Source of the DNA: Elusimicrobiota bacterium
GTDB lineage: Bacteria; Elusimicrobiota; Elusimicrobia; UBA1565
Length of the DNA stretch: 64,000 nucleotides
NCBI GenBank assembly: GCA_016196755.1
Contig: JACPXC010000001.1
Span: forward strand, 1 to 64,000
Reading direction: 5' to 3'
The translations under genes and the position numbers were made by a program. Shown here piece after piece: positions 1 through 64,000 of this stretch. Positions within the stretch are counted from its first letter, which is position 1. Each line of letters starts with the position of its first letter. Under the pieces are notes generated by a model. That model saw only the letters and a program-made list of their open reading frames with translations, had not been told where the DNA came from and searched no databases.

Positions 1-18
1 GTCGTTCAAGCGGAGGAG

Positions 19-52
19 CTTCGAGGATTGCCTCCGTCGGCAATCCTCGAAG
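19..52. repeat. 14-bp perfect inverted repeat (hairpin)
   Basis: Positions 19-32 and 39-52 are exact reverse complements around a 6-nt loop. No T-run follows on either strand, so it is not a typical intrinsic terminator. The rest of 1-104 shows nothing I can assign; it may be the tail of a feature outside the window. Confidence 0.6.
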
Positions 53-104
53 CCACGCGCACGAGGCGCGTAAACGGCTCCGTCAACGGCGCAGGGCGTC
101 CGGT

Positions 105-482
105 TCAGGATGCCGGGGACCTGGCGACCTGAGCAGTTACTAGAAACTTCTTATATTCCGAACTGGTTAGAATCCCTTGTTTCTTCATTCGCTTCTTGAT
201 GTGGGCCGGAACTTCTCTGAAATCGCATGGGAAGCCGTGATATTCCCCGTCGGCTGATGGTTGGGCGATGAAAAACTCGCCACCCCGATAGTAAAAGACT
301 TTCTTGGGATTCCCTCGATCTTCTAAATAGAGTTTCTTTTCGACCGCATCTGTCAGCCAGGCTTGTGCGTCTGCCAGGGTAATGCTGGCCGGGCAGATCG
401 AGCCTTTAATGCCTGGGTTTGTTTTCCCTTCTAGGGGCCCTTCATGATGCTTCGGGCTAGATATGTACCGCAACGCGACCAT
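105..482 (-). CDS. Uncharacterised small protein, 125 aa
   Basis: I do not recognise the family. The protein is soluble, with no signal peptide or membrane segment, and its C-terminal third is rich in basic residues. Base composition is clearly more AT-rich than the rest of the window, which could mean recent acquisition. No clear Shine-Dalgarno precedes the ATG. Instead a TTGGAC/TACCCT promoter-like pair lies directly upstream with the -10 box 7 nt before the start codon, which supports this start and suggests a leaderless transcript. It is a monocistronic neighbour of the lipid operon rather than an obvious part of it. Confidence 0.6.
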   Translation of the reverse strand: MVALRYISSPKHHEGPLEGKTNPGIKGSICPASITLADAQAWLTDAVEKKLYLEDRGNPKKVFYYRGGEFFIAQPSADGEYHGFPCDFREVPAHIKKRMKKQGILTSSEYKKFLVTAQVARSPAS

Positions 483-489
483 CCAGGCA

Positions 490-519
490 AGGGTAGCAGG
501 TAATCGAGTTCCTGTCCAA
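490..519 (-). promoter_or_regulatory. Promoter for the 125-aa gene
   Basis: On the minus strand TTGGAC (514-519), an 18-bp spacer and TACCCT (490-495) are followed after 7 nt by the ATG at 482. The predicted transcription start falls at or next to the start codon. Confidence 0.45.
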
Positions 520-559
520 TTGGGGAATATTGAGACTTTTGGACCTTTATCCCAACTAC

Positions 560-587
560 AAAAAGGCCGCGGTTATATCCGCGCCTT
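560..587 (-). terminator. Intrinsic terminator of the lipid operon
   Basis: On the minus strand the end of the lipoprotein gene forms a stem of about 9 bp (583-587 with 563-567, and 579-582 with 569-572, one bulge), followed by a run of T. The stop codon at 573-575 lies in the loop, so the terminator starts inside the coding sequence. Confidence 0.65.
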
Positions 588-1151
588 CAGCTTGCGGATC
601 ATCCAGCCTAGCACGGGGACGTGCTCCCAGAGGCCGCGGGCGGAATCCCAGTAGTCCTGGTGGTAGACGATGCGGCCTTCCTTATTGAAGCGCAGGTGGG
701 TGAGGCCGATGGAGCTCGTCAGCTCGCCCTTTTTGAACTTCTTGAACTCGATGTGCATCTTCCAGCGCATGTAGAAGTCGGGCCCCTTGCGCGACCAGTC
801 CTCGAGCTCGACGACGCAGGACTCCGCCCCGGCGGCGCTCTCGGCCATGTAATGCGCGATCTTGTCCGAGCCGCGCAGGCTCTTGACCGTGTCGTCGAAC
901 CAAGCGTCCTCGGCGTATAGCTTCGGGGCCTTCGCGCGTACGACGTCGGGCGTAAACGACGACCAGTAGTCCTTGAAAGCGGCCACGGCGGCGGCCTCCT
1001 CGGGGCTGCCGGGGGCTACGGTGCCGACCTTCTCGGCGGTGGTGGCCTCGAGGGCCCGGTCATGCCAGCTCAGCATCGGCTCCTCCTGGCGCGCGGCGCT
1101 CGAGCATGCGGCCAAAGCGGCGAGGGCGAAGGTCGGCAGTCTGCGTCTCAT
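573..1151 (-). CDS. NTF2/SnoaL-like lipoprotein
   Basis: 192-aa predicted lipoprotein. Residues 1-16 form a signal peptide ending in a lipobox (LAAC, lipidated Cys at 16). The mature part resembles the NTF2/SnoaL-like fold, with conserved aromatic and acidic positions such as the YAEDAWFDD stretch, but no catalytic role can be assigned. A strong Shine-Dalgarno (GGAGGAG) sits just before the ATG. It is the last gene of the sigma/Cfa operon, and proteins of this fold often accompany Cfa/DUF1365 clusters in other bacteria. Its first 92 nt overlap the end of the desaturase gene in another frame. Fold assignment is moderate; the lipoprotein prediction is firm. Confidence 0.8.
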   Translation of the reverse strand: MRRRLPTFALAALAACSSAARQEEPMLSWHDRALEATTAEKVGTVAPGSPEEAAAVAAFKDYWSSFTPDVVRAKAPKLYAEDAWFDDTVKSLRGSDKIAHYMAESAAGAESCVVELEDWSRKGPDFYMRWKMHIEFKKFKKGELTSSIGLTHLRFNKEGRIVYHQDYWDSARGLWEHVPVLGWMIRKLKARI

Positions 1152-1941
1152 GGATCTCCTCCAAGGGCGGGTGGGCGCGGAGCTCGCCGACCAGGCCCGC
1201 GGCGGCCAGGAGCTTCAGGACGCCGTGCGACGGGTCGAGTTCCCAGGCGGTCAGGCCCTGGCGGGCCACGCTCGGGAACTGGTGGTGGTTGTTGTGCCAG
1301 CCCTCGCCGAGGGTCAGCGCGGCCACTAGGGGGTTGTTGCGGCTGTCGTCGGGGGTGGCGAAGCGCCGCGAGCCGAACAGGTGGGCCAGCGAGTTGACCG
1401 TGAAGGTGCCGTGATAGAGCAGCGTCGTGCTGACGAAGAAGCCCCAGACCAGCATGCGCGGGGAGTGCGCCGCGCAGGCCAGACCCAGCGTCACCGGAGC
1501 CAGGAAGTGCCAGCGGTCCAGCCAGACGAGCTCCGGGAAGCGCGCCAGGTCGGGCACGGCCTCGAGGCGGGTCTTGGCGAAGTGCGGGCTCAGGATCCAG
1601 CCGGCATGCGACCACCAGAAGCCGCCGTGGCGCGGCGAGTGGACGTCGTCTTTGGTGTCGGAGTAGCGGTGGTGGTTGCGGTGGTGGGCCGCCCACCAGA
1701 GCGGGCCCTTCTGGCCCGAGGTGGCGCCGAGCAGGCCCAGGAGGAACTGGAACGCCCGCCCGGTCTTGAAGGCCCGGTGCGAGAAATAGCGGTGGTAGCC
1801 CGCCGTGATCGCGAACATGCGGACCAGGTAGAGCGCGGCGCAGACGCCCGCGGCCGCGGCGTCGACGCCGGTCCAGAACGCCCCCAGGCAGGCCAGGTGG
1901 ACGCCCGCGAAAGCCGCGTTGTTGACGGCCCCGAGCCTCAC
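1060..1941 (-). CDS. Acyl-CoA/acyl-lipid delta-9-type fatty acid desaturase
   Basis: 293-aa integral membrane di-iron desaturase of the stearoyl-CoA desaturase type, introducing a double bond into a fatty acyl chain. The three histidine clusters are visible: HRYFSH near residue 50, HRNHHRY near 85 and HNNHH near 225. Several hydrophobic segments frame them. A GTG start at 1941 overlaps the stop of the upstream cfa gene (GTGA), indicating translational coupling. The unsaturated product is the natural substrate for the Cfa enzymes of this operon. The gene extends 92 nt into the downstream lipoprotein gene, an unusually long overlap that could be genuine or reflect a lost stop codon. Confidence 0.9.
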   Translation of the reverse strand: MRLGAVNNAAFAGVHLACLGAFWTGVDAAAAGVCAALYLVRMFAITAGYHRYFSHRAFKTGRAFQFLLGLLGATSGQKGPLWWAAHHRNHHRYSDTKDDVHSPRHGGFWWSHAGWILSPHFAKTRLEAVPDLARFPELVWLDRWHFLAPVTLGLACAAHSPRMLVWGFFVSTTLLYHGTFTVNSLAHLFGSRRFATPDDSRNNPLVAALTLGEGWHNNHHQFPSVARQGLTAWELDPSHGVLKLLAAAGLVGELRAHPPLEEIHETQTADLRPRRFGRMLERRAPGGADAELA

Positions 1942-3191
1942 GGCACCCCCGGCAGGGAGCGGTTGCCCGGCCGCGAGAGCACGAACTGCACGTCGCCCAA
2001 CTGGCGGTCCGCGAAGCCGGCCTCGCAGTAGCTGAAGTAGTAGTCCCAGGCGCGGACGAAGTCCTCCCCGAAGCCCAAGGCCCGGACCTGCGGGGCCGCG
2101 GCGAGGAAGCGCTGGCGCCACTCGCGCAAGGTGCGCGCGTAGTGCGGCCCGACGTTCTCGAGCCTTTCGAGGCTCAGGCGCGAGCCCGCCGTCGCGGCCT
2201 CGAGGAGACGGGTCACCGAGGGGACGACGGCGCCCGGGAAGATGTGCTTCTGGATCCAGTCGCAGCCCCGCCGATAGGCCTCGTAGCGGTGGTCGGGGAT
2301 GGTGATGGCCTGGATGACGGCCAGGCCGTCGGGGCCGAGCAGGCCGTCGACGGCGGCAAAGAAGCCGGGCAGGTTCTCGTGGCCCACGGCCTCGATCATC
2401 TCGCAGGAGAGGACGCGGTCGTAGCGGCCGCGCGCCTTGCGGTAGTCGAGCAGCTCGAAGCTTATCTTGTCGGCCACGCCGGCGGCGGCGGCGCGCGCCT
2501 TGGCCGCCGCCAGCTGCTCCTCGGAGAGCGTAAGCGAGCGCACCGTGACGCCCCAGTCGCGCGCGGCGTCGACCGCCAAAGAGCCCCAGCCCGAGCCGAT
2601 CTCGAGCACGGTCATGCCCGGCGAGAGGCGGGCCCACTCGAGCAGGCGCCGCCGCTTGGCGGCCTGGGCCTCGGCCATCGTCATGTCAGGCCGCTCATAG
2701 AGCCCGCAGGAGTAGGTCATCGAGTCGTCGAGGAAGAGGCCGAACATCTCGTTGGAGAGGTCGTAGTGGGCGGCGATGTTCTCCTTGGCTCCGCGCAGGT
2801 TGTTGGCGCGCAGCAGATGTCCGACCCGGTTGGCCGCCCGGCCGAGCCGCGAGAGCGTCCGGTAGCGCGGCTCTAGCGCGGGCTCGTTGGCGAGCAGGAG
2901 GCGCAGAAGGGCGGTCAGGTCGTCGGAGGCGTAAAAGCCCGCCGTGTAGGCCTCGCCGAGGCCGACGTCGCCGGAGAGCGCCAGGCTCGTCCAGAAGCGC
3001 GGGTCGCGCACCTCGAGCCGCACCGCGGGGCCCGGGCCGGGGCCGAAGGCGGAGACGCGGCCGGACTCGACGATCTCCAGCCGCCCCGACGCCAGATGGC
3101 GCATGAGACCGAGGACGGCGGCGCGTGCCGCCCGCTCGAGCGCGTTGGGGGAGCGGACGGGGAGCGGGTCTTGGGCGGTGGGCATCCTCAT
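1938..3191 (-). CDS. cfa: Cyclopropane-fatty-acyl-phospholipid synthase
   Basis: 417-aa class I SAM-dependent methyltransferase that adds a methylene or methyl group across a double bond of membrane phospholipid acyl chains. The SAM-binding motif VLEIGSGWGS is at residues 195-204. The Cfa lipid-binding signature (HYDLSNEMF, then the DDSMTYSCG stretch) is at about 142-163. Length is typical of full Cfa proteins. The ATG at 3191 overlaps the upstream FAD oxidoreductase stop by 4 nt, and the downstream desaturase starts inside its own stop. It is the more Cfa-like of two methyltransferases in this operon. Confidence 0.93.
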   Translation of the reverse strand: MRMPTAQDPLPVRSPNALERAARAAVLGLMRHLASGRLEIVESGRVSAFGPGPGPAVRLEVRDPRFWTSLALSGDVGLGEAYTAGFYASDDLTALLRLLLANEPALEPRYRTLSRLGRAANRVGHLLRANNLRGAKENIAAHYDLSNEMFGLFLDDSMTYSCGLYERPDMTMAEAQAAKRRRLLEWARLSPGMTVLEIGSGWGSLAVDAARDWGVTVRSLTLSEEQLAAAKARAAAAGVADKISFELLDYRKARGRYDRVLSCEMIEAVGHENLPGFFAAVDGLLGPDGLAVIQAITIPDHRYEAYRRGCDWIQKHIFPGAVVPSVTRLLEAATAGSRLSLERLENVGPHYARTLREWRQRFLAAAPQVRALGFGEDFVRAWDYYFSYCEAGFADRQLGDVQFVLSRPGNRSLPGVP

Positions 3192-4459
3192 GCGGGGACT
3201 CCTAGGTCGGATTTTTCGAGCGACTCCGCGGCCGCGAACGCCGAGCGCACCGCGTCTTCATGGAAGCCGTAGCCGAAATAACTGCCGCAGAACCAGGTGC
3301 GCCGGATGCCGTTGAGGGACGCCAGCGCGGGCTGGGTGCGGGCGGACTCGAAGGTGAAGGCGGGGTGGTGGAGGCTGAGCGAGCGCACGGTCCCGCGCAG
3401 GTCGCGGTCTTCGTTGAGGGTCACGCACCAGCGCCCGCGGGTCTTGAGCCCCTGCAGGTGCGTCATGTCGTAGGTCAGCGTGGCGCCGGCCGAGGGACAG
3501 GCCGGTCGCCGGTAGTTCCACGAGGCCCAGGCCCGCCGCTCGGGGGGGAGGACCGAGGCGTCGTCGTGGAGCACGACACGGTTGGGATGATAGCGCCAGG
3601 CGCCCAGGAGCCGGCGCTCCTCCGGCGTGGGGTCGGCCAGGAGGGCCAGCGCCTCGTCGGCGTGGGCGGCCACCACGGCGGCGTCGAAGCGCCGCTCGCG
3701 CCCGTCGGCAAGGCGCACGACGGCGGAAGCGGGCTTTCGACGCAGCGACGCTACGGGTGACTCCGTGAACACGTCGCCGGGGAAGAGCTTGAGGAAGGCC
3801 TTCACGTAGCTGTGGCTGCCGCCCGGGATGGTCTGCCAGCGCGGCCGGTCGCGCAGGTCGAGGAGGCCATGGTTGTCGAAGAAGCGCGCGAAGAGCTCGG
3901 CCGGGAAGTCCAGCAGTTCGCCCAGCGGCGCCGACCAGATGGCCGAGCCCATGGGGACGACGTAGTGGCGCGCCAGGTCCGGGCCGAAGCCCCCGTCCTC
4001 GAGCCAGCGCCCCAGGGTGCGCTGGCCGAAGGACCCGGCGCGCAGGTCGGCGCGGGCCCGGTTCCCGAATCGCACGATGTCGGCCAGGAGCCGCCAATAC
4101 GACGGGCGCAGGAGGTTGCGGCGCTGGGCGAAGAGAGAATCGAAGTCCTTGCCCGCGTACATCAGGCCCGAGGCCTCGTCCCAATAGCCGAAGGACATGT
4201 CGGCCCAGCGCCATTTCACGCCCCACTCCGAGAGCAGGGAGTGCAGGAGCGGGTAGGTGCGGTCGTTGAGGACGATGAAGCCCATGTCGACCGGCGTGCC
4301 GGCGTCGGGCCCGTCGGACACCGTGACGGTCAGGGTGTGCCCGCCCACGTAGGCGTTGCGCTCGAAGAGGGTGACGTGATGACGCCGGGACAGCAAGTAG
4401 GCCGCGGCCACCCCGGCCACGCCCCCGCCGATGACCGCGACCTCGGAGCGCGCGCTCAC
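3188..4459 (-). CDS. FAD-dependent amine-oxidase-like oxidoreductase
   Basis: 423-aa flavoprotein with an N-terminal Rossmann dinucleotide-binding motif (GGGVAG, residues 11-16) and an overall amine oxidase/NAD(P)-binding fold. Members of this family sit beside Cfa and DUF1365 genes in many bacteria and are proposed to modify membrane acyl chains. In Rhodobacter such genes belong to the singlet-oxygen response. The GTG start at 4459 overlaps the stop of the DUF1365 gene, and a longer upstream open frame is only read-through of that gene. The substrate is not known from sequence. Confidence 0.85.
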   Translation of the reverse strand: MSARSEVAVIGGGVAGVAAAYLLSRRHHVTLFERNAYVGGHTLTVTVSDGPDAGTPVDMGFIVLNDRTYPLLHSLLSEWGVKWRWADMSFGYWDEASGLMYAGKDFDSLFAQRRNLLRPSYWRLLADIVRFGNRARADLRAGSFGQRTLGRWLEDGGFGPDLARHYVVPMGSAIWSAPLGELLDFPAELFARFFDNHGLLDLRDRPRWQTIPGGSHSYVKAFLKLFPGDVFTESPVASLRRKPASAVVRLADGRERRFDAAVVAAHADEALALLADPTPEERRLLGAWRYHPNRVVLHDDASVLPPERRAWASWNYRRPACPSAGATLTYDMTHLQGLKTRGRWCVTLNEDRDLRGTVRSLSLHHPAFTFESARTQPALASLNGIRRTWFCGSYFGYGFHEDAVRSAFAAAESLEKSDLGVPA

Positions 4460-5214
4460 GCGGCCTCCGTGGCGCGTTTGGCGGGATGGGTGAAGAACGG
4501 GGCGCCCTTGAGCTTGAGGAGCAGGGCCTGCCAATAGATCGCCGTGACGATCTTTGCGGTCATAAACGGGAACTCGGCCAAGGCGGCGGCCAGGGTCCGG
4601 CTGTCGAGCGGCCGGCGGCGCAGGCCCATCGTGGCTTCGAAGCTCAGGACGCCGTCCTGGCGGTTCTCCATGTGGATGCCCAGGGCCGCGCCCGGCCGTG
4701 AGAAGCTCCAGCGGTAGTCTATCTCCATCGGGATGAACGGGGAGACATGGAACTCCTTCTTGAACTCGAAGGACAGGGAGCCGGCCGAGCGGCCGCGAGC
4801 GTCCATGACGTAGCAGTGGCGTTCGAGCCAAGGGGTGTTGCTGACTTCGGCCACGACGGCGTCGAGCGTCCCCACGCTGTCGTAGCAGTAGAAGAAGCTG
4901 ACCGGGTTAAATCCCACGCCCCAGGTGCGCGGCTGGGTGAGGAGCTCGATCCGGCCCTCGGGGCGCCGGCCGAGGCGCTCCTGGACCAGGGAGCGGACCG
5001 ACTCCTCGAGCGGCTCGGCCGGGTCACCCAGGTGGTCGGCGCGCCGGAAGCGTACCGGGGCCGGCCGGCGGGTCGAGAAGAACGGGCAGTCCTCTAGCAG
5101 GCGCGGCAGCTCCTCCAGGTCGAGGAGCAGGTAATAGACCGAGTAGGAGAACGCATGGGGTGCCGGGGTGAGGCGGCGGTGGCGCACCCGCCCGGCGTAG
5201 AGCGCGCTGTTCAA
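4456..5214 (-). CDS. DUF1365 family protein
   Basis: 252-aa DUF1365 protein of unknown biochemical function, almost always found between a Cfa-type methyltransferase and an FAD oxidoreductase, as here. The N-terminus LNSALYAGRVRHRR is the family hallmark. It fixes the start at a TTG codon (5214) that overlaps the stop of the upstream gene. The family's conserved GVGFNPVSFFYCYD stretch follows near residues 95-110. No clear signal peptide is seen. Genetic context suggests it helps modify or handle acyl chains; that is inference. Confidence 0.88.
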   Translation of the reverse strand: MNSALYAGRVRHRRLTPAPHAFSYSVYYLLLDLEELPRLLEDCPFFSTRRPAPVRFRRADHLGDPAEPLEESVRSLVQERLGRRPEGRIELLTQPRTWGVGFNPVSFFYCYDSVGTLDAVVAEVSNTPWLERHCYVMDARGRSAGSLSFEFKKEFHVSPFIPMEIDYRWSFSRPGAALGIHMENRQDGVLSFEATMGLRRRPLDSRTLAAALAEFPFMTAKIVTAIYWQALLLKLKGAPFFTHPAKRATEAA

Positions 5215-6236
5215 GCCGGCCTCTCGAAGACGTAGTGCGAAACGCCCCACTCGGCTCCGCCGCGATAGGCGAAGAGCTCGGCGCAGGCCAGGAAGAACAG
5301 CCGCCAGCGGGCCAGCCAGACCTCGGCCTTGGCGCCGTAGACGGCGCGCAGGACGGGGGTGACCTCGGCGCGGCGCGCGTCGAGGTTCTCGAGCCAGTGC
5401 TCGGAGGTGCGGCCGTAGTGCGTTCCGTCGAGGCGCCAGTCGCCCTTGAGGACGAGGTCGGGGCGGGCCAGCGACGGCAGGAGCCCATGGCCGGGCATGA
5501 TGCCGCCGGTGAAGAAGTGCCGCGCCATCCAGTCGTCTTCTCCCTCGTCGAGGAACGGGTAGGTGAAGTCGCGGTGGCTGAAGACGTGGACGAAGAGCCG
5601 GCCGCCCGGCTCGAGCCAGGAGGCGACGCGGCCTAAAAGGGCAGGGATGTTCCGCATATGCTCGAACATCTCCACCGAGACGATCCTCTCGAAACGTGCG
5701 CCGGCCTCGAAAGCGTTCATGTCCGCGGTGCGGACCTCCACGTTCTTTAGCCCGCGTCCACGGGCGCGCTCCATTATGAACTCGCGTTGGGGCGCGGAGT
5801 TCGAGACCCCGAGGAAGGTCGACTTGGGGTAGCGCTCGGCGGCCCAAAGCAGCAGCGAGCCCCAGCCGCAGCCCAGCTCGAGGACGCGCTGGCCGTCGGC
5901 CAGCCCGGCGCGCTCGGCCACGGTCTCGAGCATGGCCTCCTCGGCCTCGGCCAGCGTCGTGTCCGTTTTGTTGTACAGGCAGGACGAGTATTTGAGCCGG
6001 GGCCCCAGGGCCAGTTGGAAGAAGGCGGGGGGGACCTCGTAATGCTGCTCGTTGGCCTTCTCGGGCACCGGCGCCACGGGGGCCTCCGCCATGGAGGCAC
6101 GGAAGCGCGCCTCCGAGCCGTCGGCGCGCGCCGCGGCGCACTGGGCCAGGCGCCGGCGCAGGATCGTGCGGATCCCCGCGCGCACCAGCGCGTCCGGGAC
6201 CAGGCGCCGCTCGGCCAGGGCGATGGCGGCCCTCAC
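5211..6236 (-). CDS. CFA-synthase-like SAM methyltransferase
   Basis: 341-aa methyltransferase of the cyclopropane-fatty-acid synthase superfamily. QHYEVPPAFFQLALG near residue 65 is the substrate-entry signature and VLELGCGWGS near 125 is the SAM site. It lacks the longer N-terminal lipid-binding region of the cfa product at 1938-3191, so it is a second, more divergent subfamily. In comparable clusters such proteins methylate unsaturated acyl chains (UfaM-like chemistry), but specificity cannot be read from sequence. The GTG start at 6236 overlaps the DUF1295 stop. Confidence 0.88.
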   Translation of the reverse strand: MRAAIALAERRLVPDALVRAGIRTILRRRLAQCAAARADGSEARFRASMAEAPVAPVPEKANEQHYEVPPAFFQLALGPRLKYSSCLYNKTDTTLAEAEEAMLETVAERAGLADGQRVLELGCGWGSLLLWAAERYPKSTFLGVSNSAPQREFIMERARGRGLKNVEVRTADMNAFEAGARFERIVSVEMFEHMRNIPALLGRVASWLEPGGRLFVHVFSHRDFTYPFLDEGEDDWMARHFFTGGIMPGHGLLPSLARPDLVLKGDWRLDGTHYGRTSEHWLENLDARRAEVTPVLRAVYGAKAEVWLARWRLFFLACAELFAYRGGAEWGVSHYVFERPA

Positions 6237-6997
6237 TTGGGGAACCAGGGGATGAACATGGAGGTCGACCTCACGTAGTCGGCGTAGTCGGGACGGGACT
6301 TCAAGGCGTGGGCCTCGGTGAGCGCCACGCCGGTGAGCTTCACGAGGAAGACGGCCATGACCAGGGGGGCGACCAAAGTCCAGCCCCAGGAGGCGGAGCC
6401 GGCGGCCATCACGACGAAGCCCCACCAGAACAGCCATTCGAAGAAGTAGTTGGGATGGCGCGAGTAGCGCCAGAGTCCCTCGCGGCAGGTACGTCCGCGG
6501 TGGGCCGGGTCGGCGCGGAAGGCGGCCAGCTGGCGGTCGGCCCAGGTTTCTCCGGTGACCGCGGCGGCGGCCAGCGCGGCGCCGGCCGCGCCGGAAGCTC
6601 CCGGCGGCCGCGGGTCGGCGGCGAGCACGGCCAGGGGGACGGAGAGCAGGGCGGCCAGCGGGGTCTGGGCCAGGTACAGGGCGAAGAAGCGCGGCGCGGC
6701 GCCCGCGCCCCAGCGGCGGCGGAACCCGGCGTAGCGGCCGTCCTCGGCGGCGGCCAAGGCGCGCTCGCGCAGGAGGTGCCAGGACAGGCGCAGGCTCCAG
6801 GCCGCGAGGATGGTCGCGGCCAAGAGCCGGCGTCCGGCGTGGCCGGAGCCCGAAGCGGCGTGCAGGGCGCCGAAGGCGCCCAAGGACAGAGCCCAGCCGA
6901 GGTCGGCCGTGGCGGCGTTCTTGGTGCGCCGCTGGAGCGCCCACAGACCGGTCTGCAGGAGCGCGGATAGAGCCAAGCCGGCGGTCCAGGGACTCAC
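6233..6997 (-). CDS. DUF1295 membrane protein (steroid 5-alpha-reductase-like)
   Basis: 254-aa polytopic membrane protein of the DUF1295 family, related to the C-terminal part of steroid 5-alpha reductases and isoprenylcysteine methyltransferases. Conserved features are the RTKNAATADLGWA stretch after the first helix and the C-terminal block with WRYSRHPNYFFEWLFWWG, where the RHPNYF motif is diagnostic. It probably reduces or otherwise modifies a lipid double bond; the substrate is unknown. The GTG start at 6997 overlaps the stop of the small zinc-finger gene (GTGA). Confidence 0.87.
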   Translation of the reverse strand: MSPWTAGLALSALLQTGLWALQRRTKNAATADLGWALSLGAFGALHAASGSGHAGRRLLAATILAAWSLRLSWHLLRERALAAAEDGRYAGFRRRWGAGAAPRFFALYLAQTPLAALLSVPLAVLAADPRPPGASGAAGAALAAAAVTGETWADRQLAAFRADPAHRGRTCREGLWRYSRHPNYFFEWLFWWGFVVMAAGSASWGWTLVAPLVMAVFLVKLTGVALTEAHALKSRPDYADYVRSTSMFIPWFPK

Positions 6998-7227
6998 GAC
7001 GGCGGCCTCATCAGCTGGGCCAGCACGCGGTCCTCGACGGCTCGGGTGTCGCGGCGCGGGCCCCAGACCTCGCGGGCGGCGTCGCCCAGCGCGCGGAGCT
7101 GGCGCTTGTACGGCCAGCAGTACCAGCAGTACCAGAGATGGAAGCGGAAGAACAGCGCCTGGGGCCCCGATTCCAGGGCGCCCTCGGCCAGCGCCCGGCA
7201 GGCGTGGCGGCAGATCGGGGCCTTCAT
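6994..7227 (-). CDS. Short zf-HC2-like anti-sigma factor
   Basis: 77-aa protein whose gene overlaps the ECF sigma gene by 4 nt (ATGA). A C-x-H-x-C group lies at residues 6-10, and a H-x3-C-x2-C zinc motif (H30, C34, C37) sits in the RFHLWYCWYCWPYKRQL segment, matching zinc-binding anti-sigma domains. No membrane helix is seen, so it would be a soluble sensor. This differs from the larger ChrR protein that controls similar clusters in Rhodobacter. The in-frame ATG at 7242 is upstream; the overlapping ATG at 7227 is the better start because the protein then begins just before the zinc domain. Function is inferred from motif and position. Confidence 0.75.
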   Translation of the reverse strand: MKAPICRHACRALAEGALESGPQALFFRFHLWYCWYCWPYKRQLRALGDAAREVWGPRRDTRAVEDRVLAQLMRPPS

Positions 7228-7811
7228 CGGGGGCCCCCCCAACGGGCCTCGAGGCAGTCGCGCAGCTTGTTGCGGGCTCGGAACAGGATCACGCGCAGGT
7301 TGGTACCGGACACCCCCAAGATGTTACACAACGAATCCGTGCTTTCACCCTCCACCTCGCGCAGGTAGAAGGCCAGGCGCTGGTCCTCGCTCAGACCCCC
7401 GGCGCACTCCTCGAGGTGGGTCTTGAGCTCGGAGTCGAGGGCGGCCTGCTCGGGCGGCTTGGGCGACCAGATCCCCCAGGCGTTGAAGCGTCCGTCGTAG
7501 CGCGCGTCGACCTCGTCCTCGGAGACTTCCTTGAGGCGCCGGCGGCGCAGGTTCGAGGACTTGTTGTAGAGGATCCCGAAGAGGAAGGTGCGCGGCGTCG
7601 AATGGCCCTCGAAGCGCGGCGCGGCCTCGAGGAAGGCTACGAAGACGTCCTGGACCAGCTCCTCGGCGTCGCTTTCCCGGAAGCCCAGCCCCAAGGCGGC
7701 GTGGAAGAGGGGGGCGGTGTTCTCGCGCACGAGGCGCTCGATGGCCTCCGGCCGGCGGGCGCGGAGGTCGGCGGCGGCGACGACGTCTTCCATCCGGAGG
7801 AATTCTACCAT
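7224..7811 (-). CDS. ECF-family RNA polymerase sigma factor
   Basis: 195-aa extracytoplasmic-function sigma factor. Region 2 (about residues 25-95) has the EELVQDVFVAFLE core-binding helix. Region 4 (about 125-190) carries the helix-turn-helix for the -35 element, including the LCNILGVSGTNLRVILFRAR segment. It heads the membrane-lipid operon and is followed by its presumed zinc-finger anti-sigma, so it likely drives the operon under membrane or oxidative stress. Start could be the ATG at 7811 or the one at 7793. I see no convincing autoregulatory promoter upstream. Confidence 0.92.
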   Translation of the reverse strand: MVEFLRMEDVVAAADLRARRPEAIERLVRENTAPLFHAALGLGFRESDAEELVQDVFVAFLEAAPRFEGHSTPRTFLFGILYNKSSNLRRRRLKEVSEDEVDARYDGRFNAWGIWSPKPPEQAALDSELKTHLEECAGGLSEDQRLAFYLREVEGESTDSLCNILGVSGTNLRVILFRARNKLRDCLEARWGGPR

Positions 7812-7870
7812 TGCCGCCGTAACATCCCGCCTCTGGCGCTCCGCGCGGCGCGCGGCTATCCTGAAGGCCG

Positions 7871-9817
7871 ATGGAGCCCAAGGTCAAGAGCCGCGGCAAG
7901 CTGGCCTATAAGTTCCTGTTCTGGTTCCTGGCGGTCTCGCTGGCGCCGATGGGGTTCATCGGCTGGCACCTCATAGGGATCTCCCAGGAGACCCTCAAGT
8001 CGGAGTCCCTGCGCAATCAGCGGGCCACGGCCAGCGGCTTCGCGGAGACGGTCTCGAACTTCGTGGCGCGCTTCCGCACCGCCTTGAGCATCACGGTGCG
8101 CCTGGAGGGCTTCGCGGCGATGGACCGCGCCCAGCAGGAGCGGGATCTAAACCGCGTCATGCAGCAGAACCCCGAGTTCCTCGAGCTGGCGGTGGCCGAC
8201 GCGCGCGGCCGCGAGGTGGTGCGCTGGGGGCGCTACCGCGCCGCCGAGTCCCCGATGCGCGACTTCTACGACCAACTGCCCTTTACGACGGCGATGAAGG
8301 GCCAGGAGTACGTGGGGGGCCTGGCGCGCTTCCAGGGCCTCTACCCGATGGTGACCCTGGCCGTGCCGATCCCGGGCGGGCCCAACGAGCCGCCCCGGGG
8401 CATCCTGTTCGGGCAGGTCAGCCTGACGGGTGTGTCCCAGCTCCTCAAGGACGAGTTCCCGGACAAGAAGCGCGGCGAGGCCGCGGTCGTGGCGGGCCAC
8501 GCCGGCGACTTCTTCCTCGTCGCCCATTCCGACCCCGGGCTCGCCTACGGCGGAGGGGCGGGCCTGCCCAAGGAGGTGGGCGACCGCATCATGACCCAGA
8601 CCGCCAAGCGCGGCGGCGGCGAGATCGCCTTGAAGGACGGGCACCGGGTGCTCGGGGCCTTCGCGGAGGTCAAGGAGACCGGCTGGATCGTCTACGTCCA
8701 GCAGCCCATCGAGAACGCCTATCTGGCGGCCACGCAGATGCGCGTCCAGGTCCTGCGGGTCCTCTTGTGGGTCGTCATCATCACCTTGCTGCTCTCTTTG
8801 GTCATCGCCAGCCACATCACCCAGCCGATCCGCCTGCTCCAGCAGGCCGCCGAGCACCTGACGGCGGGGCGCTTCGAGGACCTGCCGGAGATGACGCTGA
8901 CCAACGACGAGATCGGCGACCTGGCCCAGTCCTTCGTCCAGATGTCGGACTCGCTCAAGGAGAAGACCGGCGAGCTCCTGCATGCCAAAGACGAGCTGAC
9001 CAAGTACGGCCGCGACCTCGAGCGCCGCGTCGAGGCGCGCACCCGCGAGCTCAAGGCCGCGCAGGACGAGCTGGTCAAGAAAGAGCGTCTGGCCGCCATC
9101 GGCCAGATGGCCTCGGTCGTCGGTCACGAGATACGCAACCCGCTGGCCGTCATCAACAACTCGATCTTCTTCATCAAGACCAAGATGCAGAAGGAGACCG
9201 TGCTCGACCCCAAGATCGAGCGCCACATCTCGATCATCCAGTCCGAGGTCAAGCAGGCCAACTCCATCATCGACGAGATCCTGACCTACTCGCGCTCGCG
9301 CGAGCTCAAGCCCGAGGTGGTCAAGATCAACCATTGGCTCGAGGAGCTGCTCTCGGTCTACCCTTTCCCGCCGCACGTGCGCCTCGACAAGAGGCTCGAT
9401 CCGCGCGACCCGGCGGTCTTCATCGACCCGGACATGTTGAAGCAGGCGGTGCGCAACCTCATCGGCAACGGCGTCGAGGTCATGCCCCAGCAGGGCATGG
9501 TGCGGATCGCCACCGAGGTCGACAAGGGCTGGGTCCGGCTCGACATCGGCGACACCGGCCCGGGCATCCCGCCGGAGATCGTCGACAAGATATTCACGCC
9601 GTTCTACACGACCAAGGCGCGCGGCACCGGCCTGGGGCTGGCCGTCGTCAAGAAGGTCGTCGACAACCACGGCGGGCGGGTCGACCTCACCACGGAGATC
9701 GGCCGCGGCAGCGTGTTCCACCTCTTCTTGCCCGTGGCGGCGGGGACGCCGGGGGCGGCGCCGGCGCGCGGGCATGCCGCCGCCCCTCAGACCGCCGTCC
9801 GCCGGTCCGTCGAGTAG
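7871..9817 (+). CDS. Membrane sensor histidine kinase (Cache-HAMP-HisKA-HATPase)
   Basis: 648-aa sensor kinase. TM helix 1 is at about residues 12-34, an extracytoplasmic Cache-like sensing region at 35-290, TM helix 2 at about 295-316, then HAMP, a short coiled coil, and the HisKA domain with the phospho-acceptor in GHEIRNP near 418. The HATPase has an N-box (NLIGNGVEVM), G1 (DIGDTGPGIP) and G2 (GTGLGLAVV). It lies divergent to the ECF operon. The nearest same-strand receiver is the stand-alone domain at 12252, which may be a partner, but no full DNA-binding response regulator is adjacent. Confidence 0.93.
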   Translation: MEPKVKSRGKLAYKFLFWFLAVSLAPMGFIGWHLIGISQETLKSESLRNQRATASGFAETVSNFVARFRTALSITVRLEGFAAMDRAQQERDLNRVMQQNPEFLELAVADARGREVVRWGRYRAAESPMRDFYDQLPFTTAMKGQEYVGGLARFQGLYPMVTLAVPIPGGPNEPPRGILFGQVSLTGVSQLLKDEFPDKKRGEAAVVAGHAGDFFLVAHSDPGLAYGGGAGLPKEVGDRIMTQTAKRGGGEIALKDGHRVLGAFAEVKETGWIVYVQQPIENAYLAATQMRVQVLRVLLWVVIITLLLSLVIASHITQPIRLLQQAAEHLTAGRFEDLPEMTLTNDEIGDLAQSFVQMSDSLKEKTGELLHAKDELTKYGRDLERRVEARTRELKAAQDELVKKERLAAIGQMASVVGHEIRNPLAVINNSIFFIKTKMQKETVLDPKIERHISIIQSEVKQANSIIDEILTYSRSRELKPEVVKINHWLEELLSVYPFPPHVRLDKRLDPRDPAVFIDPDMLKQAVRNLIGNGVEVMPQQGMVRIATEVDKGWVRLDIGDTGPGIPPEIVDKIFTPFYTTKARGTGLGLAVVKKVVDNHGGRVDLTTEIGRGSVFHLFLPVAAGTPGAAPARGHAAAPQTAVRRSVE

Positions 9818-9828
9818 TCGGACTCGAA

Positions 9829-9858
9829 TTGACGCGCCCCATCGCCTCCTTTTATACT
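9829..9858 (+). promoter_or_regulatory. Sigma-70-type promoter for the TPR gene
   Basis: TTGACG (9829-9834), an 18-bp spacer and TATACT (9853-9858). Unlike many promoters in this window it leaves a leader of about 35 nt that contains a GGAGG ribosome-binding site before the ATG at 9899. Confidence 0.6.
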
Positions 9859-9898
9859 GTGGGCGAGTCGGCCCTCCCACGGGGCCCGGAGGCCGTAG

Positions 9899-11077
9899 AT
9901 GGCGAGGCGGGTTTTCCTCGAGCTGGGGGCCGCGGGCCTCATCGCCGCGGGCCTCGGCGTTCCCGCCCGGGCCCTCACGAGCCACGTCACGCCGGAGATG
10001 GACCGGCTCGTGCGCTCGGGGGTGGACTCCATCTACCGGATGGAGTTCGACAGCGCGACCGCGCACTTCGAGCGCATGCGCGACCTGCTTCCCGGCCATC
10101 CCTTCGCGGAGTTCGGCCTGACCGCGTCGGCCTGGGCGCGCTACGTCTACGGCTCGGAGCTCGGCGACGAGGACCAGTTCAAGGCCTTCGAGGCGCAGTC
10201 GCGCCGGGCCGTCGAGCTCGCCAATGCCTGGATCGCGAAGCACCCCGACGACGCCGAGGCCTACATGGCCCTGGGCGCCTCGCTTGGCATCCAGGCCCGG
10301 CTGCAGGCCACCCACCGGCAGTTCGTGCGCGCCTACATGAGCGCGCGCAGCTCGATGAAGGCCGTCCGTATGGCGCTCCAGCTCGACCCTCAGCTCTACG
10401 ACGCCTGGATCGGGCCGGGGATGTACGACTACTATACCGACGTCTATCCGCGGCTGATCCGCGCCCTGGCCAAGATCGTCCTGCGCGGCGACCGCGAGCG
10501 CGGGATCCGCGAGCTCAAGCTCACCGTGGAGAAGGGCCGCTGGATGACGGTCACGGCTAAGATGCTGCTCGTCGAGATATACCTCCACGACCCGTTCGGC
10601 GCGCGCGACCCCGCCGCCGCCATGCGGCTCATGGATGAGGTCCGCGCGCGCTACCCAAAAAGCGCTATGCTCCATTCAGCCCAGCTCATCGGGCTCTACC
10701 AGCTCGGGCGGCTCGAGGACTTCCACAAGGGTTCCTTGGAGTTCGTCCGTATGGCCGCCAACGGGGAGTATCGCCGGTTCGACCTCGCGAAAGGCTACGT
10801 TCTGCTGGGGACCTCTTTCTGGGCCATGAAGAAACCTGAAGAAGCTCTGGCCGCCTTCAAGCGCGGCGCCGACGAGAAGCCCGTGAGCCGGTGGGCGGTC
10901 TGGTCCCTTGTCCGGGCCGGGAACATCCTCGACCTGATGGGACGGCGCGCCGAGGCTCTGGCCGTCTACAAGGAAGCGGCGGCCCTGCCCGACCGGTGGC
11001 GTTTCAAGGAGTTCCTCGAGCAGTACCTCGAGAAGCCGTTCCGGCTCGAGGGGGAATTCCAGATCGACCCGGTATGA
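9899..11077 (+). CDS. Secreted TPR-repeat protein
   Basis: 392-aa protein with an N-terminal signal peptide (hydrophobic residues 5-25, ALA-type cleavage) and helical repeats consistent with tetratricopeptide repeats through the mature part, e.g. around residues 45-75 and near 300-330 (the PEEALAAFKRGADEKP segment). No catalytic motif is visible, so it is probably a periplasmic scaffold. GGAGG precedes the ATG. The gene overlaps the downstream methyltransferase by 4 nt (ATGA), and that gene overlaps the receiver gene, so the three form one operon. Confidence 0.8.
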   Translation: MARRVFLELGAAGLIAAGLGVPARALTSHVTPEMDRLVRSGVDSIYRMEFDSATAHFERMRDLLPGHPFAEFGLTASAWARYVYGSELGDEDQFKAFEAQSRRAVELANAWIAKHPDDAEAYMALGASLGIQARLQATHRQFVRAYMSARSSMKAVRMALQLDPQLYDAWIGPGMYDYYTDVYPRLIRALAKIVLRGDRERGIRELKLTVEKGRWMTVTAKMLLVEIYLHDPFGARDPAAAMRLMDEVRARYPKSAMLHSAQLIGLYQLGRLEDFHKGSLEFVRMAANGEYRRFDLAKGYVLLGTSFWAMKKPEEALAAFKRGADEKPVSRWAVWSLVRAGNILDLMGRRAEALAVYKEAAALPDRWRFKEFLEQYLEKPFRLEGEFQIDPV

Positions 11078-12255
11078 AGCCTCCGAGAGACCCCAAGAAG
11101 CCTTTCCGTCCCCGGCCCCCCGGCCAGGGCCCGCGTCCGCCGTGGAAGGGCGGGCCGCGCCCGGATCGTCCGGGCTGGAAGCCGGGTCCGAAGCCGGAAG
11201 GGCAGGGGCCGAGCCAGGGAGCCCGTCCCGAGTGGAAGCCGCGTCCGCCGTACAAGGGCGGTCCGCGTCCCGACCGTCCGGAGTGGAAACCGCGTCCGCC
11301 CTTCAAGGGCGGTCCGCGTCCCGACCGGGCGGAGTGGAAGCCTCGACCCAAGCCGGAAGGCCAGGGGCCGTCCCAGCCCGGCGCGCCGCGCCCCGAGCGC
11401 CCGCCGTATCAGGGCGGCGCGCGCCCCGACCGCCCGGCGTGGAAGCCGCGCCCGCCGTTCAAGCCGGGGGATCGTCCCGCCGGCAAGCCCTCGTCCCGCG
11501 ACACGTCCTGGCAGCAGTCCAGCGCCTACTACGACAAGTCCGTCGGCGAGGGCGGCAACTTCTACCACCAGACCGTCGTTCTGCCCGGCCTTACGCGGAT
11601 GCTCAGGCTCGGCGACACGGAGCGCGTGAAGCTGCTCGACCTGGCTTGCGGCCAGGGCGTGCTGGCGCGCTCGCTGCCGGCCACCGTGGACTACTGGGGC
11701 GTCGACCTTTCGGAGTCGCTGGTGGCCGCCGCGCGCAAGCACGACCCCCGGCCCACCCGGCGCTACGAGGTGGCCGACGCCTGCAAGCCGCTGCCCTTCG
11801 AGGAGTCCGGCTTCTCCCACGTGGTCTGCATGCTGGCCATCCAGAACGTGGAGAATCCGGCGGCCCTGGTCGCCAACGCCGCGGCCCGGCTGGCCCCCGG
11901 CGGGCGCTTCGTCCTGGTCCTCAACCATCCCTGCTTCCGGATCCCCAAGCAGACCTCCTGGGAGGTCGACGAGAGGCGCTGGGTCCGCTTCCGGCGCGTC
12001 GACCGCTACCTCTCGCGCATGCGCGCGGCCATCGTGATGAACCCCGGGCTCGGCGCGGCGTCGGCCGAGACCTGGAGCTTCCACGCCCCGCTCTCGGACA
12101 TCTTCACGTGGTTTAAGGACGCGGGGCTGCTCGTCGAGGGGCTCGAAGAATGGGTCTCCAATAAGCGCAGCGAAGGCCCGGCGGCCGTGATGGAGAACCG
12201 CGCGCGGGCGGAGTTCCCCCTGTTCCTCGCCCTGGCGGCGCTCAAGAAGCCGTGA
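11074..12255 (+). CDS. SAM methyltransferase with proline/arginine/lysine-rich repeat N-terminus
   Basis: 393-aa two-part protein. Residues 1 to about 140 are low complexity, built from imperfect repeats of about 18-20 residues centred on RPEWKPRPPFKGG and PRPDRP. The composition is strongly basic and disordered, as in RNA- or polyanion-binding tails. Residues from about 145 form a class I methyltransferase with the SAM motif LLDLACGQG near 186 and a D-x-S acidic loop (GVDLSES) after it. The substrate is unknown. The ATG at 11074 overlaps the upstream stop; the open frame further upstream is spurious. The repeat DNA could recombine, so repeat number may vary between strains. Confidence 0.82.
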   Translation: MKPPRDPKKPFRPRPPGQGPRPPWKGGPRPDRPGWKPGPKPEGQGPSQGARPEWKPRPPYKGGPRPDRPEWKPRPPFKGGPRPDRAEWKPRPKPEGQGPSQPGAPRPERPPYQGGARPDRPAWKPRPPFKPGDRPAGKPSSRDTSWQQSSAYYDKSVGEGGNFYHQTVVLPGLTRMLRLGDTERVKLLDLACGQGVLARSLPATVDYWGVDLSESLVAAARKHDPRPTRRYEVADACKPLPFEESGFSHVVCMLAIQNVENPAALVANAAARLAPGGRFVLVLNHPCFRIPKQTSWEVDERRWVRFRRVDRYLSRMRAAIVMNPGLGAASAETWSFHAPLSDIFTWFKDAGLLVEGLEEWVSNKRSEGPAAVMENRARAEFPLFLALAALKKP

Positions 12256-12668
12256 CCGAGCATACGCCCATCCCCGGTAGGACCCCGCTGCCGCAGCGGC
12301 CGTCCATCATCGTCGTCGATGACGACCCGGAGATGCGCGAGATGGCCCGCGTCAGGCTCGAGCGCATCGGCTACGACGTCTGGGAGGCCCCCGAGGTCTC
12401 GATGGTTCTGACCCTGCTCGAGAAGGTGCGCGCCGCGGCGATCCTGCTGGACATCCAGATGCCGGGCTTCGGCACCGGCATCGACGGCTTGCGCTTCCTG
12501 CGCGGGGACCCGCGCTGGCGGCAGCTCCCGGTCATCGTCCTGACCGGGATCGCGCCGGAGAAGGCCCGCGGCTTCGTCAAGGACGACTTCATCACCCGCC
12601 TGTTGTTTAAGCCGCCGGACTGGGACGTCGTCGCCAACGCCTTGAAGGAAATGACGGGCCGGCCTTAG
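12252..12668 (+). CDS. Stand-alone response regulator receiver domain
   Basis: 138-aa protein with a single CheY-like receiver after a short Pro-rich N-terminus. The acidic pocket is VVDDDPE (about 21-27), the phospho-acceptor is D67 in LLDIQMPG, and the conserved Lys is in LLFKPPD near 118. No output domain is present. The GTG start at 12252 overlaps the methyltransferase stop. It could relay from the kinase at 7871. Its stop overlaps the convergent mcsB stop by 4 bp. Confidence 0.9.
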   Translation: MTEHTPIPGRTPLPQRPSIIVVDDDPEMREMARVRLERIGYDVWEAPEVSMVLTLLEKVRAAAILLDIQMPGFGTGIDGLRFLRGDPRWRQLPVIVLTGIAPEKARGFVKDDFITRLLFKPPDWDVVANALKEMTGRP

Positions 12669-13717
12669 CTCTTCAGCTTGCCGCGCAAGAGCGTCGCCCG
12701 CAGGAAATCCCGATCGGCGCCTTTTAGTTCCTTGCCGGCCAGCATCTGGACATGCCCCGGCTGGGAGAGCACGGTCAACTCGTTGACCGTGGTGAGGTCG
12801 GCGGGCAGCTCCCAGCCCAGCGACAGACCGAGGCGCGCGTAGGAGAGGTGCTGCATGGCCTCCTCGTAGGTGACCAGTCGCGCGTGGGCGAGCGCCCCCA
12901 TCGAGCGGTAGACCAGGTCCTCGAGCCGCGTCTTGCCCAGGCCGTGGAGGAGCTCGGTGCGTGCCTTGGACTCGGCGCGGACCAAAGACTCGACCGCCGC
13001 GCCCACCGCCTCTACGATCTCGGCTTCCGAGACCCCCAGGGAGCGCGCGTTGGCGACCTGGTAGAAGTCCCCGAGCACCTTGGTGCCCTCCCCATAGTGA
13101 CCTCGGGCGATCATCCCCGCCGCGCCGAGGCGCTGGAGGACGCCGTTGACCTGGCCGCTGAGCGCTAAGCCGGGCAGGTGGACGAGCGCCGAGGCGCGCA
13201 GGCCTGTGCCGACGTTGGTCGGGCAGGCGGTCGAGTAGCCCCAGGCGGGCGAGAAGGCGAGGTCGAGGGAGGCGGAGAGCTGGTCGTCAGCCGCCGAGAC
13301 CTGGCTGAGCAGGTCCTCCAGGCAGAGGCCCGAGTCGATGCCTTGGATGCGCAGGTGGTCCTCCTCGTTGACCATGACGCTGAGGACCTCTCGCTCTCCG
13401 ACCACGACGCCGCGCGCCTGCGGCTCCCGCACCAGAGCGCGGCTGGCCAGGCGGCGCTCGACCATGAACTCGCGGTCGACGGCGTCGACCTCGTCTAAAC
13501 GCACGCGCGCGGCCTTGGCCAGCGCCGGCGCGGCGGCGGCGGCCGCGAAGACCGACTTGAGGACGGCGGCCAGGTCGTCGTGGCGCGCGCGGGGCGGGAA
13601 TGAGCGTCCCTTGAGGTTGCGCGCCAGGCGCAGGCGCGAGGAGAGCACCACCTCGTGGCGGGGGCCCGTCGGACGGGCCCAGGCCATCTTGACGCGCAGC
13701 ATCGCGGAGAGGATCAT
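12665..13717 (-). CDS. mcsB: Protein arginine kinase McsB
   Basis: 350-aa phosphagen-kinase-like enzyme that phosphorylates arginine residues on proteins, in Bacillus marking them for ClpCP degradation. Conserved family blocks are SSRLRLARN (26-34), NEEDH (117-121) and CPTNVGTG (165-172). The C-terminal region corresponds to the McsB regulatory domain. The ATG at 13717 overlaps the mcsA stop (ATGA). No ctsR or clpC is in the window, so regulation differs from the Firmicutes operon; here the pair ends an operon with lysS, lolCD and ilvE. Confidence 0.92.
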   Translation of the reverse strand: MILSAMLRVKMAWARPTGPRHEVVLSSRLRLARNLKGRSFPPRARHDDLAAVLKSVFAAAAAAPALAKAARVRLDEVDAVDREFMVERRLASRALVREPQARGVVVGEREVLSVMVNEEDHLRIQGIDSGLCLEDLLSQVSAADDQLSASLDLAFSPAWGYSTACPTNVGTGLRASALVHLPGLALSGQVNGVLQRLGAAGMIARGHYGEGTKVLGDFYQVANARSLGVSEAEIVEAVGAAVESLVRAESKARTELLHGLGKTRLEDLVYRSMGALAHARLVTYEEAMQHLSYARLGLSLGWELPADLTTVNELTVLSQPGHVQMLAGKELKGADRDFLRATLLRGKLKS

Positions 13718-14223
13718 GAGTCCTTGAGGCGGTGGATGCGGTCGCGCAGGCGCGCCGCCTCCTCGTAGCGCTCGCGGCGCAGGGCTTCCTCGAGCTTGGC
13801 GCGCAGGTCGGCCTCCGTCTCGACGCGCCGGCGCTCCATGCCCGTGCCGGCGGTCGGCCGCGCGGGATAGGGGGCGGAGCCGGTCGGGGATTTTCCGGCG
13901 TGCTTGACGGAGCCCTGCATCTCCTTGAGCACGGCCTTCAAAGGCTCGGCGAAGGCCTCGTAGCAGCCGTGGCAGCCAAGGGTGCCGGTCTTGCGGAAAT
14001 CGGCCCAGCGCAGGCCGCAGGACGGACAGCGCGCCGCCGCCGCGCGCTCGCGCGCCGTAGCGCCGCCGAGCAGGGCCAGGAGCCCCAAGAGGGCAGGGTC
14101 CGCCGGGAGGGAGGGCTCGGCGTCGGCGCAGTGCGCGCACAGGCGCAGCTCGCTGACCTGGTTGTCGACGATCTGCTTGAGGACGACGGTGGCGGCGTTC
14201 TTCTTGCAGCGGGCGCAGAGCAC
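13714..14223 (-). CDS. mcsA: McsA-like zinc-finger activator (UvrB/UvrC motif)
   Basis: 169-aa protein with four CxxC pairs (C3/C6, C29/C32, C66/C69, C84/C87), expected to bind two zinc ions, and a C-terminal UVR motif at about 130-165. This is the layout of McsA, the activator of McsB. The open frame extends far upstream, but the GTG at 14223 has GGAGG at good spacing and places the first CxxC at the N-terminus as in the family. Gene order mcsA-mcsB with a 4-nt overlap supports a functional pair. Confidence 0.88.
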   Translation of the reverse strand: MLCARCKKNAATVVLKQIVDNQVSELRLCAHCADAEPSLPADPALLGLLALLGGATARERAAAARCPSCGLRWADFRKTGTLGCHGCYEAFAEPLKAVLKEMQGSVKHAGKSPTGSAPYPARPTAGTGMERRRVETEADLRAKLEEALRRERYEEAARLRDRIHRLKDS

Positions 14224-14234
14224 GGCGCCCTCCG

Positions 14235-15128
14235 CTAGACCTTGACGGCCTCGTACACCGCGGCGCCGGCTTCGGCGGTCTTGGTGTACTCGCGGAAGGC
14301 GCGGATGAGGCTGGTCGTGAGCGGGCCGGGCTTGCCGTCGCCGATCACGCGGCCGTTGAGGAGGACCACGCCGATGATCTCGGCACCGGTGCCGGTGACG
14401 AACACCTCGTCGGCGCGGTAGAGCTCGGGCACCGAGAATACCTGCTCGTGCATCTCCAGGCCGAGCTTCTCCTTGGCCAGACGCATCGCCACGTTGCGGG
14501 TGATGCCCTCGAGGATGCCGACGTGGACGGGCGGCGTGAAGACCTTGAGGTCGCGGATGTAGAAGATGTTGTCGCCCGAGCACTCGGCCACCATTCCCTC
14601 GCGGTTGAGGAGCAGGGCCTCGTCGCAGTCGGCGCGCGAGGCCTCGGCGCGGGCCAGGATGTTGTTGAGATAGTTGAGCGACTTGATGGAGGGGCTCAGG
14701 GTGTCGGGCGCTATGCGGCGCAGGTGCGACACGATGACGCGCAGACCGCGCTCATAGACCTCTTTGGGGTAGAGCTGGATCTTGTCGGCGATGACGATGA
14801 CCGTCGGGACCTTGCACTTGCGCATGTCGAGGCCGAGGTCGCCTGTGCCCCGCGTGACGACCACTCGGATGTAGGCGTCTCGCAGCTCGTTGACGCGGAC
14901 CGCCTCGCAGATGACCCGGGTCATCTCCTCGGCCGGGAACGGGATCTCGAGCAGGACGGCCTTGGCCGAGTCGTAGAGGCGCTTCACGTGCTCCTTGAGC
15001 TGGAACACGCGGCCGCCGTAGGCCCGGATGCCCTCGAAGACCCCGTCGCCGTAGAGCAGGCCGTGGTCGAACACGGAGACCTTCGCGTCGCTCTTCTCGA
15101 GGAACCGGCCGTCGATCCAGATCTTCAT
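14235..15128 (-). CDS. ilvE: Branched-chain amino acid aminotransferase
   Basis: 297-aa class IV PLP aminotransferase, transaminating 2-keto acids to Leu, Ile and Val with glutamate. The PLP lysine is K149 in SIKSLNYLNN. The family motif ECSGDNIF follows near 184, and DHGLLYGDGVFEG near 21 is the N-terminal signature. Length is typical of IlvE. An AAAGGGG ribosome-binding site lies before the ATG. It is 10 nt downstream of lolD and 11 nt upstream of mcsA, so it is co-transcribed with unrelated housekeeping genes. Confidence 0.93.
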   Translation of the reverse strand: MKIWIDGRFLEKSDAKVSVFDHGLLYGDGVFEGIRAYGGRVFQLKEHVKRLYDSAKAVLLEIPFPAEEMTRVICEAVRVNELRDAYIRVVVTRGTGDLGLDMRKCKVPTVIVIADKIQLYPKEVYERGLRVIVSHLRRIAPDTLSPSIKSLNYLNNILARAEASRADCDEALLLNREGMVAECSGDNIFYIRDLKVFTPPVHVGILEGITRNVAMRLAKEKLGLEMHEQVFSVPELYRADEVFVTGTGAEIIGVVLLNGRVIGDGKPGPLTTSLIRAFREYTKTAEAGAAVYEAVKV

Positions 15129-15138
15129 GGTGACCCCT

Positions 15139-15852
15139 TTAGCCGGCGGCGAGGCGTCCGTCGCTCAGGCGCACGGCTCTGGTGGCGTAGCCCACGGACG
15201 ACTCGTTGTGGGTCACCATCACGACCGCCACGCCGAAGCCGTCGGCGAGCTCTCTTAACGACGAAAATACCAATTCGGCGTTCGGCCTGTCCAGGTTGCC
15301 GGTAGGCTCGTCGGCGAGGAGGACCGCCGGACCGTTGACGAGCGCGCGGGCCAGGGCGGCGCGCTGGCGCTCCCCGCCGGAGAGCTCGCGCGGCATGCGC
15401 TCGGCGTGGGGGCCGACACCGAGCTTCTCGAGGATGAGCCGGGCGCGCGCTTCGAGGCCGGGCCAGCCCTTGCCCTGGGCCGAGGCCGGCTCCCGGCCGG
15501 CGGCCAGCGCGATGCGGGCCGGCATCAGGACGTTCTCGAGCACGCTGAACTCGGGCATCAGTGCGTCGAACTGGAAGACGAAGCCGATGTGGCGGTTGCG
15601 CAGGGCGGCGCGGGCGTCCTCGGAGTCCGCGGAGACCGGCTCGCCGGCAAGCAGCACCGTGCCGGAGGAGGGGCGGTCCATGAGGCCGACGAGGTTCAGG
15701 AAGGTGGACTTCCCCGAGCCGCTGGGGCCTAGGACGGCGACGAACTCCCCCGGCCGGATCGAGAAGTCCAGGCCGCGGAGGACCTCGAAGGGCACGCCGT
15801 TCTGGTCGTAACGCTTGATGAGGCCCGTGGCTTCGAGAACCGCCTCAGCCAT
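15139..15852 (-). CDS. lolD: Lipoprotein-releasing ABC transporter ATP-binding protein
   Basis: 237-aa ABC ATPase of the LolD/MacB type. Walker A GPSGSGKS is at 42-49, Q-loop FQFDALMPEFSVLENV near 90, signature LSGGERQRAALARAL, Walker B VLLADEPTGNLD, and the switch His in VMVTHNES. It would power extraction of outer-membrane lipoproteins from the inner membrane with the permease encoded directly upstream; the two genes overlap by 8 nt. Confidence 0.92.
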   Translation of the reverse strand: MAEAVLEATGLIKRYDQNGVPFEVLRGLDFSIRPGEFVAVLGPSGSGKSTFLNLVGLMDRPSSGTVLLAGEPVSADSEDARAALRNRHIGFVFQFDALMPEFSVLENVLMPARIALAAGREPASAQGKGWPGLEARARLILEKLGVGPHAERMPRELSGGERQRAALARALVNGPAVLLADEPTGNLDRPNAELVFSSLRELADGFGVAVVMVTHNESSVGYATRAVRLSDGRLAAG

Positions 15853-17059
15853 AGTGGATGGCCTCGATGGGGTCGATGCTGGAGGCGCGCCAAGCCGGGT
15901 AGACGGTGGCCAAGAGCGAGAGCAGGAACCCGCAGCAGGTGACGACGGCGACGTCGACCGGGTCGACCTGGACGGGGACGCGCGAGAGGTAGTAGATGTC
16001 GCCGGGCAGTTCGACGATGGGGAAGCGCCAGATGACCCAGGACAGGAGCAGCCCCAGGCCGACGCCGAAGACCGTGCCCGAGCCGCCGATGAGGAGGCCC
16101 TCCCAGAGGAAGACTTTGCGGATCATGCCGGGGGTGGCCCCCATGGCGCGCAGGATCCCGATGTCGCGCAGCTTCTCGGTGCCGAGCAGGATCAGGTTAG
16201 AGGCGATGTTGAACGAGGCCACCAGGATGATGAGCGCCAGGATGAGGAACATGACGGCCTTCTCGAGCTTGAGCGCGGCAAACAGCGTGCGGTTTAAGTC
16301 CATGAACGAGCGCACGGCGTAGTCCCAACCGAGCCCCTGCTGGAGCGCGGCGGCCTCCTTCTCAGCCAGGTCCAGATCGCTTAATCGCGCCTGGTAGCCG
16401 GTGAGCCCGCCGGGAGTCTTGAAGAAGGCGGCGGCCTCGGTGATAGAACAGTAGGCGGTGGAGGCGTCGAACTCGTAGTAGCCGGTCTTGATGACGCCGA
16501 CGACCTTGAAGCGCTTCATGGCCGGGACCAGGCCCATCGGAGTGTCGAGGCCCTGCGGTGAGATGAAGACGACGGTGTCGCCGAGCCAGGCGCCGATGTT
16601 GGAGGCCAGCTCGGCGCCGAGGACGACCCCGGGCGGCTTGGTATCGTTGATCCCCGCCCAGCCGCCGTCGGTGACGGCCTTGGCGAGGTCGTTGACCGCG
16701 AACTCGCGCTCCAGGTCGATGCCCTTGACGACCAGGCCGGTGGAGCGCCCTTTGAAGGTCAGGATGGCCTGGCCGAGCACGAACGGCGCGCGGGCGACGA
16801 CGCTCTTGCGGGCGTCGAGCGCCGCCTCGACGCGGGTCTTGCGGTCGCCGTCCATGTGGGCCGAGACCGTGAGGTGCGACTGCGCCCCGACGATCTTGCG
16901 CCGGATGTCGGCCTGGAAACCATTCATGACCGACAGCGTCGTGAGGAGCGCGGCAACGCCGATCGTGACCCCAGCCACGCCGATGAGCGTGGTGATGAGG
17001 GAGAACAGGCCCTTTCTCTGCGCCCGGAGGTAGCGCCGCGCCACGAACAGCTCGAACAT
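15845..17059 (-). CDS. lolC: Lipoprotein-releasing ABC transporter permease (LolC/LolE)
   Basis: 404-aa MacB/FtsX-like permease: N-terminal anchor helix (about 20-43), a large periplasmic domain, then three C-terminal helices (near 275-295, 320-345 and 365-385). Length and layout match LolC/LolE. Only one permease gene is present, suggesting a LolF-type homodimer system with LolD. The ATG follows directly after the lysS stop with no gap. Presence of this system implies an outer membrane with lipoproteins, consistent with the lipobox proteins in the window. Confidence 0.9.
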   Translation of the reverse strand: MFELFVARRYLRAQRKGLFSLITTLIGVAGVTIGVAALLTTLSVMNGFQADIRRKIVGAQSHLTVSAHMDGDRKTRVEAALDARKSVVARAPFVLGQAILTFKGRSTGLVVKGIDLEREFAVNDLAKAVTDGGWAGINDTKPPGVVLGAELASNIGAWLGDTVVFISPQGLDTPMGLVPAMKRFKVVGVIKTGYYEFDASTAYCSITEAAAFFKTPGGLTGYQARLSDLDLAEKEAAALQQGLGWDYAVRSFMDLNRTLFAALKLEKAVMFLILALIILVASFNIASNLILLGTEKLRDIGILRAMGATPGMIRKVFLWEGLLIGGSGTVFGVGLGLLLSWVIWRFPIVELPGDIYYLSRVPVQVDPVDVAVVTCCGFLLSLLATVYPAWRASSIDPIEAIHYG

Positions 17060-18589
17060 CTAGGGCTTCAGGGTGGGGAAGAGGATGACTTCGCGGATGG
17101 TCGTGGTGTCCGTGAACAGCATCGTCAGGCGGTCTATGCCGATGCCGATGCCGCCGGTGGGGGGCATGCCGTGCTCCATCGCGGACACGAAGTCCTCGTC
17201 GAGCAGCTCGGCCTCGCCGTGGCCGCCGGCCTTCTGGGCGGCCTGCTCGGCGAAGCGCCCGCGCTGGTCGACCGGGTCGTTGAGCTCGGTGTAGGCGTTG
17301 GCGAACTCGAGGCCGGCGAAGAAGAACTCGAAGCGCTCGACCAAGGACTCGTCGCCGGCCTTGCACTTGGCCAGCGGGGTGATCGCCGTGGGATGGTCGA
17401 GGACGAAAGTGGGCTCGGGCAGGTGGGCCTCGATGTAGCGCTCGAAGAGCGCGTCGAAGACCTTGGCGTCGGGCAGGTCGGGGCCGTGGGGAACGCCCTT
17501 GCGCTCGGCCAGCGCGCGCAGGCCGGCCGAGTCGAAGCCCTTGCCCTTGAGGCAGAGGTGGATGTCCTCGCCCAGATGCTTCCGCCAGAGCTCGGGCAGG
17601 TACTCGCGGCGGAATTTGAGCTTGCCCGTCTCCGGGTCGCAGACGAGCTTCAGGTCGCGGTCGGCGAAGCGCACGGTCTTGCCGAGCAGGCCCAGCTCCT
17701 CGGCCACGCCGGTCAGCACCGACTCGAAGAGGTCGGCCATGACGTTGTAGTCGCCGTAGGCCTGATAGGCCTCGAGCATCGTGAACTCGGGGTTGTGCTT
17801 GGTGTCTATCCCCTCGTTGCGGAACACCCGGCCGAGCTCGTAGACCCGCGGCAGGCCGCCGATGATGAGCTTCTTGAGCGGCAGCTCGAGGGCGATGCGC
17901 ATGACGAGGTCGGCGTCCAAGGCGTGGTGATGGGTCTTAAACGGGGTGGCGCTGGCGCCGCCGGCGTGTCCGAGCAGGATCGGGGTCTCGACCTCGAGGA
18001 AGCCGGCCTCGTTCATCGTGCGGCGCACCGCGTCGACGATCCGCGAGCGGGCGATGAAGCGGCGGCGGACCTCCTCGTTGGCGATGAGGTCCAGGTGGCG
18101 CTGGCGGTAGCGCGTGTCGGTATCCTTGAGCCCGTCCCACTTGTCGGGCAGGGGCAGGAGGGCCTTGGCGAGCAGGGTAAACGAGCGCGCCTCGACCGTG
18201 GTCTCGCCGGTCTTGGTCTTGAAGACGATCCCGGTGACGCCGATGAAGTCGCCCAGGTGCAGCTCCTTTTTGACGATCTGGTAGGCGTCGCCCAGCAGGT
18301 CGAGCTTGAAGTAGACCTGGAGCTTGGTCCCCTCGTCGAGGATGTGGCCGAAGGCCGCCTTGCCCATGACGCGCAGGAGGACGACCCGGCCGGCCACGGT
18401 GACCGTATGCTCGGTGCGCTGCTCGGGGGCTAACCCATCGCCCAGCGGAAAGACCTGGGACGGCGAATGGGTCGGCGTGAAGCGATGGGGGTAGGGGTCG
18501 ATCCCGCGCGCGCGGATCTCCCCGAGCTTCGCGAGGCGGTCGCCCCGCGGGTCGCCCGCAACGTCAGCCTGCGGCGTTCTTGCGTCCAT
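17060..18589 (-). CDS. lysS: Lysyl-tRNA synthetase, class II
   Basis: 509-aa class II LysRS. An N-terminal OB-fold anticodon-binding domain is followed by the catalytic core with motif 2 (YELGRVFRNEGIDTKHNPEF) and motif 3 (GIGIGIDRLTMLF). It charges tRNA-Lys. The ATG at 18589 lies 26 nt inside the preceding receiver gene; no better start occurs before the conserved GIDPYPHRF segment, so the overlap appears real. It is the third gene of the long minus-strand operon starting at 19354. Confidence 0.95.
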   Translation of the reverse strand: MDARTPQADVAGDPRGDRLAKLGEIRARGIDPYPHRFTPTHSPSQVFPLGDGLAPEQRTEHTVTVAGRVVLLRVMGKAAFGHILDEGTKLQVYFKLDLLGDAYQIVKKELHLGDFIGVTGIVFKTKTGETTVEARSFTLLAKALLPLPDKWDGLKDTDTRYRQRHLDLIANEEVRRRFIARSRIVDAVRRTMNEAGFLEVETPILLGHAGGASATPFKTHHHALDADLVMRIALELPLKKLIIGGLPRVYELGRVFRNEGIDTKHNPEFTMLEAYQAYGDYNVMADLFESVLTGVAEELGLLGKTVRFADRDLKLVCDPETGKLKFRREYLPELWRKHLGEDIHLCLKGKGFDSAGLRALAERKGVPHGPDLPDAKVFDALFERYIEAHLPEPTFVLDHPTAITPLAKCKAGDESLVERFEFFFAGLEFANAYTELNDPVDQRGRFAEQAAQKAGGHGEAELLDEDFVSAMEHGMPPTGGIGIGIDRLTMLFTDTTTIREVILFPTLKP

Positions 18590-18977
18590 CGAGGATGCTG
18601 GAGATGAGCTCGCGGAGCATCTTGGGGTCGAACGGCTTCTGGACGTAGGCGGCCACGTTGGGGGCCATCTCGAAGAGGTCGCGCATCTTCTGGCCCTTGG
18701 CCGTCAGCACGAGGATGGGGATCGACTTGGTCTTGGGCTCCTTCTGGAGCCGGTTGTTCAAGGTGTAGCCGTCCATGACCGGCATCATGATGTCGAGGAT
18801 GATGAGGTCGGGGCGCGGGGCGTCGGGGACCGGGGGCTCGACCCCGAGGCGCTCGAGGGCGACGGCGCCGTTGGAGGCCTCCAGGATGCGGTGGCCGTCC
18901 TTCTCGAGGATGAACTTGAGCAGGGTCACGATCTCCGGCTCGTCGTCTACGACCAGGAGGGTTCCCACGGCGCTCAT
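18564..18977 (-). CDS. Receiver-domain protein (tandem paralogue 2)
   Basis: 137-aa single CheY-like receiver. Acidic pocket VVDDEPE near 9-15, phospho-Asp D62 in IILDIMMPVMDG, Lys in VQKPFDP. The loop before beta-3 is extended (LGVEPP then PDAPRPDL), the same unusual insertion as in the neighbour at 18974-19354, so the two arose by tandem duplication. There is no output domain. It is coupled by 4-nt overlap to the upstream paralogue and by 26-nt overlap to lysS. Confidence 0.9.
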   Translation of the reverse strand: MSAVGTLLVVDDEPEIVTLLKFILEKDGHRILEASNGAVALERLGVEPPVPDAPRPDLIILDIMMPVMDGYTLNNRLQKEPKTKSIPILVLTAKGQKMRDLFEMAPNVAAYVQKPFDPKMLRELISSILDGRKNAAG

Positions 18978-19354
18978 GTCTTGAGGATGGAGGCCGTCAT
19001 TTCGCGCAGGCGCTGGGGGTCGAAGGGCTTTTCGATGACGGCGGCTACGTTGGGCACGGTCTCGAGCAGCTCCTTGGTCTGTCCCTTGGCGGTCAGCATG
19101 ATCACCGGCATCTTCCGGGTCCGACCGTCCTCCGCCGCGCGCCGGGCCACGGTGTATCCGTCGGTCACCGGCATCATGACGTCGAGAATCATCAGGTCCG
19201 GCACCGGCCCCTCGGAGGGGGGCTCCAGCCCCAGCTTCGCCAGGGCTTCGCCGCCGTGAAAGGCCTCCGAGATCTCGTGGCCGTCACGGGTGAGCAGGAA
19301 GCGGATCAGCGTCACCACGTCCCGCTCGTCGTCTACCACGAGGATGCGGGCCAC
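18974..19354 (-). CDS. Receiver-domain protein (tandem paralogue 1)
   Basis: 126-aa single receiver domain: VVDDERD at the acidic pocket, phospho-Asp D58 in MILDVMMPVTDG, Lys in EKPFDP. It shares the extended LGLEPPSEGP loop with the next gene. The GTG start at 19354 has no Shine-Dalgarno but follows a consensus-like promoter whose -10 box ends 5 nt before it, so the operon mRNA is probably leaderless. It heads the operon that includes lysS, lolCD, ilvE and mcsAB. Confidence 0.9.
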   Translation of the reverse strand: MARILVVDDERDVVTLIRFLLTRDGHEISEAFHGGEALAKLGLEPPSEGPVPDLMILDVMMPVTDGYTVARRAAEDGRTRKMPVIMLTAKGQTKELLETVPNVAAVIEKPFDPQRLREMTASILKT

Positions 19355-19359
19355 GCGGC

Positions 19360-19388
19360 AGTCTAACAGTTTGCCGGTATCGAGTCAA
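19360..19388 (-). promoter_or_regulatory. Promoter of the receiver-lysS-lol-ilvE-mcs operon
   Basis: On the minus strand TTGACT (19383-19388), a 17-bp spacer and TAGACT (19360-19365) are followed after 5 nt by the GTG at 19354. It overlaps the opposing ndk promoter almost completely. Confidence 0.65.
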
Positions 19389-19399
19389 TTTTGTAGCAT
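19371..19399 (+). promoter_or_regulatory. Promoter of the ndk operon
   Basis: TTGCCG (19371-19376), a 17-bp spacer and TAGCAT (19394-19399), 9 nt before the ndk ATG. It is interleaved with the minus-strand promoter at 19360-19388, so the two polymerases should compete. Confidence 0.5.
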
Positions 19400-19408
19400 C
19401 GTACCAAC

Positions 19409-19882
19409 ATGGCCATCGAACAGACCCTTATCCTCATAAAGCCGGACGGCGCCAAGCGCCGCTTGACGGGCCTCGCCATCGACCGGCTCGATGCGTCCGG
19501 GCTCAGCCTCGTCGCCGCCAAGATGGTCTCGGTCACCGAGTCCCTGGCCAAGGAGCACTATAAGGACCTCGCCGACAAGCCGTTCTTCCCGAACCTGATC
19601 CGCTACATCCAGGGCGAGTTCCACAAGATCCCCCAGAACCGCATCCTGGCCCTGGTCTACGAGGGCGAGGACGCGATCAAGCGGGTGCGCGCCGTGGCCG
19701 GCGCCACCAACCCGGAGCAGGCGGACCCCGGCACCATCCGCGGCACCTTCGGCCGGGTCACCACGGAAGGCCAGTTCGAGAACGTGATCCACGCCTCGGG
19801 CAACGCCGCCGACGCGGCGCGCGAGGTGGCGCTCTGGTTTACGGCCTCGGAGATCGTCGGCGCACCGTTAGCCCGGGCGTGA
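19409..19882 (+). CDS. ndk: Nucleoside diphosphate kinase
   Basis: 157-aa NDP kinase transferring the gamma phosphate of ATP to NDPs through a phosphohistidine. The active-site motif is NVIHAS with H128. The N-terminal TLILIKPDG and the RGTFG nucleotide loop (111-115) are conserved. It is slightly longer than short bacterial forms. The start has no clear Shine-Dalgarno, and the promoter implies a very short leader. It heads an overlapping operon with a hydrolase, murQ, an esterase and anmK. Confidence 0.95.
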   Translation: MAIEQTLILIKPDGAKRRLTGLAIDRLDASGLSLVAAKMVSVTESLAKEHYKDLADKPFFPNLIRYIQGEFHKIPQNRILALVYEGEDAIKRVRAVAGATNPEQADPGTIRGTFGRVTTEGQFENVIHASGNAADAAREVALWFTASEIVGAPLARA

Positions 19883-20808
19883 CCCGGGCGCTGGCCCTGG
19901 CCCTGGTCGTGGGCTCCGCCGCTCGCGCGGCGGAATCGCCCGCGTCCAAGCCGGCGGCGCCGGCGGAAGCCGTCCCCGCCAAAAAGCCGCCCGTGCGCGA
20001 GATGCCGGGCGAGCCCGTCGAGCTCCTCACGGCCGACGGCTGGACCTTGTCGGGCCGCTATTCGCCCTCCAAGGAGGAGGACCAGCTTACCTTCGTCCTG
20101 CTCCACGACGGCAAGGGGCGGATGCAGAACTGGCTCTTCTTCTGCCGCAAGATGGCCGCGCGGGGCGTGGGCTTCCTGGCCGTCGACATGCGGGGGCACG
20201 GGGCCAGCGTCAAGGCGCCGCCCGGCAAGCCTGCCACCTGGCGCCAGTTCATCGTCTCGCGGCGCGAGAACCCCTACGAGGGCATCCGCGAGGACATCGC
20301 GGCGGCCGCCAAGTTCCTCGAGGAGAAGGGCGTCCCGCCCGAGGCCGTGGCCCTGGGCGGGGCTGACCTGGGGGGCAGCGTGGCGCTCAAGTACGCGGCG
20401 CTGCATCCTGAAGTGGCGATGGTCTTCGTGCTCTCCCCCGGCATCAGCTACCGCGAGGTGCAGACCGTCAACGCGGTGCGCGCCTACAAGGACCGCCCCA
20501 TCCTGTTCGTCGTGGCCGACGATGACCGCAAGACGGTGGCCGAGGCCGCGATCCTGTTCCAGTTCGCGCGCCAGAACGCCGGTGAGCAGAACGCATCCCT
20601 GATACAGACCGCGCGCGGCCACGGCACCCGGATGCTGTACTACAACAAAGGCCTCATGGATCAGGTCCTGGACTGGATCGACACCCCGGTCAAGGTGCCG
20701 GATGTGACGACCTCCACCGAGACCTTCGTCGGCGACGGCGCGGCCCCCGACCCCGCCGTCTCCCCCGACGGCACGTCCCTGGACCCCGACCCCTCCCTGG
20801 CCGACTGA
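19879..20808 (+). CDS. Secreted alpha/beta-hydrolase-like protein with Asp at the nucleophile position
   Basis: 309-aa protein with a short signal peptide (residues 1-18) and an alpha/beta-hydrolase core (VDMRGHG near 103). At the nucleophile elbow the usual G-x-S-x-G reads GADLG, putting D163 in place of Ser. A candidate acid (ADDD, 213-216) and histidine (H248 in RGHGT) are present. Asp nucleophiles occur in haloalkane dehalogenases and epoxide hydrolases, but the rest looks more like dienelactone-hydrolase/peptidase relatives, so it may be a non-esterase variant. The GTG start overlaps the ndk stop by 4 nt. Confidence 0.8.
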   Translation: MTRALALALVVGSAARAAESPASKPAAPAEAVPAKKPPVREMPGEPVELLTADGWTLSGRYSPSKEEDQLTFVLLHDGKGRMQNWLFFCRKMAARGVGFLAVDMRGHGASVKAPPGKPATWRQFIVSRRENPYEGIREDIAAAAKFLEEKGVPPEAVALGGADLGGSVALKYAALHPEVAMVFVLSPGISYREVQTVNAVRAYKDRPILFVVADDDRKTVAEAAILFQFARQNAGEQNASLIQTARGHGTRMLYYNKGLMDQVLDWIDTPVKVPDVTTSTETFVGDGAAPDPAVSPDGTSLDPDPSLAD

Positions 20809-21716
20809 TGGCGTCGGGAGAGGCCGCGGCGTACCGCCTGCTCCCGACCGAGCAGGCTAACCCGGCCTCGCGCCGCCTGGACCTCCTCCCGCTGCGTTCC
20901 GTCGTGGCCCTGCTCTGCCGCGCGGAGGCACGCGTCTTTCGCGCGGCGGCCGCCGAGGCGCCGCGGATCGCCCGCGCCGCCGCGGCCGCGGCCGACGCCT
21001 TGGCCGGCGGCGGCGCGCTGATCTTCGTGGGCGCCGGCACCAGCGGGCGGCTCGGCGTGCTCGAGGCGGCGGAGATCCCGCCCACTTTTGGCCTGGCCCC
21101 GGGCCGCGTGAAGGCGATCATGGCGGGCGGCCGGGGTGCGGTGTTCCGCTCGCGCGAGGGCGCCGAGGACGACGCGGCCGACGGCGCGCGCCGTCTGCGC
21201 CGCGCGGCCCGCCGCGGCGACATGGTGGTGGGGGTCGCGGCCAGCGGCGTGACCCCCTTCGTGCGCGGCGCGCTGACCGAGGCCCGCGCCCTCGGCTGCC
21301 GTACGGCGCTCGTGACGGCCAACTCCCGCGTTCGCGTCCCCGCGGCGCAGATCGTCATCGCCCCGCGCACCGGCCCGGAACTCCTGGCCGGCTCGACGCG
21401 GCTCAAGTCCGGTTCGGCCGCCAAGCTCGTCCTCAACGCCTTGACCACGGCGGCGATGGTGCGGCTCGGCAAGGTCTACGACGGCTGGATGGTGGACTTC
21501 AAGCCCACCAACCGCAAGCTCGTGTTCCGCGCGGCGCGGCTGATCGCGGCGCTGGGCCGCGTCGACGCGCGGCGCGCCGAGACCCTGCTCGCCGAGTCCG
21601 GGCGGCACGTCAAGACCGCCGTCGTCATGGCGCGCCTGGGGCTCGGGCGGCGCGCGGCGCGGCGGCGGCTTTCGACGGCGGCGGGCTCGCTGAGGCGCGC
21701 CCTGGGGGAGGTCTGA
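20808..21716 (+). CDS. murQ: N-acetylmuramic acid 6-phosphate etherase
   Basis: 302-aa SIS-domain lyase that cleaves the D-lactyl ether of MurNAc-6-P to give GlcNAc-6-P. The phosphosugar loop GAGTSGRLGVLEAAE, the PPTFG segment and the REGAED block match MurQ; the two catalytic glutamates of the family fall in these last regions. The N-terminal TEQANPASRRLD is also typical. The start codon overlaps the upstream stop by 1 nt. The anmK gene two positions downstream makes its substrate, so the operon covers MurNAc recycling. Confidence 0.94.
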   Translation: MASGEAAAYRLLPTEQANPASRRLDLLPLRSVVALLCRAEARVFRAAAAEAPRIARAAAAAADALAGGGALIFVGAGTSGRLGVLEAAEIPPTFGLAPGRVKAIMAGGRGAVFRSREGAEDDAADGARRLRRAARRGDMVVGVAASGVTPFVRGALTEARALGCRTALVTANSRVRVPAAQIVIAPRTGPELLAGSTRLKSGSAAKLVLNALTTAAMVRLGKVYDGWMVDFKPTNRKLVFRAARLIAALGRVDARRAETLLAESGRHVKTAVVMARLGLGRRAARRRLSTAAGSLRRALGEV

Positions 21717-22738
21717 TGGCGCTCCATGGCAAGCTTCTTATGGAGACGGTCGGCAGTCTGGCGCTCAAGGGGAACCCTCTGGGCGACCCGCGCCTGCGCG
21801 AGGTCCCTGTCTACCTGCCGGCGTCCTACACCGAGGGTACCGAGCGGCGCTATCCGGTCATCTACTTCCTAGTCGGCTTCACCGGCTACCCGAAGGCGAT
21901 GGCCCAGACCCACCCGTTCCGCGAGAACGTGATCGAGCGCTTCGACCGCCTGGTCGCCGCGGGCCGCGCGCCCGAGGCCATCCTGGTCGTCCCCGACGGT
22001 TTTACGCGCTACGGAGGCAGCCAGTACCTCAATTCCGAGGGTACCGGCCGCTATGAGGACCACCTGGTCGGCGAGCTGGTCGGCTACATCGACGGGCGCT
22101 ACCGGACCGCGGCGTCGCCGGCCGGCCGGGCCGTGATGGGCAAGTCGAGCGGCGGCTACGCGGCCTGGGTGTTGGCCATGCGCCATCCCGAGGCCTTCGG
22201 CCATTGCGTGTCGCACTCGGGAGACAGCCTCTTCGAGGTCAGTTGCGTCGCCGACTTCCCAAAGTGCGTCAACGAGCTGGAGGCCTACGGGGGCGACTTC
22301 ATGGCCTTCCTCGACGCCTTCCGCTCGGCGCCCGACAAGGCCTCCCTGCCGCACAGCCTCGTCAACGTCACGGCGATGTCCTCGGTCTACTCGCCCAATC
22401 CCAAGGGCCCCTGGGGCTTCGATCTCCCGTTCGACGTCCGCACCGGGCAGGTCGTCGAGAAGGTCTTCTCGCGCTGGCTGGCCCACGACCCCGTGCGGCT
22501 GGCGGCCAAGCACGCCAAGGCCCTGCGCGGGCTCAAGACCCTCTACTTCGACGCGGGGACCAAGGACGAGTTCTACCTGCATCTGGGGGCTCGCGCGCTC
22601 TCGCGCGAGCTCAAGAGCCTCAAGGTCCCCCACGTCCACGAGGAGCACGGCGGCGGCCATATGAACATCGACGGCCGCTACGACGAGGGCTTCGCCCGGC
22701 TCAAGGCCGGGTTCGCCGCGGTGGTGCGTGGGCGCTGA
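21716..22738 (+). CDS. Esterase-D-type alpha/beta hydrolase
   Basis: 340-aa serine esterase of the putative-esterase (Fes/antigen 85-like) family. The nucleophile is S144 in GKSSGG; a likely acid is in the AGTKDEF stretch and a histidine in HGGGHMNID near the C-terminus. No signal peptide is seen, so it is probably cytoplasmic. It is located between murQ and anmK with 1-nt and 11-nt overlaps, suggesting removal of an ester substituent from recycled sugars or peptides; this role is inference. Confidence 0.82.
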   Translation: MALHGKLLMETVGSLALKGNPLGDPRLREVPVYLPASYTEGTERRYPVIYFLVGFTGYPKAMAQTHPFRENVIERFDRLVAAGRAPEAILVVPDGFTRYGGSQYLNSEGTGRYEDHLVGELVGYIDGRYRTAASPAGRAVMGKSSGGYAAWVLAMRHPEAFGHCVSHSGDSLFEVSCVADFPKCVNELEAYGGDFMAFLDAFRSAPDKASLPHSLVNVTAMSSVYSPNPKGPWGFDLPFDVRTGQVVEKVFSRWLAHDPVRLAAKHAKALRGLKTLYFDAGTKDEFYLHLGARALSRELKSLKVPHVHEEHGGGHMNIDGRYDEGFARLKAGFAAVVRGR

Positions 22739-23834
22739 GCTGGCGCTGGGCCTCATGTCGGGCACCTCGGCCGACGGGGTGAGCCTGGCCGTAGTCGAGG
22801 TCCGCGGGAGGCGCCTGCGCGTGCTGGCCGACCGCACCTATCCGTACCCGCCCGGCCTGCGGCGCCGCGTCCTGGCCGCGCCGCGCGCCGCGGCCGCGGA
22901 GCTCTCGGCCCTGGACTTCGACCTGGGCCGCGCCTTCGCGCGCGCGGCGCTGGCTTTCCTGCGCGCGTCGGGCGTGCCGGCCCGCCGCCTGGCCGCGGTG
23001 GGCAGTCACGGGCAGACCGTCGTGCACCGGCCCGACGCCGCGAGCCCTTCCACCCTGCAGATCGGCGAGGCGTCGTTTCTCGCCGAGGCGTTGAACGTCC
23101 CGACGGCCTGCGATTTCCGCCCGCGCGACGTGGCCGCCGGGGGCCAAGGCGCGCCGCTGGCGCCGTTTTTCGACGAGCTGCTCTTCGGCGACGGCCCGCC
23201 GCGCATCCTGCAGAACGTCGGCGGCGTGGCCAACGCCGCCCTGGTGGGGCGCGGGACGGCGCCGGTGGCCTTCGACACCGGGCCCGGCAACGCCGTGATG
23301 GACGCCGCGGCCCGCCGCGCCTCCGGCGGTCGCCTGCACTTCGACCGCGACGGGCGGCTGGCTCGGCGCGGACGCGCCGACGAGGCGCTGGTGCGGCGCC
23401 TCCTGCGCCTGCCCTACTTCTCGCGCCGGCCGCCCAAGAGCCTCGACCGGGCGGCCTTCGCCGAGGACTTCCTGAGCCGCTGGCTGCCTGTCCGGCGCTT
23501 CAGCCACGAGGACGCGCTGGCCACCGCCACGGCCTTCACCGCGGCCTCGATCACCGACCAGGCCAAGCGGTTCCTCCTGCCGCGCGCGCGGGTGAGCGAG
23601 ATGCTGGTCAGCGGGGGCGGGGCTCTCAACGGGACCCTGATGGCGCGCTTGGGCGAGCTCATGCCGGTCCCCGTCCTCTCCAGCGCGGCGCGGGGGCTGG
23701 CCCCGATGGCCAAGGAGCCGGCCCTGATGGCGGTGCTGGGGCTCTACGCGGTGCGCGGCCGGGCCAACAACGCGCCGCGCGCCACCGGGGCGCGCGGGCC
23801 GCGCGTGCTGGGCAAGGTCATCGCCGCGCTTTGA
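22728..23834 (+). CDS. anmK: Anhydro-N-acetylmuramic acid kinase
   Basis: 368-aa ASKHA-fold kinase that opens and phosphorylates 1,6-anhydro-MurNAc to MurNAc-6-P. The N-terminal signature GLMSGTSADGVSLAVVE is at residues 8-24; GSHGQTVVHRP and the FDTGPGN segment near 185 are family landmarks. The GTG start at 22728 overlaps the esterase gene by 11 nt. With MurQ from the same operon it completes the route from anhydroMurNAc to GlcNAc-6-P. Its end overlaps the convergent gene at 23818 by 17 bp. Confidence 0.94.
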   Translation: MGAELALGLMSGTSADGVSLAVVEVRGRRLRVLADRTYPYPPGLRRRVLAAPRAAAAELSALDFDLGRAFARAALAFLRASGVPARRLAAVGSHGQTVVHRPDAASPSTLQIGEASFLAEALNVPTACDFRPRDVAAGGQGAPLAPFFDELLFGDGPPRILQNVGGVANAALVGRGTAPVAFDTGPGNAVMDAAARRASGGRLHFDRDGRLARRGRADEALVRRLLRLPYFSRRPPKSLDRAAFAEDFLSRWLPVRRFSHEDALATATAFTAASITDQAKRFLLPRARVSEMLVSGGGALNGTLMARLGELMPVPVLSSAARGLAPMAKEPALMAVLGLYAVRGRANNAPRATGARGPRVLGKVIAAL

Positions 23835-24186
23835 GGGAAGCCCACAGGCGTTCGGCCACGTCGGCGGCGCCGACGATCGCGAAGGTGACGCCAAAGCCGA
23901 TGCCCACGGCGGCGATTCCCGAGCGCCGGAAGCCGTAGAACGAGACGAACGCCGCGGCCAGGCCGAGGACGACGGCCAACGGCGAGAGCCAGTCCGCCTT
24001 CTCGTCGAGCCGGCCGGCGATCATGTCCGCGGTGTCGATGGCGAAGCCGCAGCCCGGGCAGGTCACCGAGGGCGGCAAGGGGTCTTCGGCCTTCGGCGCG
24101 TAGCCGACCGACCCCAGCACGAAGGCCGCCGCGCCCTTCTCGAGCATGCGCCGGCAGCGCGGACAGCGGAAGTGAGTGGCGGCCAT
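23818..24186 (-). CDS. Zinc-ribbon membrane protein, unknown
   Basis: 122-aa protein I cannot name. Two CxxC pairs (C8/C11 and C43/C46) form a probable zinc ribbon at the N-terminus. Two hydrophobic helices follow (about 67-84 and 88-108), so the ribbon is likely cytoplasmic and membrane-tethered. The ATG at 24186 overlaps the upstream stop (TGATG). It is the last gene of the 26611-23818 operon and convergent with anmK. Confidence 0.75.
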   Translation of the reverse strand: MAATHFRCPRCRRMLEKGAAAFVLGSVGYAPKAEDPLPPSVTCPGCGFAIDTADMIAGRLDEKADWLSPLAVVLGLAAAFVSFYGFRRSGIAAVGIGFGVTFAIVGAADVAERLWASLKARR

Positions 24187-24728
24187 CAATACCCCACGAT
24201 GCGGAGAGATTCCAGGAAGCGGTTGAACTCCTTGCGGAAGTCCAGGTACTCGGCTTCGCGCGTGGTCAGCTTCACGATGAAGTAGTCGTCGCCGACCCCC
24301 GGCACGAGGGCGTAGAAGTGGTGCAGCTCGAGGAGCTCGGCGGGCAGGCGCCCGGCCGGCGTGAAGCGCTTCTCGCGCACCTCGAAGAGCCGGGCCGGCT
24401 TGCGCGCCACGCGCCACGAGGTCAGGCCGGTGGAGGCGCGGTCGGAGGCGTCGTCGGAGCGCCGCAGGGCCTTCATCGTCTGGCGCGGCGTGCGCCAGCC
24501 GGGCTTGCCCTTCTCGAAGGCGTGGACGTGGTAGGCGGGGCGCCAGCCCGCGGCGGTCTCGGGGCCGACCAGATGGGTGGCGGTGCCGGCCGGGGTGGCC
24601 TGCTCGAAGGCGGTCCAGCCCATCGGCAGGGTGCAGGAGAAGGAGCGGCTGGGAGGCGTATAAGGGAAGGCGTCGTCGGCGGCCCCCGCGGGCAGGGCCA
24701 AGAGCGCGGCCAGCCAGAGCCCGGTCAT
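24186..24728 (-). CDS. Secreted protein of unknown function
   Basis: 180-aa protein with a signal peptide (residues 1-17, cleaved after the AGA region). The mature domain begins PYTPPSRSFSCTLPMGW, resembling proteins with a PsbP-like or lipoprotein beta-barrel fold that start with F-C-x-P-x-GW, but no family is certain. It starts at ATG 24728, overlapping the stop of the large Pro-rich gene (ATGA), so the two are co-translated. Probably periplasmic. Confidence 0.72.
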   Translation of the reverse strand: MTGLWLAALLALPAGAADDAFPYTPPSRSFSCTLPMGWTAFEQATPAGTATHLVGPETAAGWRPAYHVHAFEKGKPGWRTPRQTMKALRRSDDASDRASTGLTSWRVARKPARLFEVREKRFTPAGRLPAELLELHHFYALVPGVGDDYFIVKLTTREAEYLDFRKEFNRFLESLRIVGY

Positions 24729-26611
24729 TGCTTCTCCTCGGCCGCGCGCGCCGCCTTGTCGGACTCGAGCCATTGGCGTTCCGCCGCGGAGCCGGGACGC
24801 GGGAGCACGGGGTCCGTGGGAACGGTCGGGGGGGCCTTGCCGAGTCCGGCGTCCTCGAGGATGCGGCCGGCGCCGCCGTCGCCGCTCATCATCGAGTGCA
24901 TGATCGTGTCGACGAAATCGGTGGGACGGTCGCGCCACTCGCGGTAGAGCGCCAGCAGCTCGCGGTCGAGGGCGGGCTCCTTGTCGCCGGCCTTCTCCAG
25001 CGCCTGGTAGAGGCGGAACTCGCCGGTCCAGGCGCGCAGGACCGCGCCGTAGGGGTCGCCGGGCATGCGCAGCTGCGCGTCGAGGAGGAGGAGTCCGTTG
25101 ACCAGAGCGCCGGCCTGGGCCGTCTGCGAGCGCGTCATGCGCCGGCTGCCGTCGGCGTAGACCCGCATGCGGCCCCATTTGGTGGCCGACTCGCCTGCGG
25201 AGCCGACCGAGCGGTCGAAGGCCTGGGCCGACGGCGCGGGGAGGCCGCGCGTCGTGAACATGGCCGGGTCGTCGGGCAGCAGCCAAGCCCGGTCCGAGGC
25301 GAGCAGGGAGTCGCGGCCGCTGAACACCGGGCCGTCGTGGACCGCCACGACCTCGCGCGGCGTGCCGCCACCGGAGGCCATCGTCGACAGCCCCGTCCGC
25401 GCCCCCGAGCCGGAGCGCCGCGAGTCGAGCACCACGTGGGGGAGGCGGGCGAGCAGGACTCCGAGCGTCTGGGAGCGTTCGGGGTCGGGAAGGTTGGCGC
25501 CGATGAGCGTCAGGAGCGCCACCTCGTCGCGCCCGTAGGGCGCGGTGGCGAGGAAGGCGCCGAAGGCCTCGGGCGACAGCGCGGGATAGGCGGGAGCCGA
25601 CACCGTCGATACCGCGGGGGCGGCCGGGCGCTGGGCTGCGGGCAGAGCCAGGGGCGTCATGCCCTCCGCCGTGGCCGAGGGCGGCGGCGCCGCGGGTTCG
25701 GCGCGGAAGGTTTGGACGGGCGCCGGGGCGGGGACGGGAATCGGAACGAGGACGGGGGCGACGGGTGCGGCCGGGACGGCAGGAGGAGGAGGAGCGGCCG
25801 GCAGGCCTGCCATCGCCCGTGCCGCGCCGATCTCGCCCGGGGTCTGGGGATCGCGCAGGGACCGCAAGGTTTCCGCCTCGGTGCCTAGGTCGGACTCGGA
25901 GGGGAGCGGAGCGGGGGGCGGCGCGATGACGGCCGGCGCGATGACGCTCGGCACTACTGGCGCGAAGGCGGCCATGGGAGACGGCGGCGGCGCGGCCTCG
26001 CTCTTCCACGGGGCCGGCAGCGCGACGATGTCCTCGGGCACGGGCTCTTCGGCGGGCGCGACGGGAGTGGGCGCGGCCGGGACGGCGGCCGCTGCGGCCG
26101 GGGGAGTCGGGGGCGGCGAGGGAGGCTCGACGGCCGGCGGCGCCGGCGGTTGGGCGGAAAGCTCGGCTTGGGGCGGCGGCGCCTTGGGTCGGGCCTCCTC
26201 GAGGGCCCAGAGTTCGGACGCCGAGAAGAGAGGCTTCAAGTCCTCGCGCGCCGACTTCGGCAGAATGGGCCAGTCGCGCTGGGCCAGACGGCGCAGGGCC
26301 GCCTTGTCCTCGGGGCTCAGAGCCCCGGCCGAGGCGGCGCGGTCGCGGATCAGCTTGATCTCGAGAAGGTCGCGCAGGCGCCGACGGCTGCGCAGGTCCT
26401 CGAGGAGGAACGAGGCGTCCTCGCGGCTCACCGGCGCGCCCCCACCCGGCGGGCGCATGAGGCCGTCGGCGTGGAAGGTGTAGCCGCGCTCGCTCAGGAG
26501 TCCGGCGTCGAAGACGCCGACGGTCTCGCGGTCGAAGAGGGCGTCGGGCTCCGAGGCGGGGCAGACGGAGGCCGTGACGAGCAGGGCCAAGAGCAGGGAC
26601 GCGGTGCGCAT
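24725..26611 (-). CDS. Large secreted protein with Ala/Pro-rich central region
   Basis: 628-aa protein without a family I recognise. It has a signal peptide (MRTASLLLALLVTASVCPAS), an N-terminal helical region to about residue 150, a low-complexity Ala/Pro/Val segment of about 200 residues, and a C-terminal globular domain of about 270 residues. That domain has blocks such as GRMRVYADGSRRMTRSQTAQAG and a DTIMHSMMSGDGGAG segment. Two ATGs further upstream are in frame, but a promoter with its -10 box ending 7 nt before the ATG at 26611 makes that start most likely. Confidence 0.75.
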   Translation of the reverse strand: MRTASLLLALLVTASVCPASEPDALFDRETVGVFDAGLLSERGYTFHADGLMRPPGGGAPVSREDASFLLEDLRSRRRLRDLLEIKLIRDRAASAGALSPEDKAALRRLAQRDWPILPKSAREDLKPLFSASELWALEEARPKAPPPQAELSAQPPAPPAVEPPSPPPTPPAAAAAVPAAPTPVAPAEEPVPEDIVALPAPWKSEAAPPPSPMAAFAPVVPSVIAPAVIAPPPAPLPSESDLGTEAETLRSLRDPQTPGEIGAARAMAGLPAAPPPPAVPAAPVAPVLVPIPVPAPAPVQTFRAEPAAPPPSATAEGMTPLALPAAQRPAAPAVSTVSAPAYPALSPEAFGAFLATAPYGRDEVALLTLIGANLPDPERSQTLGVLLARLPHVVLDSRRSGSGARTGLSTMASGGGTPREVVAVHDGPVFSGRDSLLASDRAWLLPDDPAMFTTRGLPAPSAQAFDRSVGSAGESATKWGRMRVYADGSRRMTRSQTAQAGALVNGLLLLDAQLRMPGDPYGAVLRAWTGEFRLYQALEKAGDKEPALDRELLALYREWRDRPTDFVDTIMHSMMSGDGGAGRILEDAGLGKAPPTVPTDPVLPRPGSAAERQWLESDKAARAAEEKQ

Positions 26612-26618
26612 CGCTCTC

Positions 26619-26647
26619 ATTATAATGCGCGATGGGTGTTTCGTAAA
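26619..26647 (-). promoter_or_regulatory. Promoter of the 26611-23818 operon
   Basis: On the minus strand TTTACG (26642-26647), a 17-bp spacer and a perfect TATAAT (26619-26624) are followed by 7 nt and the ATG at 26611. Predicted leaderless transcript. Confidence 0.65.
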
Positions 26648-26707
26648 TGTAAGGCGCATCCCTAAAGTCTGGAACCCCTTAAGAGAAAATGAACGGATTC
26701 GATCCCC

Positions 26708-26866
26708 ATGAAAAATAATCCTTTAAAACACATCGTTATTAAATTAAGCGAGATTTCATTCGCCTGGTTTCCCCATTGGACCCATCATTCGTGTAAGAGG
26801 ATGGTAAGGGCAAGGCAAGAAGAGAGTAGTCCGGAACGTCTCATGAGAGGTGGGGAATGCAGATGA
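26708..26866 (+). CDS. Possible 52-aa small ORF upstream of the S8 protease
   Basis: An open frame of 53 codons begins at ATG 26708 in the AT-rich region between the divergent operons and stops at 26866, 10 nt inside the protease gene. The product has no signal peptide or known motif. Overlap with the protease start would allow translational coupling. I have no evidence of expression, and it may be chance. Confidence 0.25.
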   Translation: MKNNPLKHIVIKLSEISFAWFPHWTHHSCKRMVRARQEESSPERLMRGGECR

Positions 26867-28263
26867 AGCGGATTCAGTCTTTAGCTTCGTGCGCCGTGCT
26901 CCTGTCGGTCTTGTCGGTCGCCGCGAAAGCCGTGGAGCAGAACGACTTCGACACCAGCGCGGCCGGCGTCTCGACGCTGCTCGCGGGAGCCAAGAGAGCC
27001 GCGCGCGCCAACGGCGCCGCGGTGCCCGGCTCGTCTTTGGCCGGCGCTCCGGCGGCCTCCGCGTCGGAAGACCAGTACGAGCGGGTGATCGTCGTTTTCG
27101 CCGACAACGTATCTAAGGAAGAGCGCCTGCGCCTCGCCGCCGAGCGGGGCGGCACGGCGATCCGGGACTTGGCGTTGATCCACGCGGTCTCGATGGTGGT
27201 GCCGAAGTCGCGCAGCGAGTCCATCGCAAGCACGCCGAGCCCCGCCGACGCGGGCAAGGTCGTGCGCACCGAGGACGACCTCGTGCAGAACTGGCTGGTC
27301 GCCGCCCCGGCGGCCCTCCCGCTCTCCCCGGCCTTGGCGGCGCCGCGGCTCCCGGCCGCCCCGTCCGCGGAGGAGTTGTCGATCGCCACGGTCCGCAGCC
27401 AGCACGTCCCGTGGGGCGTCTCGTCGGTCAACGCCCAGGCGCTGTGGCGGCGCGATTCGGGCGGCGTGCCGCAGCGCGAGAACCGCGGGCGCGGCGTCAA
27501 GGTGGCGGTGGTCGACACCGGCATCGACGTGAACCACGCGAACCTCAACGTGCGCGGCGGCTACAACGCGATCGCCCCGGGCGGCTCGTGGGCCGACGAC
27601 CAGGGCCATGGGACGCACGTGGCGGGCACGATCGGCGCCACGGACATGCGCGACCGCGGCGTCATCGGAGTCGCCCCCGAGGCTTCGTTGTACGCGGTCA
27701 AAGTCCTCGACTCGGGTGGGAGCGGCAGCTACTCGGACATCATCGCCGGCATCCAGTGGTGCGTCGAGAACCGGATGCAGGTCATCAACATGAGCCTGGG
27801 CGCCTCGCGCGGCACGGAGTCCCTGGCGGCGGCGATGACGGCGGCCCACGCGGCCGGCGTGACGATCATCGCGGCGGCGGGCAACTCCTCGGGCGGCCCG
27901 GTGGGCTTCCCGGCGGCGTACCCGGAGGCCATCGCGGTCGGCTCCATCGACATCAACGAGCGGCTGTCGTCGTTCTCGAGCGTCGGGCCGCAGGTGGCCG
28001 TGGTCGCCCCGGGGTCGAACGTCACCTCGACCCAGATGGGCGGCGGCTACGCGACCTTCAACGGCACGTCGATGGCCACGCCGCACATCGCGGGCTTGGC
28101 GGTCCTGGCCATCGCGGCCGGAGCGCGCACGCCCGCCCAGGTGCGCAACTGGATCGTCGCCTCGGCCCGGCCGCTGGAGTCTCAGCCGGCGCCGGAGGAC
28201 GCGTACGGGACCGACCAGGTGGGGGCCGGCCTGCCGGACGCCTCGCGCTTGGGCGCGCGCTGA
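26857..28263 (+). CDS. Secreted subtilisin-family serine protease (S8)
   Basis: 468-aa subtilase with a signal peptide (about 1-25), an I9-like inhibitory propeptide (about 65-110, the VIVVFADNVSKEERLRLAAE region), a linker and the catalytic domain. The triad is D220 (VVDTGID), H251 (GHGTHVAG) and S405 (NGTSMATPH), with an oxyanion Asn in AAGNSSG. The C-terminus ends soon after the catalytic domain, so it is a simple secreted protease. A GAGAGG ribosome-binding site lies 6 nt before the ATG. A strong intrinsic terminator follows immediately. Confidence 0.95.
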   Translation: MQMKRIQSLASCAVLLSVLSVAAKAVEQNDFDTSAAGVSTLLAGAKRAARANGAAVPGSSLAGAPAASASEDQYERVIVVFADNVSKEERLRLAAERGGTAIRDLALIHAVSMVVPKSRSESIASTPSPADAGKVVRTEDDLVQNWLVAAPAALPLSPALAAPRLPAAPSAEELSIATVRSQHVPWGVSSVNAQALWRRDSGGVPQRENRGRGVKVAVVDTGIDVNHANLNVRGGYNAIAPGGSWADDQGHGTHVAGTIGATDMRDRGVIGVAPEASLYAVKVLDSGGSGSYSDIIAGIQWCVENRMQVINMSLGASRGTESLAAAMTAAHAAGVTIIAAAGNSSGGPVGFPAAYPEAIAVGSIDINERLSSFSSVGPQVAVVAPGSNVTSTQMGGGYATFNGTSMATPHIAGLAVLAIAAGARTPAQVRNWIVASARPLESQPAPEDAYGTDQVGAGLPDASRLGAR

Positions 28264-28275
28264 CGAGCTCTAAAA

Positions 28276-28314
28276 GAAAGCCCCTCCGGCCGCAGGCCGG
28301 GGGGGTTTTTCTTT
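28276..28314 (+). terminator. Intrinsic terminator of the S8 protease
   Basis: An 11-bp GC stem (28281-28291 with 28295-28305, one U-G pair), 3-nt loop, then TTTTT. A run of A/G upstream extends pairing. It overlaps the left edge of the 34-bp inverted repeat. Confidence 0.85.
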
Positions 28315-28382
28315 GGTGCCGGACTTTGGCTTTTGGCTTTTCGCTGAAAGCGAAAAGCCAAAAGCCAAAGTCCGGCACCAAA
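28312..28382. repeat. 34-bp perfect inverted repeat
   Basis: Positions 28312-28345 and 28349-28382 are exact reverse complements separated by 3 nt (GAA). Each arm contains two copies of a TTTGGC unit. Folding energy would be very high on either strand. It lies in the 233-bp gap between the protease and the hydroxylase-like gene. It resembles REP/BIME-type palindromic elements, but no REP-associated transposase is in the window. Confidence 0.85.
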
Positions 28383-28407
28383 CGGGCACCAAACGGGGCA
28401 CCAAACG
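28374..28407. repeat. Three tandem copies of an 11-bp unit
   Basis: GGCACCAAACG occurs at 28374-28384, 28385-28395 and 28397-28407. The first copy overlaps the right end of the large inverted repeat, so the array may have arisen by slippage at the palindrome edge. The remaining bases to 28496 hold GC-rich partial palindromes but no gene. Confidence 0.75.
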
Positions 28408-28496
28408 GGCCGGCACTCTTGCTGGGCCCTCGGGCCCATATTCTCGTGGGCCGCGCGCCCCTTCTGGGTGCCTCGGATCGGAGCCATAGTCATGAC

Positions 28497-29264
28497 ATGG
28501 GGGATGGAGCGGCGTTCGTGCCACTCGTGAACGGACCGAGCGCCGGAATGCTGGCGGACCTCTCCCTAAAAGAGCCGGCTTCCTCAGGCTACTCGCGGGA
28601 GGACGACCGGACCTGGCGCAAGCTCCAGGACCGGCTCTTTCCTATACAGGACCGCCTCGCTTTCGACGCCTATCTCGATTGCCGCGCCGCCATGCTGGGC
28701 GGCGTCCCCGGCGTGCCCGATCCCGCCGAGGTGTCGCGCCGCATCGAGGCCCGCAGCGGATTTTCCATCGTCCCGGTGGGAGGCCTGGTCCGCGCGGCGG
28801 AGTTCTTCGACTCCCTGCGCCAGGGCAGCTTCACGGCCAATACCAGCGCCCGCAAGCCCGACCAATGGCGCTTCTGCCCGTCGCCCGACTGGTTCCACGA
28901 GAGCCTCGGCCATGCCGCTTCCCTGGGGGACCCGCGGATCGCCGCGCTCTACCGGCGCTTCGGCGAGGCGGCGGCCCAGGCTCCCGACAAGGACGGCCTG
29001 CGCCGGCTCGGAAGGCTGTTCTGGTTCGCCTTCGAGGTCGGCCTGGTGCGCGAGCGCGGCACGGTCAAGGCCTTCGGGGCGGCGATCCTCTCGTCGCTCT
29101 CCGAGCTCGAGAACGTCGGCCGCGGCGAGCTCCGGGCATTCGACCCCGCCGAGATCGAGCGCACCGCCTACGACTATCGCGGCACCCAGCCGCTGTACTT
29201 CGTCGCCGACGGCGTCGACCACCTGCTGGACTCCCTGGCCGTCCACCTCGAGTGCCAGACTTAA
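28497..29264 (+). CDS. Pterin-dependent aromatic amino acid hydroxylase-like protein
   Basis: 255-aa member of the phenylalanine/tyrosine/tryptophan hydroxylase fold. The non-heme iron facial triad is visible: H134 and H139 in PDWFHESLGH and E180 in FWFAFEVGLV. The spacing 5 and 41 is the same as in Chromobacterium phenylalanine hydroxylase. FGAAILSSLSEL further on matches the family's conserved loop. No pterin-pathway gene is nearby, so the physiological substrate (Phe to Tyr or another) is open. I chose ATG 28497; the open frame reaches far upstream through the protease gene, which is spurious. Confidence 0.85.
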   Translation: MGDGAAFVPLVNGPSAGMLADLSLKEPASSGYSREDDRTWRKLQDRLFPIQDRLAFDAYLDCRAAMLGGVPGVPDPAEVSRRIEARSGFSIVPVGGLVRAAEFFDSLRQGSFTANTSARKPDQWRFCPSPDWFHESLGHAASLGDPRIAALYRRFGEAAAQAPDKDGLRRLGRLFWFAFEVGLVRERGTVKAFGAAILSSLSELENVGRGELRAFDPAEIERTAYDYRGTQPLYFVADGVDHLLDSLAVHLECQT

Positions 29265-29310
29265 GGCCTAGCCCGCTCTGGGACCTATGCCCGCGCGCCG
29301 TAGGTCTTCC

Positions 29311-29355
29311 CGGCCCATGTCTCCATATAGGAGTGCCGTTACAATGACGGCATGA
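29311..29355 (+). promoter_or_regulatory. Conserved 45-bp promoter element, copy 1
   Basis: This segment matches 38232-38276 at 36 of 45 positions without gaps. The core is TATAGG (29326-29331), then CCGTTACAATGA with TACAAT at 29340-29345 as a likely -10 box. There is no recognisable -35 hexamer, so a different sigma factor or an activator may act. ATG 29352, 6 nt after the box, opens a six-codon ORF (MTRGWS) whose stop overlaps the GTG of the next gene. Confidence 0.65.
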
Positions 29356-29372
29356 CGAGGGGGTGGTCGTGA
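29352..29372 (+). promoter_or_regulatory. Six-codon leader ORF
   Basis: ATG at 29352 to TGA at 29370-29372, encoding MTRGWS. It sits 6 nt after the TACAAT box, where other genes here have their leaderless start. Its stop overlaps the GTG at 29369 (GTGA), so ribosomes could re-initiate on the membrane-protein gene. Translation is inferred. Confidence 0.35.
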
Positions 29373-30826
29373 AGCTCCTTGCGGGCCACGGACGAAAGTC
29401 CGCGGCCGTCATCGTGACCCTGTCCCTGCTGTCCCAGCAGGGATTTTTCGTTTCCGAAGCCCTAGCCCAGCGCGTCACCGCGGTGAACCCCGGCGGCGCT
29501 CCCATCGCCCCGGTGACGACGGCGGGCGTGGCGACGGTGCCCGTGACCCTTGCGGCGCCTTTGGGGCTCTCCGCCGCCGCTCCTGGCCGGTCCGCCAGCC
29601 TGCCGGCGCCCGTCGCGCCGACGCCGACGGCCAAGCCCGCGGCTTCCGCCGCCGCGGCGCTGGCCGCTCCGGCCACCGTCACGCCCGCAGTCATCGCTCC
29701 CATCGCCGTCGCGGCGCAGGCCGCCGAGGTCCTTCCCGCACCCGCCGCCGCACCCGCCGCGGAAGTCCAACGGCTCGCCGCCGCTGCCGCGGGTCCCCTT
29801 GCCGCGGCGCCCGAAGCCGCGAAGGCGCGGCCGGACGGGACGCAGGCCGGGCTCCGACGCCTGGGCGGCGTCCTGGCTAAGGGAGCCCCCGCCGCGCCTC
29901 TGGCCGCGTTCTTCGACCAGGCCCGGCGTTCCCAGGTCAACGCCGTCACGGAGCCGTCGGGGAGCGTCCCGACCACTGAGGCTGTGGGAGAGACCGGCCG
30001 CGACTCCCGGGGGCGGCTCGAGCCCGCGGGCACGGACGCCGAGGCGCCCGACCGAGCGATATCGCGAGGAAGTGCCGCCTCCGAGGTCGTGGGAGCGGCC
30101 GCCCAGCCCGACGTGCCGGAGCCCAGCGTCGGCAATCGCTTCATCGAGTTCAACGTCCAATACCTCAAGGACATCAAGAAGCTCTTTCTCGAGTCAGCCA
30201 CGACTCCGAACAGCCAGGACTACATCTACCTCCTGACCAAGACCTTCGGCCTCAACCTCGCCATCCGCGTCGCCTTCGCCTACAAGGGCGTCAGCGACGG
30301 CGCGCTGCCGCTGGAGCGCGCCATCATCTCCACCGCCTGGTATCAGGTCCAGGACGCGATCTTCACGGTCTTCGGCCAGACTTATATGAAGTTCCTCGGC
30401 AAGATGACCGGGATGCTCCGGATCGGCTCGGCCAAGATCGGTGACCTCGCCTTCGTCTACGTCCAGCTCGTCGCCTTCGAGTTCCTCAACCGCCTCGTGC
30501 TCGGGCCCATCGGCGAGAACCCGCTGGTGTACTCCTGGGGGGGCATCGGGCTCTTGCTCCTCAACAACCTGCAGGGGTTGATTTCGGGCGGGCTCCTCGT
30601 CCCGGTCATCAACAAGCTCTACGCCAAGGGCTTCATAAGCGAGAAAACCAGCAACGCCCTCTATCAGCTGGCCAGCCTCACGATGCACCTGGGGCTCCTG
30701 GCTACCTTCGGCTACCAGAGCGTGTTCACGTGGCTGACCACGGCGCTCATGATCCTTTCCTGGTCGGCCTACATCGGGCTGTCGTTCTTCGCCGACGACA
30801 AGTCCGTCCCGGAGAAGAAGCTGTGA
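29369..30826 (+). CDS. Membrane protein P1 with signal peptide and Ala/Pro-rich N-terminus
   Basis: 485-aa protein of no family I know. Residues 1-34 are a signal peptide, about 35-225 are low-complexity Ala/Pro/Val, then a C-terminal membrane domain of about 210 residues with several hydrophobic helices. That domain is paralogous to the product at 35243-36295, sharing WYQVQDAIFTVFGQTYMKFLG and EFLNRLVLGPIGENPLVY. Around 190-205 the segment AAFFDQARRSQVNAVTEP resembles one in the GH77-GH133 protein. An intragenic 51-bp repeat lies at residues about 227-243. GTG 29369 is preferred over GTG 29363 because of a GAGGGGG site 5 nt before. First gene of the two-amylase operon. Confidence 0.78.
   Translation: MKLLAGHGRKSAAVIVTLSLLSQQGFFVSEALAQRVTAVNPGGAPIAPVTTAGVATVPVTLAAPLGLSAAAPGRSASLPAPVAPTPTAKPAASAAAALAAPATVTPAVIAPIAVAAQAAEVLPAPAAAPAAEVQRLAAAAAGPLAAAPEAAKARPDGTQAGLRRLGGVLAKGAPAAPLAAFFDQARRSQVNAVTEPSGSVPTTEAVGETGRDSRGRLEPAGTDAEAPDRAISRGSAASEVVGAAAQPDVPEPSVGNRFIEFNVQYLKDIKKLFLESATTPNSQDYIYLLTKTFGLNLAIRVAFAYKGVSDGALPLERAIISTAWYQVQDAIFTVFGQTYMKFLGKMTGMLRIGSAKIGDLAFVYVQLVAFEFLNRLVLGPIGENPLVYSWGGIGLLLLNNLQGLISGGLLVPVINKLYAKGFISEKTSNALYQLASLTMHLGLLATFGYQSVFTWLTTALMILSWSAYIGLSFFADDKSVPEKKL
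30049..30099 (-). repeat. Intragenic 51-bp repeat, copy 1
   Basis: Core 30049-30086 (38 bp) equals the cores of the copies at 53922 and 62338 with one mismatch. The adjoining 13 bp (30087-30099) are a degenerate arm of an imperfect palindrome. In this gene it is read on the strand opposite to the other two copies and stays open (DRAISRGSAASEV). Confidence 0.85.
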
Positions 30827-32868
30827 AGCGCTTTCTGGCGCTCCTGCTCTCGGCGGCGCTGCTCCCGAACCCGTCTTGGGCCGCTAAGATCGTCACGCCC
30901 GCCGTCCCGGTATCCATCGGCGCGCCGATGAGCGGCGTCGCGGTCGCCGGCGCCGCGGCTGCCCCGACGCTGGCGCCCACGCTTGCCGCTCCCTCGATCA
31001 CGGCCCCGTCGCTTGCTCTTCCGACTCCTTCCATCGTCCCGCGCGTCTCGGGTCCGGCTGCCGCGTCTGTCGCGGTCGCCGCCGCGTTGGCCGCTCCTGC
31101 TCCCTCCGCCAACGCTGTCGCGGAGCAGGCTCCGAAAGCCGGGGCCATCCCCGCCCTCGGCGCGGGCGCCCAGGTAAACGACGTCCAGGCGGAGACAGTC
31201 CCCACCCGGGAAGGCGCGGTCGGCCAGGCCGCCGCTCGCTCGCAGGCGACCCTGCGCCGCCTCGAGGCTCCCGAGGGCACACCCAAGACCGTCGCCGAGC
31301 TCAGCCTCGAGCCCGAGGCCGGCAAAGCCTACCAGGCTTCCCCGATCGACTGGCGCGATGAGATCCTCTATTCGGTCATGGCCGACCGCTTCGCGCGCTC
31401 CAAGCGCGGCTTCGGGCTGGGCGACCCCAAGAGCGGCACCTCGCGCCACGGCGGCGACATCCAGGGCATCATCGAGAAGCTCGACTACATCAAGGCCTCG
31501 GGCGTGACGGCCATCATCCTCTCGCCGGTGACGATGGGCATCCCCGAGGCCTACCACGGCTACGCCCCGACCCAGCTCCTGGCCGTCGACCCGCACCTGG
31601 GCACCATGGCGGACTATAAGAAGATGGTGGCCGAGGCTCACAAGCGCGGGATAAAAGTCATCATGGACCTGGTCATGAACCACACCGGGCCCATCTTCGA
31701 GTACAAGGAGGGCTCCAAATTCCAGAGCCAGGGACGCAAGGAGATCGGAGAGCGCACGGAGCTGCTGGGCCCCGAGGACCTCATCGACGAGGATTTCACG
31801 CGCCGCGGCGTCATCGACGACTGGAACAACCACGACCAGGCTACCCACGGCGACTTCCCGCCGAACTACCGCCATCTCGACACCGAACGGCCGGAGACCC
31901 AGGAGAAGCTGATCAAGCTCGCCAACTGGTGGATCAAGGAGACCGACGTCGACGGGGTGCGCCTCGACGCCATCCGTCACATGGACTCGGGCTTCGTCAT
32001 CCGGTTCGCGCGCGAGGTGAAGCACTACGCGGCGAGCCTGGGCAAGAAGAACTTCCTGATGCTCCCCGAGAATTCCACCGGGGTCGACGGGGACCTCGTG
32101 CGCGACATGGCGCTGGGGATGGACTCGGGCTACAACTATCCCGAGTTCCGCCGCCAGCAGCGGGCCCTTCACGGCCGGGCCCCGACGCGCGAGCTGGAGA
32201 ACAGCTTCCAGACCGCGCTCGGGGCGCTGGCCGGTACCCTGAGCCGGATCGTCCGCTTCATCGACCTTCACGACACGTATCGCTTCCTGCGCCAGGGCGA
32301 GCCGGAGAGCCTCCTGCGCGTCGCCTTCGCCTTCCTGCTCTTCTCGACCGGCATCCCGCTGGTCTACTACGGCACGGAGCAGGCCTTCCGGCAGTACACC
32401 GACAGCATGGACGCCGAGGGGCCGGCGGCGCCGGCCGACCCGCAGAACCGCGAGGATATGTTCGCGGAAGGCGAGTTCAAGTCGGAGAGCTCCAAGGGCG
32501 ACAAGTTCGACGTGGAGTCGGCGTCCTTCAAGGCCTTGGGGCGCCTGGCCCAGGTGCGCAAGGACCTGGCGCCGCTCCGGCGCGGCAAGCAGTATATCCG
32601 GTGGTCGGACACCTGGGGCGCCGGCATCTACGCGTTCAGCCGCATCCATGCCGGAGAAGAGGTGCTGGTCGTCATGAACACCTCGGGGGAGGCGCGCTCC
32701 GCCGAGATGTTCGTCGACTCCAGGATCACGCCCGCGGACTCCCAGCTCGGCGACGCCCTCGACGCCGGTTACGGCGCCAAGACCTTCGCCGGCGCCGAAG
32801 GCGGCTCCAAGGTGAGGGTGAGCGTGCCCGCCCACGGCGTCCGCGTCCTCGTGCGCCGCGCCCCGTGA
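30823..32868 (+). CDS. Secreted GH13 alpha-amylase-family enzyme
   Basis: 681-aa glycoside hydrolase family 13 enzyme acting on alpha-glucans. Signal peptide 1-20, low-complexity Ala/Pro/Val linker to about 170, then the catalytic barrel from DWRDEILYSVMADRF. Catalytic residues are nucleophile D382 (GVRLDAIRH), acid/base E416 (LMLPENST) and D484 (FIDLHDT). Region I is DLVMNHTG. The C-terminal beta-domain is included. The GTG start overlaps the P1 stop (GTGA). Secretion suggests it cuts glucans in the periplasm or outside; hydrolase versus transferase activity cannot be told from sequence. Confidence 0.92.
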   Translation: MKRFLALLLSAALLPNPSWAAKIVTPAVPVSIGAPMSGVAVAGAAAAPTLAPTLAAPSITAPSLALPTPSIVPRVSGPAAASVAVAAALAAPAPSANAVAEQAPKAGAIPALGAGAQVNDVQAETVPTREGAVGQAAARSQATLRRLEAPEGTPKTVAELSLEPEAGKAYQASPIDWRDEILYSVMADRFARSKRGFGLGDPKSGTSRHGGDIQGIIEKLDYIKASGVTAIILSPVTMGIPEAYHGYAPTQLLAVDPHLGTMADYKKMVAEAHKRGIKVIMDLVMNHTGPIFEYKEGSKFQSQGRKEIGERTELLGPEDLIDEDFTRRGVIDDWNNHDQATHGDFPPNYRHLDTERPETQEKLIKLANWWIKETDVDGVRLDAIRHMDSGFVIRFAREVKHYAASLGKKNFLMLPENSTGVDGDLVRDMALGMDSGYNYPEFRRQQRALHGRAPTRELENSFQTALGALAGTLSRIVRFIDLHDTYRFLRQGEPESLLRVAFAFLLFSTGIPLVYYGTEQAFRQYTDSMDAEGPAAPADPQNREDMFAEGEFKSESSKGDKFDVESASFKALGRLAQVRKDLAPLRRGKQYIRWSDTWGAGIYAFSRIHAGEEVLVVMNTSGEARSAEMFVDSRITPADSQLGDALDAGYGAKTFAGAEGGSKVRVSVPAHGVRVLVRRAP

Positions 32869-35243
32869 AGCTCGACGACTGGCGCGGCAAGGTCATCTAC
32901 CTGGTCCTCATCGACCGTTTCGCCAACGGGGACCGCTCCAACGACGACCAGGGCAAGGGGGAGTACGACCCCGAGGACGACGACTGCTTCCACGGCGGCG
33001 ACCTGAAGGGTCTGACCCAGCGGCTGCCGTTCATCAAGAAGATGGGCTACGACGCGGTCTGGGTCACGCCGCCGGTGCACAACCAGTGGGTCAATCCCTA
33101 CATCAAGACCCGGGGCTTTCACGGCTACTGGGCCTACGACTTCACGGCCATCGACCCGCACTTCGGCACGCTGGCCGACTACAAGGACTTCGTGGCCGAG
33201 GCGCACAAGCTCGGGCTCAAGGTGGTCCAAGACATCGTCGTCAACCACACCGGCAACTTCTTCACGGTCGACGCGGCGGGCTTCGACCCGGCGCGGCCCG
33301 AGCTCAACTGGAAGCTGGCCGACGGGGCCTTGATGGCTCCCAAGGACCCGGTGTTCCGGTTGAACGATCCCAACGACCCCGAGCACAAGCGCGCGGCGGT
33401 CTACAACTTCACGCCGAACATCGCCGACTTCAAGAGCCGCGAGCAGACCCTGACCTGGTCGATGGGCGATCTAGACGACATCAACCTCAAGAGCCCCCTG
33501 GCCGTCCAGCGCTTCAAGGACATCTACAAGTTCTGGATCGACGAGGCCGGAGTCGACGCGTTCCGGGTCGACACGGTCTACTACACGCCCGAGGAGTTCT
33601 ACGAGCGCTTCCTGCACGACCCCGACGGCATCAAGCCTCACGCCGCCAAGAAGGGCAAGCACGACTTCTTCGTCTTCGGCGAGGTCTGGTCCTACGACAC
33701 CGCGGCGATCAACTCCTACATCAAAGGCCCGGGCCGGCCGCGGCTCGACGCGGCCGTCGACCTGCCGCTCAACGAGGCGCTGACCCAGGTCTTCTACCGC
33801 AAGGCGCCCACCGAGCGCCTGCGCGCGGCGCTCAAGGCCGCGCGCGCCAACCGCTCGCTGTGGGTGAACTTCCTCGACAACCACGACATCGAGCGCATGT
33901 GCGCGCGCGCCGGCCCCGCCACGGTCAAGCAGTCGCTGGCCGCCCTTTTCACCTTGCCCGGCCTGCCCTGCGTCTACTACGGCACCGAGGCCGGCCTGAC
34001 CCGGGCGCGCGAGGACATGTTCACCGACGCGCGCTTCGATCTGGAAGCCCCGCTGGCTCGCTTCCTGCGCGAGCTCATCGCGTTCCGCAAGGCCACGCCG
34101 GCGCTGACCCGCGGGAAGCTCAAGCTGGAGCGCACGAGCCACGGGCCGGGCCTCTTGGCCTGGTCGAGCGAGCACAAGGGCGAGCGCGTCCTCTCCATCT
34201 TCAACACCGCGCCGAACCAAGTGGCCTGCGACCTGGGAGGGGCCGGCCTCGAGGTCCTGCTCTCCTCCTTCGGGCGCAAGTCCGTGCCCGGGGTGTTCCT
34301 GCTCGAGGCCGACGAGTACCTGATCCTCAAGGGCGCCGCGGCGGCGGCGGTCGACCGCGCCCCGGAGCTGCGCGCGCCCCCCAAGCGCGCGCTCAAGGGG
34401 ACGGCGGTCCTGGCCTACGCGCTGGCCGACCCGGCCTGCGAGCTCTCGCTGCTCGACAACGGCGACTACGGGCGGCGCGTGCCGCTGGCCGACCCGGCGG
34501 CGGGCTCCGTCGAGCTCGACACCACGCGGCTCGGCAACGGCAGGCACGAGCTGCGCCTCTTGTGCCGCACCAAGGGCGGTCTCTCGCTGTCGGCGCCGGT
34601 GCCCGTGACCGTGCGCAACCCCTACAAGCTCCTGGCCCGCGCCAAGGTGCCGCAGGGCCAGAAAGGCGGGCTCGGGGGAGGTGTGCGCCCGCCGGCCGAC
34701 CCCAGCTACCGCGGCCAGCTCTCGATGGAGCGCGTCGACGCCTTGACCAGCGGGCGCGACCTACGCCTGCGCTTTAAGATGACCGACGTCACCGACGAAT
34801 GGAACCCGCCGCACGGCTTCGATCACGTCTACTTCAGCGTGTTCTTCGACTTCCCGGGCGTGCCGGGCGGCCGGGCTCTGCCGAAGCTCGGCTACGCGCG
34901 CGAGGACTTCCGCTTCAACGCGGGCTTCCTGCTCTACGGCTGGGACATGCGCTCCTTCGGCGCGGCCGACTCGGGTCCGGACGCCTACGGCAAGCCCCTG
35001 GTCGGCGACGTGACAGCCTCGGCCGACAAGGAGCGCAACCTCGTGGAGTTCACGTTCTCGAGCGCTTTCTTCGGCTCGGTGGCCGACTTCTCGGGCGTGA
35101 GGGTCTTCATCTCCACGTGGGACGGCTACCTCGGCGAGCTTCGCGCGGTGGCCGACAAGCGCGAGGAATGGAATTTCTATACTATTGACGGAGCCGGGTC
35201 GAAGGTCCCCAAGGTCTACGATCACGTGCTCTTGGAGCTTTGA
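32865..35243 (+). CDS. GH13 enzyme with C-terminal glucodextranase-like binding domain
   Basis: 792-aa GH13 enzyme that starts directly with the barrel (VIYLVLIDRFANGD) and shows no signal peptide. Catalytic residues: D236 (DAFRVDTV), E273 (FFVFGEVW), D341 (FLDNHD). After the catalytic part come a beta-domain, a cleft region and, at about 620-792, a segment like the C-terminal domain of glucodextranases (FDHVYFSVFFDFPGV, ISTWDGYLGELR). GTG 32865 overlaps the previous stop by 4 nt; the long upstream open frame is spurious. Probably cytoplasmic, or exported in an unusual way, and likely acting after the first amylase. Confidence 0.9.
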   Translation: MKLDDWRGKVIYLVLIDRFANGDRSNDDQGKGEYDPEDDDCFHGGDLKGLTQRLPFIKKMGYDAVWVTPPVHNQWVNPYIKTRGFHGYWAYDFTAIDPHFGTLADYKDFVAEAHKLGLKVVQDIVVNHTGNFFTVDAAGFDPARPELNWKLADGALMAPKDPVFRLNDPNDPEHKRAAVYNFTPNIADFKSREQTLTWSMGDLDDINLKSPLAVQRFKDIYKFWIDEAGVDAFRVDTVYYTPEEFYERFLHDPDGIKPHAAKKGKHDFFVFGEVWSYDTAAINSYIKGPGRPRLDAAVDLPLNEALTQVFYRKAPTERLRAALKAARANRSLWVNFLDNHDIERMCARAGPATVKQSLAALFTLPGLPCVYYGTEAGLTRAREDMFTDARFDLEAPLARFLRELIAFRKATPALTRGKLKLERTSHGPGLLAWSSEHKGERVLSIFNTAPNQVACDLGGAGLEVLLSSFGRKSVPGVFLLEADEYLILKGAAAAAVDRAPELRAPPKRALKGTAVLAYALADPACELSLLDNGDYGRRVPLADPAAGSVELDTTRLGNGRHELRLLCRTKGGLSLSAPVPVTVRNPYKLLARAKVPQGQKGGLGGGVRPPADPSYRGQLSMERVDALTSGRDLRLRFKMTDVTDEWNPPHGFDHVYFSVFFDFPGVPGGRALPKLGYAREDFRFNAGFLLYGWDMRSFGAADSGPDAYGKPLVGDVTASADKERNLVEFTFSSAFFGSVADFSGVRVFISTWDGYLGELRAVADKREEWNFYTIDGAGSKVPKVYDHVLLEL

Positions 35244-36295
35244 TGACGCCAGCCGCCGACAGCCTCGTGGTCCTCGCCGTCGACAAGGGCGGGACGCGGC
35301 TCTATCTCGCCGGGAAAGGCCCCGACGGCCCCTTCAAGCCCTGGGTGCCCGGGGAGGCCCTGCCTGTCTCCGGGAGCGTCGGCAAAGGCTTCGTCTACGT
35401 CTGGCCGACGCGGACCTATTCGGAAGGGATGGGCTCGGACAAGCCCGCGGAGCTGGCGCCGGAGGACCGCGCGATGATACGCGCCGCCCGACGCGCGCAC
35501 GGCGGCGAGCTGGCCTGCTTCAAGGCGGGGGAAGACGGCGGCGAGGCCTCCGCCGTGGCCGCGCCCAAGGGCGCCTTGACCTTCGATTCCAGCTACGTCA
35601 AGAACATGAAGGCCATCTTCGTCTCCTGCATGACCAGGCCCAACCGTCAGGACTACATGTGGCTGGCGACCAAGACTTTCTCGTTCAACCTGGCGATCCG
35701 GCTCTTCTTCGTGAGCAAGGCGGTCGGCGCGGGCGAGCTGCCGATGTTCCGCGCCGTCATCTCGACTTCGTGGTACCAGATCCAGGACGCGGTCTTCACG
35801 GTGTTCGGGCAGACCTATATGAAGTTCCTCGGCAACATGACCGGGATGATCCGGATCTTCAGCTCTCCGGTCGGCGACATGGTCTTCGTCTACGTCCAGC
35901 TCTGCGGCTTCGAGTTCCTCAACCGCCTGGTCCTGGGGCCGCTGGGCGAGAACCCGCTGGTCTATACGCCGGCCGGCATCGGCCTCATCTTCCTCAACAT
36001 CATGCAGGGCATGCTCTCGGGCGGGCCGCTGATCCCCGCCGTCAACCAGATGCGCCGGGTGGGTGCAATAAGCCACTCGACTATGATGCACCTCTACCAG
36101 GTGACCAGCCTCACGATGCAGTTCGGTCTCTTCGCGGCCTTCGGCTACCAGCGCTTCTACGCCCTGCTGACCGGCTCGGTGCTGGTGCTGTCCTGGACCA
36201 GCTACTTCGTCTTCACGACGTTCTATAAGGATCCCGAGTTCACGCGGGCCGACGGCGAGACAGCCGCGCGGCTGTCCGGGCTGGCGGCGGCGTAA
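35243..36295 (+). CDS. Membrane protein P2, paralogue of P1
   Basis: 350-aa protein with no recognised family. It has a soluble N-terminal portion of about 95 residues (VDKGGTRLYLAGKGPDGP near 15-32) instead of a signal peptide, then a membrane domain closely matching P1 (29369-30826): DYMWLATKTFSFNLAIR, WYQIQDAVFTVFGQTYMKFLG, EFLNRLVLGPLGENPLVY. By eye more than half of about 210 positions agree, without large gaps. Start ATG 35243 overlaps the GH13 stop (TGATG). Flanking the amylases with paralogous membrane proteins suggests a membrane complex for glucan handling; the role is unknown. Confidence 0.78.
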   Translation: MTPAADSLVVLAVDKGGTRLYLAGKGPDGPFKPWVPGEALPVSGSVGKGFVYVWPTRTYSEGMGSDKPAELAPEDRAMIRAARRAHGGELACFKAGEDGGEASAVAAPKGALTFDSSYVKNMKAIFVSCMTRPNRQDYMWLATKTFSFNLAIRLFFVSKAVGAGELPMFRAVISTSWYQIQDAVFTVFGQTYMKFLGNMTGMIRIFSSPVGDMVFVYVQLCGFEFLNRLVLGPLGENPLVYTPAGIGLIFLNIMQGMLSGGPLIPAVNQMRRVGAISHSTMMHLYQVTSLTMQFGLFAAFGYQRFYALLTGSVLVLSWTSYFVFTTFYKDPEFTRADGETAARLSGLAAA

Positions 36296-36300
36296 GCCGC

Positions 36301-36819
36301 GTGCCGACCCTATTCACCCACGCCGCCTCGGCGGCGGCCTTCAAGCGCCTGAGCTTCGTCGAGCCGATGCCGAGCGGCTTCCTGACCCTCTCCATCCTCT
36401 GCGCGATGCTGCCCGACGCCGACGTGGCGGCGTTCTTGATGGGGATTCCCTACGAGCACATGCTGGGCCATCGTGGACTGAGCCATTCACTGACGTTCGC
36501 CGCGGCGGTCGGAGGCATCTGCGCGGCCTGGGTGGCGCGCGGGACGGAGAGACGCGTCGCGCCGCTTTGGGGGTACTTCTTCCTCGTCATCGCCTCCCAT
36601 GGGATTTTCGACGCGATGACCGACGGCGGGCTGGGCGTGGCGTTCTTCGCGCCGTTCAGCGACGAGCGCTACTTCCTGCCGTGGACGCCGCTCAAGGTGT
36701 CGCCGATCGGCGGGGGGTTCTTCACGGCCCGGGGGATTCCGGTCGCGGTCAGCGAGCTGGTTTGGGTCTGGCTGCCGTTGGGCGTCCTGAGTTTGGTGAT
36801 CAGTCGAGCACGCGGCTAA
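36301..36819 (+). CDS. YdjM-like membrane-bound metal-dependent hydrolase
   Basis: 172-aa membrane protein of the YdjM/DUF457 family. Metal-binding motifs are LPDADV (about 38-43), HRGLSHS (about 58-64) and SHGIFDAMTDGGLG (about 98-111), between hydrophobic helices. The GTG start is 5 nt after the P2 stop, so it is the last gene of the amylase operon. The family's reaction is not settled; it is thought to be a phosphohydrolase-like enzyme. Confidence 0.85.
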   Translation: MPTLFTHAASAAAFKRLSFVEPMPSGFLTLSILCAMLPDADVAAFLMGIPYEHMLGHRGLSHSLTFAAAVGGICAAWVARGTERRVAPLWGYFFLVIASHGIFDAMTDGGLGVAFFAPFSDERYFLPWTPLKVSPIGGGFFTARGIPVAVSELVWVWLPLGVLSLVISRARG

Positions 36820-36826
36820 AGGTCCC

Positions 36827-36855
36827 TTGCGGGATTTTCGCCGCATGTTTACAAT
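36827..36855 (+). promoter_or_regulatory. Promoter of the knottin lipoprotein gene
   Basis: TTGCGG (36827-36832), a 17-bp spacer and TACAAT (36850-36855), with the ATG 7 nt further on. Predicted leaderless. Its upstream half immediately follows the stop of the preceding gene. Confidence 0.6.
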
Positions 36856-36862
36856 CTCTACG

Positions 36863-37357
36863 ATGCGGCGCTGGCTCCTGACGGTCCTGGTGTTGTCTCC
36901 GCTGCTGTTCACCTCCTGCGATGGGGGCGGCGGCGGCGGCGATGAGACCCCTCCTCCGGTCGACGGCGGCGGGGGCGGCGGCGGCGGGGGCGGCGGCGGG
37001 CAGGGACAGTGCAGCCGCGGCGGCAGCTACTGCGAGTCGAGCGCGGACTGCTGCGGCGCCCTGCTCTGCAACGACAACGGCGTCTGTTCCGGCGGCGGCT
37101 GTCAGCGGGCGGGCACGGTCTGCACGAGCTCGGCCGACTGCTGCGGCACGAGCACCTGCTCGGGCGGCATCTGCTCGGGCGACGGGATCTGCATGCGGCG
37201 CGGCGGCGGCTGCACCTCCTCGGGCCAGTGCTGCGGCGTCCTGCTCTGCGCCTCGGGGGCCTGCACGGACGGCACCTGCACGGGCCGCGGTTCGCGCTGC
37301 GAGTCCTCCTCGTCGTGCTGCGGCATCCTGACCTGCAGCAGCGGCGTCTGCCGCTAG
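36863..37357 (+). CDS. Lipoprotein with four tandem knottin-like cysteine repeats
   Basis: 164-aa lipoprotein: signal peptide with lipobox (LFTSC, Cys 19), a flexible Gly-rich linker, then four repeats of about 25-29 residues. Each has C-x6-C-x5-C-C-x4-C-x4/5-C, the six-cysteine spacing of inhibitor cystine knots and of Dickkopf-like Cys-rich domains (e.g. CQRAGTVCTSSADCCG). Twenty-four cysteines would make twelve disulfides. Function is unknown; such repeats in bacteria may bind proteins or resist proteases on the surface. ATG 36863 follows the promoter directly; the in-frame ATG at 36845 lies before the -10 box. Confidence 0.8.
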   Translation: MRRWLLTVLVLSPLLFTSCDGGGGGGDETPPPVDGGGGGGGGGGGGQGQCSRGGSYCESSADCCGALLCNDNGVCSGGGCQRAGTVCTSSADCCGTSTCSGGICSGDGICMRRGGGCTSSGQCCGVLLCASGACTDGTCTGRGSRCESSSSCCGILTCSSGVCR

Positions 37358-37367
37358 CTCCGCCCCG

Positions 37368-38090
37368 TTAGCGCTCCAGCGCCTTCGCCATCGCCGGGAA
37401 GCCCCGTCCTAGCGCCAGCGCCGCCTGAGGGTGGCGGGTCAGGAAGGCGACCGCGCGCGGGTCGGAGCTCAGGCGCGCGGTGACCGCCGCGTCGGCCAGC
37501 GCGCCGTGGATGCCGGGGCAGGCGGCCAGCTTGCGGAACAGGGCGCTGCCCAAGAGCTCCCGGACCGCGGCGGGGTCGCGCATCGCCGGCGTGTCGAGGA
37601 AGGCCCGGACGAGGGCCCCGTTGCCGAGGATGACCTTGGCGGCGGCCGGGTACTTGAGCACGGCGCGCACCAGCGGGAAGTCCAGGTAGGAGTCGACCCG
37701 GCGCCGGTCGGCTAGGAAGCGCCGCAGGCGCGGGCCGTCGGTCAGCACGGTGCGTCCCATGAGGAAGGCTGAAGGCTGCTCGAGCAAGCCGGCCAGGCTT
37801 ATCGGCCTCGGGCGAAGGCGGACGCCGGCCGGCACAGGCATCGCGACCGCGGCCCGCCGGGCTGGGGGGATATCCCTGGCGGCGTTCGGGATCGGCATCA
37901 TCGAGGGGCCGAGCGACGCCATCGAATCGCGCATCGGCTCGCGCAGGACCGGCGCGGCCAGCGAGACCACCTCGGTCGGCTCGTCGGTCATCCGCGGGTC
38001 GGACGGATAGAGGAGCGTAGAGACAGCCACGAAGACCGTGGCCGCACCCAGACCCAGGGCGGTCATGAGACCGAAGTCGGCGTCCTTCAC
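37368..38090 (-). CDS. Membrane-anchored protein of unknown function
   Basis: 240-aa protein not recognised. A single N-terminal helix (about residues 8-25) anchors it, followed by a Pro-rich spacer and a helical C-terminal domain (about 100-240) with repeated motifs of the form PAxxxxLxGNGALVRAFLDTPAM, perhaps short helical repeats. The start is uncertain: GTG 38090 gives the helix at the N-terminus; an ATG at 38192 would add 34 basic residues. It is convergent with the knottin gene, 10 nt apart. Confidence 0.6.
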   Translation of the reverse strand: MKDADFGLMTALGLGAATVFVAVSTLLYPSDPRMTDEPTEVVSLAAPVLREPMRDSMASLGPSMMPIPNAARDIPPARRAAVAMPVPAGVRLRPRPISLAGLLEQPSAFLMGRTVLTDGPRLRRFLADRRRVDSYLDFPLVRAVLKYPAAAKVILGNGALVRAFLDTPAMRDPAAVRELLGSALFRKLAACPGIHGALADAAVTARLSSDPRAVAFLTRHPQAALALGRGFPAMAKALER

Positions 38091-38231
38091 GCGCCATATG
38101 ATGGCCTGAGAGGCGTGACGGCGTCGTGAGGCCGAGGTGAAGGTTTTGTGTAGGGCTAGAGGCCTAGGATGCTGGAGGCTTCGGAGGCCCATCTATCTCA
38201 TGGGTCCATTGTCGGAATCCGGCGGCCTCCG

Positions 38232-38276
38232 AGGCCCAGGCTTCCCTATAGGGGCACCGTTACAATGATGGCGTGA
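38232..38276 (+). promoter_or_regulatory. Conserved 45-bp promoter element, copy 2
   Basis: Matches 29311-29355 at 36 of 45 positions. CCCTATAGGG is a 10-bp palindrome at 38245-38254, TACAAT lies at 38261-38266, and the GTG start follows after 6 nt. No -35 consensus. The pairing with copy 1 suggests joint control of the two alpha-glucan loci. Confidence 0.65.
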
Positions 38277-41200
38277 GAGCGCCCTCCCAGCGCCTGCGGT
38301 CCGTCCTAGCGGCCTTCCTCGCGTTCTCGCTCCCCGTCCTGCCGGCCGCGGCCCAGGTCGTCCGATCCCAGGCCCCCGTCGTCGTCGCGCCCGTCGCGGG
38401 CGGCCAAGCGGCCGCGGGATCCGTCGTTCCGGTCTCCCTGACCGCCCCGTCGCTCACCGCGGGGCCCACGCTGGCCGCTCCGTCCTTGGCGGCCCCCGCC
38501 GCTTCGCCGCGCGTCAGCGCCGCGGTTCCCGTCGCCGCCGCCGTTCCTGCGGCCGTCCCCGCGCTGCCGGCCGCGGCCGCGCCATCGGCCCGGGTCATCC
38601 CTCAAGCCGCCGCCGCCCAGACCGCCGGCCGCGAGGCGGCGGCTCCCGCCGCTCCCCTCGCCTCCCTGCGCTCGGTCGAGAAGGCGGCCGGCAAGACCCC
38701 CGCGCCCGCGCTCGGCCGCTTCTTCGACGGCGGGAGCGCCCGCGGGAGCGTCAACGGCGTCACGCCCGCCCTGGCCGGCCCGTCGCACGTCTCCTCGCTC
38801 AGCCGCCTCCAGCGCGCGGCCTGGTGGAAGGACCCCGCGGCCTCGCACGCCGCGGTCAGCGTGCCGCTCTACGCCCTGCGCCGCTCCCAGAACGACCCCG
38901 GCATCGGCAAGTACACCGACCTCGGTCCCTACTACCGCGACGTCCTGGCCAAGCAGGGCGTCGGCGTCATGCACCTCCTGCCGCATTTCGCCATCCTTGG
39001 TGAAAGCCCCTACGCCCCGGTCAGCCTCGACGCGCTCAACGAGGACAACGTCGACTGGGCCGCGGTGCCCGAAGTCCAGGCCGACCCGGCGCTGGCGGCG
39101 CGCCTCGAAGCCCCGGACCAGGCCCGGCGCCAGACCGTCGATTACGCGGCCCTGCGCGGACGCGAGGGCGGCGTGGCCGCGGCGGCCTGGGCCGCCTTCA
39201 AGCGCGAGCAGCTCGGCCGCGGCACGGCCCGCGGCCGCCAGTTCCAAGCCTTCCTGACCGAGAACGACGCCTGGCTGGGCGAGTACGCGGAATTCATGGC
39301 GCTGGCGGCCGCGCTCGGAAAGCCGGCGCTGGAGTGGACCGAGGCCGACCTCGCGCGGGCTCGCCGCACGCCGGGGTTCGCGGAGCGCGTCGAGCGCCAC
39401 GCCTTCACCCAATGGCATGCGGCCACCCAGCTCAAGGAAGCCCTCGGCACGGTGCACGCGGCCGGCGGCAAGGTGATCTTCGACATCCCGATGTTCAGGG
39501 GCAAGAACTCGGTCGACGCCTGGAAGCGCCCCCAGTACTTCACCGACCTCAAGACCCGCAACCCCGGCATCAAGAACGAGTGGATCAACGAGGACTGGGG
39601 TGACCTGGCGCTCTGGAACTGGACGCGTCTTAGAGCCGAGGGCTACAAGACGGCGCTCGACCCCTTCCGGCGCTGGCTGGACCGCGGCTTCGACGGCGGC
39701 CGGGTCGACGCCCTTCACTTCGCCTACCGGTTCGGCAGCGGCCAGCTGGCCAGCGGCGACGAGCCCGGCGACGACTACGTGCAGGCCCTGGCAGGCGTGT
39801 TCGAGGAACGCGGCGCTTTCCCGCTGGCCGAGGCCTTCGAAGGCAAGGCCGAGGCGGCTGAGCGCTTCGGCTTCGTGACGGTCTACAACGGCTGGAAGAA
39901 GGTCAGCTCCCACGACGACCCGCGCAAGGAAGGCTTCATGGGCCGCTTCATGGCGGAGAGCTCGAAAGAAGGCTCGGGCAAGAGCGCGCGCTTCGCGGGC
40001 TACACGCTGGGAGACGAGTGGAACGACCCGTTCCCGGTCAAGGAGTCGGTGGCCGGCGGCTCTAGCTGGCGCTACCGCATCCCGCTGCCCTCCGACCCCG
40101 ACTACGAGAACCGCGCGCGGGCCGACTCGCGCGGCCAGATGGGGGCTTGGCTGGCGGCCCGTGCCGGCGACGTCTGGCGCGCCGCGGAAGGCCTCTGGTC
40201 CGCGCTCGCCGTCGCCGCCGACACCTTCGTCAAGCATGTCGACGGCACGGTCAAGATCTGGGCGGCCAGCCTCGACTGGTTCCTCGAGGAGTGGGGCCGC
40301 GACACCTTCATCTCCCTGCCCGGCCTGCTCCTGACCACCGACCGGGCCGCCGAGGCCAAGGAGAACATCCGCCAGTTCGCGCGCCAGGAGCGCGAGGGGC
40401 TCATCCCCAACCGCATCGCCGCGGTCTCCGAGTACAACACCGTCGACGGGTCGATGTGGTTCATCCAGGCGGTCAAGCGCTTGGCTGACTCCGGCGACGC
40501 GGCCTTCGCGGCCGAGATGCTGCCGGTCATGCGCCGCATCATGGCCCGCTATGCGGAGGGGACCGGCTACCAGCGCTACGGGCGCTTTAACCGCATCGCG
40601 ATGGATTCCACCGACGGTCTCATCGTCAGCCCCGCCCAGGCCACCTGGATGGACGCCGACCCGGAAGGCCGCGACCGCCCCGTGACGCCGCGCAACGGCA
40701 AGGCCGTCGAGATCAACGCCCTGTGGTACGCGAACCTGCGCTTCATGGCGCGCCTCGAGCGGGCCGACGGCGCCGCGTCGGCGGCTGATGCCTTGGACGC
40801 GCGGGCCGAGCAGGTCAAGAAGTCCTTCAACAAGCGCTTCTGGTTCGTAAACGAGGACAACAAGCGCTTCTGGGGCGGGACCGGGGGAGCCCTGCGCGAC
40901 GCGGTCGACGGCGACCCGCACGGCGAGGCGATCCGGCCCAACATGCTCTTCGCGGTCAGCCACGGCGAGGACCTCCTGCCGCCCGACCGTCAGCGCGCCG
41001 TCGTGCAGGCGGCCGCCAAGGACCTGCTGACGCCCTACGGCCTGCGCACGCTGTCTTTCCGCGACAGCCGCTATCAGGGCCGCTACGACACCTCCAAGCC
41101 CCCGTCGGAGAAGGACCAGGCATATCACCAAGGCACGGTCTGGCCGTGGCTGATGGGCTCCTTCGTCGACGCGCTCGTGAAGGTCCGCAAGGGCCAAGGT

Positions 41201-41479
41201 TGGAGCGACGAACGGGTCAAGGCCGAGGTACGCGGCATCATGACTCCGCTCGTCGAGTTCCTCGCCGCCTCGCCCGAAGGCTCCCTGCCCGAGGTGTTCG
41301 ACGGCGGCGGGTTCGACGAGGCTCTGCGCGGCTTCAACCTCGAGGACCCCGCGGGGCTGGGCCCGGTAGTCTCACGCCTGGCGCGCGTCCAGAACCGGGG
41401 CGGCACCCGCTCCCAGGCCTGGAGCGTGGGCGAGGTCCTGCGCGTGCTCGAGGCGCACGGCCTCCTGCGCCGGCCCTGA
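38273..41479 (+). CDS. Bifunctional GH77-like / GH133 glycogen-debranching fusion
   Basis: 1068-aa secreted protein. Residues 1-25 are a signal peptide; about 26-170 are Ala/Pro/Val-rich and end with RFFDGGSARGSVNGVTP. About 180-600 is a 4-alpha-glucanotransferase (GH77)-like barrel with D479 (GRVDALHF), E520 (PLAEAFEG) and D548 (SSHDDPRKE) as candidate catalytic residues. About 640-1068 is an amylo-alpha-1,6-glucosidase (GH133) domain with WGRDTFISLPGLLL, YNTVDGSMWF, TWMDA (791-795) and YHQGTVWPW. This combines transferase and 1,6-glucosidase as in eukaryotic debranching enzyme, but with a GH77 rather than GH13 half. GTG start 6 nt after the -10 box. Confidence 0.88.
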   Translation: MRAPSQRLRSVLAAFLAFSLPVLPAAAQVVRSQAPVVVAPVAGGQAAAGSVVPVSLTAPSLTAGPTLAAPSLAAPAASPRVSAAVPVAAAVPAAVPALPAAAAPSARVIPQAAAAQTAGREAAAPAAPLASLRSVEKAAGKTPAPALGRFFDGGSARGSVNGVTPALAGPSHVSSLSRLQRAAWWKDPAASHAAVSVPLYALRRSQNDPGIGKYTDLGPYYRDVLAKQGVGVMHLLPHFAILGESPYAPVSLDALNEDNVDWAAVPEVQADPALAARLEAPDQARRQTVDYAALRGREGGVAAAAWAAFKREQLGRGTARGRQFQAFLTENDAWLGEYAEFMALAAALGKPALEWTEADLARARRTPGFAERVERHAFTQWHAATQLKEALGTVHAAGGKVIFDIPMFRGKNSVDAWKRPQYFTDLKTRNPGIKNEWINEDWGDLALWNWTRLRAEGYKTALDPFRRWLDRGFDGGRVDALHFAYRFGSGQLASGDEPGDDYVQALAGVFEERGAFPLAEAFEGKAEAAERFGFVTVYNGWKKVSSHDDPRKEGFMGRFMAESSKEGSGKSARFAGYTLGDEWNDPFPVKESVAGGSSWRYRIPLPSDPDYENRARADSRGQMGAWLAARAGDVWRAAEGLWSALAVAADTFVKHVDGTVKIWAASLDWFLEEWGRDTFISLPGLLLTTDRAAEAKENIRQFARQEREGLIPNRIAAVSEYNTVDGSMWFIQAVKRLADSGDAAFAAEMLPVMRRIMARYAEGTGYQRYGRFNRIAMDSTDGLIVSPAQATWMDADPEGRDRPVTPRNGKAVEINALWYANLRFMARLERADGAASAADALDARAEQVKKSFNKRFWFVNEDNKRFWGGTGGALRDAVDGDPHGEAIRPNMLFAVSHGEDLLPPDRQRAVVQAAAKDLLTPYGLRTLSFRDSRYQGRYDTSKPPSEKDQAYHQGTVWPWLMGSFVDALVKVRKGQGWSDERVKAEVRGIMTPLVEFLAASPEGSLPEVFDGGGFDEALRGFNLEDPAGLGPVVSRLARVQNRGGTRSQAWSVGEVLRVLEAHGLLRRP

Positions 41480-41484
41480 TTTCG

Positions 41485-41490
41485 TAGACT
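41485..41490 (+). promoter_or_regulatory. -10 box of the first GH3 gene
   Basis: TAGACT, 6 nt before the ATG at 41497. No clear -35 hexamer and no Shine-Dalgarno. The gene could also be read through from the debranching gene 17 nt upstream. Confidence 0.4.
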
Positions 41491-41496
41491 GCCGCC

Positions 41497-42594
41497 ATGA
41501 ACGCTCTCCTCCTGTCGCTGCTCCTCGCCCGCGCCGTCTCGGCCGCACCGTCGGTCGCCCCCGAGAAGATCGGCGCGATGCTCATGGTCGGCTTCGAGGG
41601 CACCACCTCGACCGACGCCTGGCCGGCCAAGCTCGGCACGCAGATCGAGAAGGGCGAGGTCGGCGGCGTCATCCTCTTTAAGCGCAACATCACCGGCAAG
41701 GACGGGGTGGCGGCGCTCAACAGCTTCTTTAAGTCCAAGGACAAGACCGTGCTCGTCGCCGTCGACCAGGAGGGCGGAAAGGTCCAGCGACTGAACGCGG
41801 CCAACGGCTTCGAGAGCTTCCCGTCGGCCCAGGAGGTCGGGGCCGGCACCGCCACGGCGGCGGAGGCCGCGCGCACCTACCGCCGCATGGGGAAGATGCT
41901 CGCCGAGGCGGGCTTCAACGTCGACATGGCCCCGGTGGTCGACGTCGACCACGAGCCGCCGTCGCCGGTCATCGGCGGGCTCATGCGCAGCTTCTCGAAG
42001 GACCCCGAGACCGTGGTGAAGTACGCCGTGGCGATGTCGCGGGCCCTGGCCGAGGAGGGTGTGCTGGCCTGCGTGAAGCACTTCCCCGGCCACGGCAGCG
42101 CCCAGGGCGACACGCACGAGGGGTTGGTCGACGTTACGAGCACCTGGTCCGAGGCCGAGCTCGCGCCGTTCTACCGGACCGTCCGGGACCGGCACGGGCC
42201 GCGCATGGTCATGACGGCCCACATCATCAACACCAAGCTCGACCCCAAGTATCCGGCTACTTTCTCGCCGACCATCCTCAAGGACCTGCTGCGCGCCAAG
42301 CTGGGCCGCGACATCGTCGTGGTCTCCGACGACATGCACATGGGCGCGGTGATGAAGAACTACGGTTTCGAGGAGGGGGTGGTGCTGGCCGTCAACGCCG
42401 GCGTCGATCTGCTCATCTTCTCGAACAACCCGCTGGCCGCCAAGGGAGTAGAGGGCTTCCTTCCCGACCCCGACCTGCCGGCCCGGGTGACGAAGATCAT
42501 CTCCGACGCCGTGGCCGCGGGGCGCATCCCCGCCTCCCGCATCGAGGAGTCCTACCGCCGCCTCAAGAAGCTCAAGGCCCGGCTCAAGGCTTAA
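41497..42594 (+). CDS. Secreted GH3 beta-N-acetylhexosaminidase (NagZ-like)
   Basis: 365-aa single-domain GH3 enzyme with a signal peptide (1-17). NagZ hallmarks: KHFPGHGSAQGDTHEG with K194/H195 and the D205/H207 dyad on the flexible loop, and nucleophile D278 in VVSDDMHMG. NagZ removes GlcNAc from muropeptides or murein; the signal peptide places this one in the periplasm rather than the cytoplasm. A longer GH3 relative is at 57224. Its stop overlaps the convergent gene by 4 nt. Confidence 0.92.
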   Translation: MNALLLSLLLARAVSAAPSVAPEKIGAMLMVGFEGTTSTDAWPAKLGTQIEKGEVGGVILFKRNITGKDGVAALNSFFKSKDKTVLVAVDQEGGKVQRLNAANGFESFPSAQEVGAGTATAAEAARTYRRMGKMLAEAGFNVDMAPVVDVDHEPPSPVIGGLMRSFSKDPETVVKYAVAMSRALAEEGVLACVKHFPGHGSAQGDTHEGLVDVTSTWSEAELAPFYRTVRDRHGPRMVMTAHIINTKLDPKYPATFSPTILKDLLRAKLGRDIVVVSDDMHMGAVMKNYGFEEGVVLAVNAGVDLLIFSNNPLAAKGVEGFLPDPDLPARVTKIISDAVAAGRIPASRIEESYRRLKKLKARLKA

Positions 42595-43397
42595 GGCTCG
42601 ACGTAGGTCTTGAGCCGCTTCTTCCAGGCCGCCAGCCAGCGCGCCTCGTTGCGCTCGGGCGGCGAGTTCTTGACCCGCTCCTCGAGCGCGCGCTCGGCCG
42701 AGGCGGCAAATTCCACCGCGGCACTCCCATCCTCGGCCGTGCCGCTCATTCCCTGAAGGACCTGGAGCAGGCCCCAGCCCTTGCCGGCGTAGCGCTCGCT
42801 GTCCTTGACGCCCTCGCCCTTGAAGTTGACGTAGTCGACGAGCGGATAGAGCCCGAGCGGCTGGTTCGCCACGCGATCGAACTGTTTCTTCACGTGCGTG
42901 CGCTCGGCGCGCGGCAGGGCCTTGAGGAGCTTCGGCAGGGAGTCCTTGAGGCGCTTGGCCGCGAACTCGGCTTGGAGCGGGATCGTGGACTCTAGGAGAA
43001 CCCGTAGCTCGGTCAAACGCGGGCCGTCGAAGTCCTTGTAGAAGTCCTCTCGGGTCTTCCACGGGCAATGCGGGGACTTCCTCAGCCAGGCCGGCAGCGC
43101 GGCGCCGTTCTTGCGCAGATGCTTGACCAGCTTCGGGAAGGACTCTTCGAAGGGGCCCATATAGCCCTCCGGGTACCAGATGAAATGGCCGATCCCCATC
43201 GACGGAAACTCCTCGCCCTCGTTCCAGTGCGTCAAGAATCGGGCTTTTTGCCCGGCTTCGTTCTGGTAGATCTTCATCCCGATGGCCAGGGCCGCCGTCG
43301 AGGAGAGCTGGACGCAGCCGGCCGCGGCCGGGCGCGTTCCCGCCGCTAGGAGGCTCAAGGCAAGGAATGCGGCGCGGTTAAGGATGATGGTCATCAT
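42591..43397 (-). CDS. Secreted protein of unknown function
   Basis: 268-aa protein with a signal peptide (residues 1-22). The mature part begins IYQNEAGQKARFLTHWNEGEEF and has the conserved-looking SMGIGHFIWYPEG. Similar periplasmic hypothetical proteins are familiar from proteobacteria, but I know of no assigned function. A lysozyme-like role is conceivable from the glutamate-rich start, but unsupported. Start ATG 43397 is preferred: it lies at the end of an inverted-repeat arm shared with the divergent autotransporter start. ATG 43421 is an alternative. Confidence 0.7.
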   Translation of the reverse strand: MMTIILNRAAFLALSLLAAGTRPAAAGCVQLSSTAALAIGMKIYQNEAGQKARFLTHWNEGEEFPSMGIGHFIWYPEGYMGPFEESFPKLVKHLRKNGAALPAWLRKSPHCPWKTREDFYKDFDGPRLTELRVLLESTIPLQAEFAAKRLKDSLPKLLKALPRAERTHVKKQFDRVANQPLGLYPLVDYVNFKGEGVKDSERYAGKGWGLLQVLQGMSGTAEDGSAAVEFAASAERALEERVKNSPPERNEARWLAAWKKRLKTYVEP

Positions 43398-43435
43398 GAG
43401 TGTATGTCGTATGGAATTCATATCTTACACTCATG
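43395..43435. promoter_or_regulatory. Inverted repeat between divergent genes
   Basis: CATGAGTGTA (43395-43404) and TACACTCATG (43426-43435) are exact inverted repeats, 21 bp apart. Each arm contains the start codon of one divergent gene (minus ATG 43395-43397, plus ATG 43433-43435). GAATTC lies near the centre. A dimeric regulator binding here would affect both genes. Confidence 0.55.
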
Positions 43436-46282
43436 GATACCCCGCGCAAAGCCCTGTCGCTGCTCATCGCCCTTTCCTTCATTTGGCAGCCGTGCTCGGC
43501 GGCGACGATCACGGTCGTCAACGAGGATCTCAGCGGCCCCGGCTCCTTTGTCGAGGCGATAGGCGCCGCCGCTTCAGGCGACGTGATAGACTTCGACCCG
43601 GGCGTCAGCGACATCCCCGCCGGCGACCCGGTCGTCGCGGCCGACAACGTCTCGATCTTCGCGGCGGGAGCCCCGTCCTTGACCATCCATAGCGACATAG
43701 GGATCGACGACCGGCTCGGCGTCGGCGTCAGCGCGAACAGCTCCGCCTTCACGGGAGTCCTGAGCGACGGCGCGGGTCCCGGCGAGGTGACGGTCGTGGA
43801 CCTGGCCGGCGGCGGGGTCCTGGTCTTCTCCGGCGCGAACACGTACAGCGGAGGGACGACGGTGGACGCGACGACCGGCGGGGTGACCCTCGCGGCCGGC
43901 GCCTCCGACGTCTTCGGGACCGGCGCGGTGGCGGTCAACGGCAACTCCAGCGGCAACAACGCGGTCTTGGACCTGGACGGCTTCGACCAGACGGTCGGCT
44001 CCTTGAGCGGCGACTCCGGCGGCATCGTCGACTTAGACGGCGCCCGATTGAGGGCCGGCGGCGAGGGGGTCGATTCGTCCTTCTCGGGCGCCATCTTCGA
44101 CACGGCCGGCGGCGGTTCACTCATCAAGGCCGGGGAAGGGACCTTCTCCCTGAACTCAGGCGACAACGGTTTCGTCAATACCTTTACGGGAGGCGTGACG
44201 CTCGACGCCGGCGTGCTCAACGTCTCGGCGGGCAGCGACCTGGGCGATGAGTCGGGCAGGCTCACGTTCAACGGCGGCACGCTGCAGTTCAACAACAGCG
44301 TCGCCACCGCGCGGCCGATCACGCTCGCCGTTGACGGCGTCGTCGACGTGTTCGGGGTCAGCGAATACAACGGCTACGACGACCCGCAGTTCAACGGCCT
44401 GATCTCCGGCGCGGGCGGCAACACCTACAGCGGCGGCACCGTCATCGACGGCTCGGCGAGCACCGTCAAGCTCCAGGCCGCGGGAAGCTCTATTTATACG
44501 GCGGCAACACTTACGGGGGAGGGACCCTCATCGATGGAAGCAGCCCGTTCGGGGTTCGCCTCCAGATCGCCGACGACGACGCGCTGGGCACGGGAGCTTT
44601 GACCATGACCGGGGACGGCGACGCCGAGGGCCTCGGGGCCATCCTCAACCTCGACGGCTATAACCAGTTGGTCGGTGCGCTCACCGGCGACTCCCAGAGC
44701 TTCATCAAGCTCAACGGCGGGACCCTGTCGACGACCAGCGACGCCGACACGACCTTCGCGGGACGCTTCAGCGATCAGGGCTCCGGCGGGCTGGTCAAGG
44801 ATGGGACCGGCGTCCTGACCCTCACCAACGGCAACAATTCATGGAGCGGCGCTACGGAGATCGTCGGCGGCACGCTGCGGCTCGGGGCCGACGACGCCAT
44901 CGGCGACGCCATGCTCCTGGTGGCTTCGGGCGCCACTTTCGACATGAACGGCTACGGCCAGGCGCTGTCGCTGTCGGCCGTCAACGACGGCGTCATCAAG
45001 ACCGGCGCGGCGACCCTGACCGTCGACGGCGACTACTCGGGAGCCGGTACTCTCGAGGTGCAACTGCAGCCCGACGCCAACCTCGCGGTCACCGGTGCCG
45101 GGCGGCTCGCCCGGCCAGTCGGCCGTAATCGACGCCCTCAACGGCGCGGCGGGCGGAGGCGACCCGGACTTCAGCGCTTTCCTCACCGCCCTGGGCGCCC
45201 TGGGGCCGGAGCAGCAAAAGGAGGTCCTCAACCAGCTCAGTCCGACGGCGCTGTCCTCCTTGGGCGGGCTCTCATCGGCCGGCGCGGGGGGCCAGTCGGC
45301 GGCCGTGGGCCAGCGATTGGCGAGCCTGCGCTCGAACCCCGGCGGCGACGCCTTCGCCGTCTTCAGCGTACGAGGCCGGGCGGTCTACGGGGGGCCTCTC
45401 ACCGCGGACCCGGCCGGCGACCTCACCAACGTCGATGCCTCGGCGCCCGACAGGGGCTGGGGCTTCTTCGCGGCGCCCATGGGCGGCTTCGGTCGGCGCG
45501 ACGCGGTGGCCTCCCAGCCCGGCTTCAGCTTCAACAGCGCCGGCCTCATCGTCGGAGCGGACCGCCGGATCGACGGGCGCATGGCCGTCGGCCTCTCGCT
45601 CGGGCACGTCTACGGCTCCGCCGTCACGGCCGCCGGCGGCGGCTCGAGCACGAGCCACAGCCTGCGCTACGGCGCCTACGGCACGGTGTTCGGGGAGACC
45701 TTCCACGCCGACATGTATATCGGCGGGGCGCGGGATTGGTACAGGACCAGCCGCAACATCGTGTTCCCGGGCGTCTCCCGCTCGGCGAGCTCCACCCCGG
45801 AGGCCGACGAGTTCAACGTCAACGCTCAGGCCGGCTGGGACCTCAAGACGTCGCGCGTGACGCTCTCGCCGACGGTCGGCCTCGCCTTCGACCGGCTGAT
45901 GATCCATTCCTTCACCGAGGACGGCGCCGGGGCCGTCAATCTGAAGGTAGACGGGCAGGTCGCCGATTCCGTGCGCTCGACCTTGGGGACGAAGCTCTCG
46001 CGCAAGTTCGGCTCCGGGACCCGGACCGTCACTCCCTACGTGAGCGGCGCCTGGCAGCGCGAGCTCGCCAACCAGAGCCGGGCCATCACGGCCCAGTTCG
46101 CCTCAGGAGGGGCCCCGTTCTCGGTCAACACGGCGGCGGTCTCGCGCGACGCCGGGCTCGTGGGGGCCGGCGTGGAGACCGACTGGGGCAAGGGCTTGTC
46201 GAGCAAGCTCGGCTACACCGGCGACCTGCGGCCCGACTTCGAGGCGCATAACTTCAGCGCCAACGTGCGGGTGCGCTTCTAG
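43433..46282 (+). pseudogene. Autotransporter adhesin, interrupted by two frameshifts
   Basis: About 950 codons of a type V autotransporter in three pieces. Signal peptide (1-25) and passenger with autotransporter-repeat motifs (SGANTYSGGTTVD, GSLIKAGEGTFSLNSG) run in one frame to about 44484. The passenger continues in the -1 frame from there (LYLYGGNTYGGGTLIDGS) to about 45095. The C-terminal linker and beta-barrel (from GGSPGQSAVIDALNG to the terminal F) return to the first frame. One missing base near the GGG at 44482-44484 and one extra near 45093-45110 would explain it. It may be a decaying gene, a sequencing error or phase variation. Without repair no barrel is made in frame with the signal peptide. 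Confidence 0.8.
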
Positions 46283-46288
46283 TACAAT
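46283..46288 (+). promoter_or_regulatory. -10 box of the sugar ABC importer operon
   Basis: TACAAT one base after the autotransporter stop codon and 6 nt before the ATG at 46295. No clear -35. Same geometry as other leaderless-type starts in the window. Confidence 0.45.
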
Positions 46289-46294
46289 CTGCCG

Positions 46295-47548
46295 ATGAGG
46301 TGGCGGCGTGCTGTCCTGGCAGTATTCACGTTCTTGTTCTCCGCTTGCTCCAAGCCCGCCGTCGACGCCTCCGGCCGCACCGTCGTGCGCTTCCTCGCCG
46401 GTCCCGACGTGGGAGGGGGCCAGAAGGCCATCATCGCGCGCTTCGAGGCCCTCAATCCCGGATTGAAGGTGGAGATGGTGGAGGGGCCGGCGGCCTCCAA
46501 CACGCGCGAGGACATGTACGCGGCGGCGTTCATAGGAAAGGAGAGCACCTACGACGTCCTCTACATGGACGTGGTCTGGCTGCCCAAGTTCGCCGCCCAG
46601 GGCTGGCTGAGGCCGCTCGACGACCGCTTCCCTCCGCAACGCCAGGCCGAGTTCCTCCCCGGCGACATCCTCGGGTCCAAGTTCGCGGGAAAGACCTACC
46701 GCCTTCCGGTACAGTCCGACGGCGGCCTGCTGTATTACCGCAAGGACCTCCTCGCCGCCGCCGATCTCGCCCCGCCGCGCACCTGGGCCGAGCTGGCCGC
46801 GGCCGCGAAGGCCGTGCAGAAGCCCCCCGAGACCTGGGGGCTGGTGTTCCAAGGCAAGCAGTACGAGGGGTTGGTCTGCGTCTATCTCGAGCTCCTGTGG
46901 GGCAACGGCGGCGAGCTCATCGACGAGGCGGGGACGGTGCTCGTCGACTCGCCGGCCGCCGTCGAGGCGCTGACCTGGCTGGTCGACGCCGTGCGCAAGG
47001 ACGGCTTCGCGCCCGAGGGCGTGCTGACCTTCCAAGAGGAGGAAGCGCGCCACATGTTCCAGGAGGGGAAGGCCGTCTTCATGCGCAACTGGCCCTATGC
47101 CTGGAACCTGCTGCAGGCGGAGGGTTCGCCGGTAAAGGGGAAGGTCGGCATCCTGCCGATGGTGCACGGGCCCGGGAAGGCCTCGGCGGCGACGCTGGGC
47201 GGTTGGGGCTGGGGCATCTCGGCGTTCTCGGAGCACCCCGAGGCGGCCTGGAAGTTCATCGAGTTCGCGGCCAGCCTGGAAGGACAGAAGACCGCTTACG
47301 TCAAAGGCGGCATCATCCCCACGCGCAAAGCCCTCTTCGAGGACCCCGAGATTGCCGCGAAGAGCCCGCATTATCGGGAGCTCTTGGGCGTGCTGGCCGG
47401 GGCCCGCCCGCGGCCGATGCATCCCGCTTGGGCGCGGATGTCCGATATCCTGCAGGTGCGCCTGAGCGGGGCGCTCTCGGGCCAGGCCTCTCCCGAAGAC
47501 GCCTTGCGCGCCGCGGCCGAGGACATGCGCGCGGCGCTGGCCCGTTGA
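46295..47548 (+). CDS. Sugar ABC transporter substrate-binding lipoprotein
   Basis: 417-aa family 1 extracellular solute-binding protein (MalE/trehalose-maltose type) with a lipobox (LFSAC, Cys 18). Typical features: RFLAGPDVGGGQKAIIARFE at the start of lobe 1, the YRLPVQSDGGLLYYRKD hinge region near 130 and GWGWGISAFSEHPEAAWKFIEF near 305. It would deliver an oligosaccharide to the permeases encoded next. With amylases in the window, maltodextrin is the likeliest cargo; that is inference. Heads a four-gene overlapping operon. Confidence 0.92.
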   Translation: MRWRRAVLAVFTFLFSACSKPAVDASGRTVVRFLAGPDVGGGQKAIIARFEALNPGLKVEMVEGPAASNTREDMYAAAFIGKESTYDVLYMDVVWLPKFAAQGWLRPLDDRFPPQRQAEFLPGDILGSKFAGKTYRLPVQSDGGLLYYRKDLLAAADLAPPRTWAELAAAAKAVQKPPETWGLVFQGKQYEGLVCVYLELLWGNGGELIDEAGTVLVDSPAAVEALTWLVDAVRKDGFAPEGVLTFQEEEARHMFQEGKAVFMRNWPYAWNLLQAEGSPVKGKVGILPMVHGPGKASAATLGGWGWGISAFSEHPEAAWKFIEFAASLEGQKTAYVKGGIIPTRKALFEDPEIAAKSPHYRELLGVLAGARPRPMHPAWARMSDILQVRLSGALSGQASPEDALRAAAEDMRAALAR

Positions 47549-48396
47549 TGGACAGCCGCGCGGGGTTCACGCGCCGGGAGGCGGCGATCAATTGGGCCTT
47601 CGCCGTCCCGGCCCTCGCCCTCATGGCCGCGGTCAACCTCCTGCCGGTGTGGACCGCCTTGTCCCACGCGGCGGGCTTCCGCTACCTCGCCCACGACGCC
47701 CGGTTGGCCGCTTCGCTGGGCAATTCGCTGACCTTCACGGTGTCCACGGTGGCGTTCGAGACCGTCCTCGGGCTGGCCTTCGCCCTCCTCCTCAGCCGGC
47801 CGTTTCGCGGACGGGGCCTGGCGCGCGCCGCGGTGCTCGTGCCTTGGGCCCTGCCCACGGCCATCATGGCGATGGCTTGGCAGTGGATCTTCAACGCCGA
47901 GTACGGCGTCCTCGGCGACCTCCTTTATAAGGCCGGCCTGGTGTCCTCGCCGCGCATCGCCTGGCTGGCCTCCCCGCGCGGGGCGATGGCGGCCTGCGTG
48001 CTGGCCGACGTGTGGAAGACCACGCCGTTTATGACCCTCCTGTTCATGGGCGGCCTGGCCAACATCCCCGATGACCTCTACGAGGCCGCGGGCATCGACG
48101 GGGCGGGACCCGTCCGGCGCTTCTTCATGATCACCCTGCCGCTGCTTAAGTCCACGCTGGCCTTGGCCGTGACCTTCCGCGCCATCCAATCCTTCAGCAT
48201 CTTCGACCTGGTCTGGGTCCTGACCGGCGGCGGCCCGGGCGGGGCCACGCAGATGACGGCGCTCTACGTCTACGACAACGTGTTCCGCTACCTCGACCTC
48301 CCGTATGCATGTACGCTGACTTTGCTCATGGCGGCCTGCCTGGCCGTCCTGGCCGGAACCGTGCTCGGGCTCTCGCGGTCCAAGGAGGCGCGGTGA
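47548..48396 (+). CDS. Sugar ABC transporter permease (MalF-like)
   Basis: 282-aa inner-membrane permease with six predicted helices and the EAA loop EAAGIDGAGPVRRFFMITLP near residue 180, which contacts the ATPase. The TM domain begins after a short cytoplasmic N-terminus. ATG 47548 overlaps the stop of the binding-protein gene (TGATG); the longer open frame upstream is spurious. Confidence 0.93.
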   Translation: MDSRAGFTRREAAINWAFAVPALALMAAVNLLPVWTALSHAAGFRYLAHDARLAASLGNSLTFTVSTVAFETVLGLAFALLLSRPFRGRGLARAAVLVPWALPTAIMAMAWQWIFNAEYGVLGDLLYKAGLVSSPRIAWLASPRGAMAACVLADVWKTTPFMTLLFMGGLANIPDDLYEAAGIDGAGPVRRFFMITLPLLKSTLALAVTFRAIQSFSIFDLVWVLTGGGPGGATQMTALYVYDNVFRYLDLPYACTLTLLMAACLAVLAGTVLGLSRSKEAR

Positions 48397-49223
48397 GGCG
48401 TGTAGGCGACATCCTGTTCGGGCTGGCGGTGGCGGCCGTCGTATTATGGAGCCTGGGGCCCTTTCTGTGGCAGATCATCACCTCGCTCAAGCCTCCCGCC
48501 GAGGTCGTGACTGCGCCGCCGACCTACTGGCCGTCGGCCCCGACCTTGGCCAGCTACTTCAAGATCTTCGCCACGCGTCCGTTCGCGGCCTACATACGCA
48601 ACAGCGCGCTCATCGCCTTGGCCTCTACCGCGCTCTGCACGGCCCTGGGGACGCCCGCCGCCTACGCCCTGGCGCGCCTGCCGCTGCCGGGCGGGTCCTG
48701 GGCCGTGCGCGCGGTGCTTCTCGTCTCGGTCTTCCCGCCCACCATACTCATCGTGCCGCTCTACAAGCTGGTCGCGCGGCTGGGCCTGCTAAACGACCCG
48801 TTGGGGCTCATCCTGCCCTATACCGCGCTCAACCTCCCGTTCACGATCTGGGTGCTGATGACCTTCTTTAAGCAGATCCCCAAGGAGCTCGAGGAGGCCG
48901 CGGCGGTGGACGGCCTGTCGCGCTGGCAGACGCTCTGGAAGATCGTCTTCCCGCTCTCGGCGCCGGCCGTGGCCACGGCGGCCATCCTGGTCTTCATCTT
49001 CTCCTGGAACGAGTTCCTGTTGGCGATGACGTTCATGTCGCGCGACAGCGCGCGCACGGTGCCGGTGGGGATAGCGATGCTCTCGGGCGCCTCGAGCTAC
49101 GAGGTGCCCTGGGACCAGATCTCCGCGGCCGTGGTGCTGACCACCCTGCCGGTGGTGGCGCTCGTGCTCGCGTTCCAGCGCCGGATAGTCGAAGGGCTGA
49201 CGGCCGGGGCCGTCAAAGGGTGA
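48393..49223 (+). CDS. Sugar ABC transporter permease (MalG-like)
   Basis: 276-aa second permease with the EAA motif EEAAAVDGLSRWQTLWKIV near 165 and the ITSLKPPAEV segment after the first helix that is typical of MalG-type subunits. GTG 48393 overlaps the MalF-like stop (GTGA). It forms the heterodimeric channel with the preceding subunit. Confidence 0.93.
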   Translation: MRRVGDILFGLAVAAVVLWSLGPFLWQIITSLKPPAEVVTAPPTYWPSAPTLASYFKIFATRPFAAYIRNSALIALASTALCTALGTPAAYALARLPLPGGSWAVRAVLLVSVFPPTILIVPLYKLVARLGLLNDPLGLILPYTALNLPFTIWVLMTFFKQIPKELEEAAAVDGLSRWQTLWKIVFPLSAPAVATAAILVFIFSWNEFLLAMTFMSRDSARTVPVGIAMLSGASSYEVPWDQISAAVVLTTLPVVALVLAFQRRIVEGLTAGAVKG

Positions 49224-49227
49224 GCGC

Positions 49228-50222
<995 letters not shown>

Positions 50223-50226
<4 letters not shown>

Positions 50227-51449
50227 TTGTCCGAGGCGCGCCAGGCGTAGACGCGGTGGCCGTCGACTTCCTTGGCGGCGGGGGCGAAATCGGCCGAGCC
50301 GCGGATCTCGGCCATGACGTGCTCGGCCGCGTAGATCGCGTTGACGTCGGCGTATTTCTGCATGTGGCCGGCGATGTCGATGGAGCGGTCGCTCATCTCT
50401 TCCATCGGCACGGCGTCGTCGAAGAGCACGGTGCCGGTGTTGACCCCGCAGCGCACGCGGAAATCCCGCCGCATGGCCTTAACGTGCAGGTTGAAGTCGG
50501 TCAGCTCGGCGATGACCTGCTTGGCGGCCGCCACGGCGGTCTCAGCGTTGGGGAAGCAGATCATCACGCCGTCGGGGGTCCAGGCCGCCTTGAGGCCGGA
50601 GTTGTCGGCGATGGCCTTCTCGACGAGCTTACGGTAGAGCTTGAAGTCGCGCGTGGCGATAGAGGGGTCCTCGCCGATCTTCATCCCGGTCGAGTCGACC
50701 ACGTCGATGGAGAGAAAGGAGAGCGTGCGCTTCTGCTTCTCGAGCTGCATCTTGGCCTGGGCCATGAGCTCGAGGAGCTCGTCGCGGCTGCGCTGCTGGG
50801 TGGAGCCGCCCTGGACATTCGACGCCGCGACCGCGCGCTTGGACCGCTCGGCCAGCTCCTCGGCCTCGCGGAGCTCGGCCTCGGCGGCGAGGCGCGACTC
50901 CGCGGCGAGGCGGTCGGCCTCGCGGACCTTGACGGCCTCGAGCGAGCGCTGCTCGGCGTCGAGCTCGGCCGCGCGCCGGGCGCGCTCGAGCGACTCGCGG
51001 TCGGCGCGGGCCTTGGCGTCGGCCTCGAGCCGGGCCATGGCCGCCTTCTGCGCCTTGAGGCGCTCGGCCCGCTCGGCGTCGAGGACCTTCTCGCGGGCGG
51101 CGCGCTTGTTCTGTTGGGAGAGGCTCCAGCGGAAGCCGTTGAGCCGGCTGCTCTGGGTCAGGGCGACCACCCAGAGGACCAGGAGAGCGGCGAGATAGAA
51201 CCAGGGAGCGTAGTCGACGCCGCCGACGGCGTGGGGGAGGTTGGCGCGGACCGCGGCGACGAAGGGGGCCTGGGCGGCGGCCTGGGCTTTGAGCAGGAAG
51301 GCGGCTCCAGGGTAGACGTGGGCGTCCTTGACGCCCTCGAGCGCCAGCGCCGCCGCGAAGGCCGCCATCCCGAGGGAGAGCGCCAGGATGACCGTGCGGG
51401 TCAAGAGAGCCAGGAAAGCCAGGGCCAGACCTTTCATGAAGTGTCTCAT
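50223..51449 (-). CDS. Membrane class III adenylate/guanylate cyclase
   Basis: 408-aa protein: two helices (about 8-37 and 82-98) enclosing a periplasmic loop of about 45 residues, a long Ala/Glu/Arg-rich coiled coil (about 105-240), then a class III cyclase catalytic domain (about 240-400). Metal-binding Asp positions are in SFLSIDVVDSTG and WTPDGVMICF, with the CGVNTGTV strand following. The SIDIAGHMQKYAD segment holds the transition-state-stabilising position. It would make cAMP or cGMP; no cyclic-nucleotide effector is in the window. The end overlaps the MalK-like gene by 4 bp. Confidence 0.88.
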
Positions 51450-51455
51450 GGCCAG

Positions 51456-51461
51456 ATTATA
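51456..51461 (-). promoter_or_regulatory. -10 box of the cyclase gene
   Basis: Perfect TATAAT on the minus strand, 6 nt before the ATG at 51449. No Shine-Dalgarno and no obvious -35. Predicted leaderless. Confidence 0.5.
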
Positions 51462-51533
51462 ACCTGAAAAATCTTGCCGCCGTGCCGGGCTTTAGTCTCA
51501 TATGCGTAACCTAGGCCCGTTGGGCCCAAGGAC

Positions 51534-54380
51534 CTATTTAGCGGGCGCGGAGGCGCGCTTGAGCGCGTTGGCGAGGTCGGAGCGCAGGCGCAGCTCGGGG
51601 ATCGGATAGGACATCCCTTCGGCCAGCACCAGGCGGGCGCCGGCCAGGTCGCCCGCCTCCAGCGCCATCCAGCCCAGGCCGAGGCAGGCCAGCGGATGGC
51701 CGGGCATGAGCCGGCGGGCGGCCTCGAGCTCGGGTTTGCCTTCCTTGGGCCTGCCCGCGCCGTACAGGAAGATGCCCAGCCGGGCACGGGCCTCGGCGGA
51801 GTCCGGCGCCAGCGAGGCGCCCTTGCGCAGGGCGACGGCGGCCTCGGCGTCCCGCCCCACGACGTCGAGCAGGCGGCCGTAGGCGGTCCAAGCCCGGGCC
51901 GAGCGCGGGTCGAGCTGGAGGGCGCGGGCCACGGTGTCGGACGCCTGGGACGGTTCCTCGGAGTCCAGCACGGTCTCGGCGGCCTTGGAGAACAGGCGCG
52001 ATAGATGGGCGTTGCGCACGACGATGTTCGTGACCCCCGGCGGCAGATAGGAGGACTTGGAGGCGTTGAGCGAGGTCAGGATGGATTTCGAGTTGAAGCG
52101 GTGGAAGCTGCGCGGGGCGTCGGTCTCGAGGGTGGGGCGGTCGTCCTCGTGGAGCGGGCCGTCGCCGGCCCAGCGGCCCAGGTCCTCATCGCCGAGCACG
52201 AAGGTGCCGACCAGCAGGGTGAAGGGGTCGTCGAGCGAGCGCGCCAAGCGCGACATGTCGTCCTTGAAGGCCGGGTCTGAGCGGAACGCGGACTCAAAGC
52301 GCGCGTAGTCCGGGGCCAGGGGGGATTCCGAGCCGAGCAGGAAGTAGTCCGCCTCCCCATTATAAAGGAGGACGGAGTGCGGGAACTCGGACCGGAACGT
52401 CCGGACGACGAGCTTGAAGTCCTCTTCGCGCATGTGGTAGCTGTGGAACCACTGGCAGAAGACTCCGCCGGTCTCGAGCCGCCGCCGGGCCAGGGCGAAG
52501 GCCTCGCGCGTGAAGAGGTAGGCCACCCCGGCGATCCAGGGGTTCGAGGGCTCCGAGACGATCAGGTCGTAGCGCGGTCCGGGCGAGGCGAGGAACTGTC
52601 GCGCGTCGGCCAGGATGAGGCGCAGGCGAGGATCGTCGAGGACGGCGCGGTTGGAGCGCGCGAAGAGGGCGGCGGCGCGGGCCACGGCGGGCTCGATCTC
52701 GAGGACCTCGAGCGAGGCTAGGCTGCGCTCGCCGGCCAGCGCGGAGGCGGTCAGGCCGGCGCCGAGCCCGACCACCAGCGCGCGCCGAGGGGCCGGCGGG
52801 CCCCAGAGCCGCGGCAGATAGCCCAGCAGGAGCTGGGTCGTCATGTCCCCGCCCTCGGAGGCGTCGGTCTTTCCGTTGATGCGCAGGAAGCGCTCGCCGT
52901 GCGGGGACTCGAGCACCGTGGTGGTGGCGTTGGGGCCGGTCTCGTGGAAGATGACGCGGTCGCGCGAGAGGTCGCCGACGAACTCCGCATAGCCTTTGAC
53001 GTAGGTGTAGTACGGAGCGTAGAGGAACATCCCGCTGGCCTCGACGCGCGGGTTGCCGCGCGTCGAGCCGGCGGCCAGGAGGATCGGCACGAGCGCCGCG
53101 GCGCCGGCCGCGCGCCGGCCGGCGCGCGCGAGCAGGAAGGCGGCCGCGGCCGCGTAGAGCACGGCGCAGGCGGCCAGCGTCCCGCGCCAGCCCAAGAGCG
53201 GCAGGAGGGCCAGGCCCGCGGCCGCGGAGCCCAGGATGGCGCCGGCGGTGTTGGCCGAGTACAGCGCGCCGACCGCTCGGCCGAGCCGCCCGTTCTCGGG
53301 CGCGGCCATGGCCGCCAGCCAGGGCAGGATAGCTCCCATCAGGAAGGCCGGCGGCCCGACGACCAAGGCCGTGAAGCCGAAGGCCGAAAGCGCGGGAAAG
53401 GCCCCGCCGGTGGCGCGCACGAGGAGGAAGGGCAGGTAGTCGTATGCGGCCAAGCCGGCCGTCACGGCCAGGCCCAGGACGCTGAGGAGCGCGGCCAGGC
53501 CCGCGCCGGAGTCCCGGCGGCGGCGGGAGAAGGTCAGGCTGCCCAGCGCCAGGCCGGCCAGCATGAGCGAGAGCACGGCGGTGAACGCGTAGGTCGTGGA
53601 GCCGGCCAGCATCGCGATCGCGCGCGTCCAGGCCGTCTCGCAGGCCATAGCGGCGGCCCCGGTGACGGCCAGGAGGACCAGTGTCTCGGTCGGCACGGCG
53701 GGGCCGGGGCCGGGAGCAGGGGAGGAGGGTACCTTGTGGGACAGACGCCGCGCCGCGGCCCAGGCCAGCCCCGCGGCGACGACGTCGAGCGCCGCGCCGG
53801 TCAGGAGCGCGCGGCGCAGGCCGAAGGCGGGCAGGAGCCAGAGGCCGCAGGCCAGGCAGCCGAGCACGGCGCCGAGGGTGTTGACGCCGTAGAGAGCGGC
53901 AAGCGGCTCGTCCGGCGCACGCGACCGAGCGTTATCGCGAGGAAGTGCCGCCTCCGAGGTCTTGGTGGCGGCCATCAGAAGGGGCAGGCTGGCGCCGAGC
54001 AGAGCCGCGGGCAGGAGGAGGACGGCGGCCGAGAGCGCGAAGGCGGCCGCGGCTTGCGGGGCGGGGGGCAGGCTGACGATGCCGGCGGCCAGGGCCGCGC
54101 GCGAGGCGGCCTCGAGGGCCGGCCGGCTGGCCAGGGCGGCCGCGGCGGCAGCCAGCTCGATGAGCGCGTAGAGGCGCAGGGCTGCGGCGGGGGAGCGCCG
54201 GTCGGCCGCGCGGCCGCCGAGCCAACTGCCGGCGGCCAGCCCGCCCATGAAGGCCGACAGGACGGCCGCGACGGCGGGGGCGGTGTGGCCCAGGCTCAGC
54301 GTGACCAGGCGCACCCAGAGCACCTCGTAGACGAGGGCCGCGGCTCCGGCCAGGAACGTCGAGGCTAGGATGAGGCGCAA
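51534..54380 (-). CDS. Membrane protein with spermidine-synthase-like and TPR domains
   Basis: 948-aa fusion. About 1-480 is an MFS-like membrane region with many helices, starting GAAALVYEVLWVRLV as in other membrane/spermidine-synthase fusions. About 490-760 is a Rossmann aminopropyltransferase-like domain with VVGLGAGL near 537 and SEPSNPWIAG. About 800-948 contains TPR-like repeats. Homologues are common but their reaction is not proven; polyamine synthesis is uncertain because the substrate loop differs. An intragenic 51-bp repeat encodes SEAALPRDNARS at about 142-153, in a loop between helices. TTG start at 54380, 7 nt after the namZ stop. Confidence 0.85.
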   Translation of the reverse strand: MRLILASTFLAGAAALVYEVLWVRLVTLSLGHTAPAVAAVLSAFMGGLAAGSWLGGRAADRRSPAAALRLYALIELAAAAAALASRPALEAASRAALAAGIVSLPPAPQAAAAFALSAAVLLLPAALLGASLPLLMAATKTSEAALPRDNARSRAPDEPLAALYGVNTLGAVLGCLACGLWLLPAFGLRRALLTGAALDVVAAGLAWAAARRLSHKVPSSPAPGPGPAVPTETLVLLAVTGAAAMACETAWTRAIAMLAGSTTYAFTAVLSLMLAGLALGSLTFSRRRRDSGAGLAALLSVLGLAVTAGLAAYDYLPFLLVRATGGAFPALSAFGFTALVVGPPAFLMGAILPWLAAMAAPENGRLGRAVGALYSANTAGAILGSAAAGLALLPLLGWRGTLAACAVLYAAAAAFLLARAGRRAAGAAALVPILLAAGSTRGNPRVEASGMFLYAPYYTYVKGYAEFVGDLSRDRVIFHETGPNATTTVLESPHGERFLRINGKTDASEGGDMTTQLLLGYLPRLWGPPAPRRALVVGLGAGLTASALAGERSLASLEVLEIEPAVARAAALFARSNRAVLDDPRLRLILADARQFLASPGPRYDLIVSEPSNPWIAGVAYLFTREAFALARRRLETGGVFCQWFHSYHMREEDFKLVVRTFRSEFPHSVLLYNGEADYFLLGSESPLAPDYARFESAFRSDPAFKDDMSRLARSLDDPFTLLVGTFVLGDEDLGRWAGDGPLHEDDRPTLETDAPRSFHRFNSKSILTSLNASKSSYLPPGVTNIVVRNAHLSRLFSKAAETVLDSEEPSQASDTVARALQLDPRSARAWTAYGRLLDVVGRDAEAAVALRKGASLAPDSAEARARLGIFLYGAGRPKEGKPELEAARRLMPGHPLACLGLGWMALEAGDLAGARLVLAEGMSYPIPELRLRSDLANALKRASAPAK
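53922..53972 (-). repeat. Intragenic 51-bp repeat, copy 2
   Basis: Core 53922-53959 is identical to the SMC copy over 38 bp; 53960-53972 is the degenerate left arm (GCCGCCACCAAGA on the minus strand). Read in frame as SEAALPRDNARS in the spermidine-synthase-like gene. Confidence 0.9.
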
Positions 54381-54387
54381 CGCGCGC

Positions 54388-55623
54388 TCAGTAGAGCAAA
54401 AACGCGGCGCGCCGGGCCCGGAACTCGTCGAGGCCCGCGCTCAGCGCGGCCTCGAGCTCGGCGGCCGGGGCTCCGGCCTTGTAGAGCTCTACGAAGCGCC
54501 GCGAGCCGACCATGCGCGTCAGGCGCTCGTAGTCGACCTTGAGCGGGCCGGGGTGGAGGTCGCGCAGGACCGCCGCCATGTGCGCGAAGACGCGCAAAGG
54601 GCGCGCCGCGTCGCGGTCGATGACGTTCACCCGGACTCCCGGGCAGGCGACGCCCTTGAAGATGTCTTTCTCGGGGGTGAAGGCGGCGAGGGAGAACTCG
54701 ACGCCGGGCAAGCCGGCGGCCTTGAGGCGTTTGAGGGCCGCCGCCGCGTCGAGCCACGGAGCGCCGACCCAGCGGAACGGCATGGGCGTGCCGCGGCCGA
54801 CCGAGACGTTGAACGGTTCGAAGCAAGCCAGCCCCGGATAGAGCGCCGCCGAGGCCAAGTCGGGGAGGTTCGGCGACGGGCGAGTCCAAGGGAGGCCGGT
54901 CTGGTCGTACCACATCGAGCGCCGCCAGCCCTTGAGCGGCAGGATGGTCAGCTTCGCACCCAGGCCGGCGCCGAGGTTGTGCAGGCGCGCCAACTCGCCC
55001 ATCGTAAAGCCATGGCGGACCGGGACGCGCAGGTAGGAGATGAAGGACCTCAGGCCTTCCTCGAGAACCGGGCCCTCGAGCGAGTCCCCGTTGACGGGAT
55101 TGGGGCGGTCGAGCACGACGTAGTCGATGCCGGCGCGCGCGGCGGCCTCCAGCGAGAGCGCCATCGTCGTGGAGTAGGTGTAGAACCGCGCGCCGGCGTC
55201 CTGGATGTCGAATACCAGGGCGTCGAGGCCCGAGAGCATCTCGGCGGTGGGCGTCCGGGTGGCGCCGTAAAGGCTGTAGAGCGGGATGGTCCGGCCGTCG
55301 GGCAGGGCGAAGATCCCCGAGACCACCGAGCTGTCCTCGGAGACGCCGGCGAAGCCGTGCTCCGGCGAGAACAGGGCGGAGAGCGTCATGCCCGAGGCGT
55401 TGGCGAAGATCTGTACCGAGGTGCGGCCCTTGCGGTCGCGTCCGGTCTGGTTGGAGATGAGCCCCACCCGAAGGCCGCGGAGCTCCGAGAAGCCGTGTTC
55501 GACGAGCACGTCGAGCCCGGAGAGGACGGGGGGCGGCGCGGAGTCGGCAGCCAGGGCGGGGACGCCCAGAAGGAGCGTCAGCCCCAAGGCGTGCAGAGCG
55601 GTGAAGCGGCGTGTACCGGCCAT
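54388..55623 (-). CDS. namZ: Exo-beta-N-acetylmuramidase NamZ (GH171, DUF1343)
   Basis: 411-aa secreted protein of the DUF1343 family, whose Bacillus member NamZ (YbbC) releases MurNAc from the non-reducing ends of murein fragments. Signal peptide 1-25. Family blocks: GLRVGLISNQTGRDRKG near 50, LFSPEHGFAG near 85, LVFDIQDAGARFYTY near 135, and the C-terminal FNVSVGRGT segment. The ATG at 55623 lies 7 nt after a TATACT box that overlaps the previous gene's stop region. Together with the GH3 enzymes, AnmK and MurQ it points to murein salvage. Confidence 0.9.
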   Translation of the reverse strand: MAGTRRFTALHALGLTLLLGVPALAADSAPPPVLSGLDVLVEHGFSELRGLRVGLISNQTGRDRKGRTSVQIFANASGMTLSALFSPEHGFAGVSEDSSVVSGIFALPDGRTIPLYSLYGATRTPTAEMLSGLDALVFDIQDAGARFYTYSTTMALSLEAAARAGIDYVVLDRPNPVNGDSLEGPVLEEGLRSFISYLRVPVRHGFTMGELARLHNLGAGLGAKLTILPLKGWRRSMWYDQTGLPWTRPSPNLPDLASAALYPGLACFEPFNVSVGRGTPMPFRWVGAPWLDAAAALKRLKAAGLPGVEFSLAAFTPEKDIFKGVACPGVRVNVIDRDAARPLRVFAHMAAVLRDLHPGPLKVDYERLTRMVGSRRFVELYKAGAPAAELEAALSAGLDEFRARRAAFLLY

Positions 55624-55630
55624 CACGGCC

Positions 55631-55636
55631 AGTATA
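55631..55636 (-). promoter_or_regulatory. -10 box of namZ
   Basis: TATACT on the minus strand, 7 nt before the namZ ATG and directly after the stop codon (55637-55639) of the upstream gene. No -35 consensus. Leaderless geometry. Confidence 0.45.
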
Positions 55637-56731
55637 TCACTTGCCGGATTCGACCTTTGCGCGCGAGGGCTCGGCGACGTTGCGCTCCATCCCCTCGGTG
55701 ATGAGGGTGGTCTTGATCGTCGTGGTGAGCGTGGTCTCGACGGTCTCGCTCTCGACGACGACGCGCGGCGCCTTGTACTTGACGACCTTGCAGAAGCGCT
55801 TGGCCTTCTTGAGCGGCGCGGACAGAGCGTCGCGCAGCTCTCCATCGTCGGTCGGCGCGCGCGCGTAGAGCCGCTTTGGCAGGGGGGTGACGCGCGCGAC
55901 GCGCGCGACGCGGGCGACCGGGCGGCAGCCGAGCTGGCCGGAGATGAGGCGCTTGAGCGTGGCGGGCCCGCCTTCGAGGTAGCGGTTGTAGAACGGGCCC
56001 CAATAGACCGTCATCCTGGCGGGACGCGCGCCGGAGCATTGGTCGGGGTCGGCGGTCTCGATGCCGTCCTTGAAGCGCACGATGGCGTCCTCGGCGACGC
56101 CGTATTCGGGCCAGTCGCGCACCACGACGTCGGCCCCGCTCAAGCGGTTGCGGCAGGCGGCGGGCAAGCCCGAGACGGCGGTACGGACGTAGCCTTGGAA
56201 GGTCCGCACCTCGCGCCGGCGGGAGCTGCGCTCGCGGCGCACGGTGGTCTCCGAGCGGAGCCCATCGAGCAGCGCCGCCTCGGCCTCCTCCTTCTCCGTA
56301 TGGCGGGTCCGCACGACGCGGCGGTAAGCCCCGGACTCACGGCTGGTGTGGACCTCGGAGCTCCAGCGCGCCTGCCAGGCGTAGAGGACGGCGTACTTCT
56401 CGGCCAGAGCCTTGAGCGCGTCGACGCCGTGCTGGTTGTCGATCTCGGCGCAGTAGCCCAGCACGCCCTCGGATATCTCGTTGTAGTTCTCGGCCAGGAC
56501 CCTGAAGGCCTGCAGGCCGTACTGGTTCTTGATGCGGCCGGCCTGCTCGTATTGCCAGGGGTGGTACTCGAACCCGTTCTCGAGGATGACCTTGAGTCCC
56601 GGAATGGCGTAGGGGCCGGCCGGACCGGACTGGCCGCCGACCAGCTTGCGGAGCTCGGCCTCCGAATAGTTCTTGGCGGAACCGGGGACGGCGAGGAGCA
56701 ATAGCGGCAGCAGAAGGGAAAATCGGCGCAT
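55637..56731 (-). CDS. Secreted protein of unknown function
   Basis: 364-aa protein with a signal peptide (1-19). No family recognised. The N-terminal half contains a repeated helical pattern (YGLQAFRVLAENYNEISEGV and HGVDALKALAEKYAVLYAW), so it may have duplicated modules. Then comes a Arg/Glu-rich stretch and a C-terminal part with several Cys (three or four, possibly disulfides). A 9-bp DNA repeat encodes ARVARVARV near 275. The start follows an AT-rich promoter-like TAAAAT, 10 nt upstream. Confidence 0.7.
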   Translation of the reverse strand: MRRFSLLLPLLLLAVPGSAKNYSEAELRKLVGGQSGPAGPYAIPGLKVILENGFEYHPWQYEQAGRIKNQYGLQAFRVLAENYNEISEGVLGYCAEIDNQHGVDALKALAEKYAVLYAWQARWSSEVHTSRESGAYRRVVRTRHTEKEEAEAALLDGLRSETTVRRERSSRRREVRTFQGYVRTAVSGLPAACRNRLSGADVVVRDWPEYGVAEDAIVRFKDGIETADPDQCSGARPARMTVYWGPFYNRYLEGGPATLKRLISGQLGCRPVARVARVARVTPLPKRLYARAPTDDGELRDALSAPLKKAKRFCKVVKYKAPRVVVESETVETTLTTTIKTTLITEGMERNVAEPSRAKVESGK

Positions 56732-56783
56732 CGGCGAGGGTATTTTATAAAATCCCCTCGACGGTTATATGGGTCTATAGGCC

Positions 56784-57233
56784 ATGAGCCAAGCCTTCAT
56801 CAAGAACGACGCCGAGGACGGCCCGCCCGAGCGCCGGCCGCCTTCGGGGCCCAACTATGTGACCCCGCGCGGTTTCGAGCTGCTGAGCAAGAAGGTGCGC
56901 GCCCTGGGTGAACGGCGCGGCGAGTTAACTAAGGAAGAGCGCGGGGAGCTGCGCTACTGGCAGGGACGGCTCTCCAGCGCCGTGCCGGTCGACAACTCGA
57001 AGCGTCCGCCGGAAGACGTGCGCTTCGGAGCCGAGGTGGTCCTCAAGGACGCGGGCGGCACCCGCCGGGTCCGGATCGTCGGCCAGGACGAGGCCGACGA
57101 AGCGCTCGGAGCGCTCTCTTGGGACTCGATCGCCGCGCGCGTCCTGACCGGACACCGTCCCGGCGAGTCGGTCACGCTCGAGGACGGCGCCGCCGTCGAG
57201 ATCGTCTCGGTCGGCTATCCCCCGTGGACCTAG
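56784..57233 (+). CDS. GreA/GreB-family transcription elongation factor-like protein
   Basis: 149-aa protein. N-terminal extension with SGPNYVTPRGFELL (about 25-38) as in the GreB-like family, a shortened coiled-coil region (about 39-70), and a C-terminal FKBP-like Gre domain (FGAEVVLKDAGGTRRVRIVG then EADEALGALSWDSIAARVLTG). It would bind the RNA polymerase secondary channel. The coiled coil looks too short to carry the full cleavage tip, so it may act as a regulator rather than a cleavage factor. Overlaps the next gene by 10 nt. Confidence 0.85.
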   Translation: MSQAFIKNDAEDGPPERRPPSGPNYVTPRGFELLSKKVRALGERRGELTKEERGELRYWQGRLSSAVPVDNSKRPPEDVRFGAEVVLKDAGGTRRVRIVGQDEADEALGALSWDSIAARVLTGHRPGESVTLEDGAAVEIVSVGYPPWT

Positions 57234-58789
57234 CTTTGGCGGCCGTCTTGCTGACGGCCAGCCCCGCCGCAGGGAGGGACCCCGTGCCCGCGTTGACCCT
57301 CGAGCAGCAGGTCGGACAACTGTTCGTCGTCGTCGTGGACACGCAGTCCGCCGCGCGCGACGAAGACCTGATCCGCGGCGGGCTGGTCTCGGGGGCCCTG
57401 CTGCGCTGGGACCGCTTCACCGCGGCGGAGTTGGCGGCGTTGACCGCCTGGCTGCGCGCCCGCGCCCCCGAGGGGCTTCCGTACCTCGTCTTCGCCGACC
57501 ACGAGGGCGGCCCGATGTTCACCCAGCGCTCCTTCGGCGCCACGGTGTTCCCCGGCAACATGGCGCTCGGCGCCGCGGGCTCGGAGGCGCTGGCCGAGGC
57601 CGCGGCCGCGGCCAGCGCGCGGGAGCTCTCCGCGCTGGGCGTCCACGCCGACTTCGCGCCGGCCGTCGACGTCAACAGCAACCCGAAGAACCCCATCATC
57701 GGCGTGCGCTCCTACGGCTCCGACCCCGCTCTGGCCGCGCGTCTCGGAGCGGCCCAGGTGCGCGGCTACGCGGCGGGCGGCGTCCTGGCGGTGGCCAAGC
57801 ACTTCCCCGGGCACGGCGACACCGCGGTGGACTCCCACGTCGGCCTGCCTAACGTCGACCGGCCGCGGGCGTCTTTTGACGCGGTGGAGCTGCCGCCCTT
57901 CAAGGCGGCGATCGCCGCCGGCGTGCCGATGGTCATGCCGGCCCACGTCATCGCGCCGGCGCTCGGCGCGGTAGGCGTGCCGGTGACCTTCTCGAGCGCG
58001 GCGTTGGCGGTCCTGCGCCGCGAGCTGGGCTTCTCGGGCGTCATAGTCTCCGACAGCCTCGACATGGGGGCGATCACCAAGTCGACCCCGGTCCCCGAGG
58101 CGGCCGTGCTCTCGTTTCTCGCCGGCTGCGACCTGCTCCTGACCGGGAAGACCGACTACCGCCAGGCGCATGCCTACTTCGTCGCCGCCGTGCGCTCGGG
58201 GCGAGTGCCCAAGGCCAGGCTGGACGAGTCCCTGGCGCGCATAGCCAAGCTCAAGGCTGCGCTGCCGCGGACTCCCCCGCTGGCGCCCGACCTCGCGGCG
58301 GGCCCCGCGCTGGCGAAAAAGGTGGCCGAGGCGGCGCTGACGCTGGTCCGCGGAGCCCTGCCGCTCAAGGCCGGCAAGGGAGCCCCTGTCTTGATTGCTT
58401 TCCGCCCGAAGTCATCGGGCGCCGACCTCGAGCGCTTCGCGAAGGCATTCGGGTTCCGCGAGGCCGTGTTCCTCGACCCCAAGCCGTCCAAGGCCGATGC
58501 CGAGGCGGCTCGCGCCGCCGCCGCCAAGGCCGGAGCGCTCGTAGTGGGCACCTACCTATGGGGAGGGGAGCCGCCCAAGGAGCAGCGCGCCCTGGCCTCC
58601 GAACTCTTCGCTCTGGGCAAACCCTCTGTCCATCTCAGCCTCATGAACCCCTACGACGCGGACGACTACCCCCAAGCCGGCGCCGTCCTGGCCTTGTACG
58701 GCCCCACCCCCGCGATGCTGGACGCCGCCGCCGCCGCTCTTAAAGGAGAGCTCCAGCCGAAGGGACGTATGCCGGTCCGCCTCGAATAG
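57224..58789 (+). CDS. Secreted GH3 beta-N-acetylhexosaminidase, two-domain
   Basis: 521-aa GH3 enzyme. A signal-like N-terminus (residues 1-17), a catalytic barrel with AKHFPGHGDTAVDSH (K192/H193 and the D203/H205 dyad) and nucleophile D277 in IVSDSLDMGA, then a second alpha/beta domain (about 370-521) as in longer NagZ-like proteins. The dyad after FPGHGDT marks GlcNAc-specific GH3. GTG 57224 overlaps the Gre-like gene; no Shine-Dalgarno is seen, so the start is provisional. A second periplasmic GlcNAc hydrolase beside the one at 41497. Confidence 0.9.
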   Translation: MDLALAAVLLTASPAAGRDPVPALTLEQQVGQLFVVVVDTQSAARDEDLIRGGLVSGALLRWDRFTAAELAALTAWLRARAPEGLPYLVFADHEGGPMFTQRSFGATVFPGNMALGAAGSEALAEAAAAASARELSALGVHADFAPAVDVNSNPKNPIIGVRSYGSDPALAARLGAAQVRGYAAGGVLAVAKHFPGHGDTAVDSHVGLPNVDRPRASFDAVELPPFKAAIAAGVPMVMPAHVIAPALGAVGVPVTFSSAALAVLRRELGFSGVIVSDSLDMGAITKSTPVPEAAVLSFLAGCDLLLTGKTDYRQAHAYFVAAVRSGRVPKARLDESLARIAKLKAALPRTPPLAPDLAAGPALAKKVAEAALTLVRGALPLKAGKGAPVLIAFRPKSSGADLERFAKAFGFREAVFLDPKPSKADAEAARAAAAKAGALVVGTYLWGGEPPKEQRALASELFALGKPSVHLSLMNPYDADDYPQAGAVLALYGPTPAMLDAAAAALKGELQPKGRMPVRLE

Positions 58790-58806
58790 AAGGGGGGCCC
58801 GCCGTC

Positions 58807-58836
58807 TTGATTTTCCCTCTTTCCGCGTGCTATTAT
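58807..58836 (+). promoter_or_regulatory. Promoter of smc
   Basis: TTGATT (58807-58812), an 18-bp spacer and TATTAT (58831-58836). The leader of about 65 nt contains a small hairpin (58840-58845 with 58852-58857, 6-nt loop). This gene is thus not leaderless. Confidence 0.5.
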
Positions 58837-58907
58837 TAACGGCGTAGTTTAACGCCGATTGACTAATAGATGGCACTAGATGGACAGTGTCACCTTTGGG
58901 GCTGAAC

Positions 58908-61900
58908 ATGTATCTAAAGAGCATCGACATCCTAGGCTTCAAGTCCTTCGCGGACCGCACCCGCGTCGAGCTCAAGACCGGCATCACCGGCGTCATCGGC
59001 CCCAACGGCTGCGGCAAGTCGAACATCATGGAGTCCATCCGCTGGTGCATCGGCGAGATGAGCTGGAAATCCCTGCGCTCGGAGTCGATGGTCAGCGTCA
59101 TCTTCGCGGGCACCGCGCGGCGCAGTCCGATGAACCTCTGCGAAGTGACCCTGACCTTCGACAACGCCCAGAGCCTCCTGCCGGTCCAGTACTCCGAGGT
59201 CCAGGTCACGCGCCGCCTGTTCCGCTCCGGCGAGTCCGAGTACTGGCTCAACAAGACCCAGTGCCGCCTGCGCGACATCCGCGAGCTCTTCCTCGACACC
59301 GGCATCGGCAACGACGGCTACGCCATCATCGACCAGGGCCAGGTCGACTTCATGGTGAAGTCGAAGCCCGAGGAGCGCCGCAGCCTCTTCGAGGAGGCCG
59401 CGGGCGTGGCGAAGTACAAGGCCAAGCGCACCGAGGCGCTGCGCAAGCTCGACCGCGTGGAGATCGACCTGGGCCGCCTGCAGGACTCGGTGTCGCTCAT
59501 CAACGAGCAGATCAAGAAGCTCGACGCCGACGCCCGCAAGGCCGAGCTCTTCAAGAAGTACAAATCCGAGCTGGCCTCGCTAGAGGCCGGGGCGATCCTC
59601 AAGGAGCTCGGCGGGCTCGACGGAAAGCTGGCCGAGGAGCGCGCCCGGTTGACCCCGCTGGCCGAGTCGCTGGCCGAGCTCAAGACCAAGATCGGCGGCG
59701 AGGAAGCCCGGTTGGCCGCCCTTAACCTCGAGCGCGCGGCCCAGCAGGGCCAGATCATCGAGGTCAACCAGAAGATCTCCGACGCCAAGGTCGAGGCCGC
59801 CCAGCTTGAAGAGCGCGTCAAGAGCGCCGAACGCCAGACCGAGGACCTCCAGGCCCAGCTCGCCGAGGGCCGGCTCCGCATCGAGGAGGAGGCCCGCCGC
59901 GTGTCGGCGATGGCGCCGACCATCGCCGCCGCCCGCGCCGCCCACGCCGAGGCCGCCGAGCGCGCCGCCCGCGCCGCCGAGGACCTCGAGCGCTTCAAGG
60001 CCGATTTCGCCGCCAGCGCCGCCGAGCGCGACGCCGCCTCCGCGGCCGTCGACGAGGCGCGCCGGGCCGTCACGACCGCGGTCTCCGCGGCCGTCGAGGC
60101 CGGCCGGCGCGTGCTCGACGCGGAAGGGCGCATCGGGCGCCGCCAGATGGAGCTCGAGCGCACCCGCCGTGAGTCCGAGAAGGCCGGGGCGCGCCAGGCC
60201 GCCGCGCTGGCCGAGGCCGACAAGGCCCGCGAGGCCCTCGGGACGGCCCGCGAGGCGCTCGCCGCCGCGCGGACCGCGGCCGAGGACGCCGAGGCCTCCG
60301 CGGTCGCCGCGCGGGCCGAACTCGACGCTCTGCGCCAGCGCGCTATGGAACTGCGGACCGAGGAGGCCGGCGTCTCGGCCCGCCTCGAGGCGCTGGAGGC
60401 CCAGGGCCGCCAGGACCCCTACTGGGTCGGCGCCCAGGCCGTGACCGCTGCGGGCATCCCCGGGATCATCGGTACGGTCCGCTCCATCGTCGATTACGAC
60501 CCGTCCGCGCGGCGCGAGGTCGAGGACGCCCTCGGCGAGCGCCTCTACGCCGTGGTCTGCCGCGACCGTGCCGCCGCCCGCACCGCCCTCGAGCTGCTCA
60601 AAGGCCTGGGCCGGGGCCGGGCCCGGTTCCTCGTCGCCGCGGGCCTGTCGTCCGCGGAGCCGGCCCTCGAGGGCCTGCTGGCGCGCCTGAGCTTCGCTCC
60701 CGAGAACGAGGGCGCCGTGCGGCACCTCCTGGGCCGCGCGCGGGCCGAGGACGGCGGCCTTTCCGACGGACCGTGGCTCTTCGGCGGGGCCGAGGGCGCC
60801 GAGGCGCCGGCCGGCGGCCTGGCCGACGTCGACGGGCTCAAGGTCCGCTTGGCCGCGCTCCTCTCCGACATCGCGGCCGTGGCCGAGCGCCGGACCGCGC
60901 TCGAGGCCGAGCGCGGCGGACGCGACGCGGCGGCGAGGGAGACCGCGGCGCTCATGCGCGCGGCCGACCTCGCGGCGCATCGCTTGGAAGACGTCCTCCG
61001 CCACGCCGAGACCACCGCGACTAACTATCAGGACGAGCTCGCGGTGCTGGCCTCCGAGGAGGAGCGGCTCAAGGCCGACCTCGAGTCCTTCGCCGCCGAG
61101 AAGTCCGCGGCCGCCGAGGCTCACGCCGAGACCCAGGGCCGCGAGGCCGCCAGCCGCGAGGCGGAGACCGCCGCCGTCGCCGGCCTGCAGGCCGCCGGCG
61201 AGCGCTTCGCCGCCCGCCGCGCCGAGAAGGAGCATCTCGAGCGCTCGGTCGACGGCCTAGCCAGCCAGGCCGGCTTCGCCGCGGGCCAACTCAAGGAGCT
61301 CGTCGAGACCCTGGCTTCTCTGGAGAGCGCGCGCGCCGAGCGCCTCGCCCGCCACGCCGCCTGGGACGAACGGCTCGCCGAGCTGGCCGGCCAGCGCGAC
61401 GAGTCGCTGGCCCGGGTCGAGGAGCTGCGCGCCTCGCTGGCCGTGCTCGAGAACGAGGCGTCGGCCCTCCACGAGCGCTCGCAGAAGACCGTCCTCGACG
61501 CCGAGGAGTTGGCGCGCTGTTCGAACGCCCATAAGTCCGAGGCCGACTCCCTGCAGAACGACATCCACCAGGGCGAGATGGCGCTCTCGCAGGCCGAGTC
61601 CCGGCGCGGGTTCCTGACCCAGCGCCTCTTGGAAGAGTGGCAGCTCAGCTACGAGGACGCCAAGGCCAAGTACGCCGAGGCCGAGGTGGACGCCGAGCGG
61701 CTCGAGTTCCTGCGCCGGCGCATCGCCGCGCTCGGCAACATCAACATGGCGGCCCCCGAGGAGTATGAGGAGCTGACCAAGCGCCGCGACAGCCTCCAGG
61801 CCCAGGTCGACGACTTGAACCAGGCCAAGGCGGATCTGCGCAGCGTGATCGCCAAGATCAACGCCACGACCCGCGAGAACTTCCGCCAGACCTTCACCGA

Positions 61901-62453
61901 GGTGCGCGAGCACTTCCGCAAGCTCTACGCGGTGCTCTTCGAGGGCGGCGAGGCCGACCTCATCCTCACCGACCAGGAGAACCTGCTCGAGAGCGGCGTG
62001 GAGATCGTGGCCCAGCCGCCGGGCAAGAAGCTCCAGAACCTGTCCCAGCTCTCGGGCGGCGAGAAGACCCTGACCGCGATCGCCCTGCTCTTCGCGTTCT
62101 TCATGGTCAAGCCCTCGCCGATCTGCATGCTCGATGAGGCCGACGCCGCGCTCGACGACGCGAACGTCGACCGCTTCGTGTCGATGCTGCGCGAGTTCGG
62201 CGGGCGCACGCAGTTTCTCATCGTCAGCCACAACAAGAAGACGATGGAGGCCTGCGACGCGATCTACGGCGTGACGATGGAGGAGTCCGGCGTCACCCAG
62301 ATGATGTCGGTCGAGTTCCGCAAGGCCGCCCCCATGGCCTCGGAGGCGGCACTTCCTCGCGATAACGCTCGGTCGGCCGGGTCGGCTGACGGGCCGCGCC
62401 CCGACGGTCCGTTCGACCGCGAAGTCGCCCCGATCACCGAGACCGGAGCCTGA
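58908..62453 (+). CDS. smc: Chromosome segregation protein SMC
   Basis: 1181-aa SMC ATPase that organises and separates chromosomes. N-terminal MYLKSIDILGFKSF and Walker A GPNGCGKSN (about 32-40), long coiled coils around a hinge (about 505-660), C-terminal signature LSGGEKTLTAIALLF and Walker B CMLDEADAALDD. The start at 58908 gives the canonical N-terminus; an in-frame ATG at 58887 would add seven residues. After the usual end there is a tail of about 45 residues containing the intragenic repeat (SEAALPRDNARS, about 1144-1156). ScpA/ScpB are not in the window. Confidence 0.96.
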   Translation: MYLKSIDILGFKSFADRTRVELKTGITGVIGPNGCGKSNIMESIRWCIGEMSWKSLRSESMVSVIFAGTARRSPMNLCEVTLTFDNAQSLLPVQYSEVQVTRRLFRSGESEYWLNKTQCRLRDIRELFLDTGIGNDGYAIIDQGQVDFMVKSKPEERRSLFEEAAGVAKYKAKRTEALRKLDRVEIDLGRLQDSVSLINEQIKKLDADARKAELFKKYKSELASLEAGAILKELGGLDGKLAEERARLTPLAESLAELKTKIGGEEARLAALNLERAAQQGQIIEVNQKISDAKVEAAQLEERVKSAERQTEDLQAQLAEGRLRIEEEARRVSAMAPTIAAARAAHAEAAERAARAAEDLERFKADFAASAAERDAASAAVDEARRAVTTAVSAAVEAGRRVLDAEGRIGRRQMELERTRRESEKAGARQAAALAEADKAREALGTAREALAAARTAAEDAEASAVAARAELDALRQRAMELRTEEAGVSARLEALEAQGRQDPYWVGAQAVTAAGIPGIIGTVRSIVDYDPSARREVEDALGERLYAVVCRDRAAARTALELLKGLGRGRARFLVAAGLSSAEPALEGLLARLSFAPENEGAVRHLLGRARAEDGGLSDGPWLFGGAEGAEAPAGGLADVDGLKVRLAALLSDIAAVAERRTALEAERGGRDAAARETAALMRAADLAAHRLEDVLRHAETTATNYQDELAVLASEEERLKADLESFAAEKSAAAEAHAETQGREAASREAETAAVAGLQAAGERFAARRAEKEHLERSVDGLASQAGFAAGQLKELVETLASLESARAERLARHAAWDERLAELAGQRDESLARVEELRASLAVLENEASALHERSQKTVLDAEELARCSNAHKSEADSLQNDIHQGEMALSQAESRRGFLTQRLLEEWQLSYEDAKAKYAEAEVDAERLEFLRRRIAALGNINMAAPEEYEELTKRRDSLQAQVDDLNQAKADLRSVIAKINATTRENFRQTFTEVREHFRKLYAVLFEGGEADLILTDQENLLESGVEIVAQPPGKKLQNLSQLSGGEKTLTAIALLFAFFMVKPSPICMLDEADAALDDANVDRFVSMLREFGGRTQFLIVSHNKKTMEACDAIYGVTMEESGVTQMMSVEFRKAAPMASEAALPRDNARSAGSADGPRPDGPFDREVAPITETGA
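62325..62375 (+). repeat. Intragenic 51-bp repeat, copy 3
   Basis: Core 62338-62375 matches copy 2 exactly over 38 bp; left arm 62325-62337 is degenerate. It lies in the C-terminal tail of smc, beyond the conserved ATPase head, and is read in frame as SEAALPRDNARS. Confidence 0.9.
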
Positions 62454-63193
62454 TGCTCTGGGGCGTCCTCAGCGACATCCATTCGAACCTCGAGGCCCTC
62501 GAGGCGGCCGTCGACCGCCTCGCCTCCCAAGGCGCGGAGGGCTGGCTCTGCTGCGGGGACATCGTCGGCTACGGGGCGGAGCCCAACCCGGTCCTCGACA
62601 GGCTTCGCGGCCTCAAGAACATCCAGGCGGTGCGCGGCAACCACGACCTCGCCGTCCTCGGCCGCATGGACATCGCCTGGTTCAACGAGGCGGCGCGGGC
62701 CGCCGTCGAGTACACCCAGAGCACGATCACCGCGGAGAACCTGGCCTGGCTCAAGGAGCTCCCGCCGCGCGTCGACGCGCCGACCTTCACGCTCGTCCAC
62801 GGCTCGCCGCGCAACCCGGCCGAGGAGTACCTCGTGACGGTCCAGCAGTTCCACGACAACTGCAGCTACTTCAAGACCTCGCCCTGCTTCGTCGGGCACA
62901 GCCACCTGCCGATGGCCTTCCTCATGAGCGAGCCGGTCAGCTACGTGGACCACGGCCCGCTGACCCCCGGCCAGGTCATCCCCATCCCGGAGCACACCCG
63001 GATCGTCATCAACCCGGGCTCGGTCGGCCAGCCGCGCGACCACGAGCCGCGCGCCTCCTGCGGGCTCTACGACGACGGCGCCCGGACCTTCACGCTCAAC
63101 CGGGTCAAGTACGACGTCGACGCGGTCCAGAAGAAGATCCGGAGCGCCGGCCTGCCCGAGTTCCTCGCCCTGCGCCTGGCCTACGGCCAGTAA
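62453..63193 (+). CDS. Metallophosphoesterase (YfcE/MJ0936-like)
   Basis: 246-aa calcineurin-like phosphoesterase. Metal motifs in order: DIHSN (8-12), GDIVGYG (about 40), GNHD (about 63), HGSP (about 117) and GHSHLP (about 145). The substrate is probably a phosphodiester or nucleotide; not determined. ATG 62453 overlaps the smc stop (TGATG), so translation is coupled to smc. Confidence 0.9.
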   Translation: MLWGVLSDIHSNLEALEAAVDRLASQGAEGWLCCGDIVGYGAEPNPVLDRLRGLKNIQAVRGNHDLAVLGRMDIAWFNEAARAAVEYTQSTITAENLAWLKELPPRVDAPTFTLVHGSPRNPAEEYLVTVQQFHDNCSYFKTSPCFVGHSHLPMAFLMSEPVSYVDHGPLTPGQVIPIPEHTRIVINPGSVGQPRDHEPRASCGLYDDGARTFTLNRVKYDVDAVQKKIRSAGLPEFLALRLAYGQ

Positions 63194-63230
63194 GCGCCTT
63201 CACCAAGCCCTATCTAAACCGAGTTTCCGC

Positions 63231-63259
63231 TTGACGGATTTTCAGTTTCCCGCTATGCT
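63231..63259 (+). promoter_or_regulatory. Promoter of the toxin-antitoxin pair
   Basis: TTGACG (63231-63236), a 17-bp spacer and TATGCT (63254-63259), 6 nt before the ATG at 63266. This is the clearest leaderless-type promoter in the window. GTTTTCAGCATAG-like symmetry around the -10 may serve as an antitoxin operator, but I see no strong palindrome. Confidence 0.65.
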
Positions 63260-63265
63260 GAAAAC

Positions 63266-63547
63266 ATGAGACGCAAGGAGATCCAGATCGGCCGCCGTAA
63301 TCAAGTCACCATCCCCAAGGAGTTCCTCGAGGAAGGCGTCACGCTCTTCGTCTGCGAAAAGCACGATGACGGTACAATCGTGCTCCATCCGCGGGCCTCG
63401 GTCCCGTTCGGCCAGCGCTGGTTTTGGTCCAAACGCTGGCAGAAGGGCGAGGCGGAGGCGTCGGCCGACATCCGGGCTGGGCGTCTGAAGCGCCATAGTT
63501 CGGCTAAGGACCTCAATAAAGCGCTCGGTCTCGATTCCGGCGAGTGA
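63266..63547 (+). CDS. AbrB/SpoVT-like antitoxin
   Basis: 93-aa protein. The first 45 residues match the swapped-hairpin AbrB fold (KEIQIGRRNQVTIPKEFLEEG). A basic C-terminal part (RAGRLKRHSSAKDLNKALGL) would bind and neutralise the toxin. The gene is followed with a 4-nt overlap (GTGA) by a RelE-like toxin gene, the usual antitoxin-first order. Such proteins normally repress their own promoter. Confidence 0.85.
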   Translation: MRRKEIQIGRRNQVTIPKEFLEEGVTLFVCEKHDDGTIVLHPRASVPFGQRWFWSKRWQKGEAEASADIRAGRLKRHSSAKDLNKALGLDSGE

Positions 63548-63834
63548 CGGCATTCGTCCTCCTCACCACGGCGCGCTACGAACGCCAAGTCGCGCGGCTC
63601 TCCCCCGCCGTCCAGAAGCAATTGGCCGCCCGCCATGAACAGTTGGCCGCTAACCCAAGGCATCCCTCCCTACGCACCCACCCCGTCGAAGGGGCGGTAG
63701 GGGATTTTGGGACCAAGGTATTCGAAGCCTACGTGAGCGAGAAGTACCGCCTCACTTGGGAATACGGTCCCAAGAAAGGAGACATCACCCTGCGCAATGT
63801 CGACAATCACGACGACTGCCTCGCCAGCCCCTGA
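63544..63834 (+). CDS. RelE/ParE-family toxin
   Basis: 96-aa protein with the RelE/ParE-type fold pattern: N-terminal strand (FVLLTTARYERQVARL), two helices, and C-terminal strands ending YRLTWEYGPKKGDITLRNVDNHDD. That last part with RLTWEY and the D-x-H-D tail resembles YafQ/RelE relatives whose catalytic His lies near the end. It probably cleaves mRNA at the ribosome; gyrase inhibition (ParE) is less likely. GTG start overlaps the antitoxin stop. Confidence 0.83.
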   Translation: MTAFVLLTTARYERQVARLSPAVQKQLAARHEQLAANPRHPSLRTHPVEGAVGDFGTKVFEAYVSEKYRLTWEYGPKKGDITLRNVDNHDDCLASP

Positions 63835-63925
63835 CAGTGAGTGTCCCCGATCAGAGTCTTCTTAACTGGATCTTACCTAGGGCCCTTGAATCCGTAACAC
63901 TCCGAGGCTATATAGGGATAGGCCC

Positions 63926-64000
63926 ATGTTGGGGGTATTCCGCCGTTTGATAGCCGCGGCCGGCCGCGCATTGCGCGGCCGGGAGGGACAGCTCGCCATC
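63926..64000 (+). CDS. Partial gene at the right edge
   Basis: An open frame begins at ATG 63926 and stays open for 25 codons to the end of the window. The peptide (MLGVFRRLIAAAGRALRGRE, then GQLAI) is basic, with a GQ-containing turn that recalls the N-terminus of TadE- or prepilin-like proteins, but the fragment is too short to assign. A perfect 10-bp inverted repeat with 3-nt loop (about 63961-63983) lies inside it and could instead be a terminator. The stretch 63835-63925 holds nothing else I can name. Confidence 0.35.
   Translation, partial: MLGVFRRLIAAAGRALRGREGQLAI

Follow-up and report, generated by a model that had tools for sequence, protein, structure and literature searches.

Operon organisation

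What work is done by two membrane proteins that resemble one another, match no recognised family and stand on either side of a pair of GH13 enzymes? The question is raised by a four-gene locus in the window, the whole stretch of 64,000 nucleotides analysed here (positions 1 to 64,000 of contig JACPXC010000001.1, from an Elusimicrobiota bacterium). The genes P1, G1, G2 and P2 are co-directional and joined by overlaps, GTGA at both the P1/G1 and the G1/G2 junction and TGATG at G2/P2. The ORF list and the junction sequence agree with an earlier note on this DNA, which had described a GH13 pair bracketed by P1 and P2 in one operon with stop/start overlaps. The features discussed below are as follows.

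29363..30826, + strand: P1; signal-like leader, Ala/Pro linker and A-type membrane core of six predicted helices; start GTG at 29363 or 29369
29369..29470, + strand: signal-peptide-like N-terminus of P1, VKLLAGHGRKSAAVIVTLSLLSQQGFFVSEALA followed by Q, read by eye; resembles the B-protein leader of G002 (see below)
29840..29965, + strand: 'FFD(G/Q)' motif at the end of the P1 leader; E=8e-8 and E=1e-14, with P1 itself in the query alignments
30044..30103, + strand: copy of a dispersed repeat of ~57 bp, in the P1 frame, reading APDRAISRGSAASEVVGAA
30140..30802, + strand: P1 membrane core, A family, about 221 aa, from sequence comparison
30823..32868, + strand: G1; leader-bearing GH13 enzyme (PF00128, 151.5 bits)
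32865..35243, + strand: G2; leaderless GH13 enzyme with a C-terminal Glucodextran_C domain (PF00128, 175.6 bits; PF09985, 40.4 bits)
35243..36295, + strand: P2; leaderless, with a soluble alpha/beta domain (aa 1-112) and an A-type core of six predicted helices (aa 113-331)
38273..41479, + strand: associated GH77-like + GDE_C (amylo-1,6-glucosidase) enzyme, leader-bearing; several relatives likewise have it close to the operon
46334..50226, + strand: associated sugar-type ABC importer, from profile matches: SBP_bac_1, two BPD_transp_1 permeases and ABC_tran

A YdjM-like gene (36301-36819) starts 5 bp past P2; it was rejected as a member of the module because it does not adjoin P2 in relatives. 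GDE-type ORFs of great length were also seen near the operon, one of 2639 aa (L041:10912-18831) and one of at least 1730 aa (L040:7308-12500).

The GH13 enzymes

G1 and G2 are members of the GH13 family (PF00128: alpha-amylase, neopullulanase, CGTase), both exceeding the profile cut-off of 22 bits at the scores listed above. By eye, the Asp/Glu/Asp catalytic triad can be placed in the motifs GVRLDAI, LPENS and DLHD of G1 and AFRVDTV, FGEVW and DNHD of G2. The closest solved relative of G1 is 4e2o (E=4e-51), and that of G2 is the alpha-amylase 43wj (E=6.6e-95). The enzymes had been described as one secreted and one not, and this holds at the level of sequence type: G1 opens with a signal-like sequence followed by a long Ala/Pro/Val linker, and G2 begins at its catalytic domain. 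The same division runs through the relatives, where every G1 with a readable start carries a leader, as do B and P1, and none of 20 G2 proteins and no P2 has one. Neither a leader of the G1 kind nor obligate membrane partners are features of the GH13 family.

A membrane core outside described families

Residues 261-479 of P1 and 113-331 of P2 align without gaps over 219 residues with 57% identity and 74% positives (BLASTP, E=6e-92), including the identical runs FTVFGQTYMKFLG and EFLNRLVLGP. The shared region with long identical runs pointed out in the earlier note is therefore real, and so is the difference between the N-termini: by eye P1 has a signal-like leader and a long Ala/Pro linker, and the soluble N-terminus of P2, conserved as PTRTYSEGMGG...SPEDR, is unlike it.

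The failure to recognise a family for this domain also stood up to profile searches, which returned no transporter or housekeeping match. P1, P2 and 23 relatives matched no Pfam family, scattered chance matches aside; BPD_transp_1 was unmatched by 25 A and 11 B members, and neither MFS, SWEET/PQ-loop nor other Pfam transporter profiles matched P1, P2 or B. The sole NCBIfam match of P1 was a weak one to the CPBP intramembrane protease profile NF052640 (12.3 bits against a cut-off of 220, E=0.11), which P2 did not match and which we treated as chance. A profile matched no PDB sequence. For P2, an AlphaFold2 model (mean pLDDT 82.8, pTM 0.75) matched no PDB fold at E<=0.001. Since Pfam, NCBIfam and the PDB, the last by sequence and by fold, were all negative, assignment to a known family was rejected; the A-type cores are a family undescribed in these searches.

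The P2 model places six predicted helices in the core. Across 25 A sequences the mean numbers of K/R per loop are 4.1, 0.00, 3.4, 0.00, 2.6, 0.00 and 1.3, the zeros falling on the odd loops, and the predicted orientation from these charges is N-in/C-in. A pair of opposite topology, at which the P1 leader hinted, was rejected since the pattern is the same in P1 and P2. About 70 columns of the A alignment are invariant, all within the membrane core, and many are polar residues inside helices; invariant positions of polar type include W177, Y178, Q179, Q181, D182, N227, R228, N252 and Q255.

Conservation of the locus

An A core is encoded by 25 of the 57 genomes around the window, and by 17 of the 36 that are near-complete. 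In a phylum sample of 295 genomes, 19 have a P2-type core, all belonging to the window's order and none elsewhere. When 84,980 species were scanned for a pair of conserved peptides, 22 loci were found; their titles are mostly Elusimicrobia or Elusimicrobiota, with a few plain 'bacterium' and one contig labelled Bdellovibrionales. On that contig (L080, MEQJ01000030.1, 1697-10856) a GH13 gene, a putative outer-membrane porin, G2 and P2 stand in a row, and this occurrence outside Elusimicrobiota may reflect transfer or mis-binning. L080 also has a GlgE-like gene beside G2-P2; it and the porin were read by eye. Plasmids and viral contigs contained no relatives, and a mobile or viral origin was rejected on that ground.

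P2 lies directly downstream of G2 in 24 of 24 loci, the window and L080 included, with the G2 frame broken in L047. The linkage of the membrane genes to GH13 genes is accordingly conserved across genomes. G1 mostly precedes G2, and the order membrane protein-G1-G2-P2 recurs through the window's order, as the four-gene arrangement singled out in the earlier note would have it, but its first gene is mostly B, of another membrane family. Thus the idea of a membrane module of no known family tied to GH13 enzymes survives, and that of a general pair of paralogues does not. An orphan membrane family stands beside the same amylase in every copy found, in a phylum of which few members have been cultured. 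In the part of the literature covered on Elusimicrobia glycogen and starch metabolism, intracytoplasmic membranes and periplasmic glycogen synthase, no paper on this system appeared.

The B family and a chimeric P1

The B protein that fills the P1 slot in most relatives combines a leader with a small soluble domain and roughly six helices. Eleven members had no Pfam match, a model (mean pLDDT only 67) matched no PDB fold at E<=0.001, and search matches were confined to the window's order. Diverged versions in G046 and G028 accompany GH13 genes, together with an ABC importer in G028, and in G003 B and G1 form a single frame of 1095 aa. Just after P2 in G003 (L060:10233-14015) we also noted a 1260-aa protein with a leader, a GH13-like domain and, at its C-terminus, a multi-helix region that is PQ-loop/SWEET-like by eye, a further case of an enzyme joined to a membrane domain.

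Over its first 52 residues the window's P1 shares 54% identity (28/52) with the leader of B in G002, a member of the same genus; the score is 121, where shuffled sequences reached 40 at most. The membrane part of P1, by contrast, is only 23% identical (52/225) to that B protein, as against 57% to P2. With a B-like leader joined to a P2-like membrane part, P1 is by sequence a chimera of a B-type leader and an A-type core. In the tree, the P1-slot A cores of the window, G001 and G038 group in a single clade with full support. G050 combines a B-like soluble domain, matched by the B profile, with an A core that sits apart from that clade and has a long branch. A cores thus seem to have replaced B in its slot on two or more occasions, a sign that A and B may do the same job. 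A distant relationship between the two is suggestive only: hhalign gave a colinear match with E=0.015-0.025 and a probability of 2-3%, against 0.12 for a reversed control. Homology of their small soluble domains found no support, the order of predicted elements being all that is similar.

A leader shared with unrelated proteins

The leader is built of a signal peptide, judged by eye throughout, 80-150 residues rich in A/P/V/S/T and then an LxxFFDG-like motif. In this genome at least 20 proteins with unrelated functions bear it, among them the GDE enzyme and GH13s, PPK2 (L237), MscS (L224), M50 (L217) and the MFS proteins L216, L219 and L125:10416-11999. L214 is a leader-bearing MFS protein with a match to the TLC ATP/ADP transporter, although MFS_1 scores higher, and further bearers read by eye are PepSY-like (L212), kinase-like (L213) and HAD-like (L242, L245). 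The set includes nucleotide-dependent proteins and transporters expected to start in the cytoplasm. The presence on MFS, MscS, M50 and PPK2 proteins led us to reject a leader specific to glucan proteins. Nor is it a mis-called ORF start: the leaders remain alignable between genomes and change most at third codon positions, an excess which argues that they are translated.

A second glycogen synthase (GT5; L127:4474-6261) also has the signal peptide and Ala/Pro linker, with catalytic motifs that look intact by eye. Twelve counterparts in relatives have a leader or leader end, making 13 genomes in total (loci L190, L191, L193, L195, L207, L206, L201, L199, L200 and L043 among them), usually with the FDG motif. 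This protein is kept across the order alongside an ordinary leaderless GlgA; leaderless GlgA, GlgB, GlgP and GlgX are, by eye, also encoded in the window's genome. If exported, the second synthase would be without its nucleotide-sugar donor, and where a glycogen synthase with a signal peptide resides in these bacteria is a testable question.

The leader predicts N-out, whereas A and B cores and MFS proteins are expected to be N-in. The leader suggests that the pair bearing it acts outside the cytoplasm, but this conflict calls that into question and makes the side of the membrane on which G1 acts uncertain.

Proposed function and alternatives

The split in leaders, the B-G1 fusion and the adjacency of G2 and P2 support, as the simplest reading, an operon of two membrane-protein/amylase pairs, P1 or B with G1 (leader-bearing) and P2 with G2 (leaderless). 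The role in alpha-glucan degradation or transport proposed in the earlier note can fairly be drawn from the gene context, and the probable task of the six-helix proteins is to hold glucose chains at the cell membrane or to move them. Our preferred but tentative reading, to which we give a little less than an even chance, is that they serve the amylases as dedicated partners in the membrane and, most probably, conduct maltooligosaccharides. It draws on the unbroken G2-P2 adjacency, seen even in the locus labelled Bdellovibrionales, the recurrent gene order, the fusion in G003, the leader split between G1 and G2, the replacement of B by A cores at two tree positions and the diverged B-like gene in a cluster of GH13 genes and an ABC importer. 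Each GH13 enzyme would be served by its own six-helix partner: G1 would cut alpha-glucan at one face of the membrane, the cores of P1/B and P2, probably acting jointly, would hand maltooligosaccharides to G2, and G2 would complete their breakdown in the cytoplasm. The nearby debranching enzyme and ABC importer would belong to the same pathway. If the A core does conduct oligosaccharides, it would be a new transporter fold.

Several observations weaken conduction, namely the lack of a fold match to any transporter in the PDB, the neighbouring ABC importer, beside which a second importer would be superfluous, the clash between N-out leader and N-in core, and an A-B homology that is suggestive only. 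The main rival, possible but less probable, makes the six-helix proteins passive anchors or scaffolds that keep the GH13 enzymes at the membrane and leaves uptake to the ABC importer; that importer's closeness to the operon, the fused B-G1 and the invariable G2-P2 adjacency all suit it. An anchor, however, does not require a strongly conserved polar interior, and G1 proteins are mostly unfused; six helices, invariant polar helix residues and the charge pattern fit a transporter or membrane enzyme better. The invariant W, Y, Q, D, N and R cluster in the helices would equally suit membrane-embedded enzymes or flippases, for instance acting on a glucan primer or lipid-linked sugar and coupled to GH13 trimming, and in one genome a leader-bearing second glycogen synthase adjoins G2-P2. 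We think this unlikely, as no catalytic family is matched and the operon lacks a conserved glycosyltransferase partner.

The leader invites more unusual explanations. It might mark an envelope or an internal compartment of an unusual kind that has glucan and nucleotide metabolism of its own, P1/B-G1 being the lumenal half of the system; its presence on the second GlgA in 13 genomes, PPK2, the TLC/MFS-type and other MFS transporters, MscS and M50 would then make sense, as would its disagreement with the N-in topology of cores and MFS proteins. Such a compartment has not been reported, the signal peptides were judged by eye and leader cleavage may leave topology unaffected, and we regard the idea as improbable. 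More doubtful again is a form in which the leader that P1/B and G1 bear is a targeting signal peculiar to the lineage and directs proteins to a compartment or membrane domain set apart for a second glucan metabolism, with glycogen synthase, GH13s, PPK2, the TLC/MFS-type transporter and other membrane transporters as cargo and P1/B-G1 and P2-G2 as two faces of one machine. Least probable of all, P2 could be a sensor or regulator of glucan supply and not a transporter; its small conserved cytoplasmic alpha/beta domain would suit such a role, but no signalling domain was matched and P1 has no recognisable version of that domain.

Dedicated amylase partners, our preferred reading, can be set beside known systems for glucan uptake. 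Maltodextrin ABC importers of the MalEFGK type, of which a complete set lies at 46334-50226, have the presumed substrate and gene neighbourhood in common with P1, P2 and B, but the latter are without a BPD_transp_1 profile, paired ATPase or binding protein. The Sus system of Bacteroidota combines outer and inner amylases with dedicated envelope proteins, and in this the two are alike; P1 and P2 differ in being helical membrane proteins, in which no SusC/SusD-type profile was found.

A dispersed repeat in the P1 linker

The repeat of ~57 bp within P1 has 44 copies in this genome and is present in 9 of 19 relatives searched (19 copies in G002, 30 in G007 and none in G001). Besides the copy in P1, the window has others at 62324-62386 and 53922-53973, and further copies lie at L130:3268-3328 and in L004-L008. 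Genic copies that we inspected are in frame, occur in both orientations and encode ADRALSRGSAASEALGAA or AAPTASEAALPRDSARSAA; the P1 linker, an SMC-like gene and the leaderless GlgA each host one, that in GlgA being an 18-aa insertion missing from relatives of the same genus. In its behaviour the repeat is similar to the Rickettsia palindromic elements.
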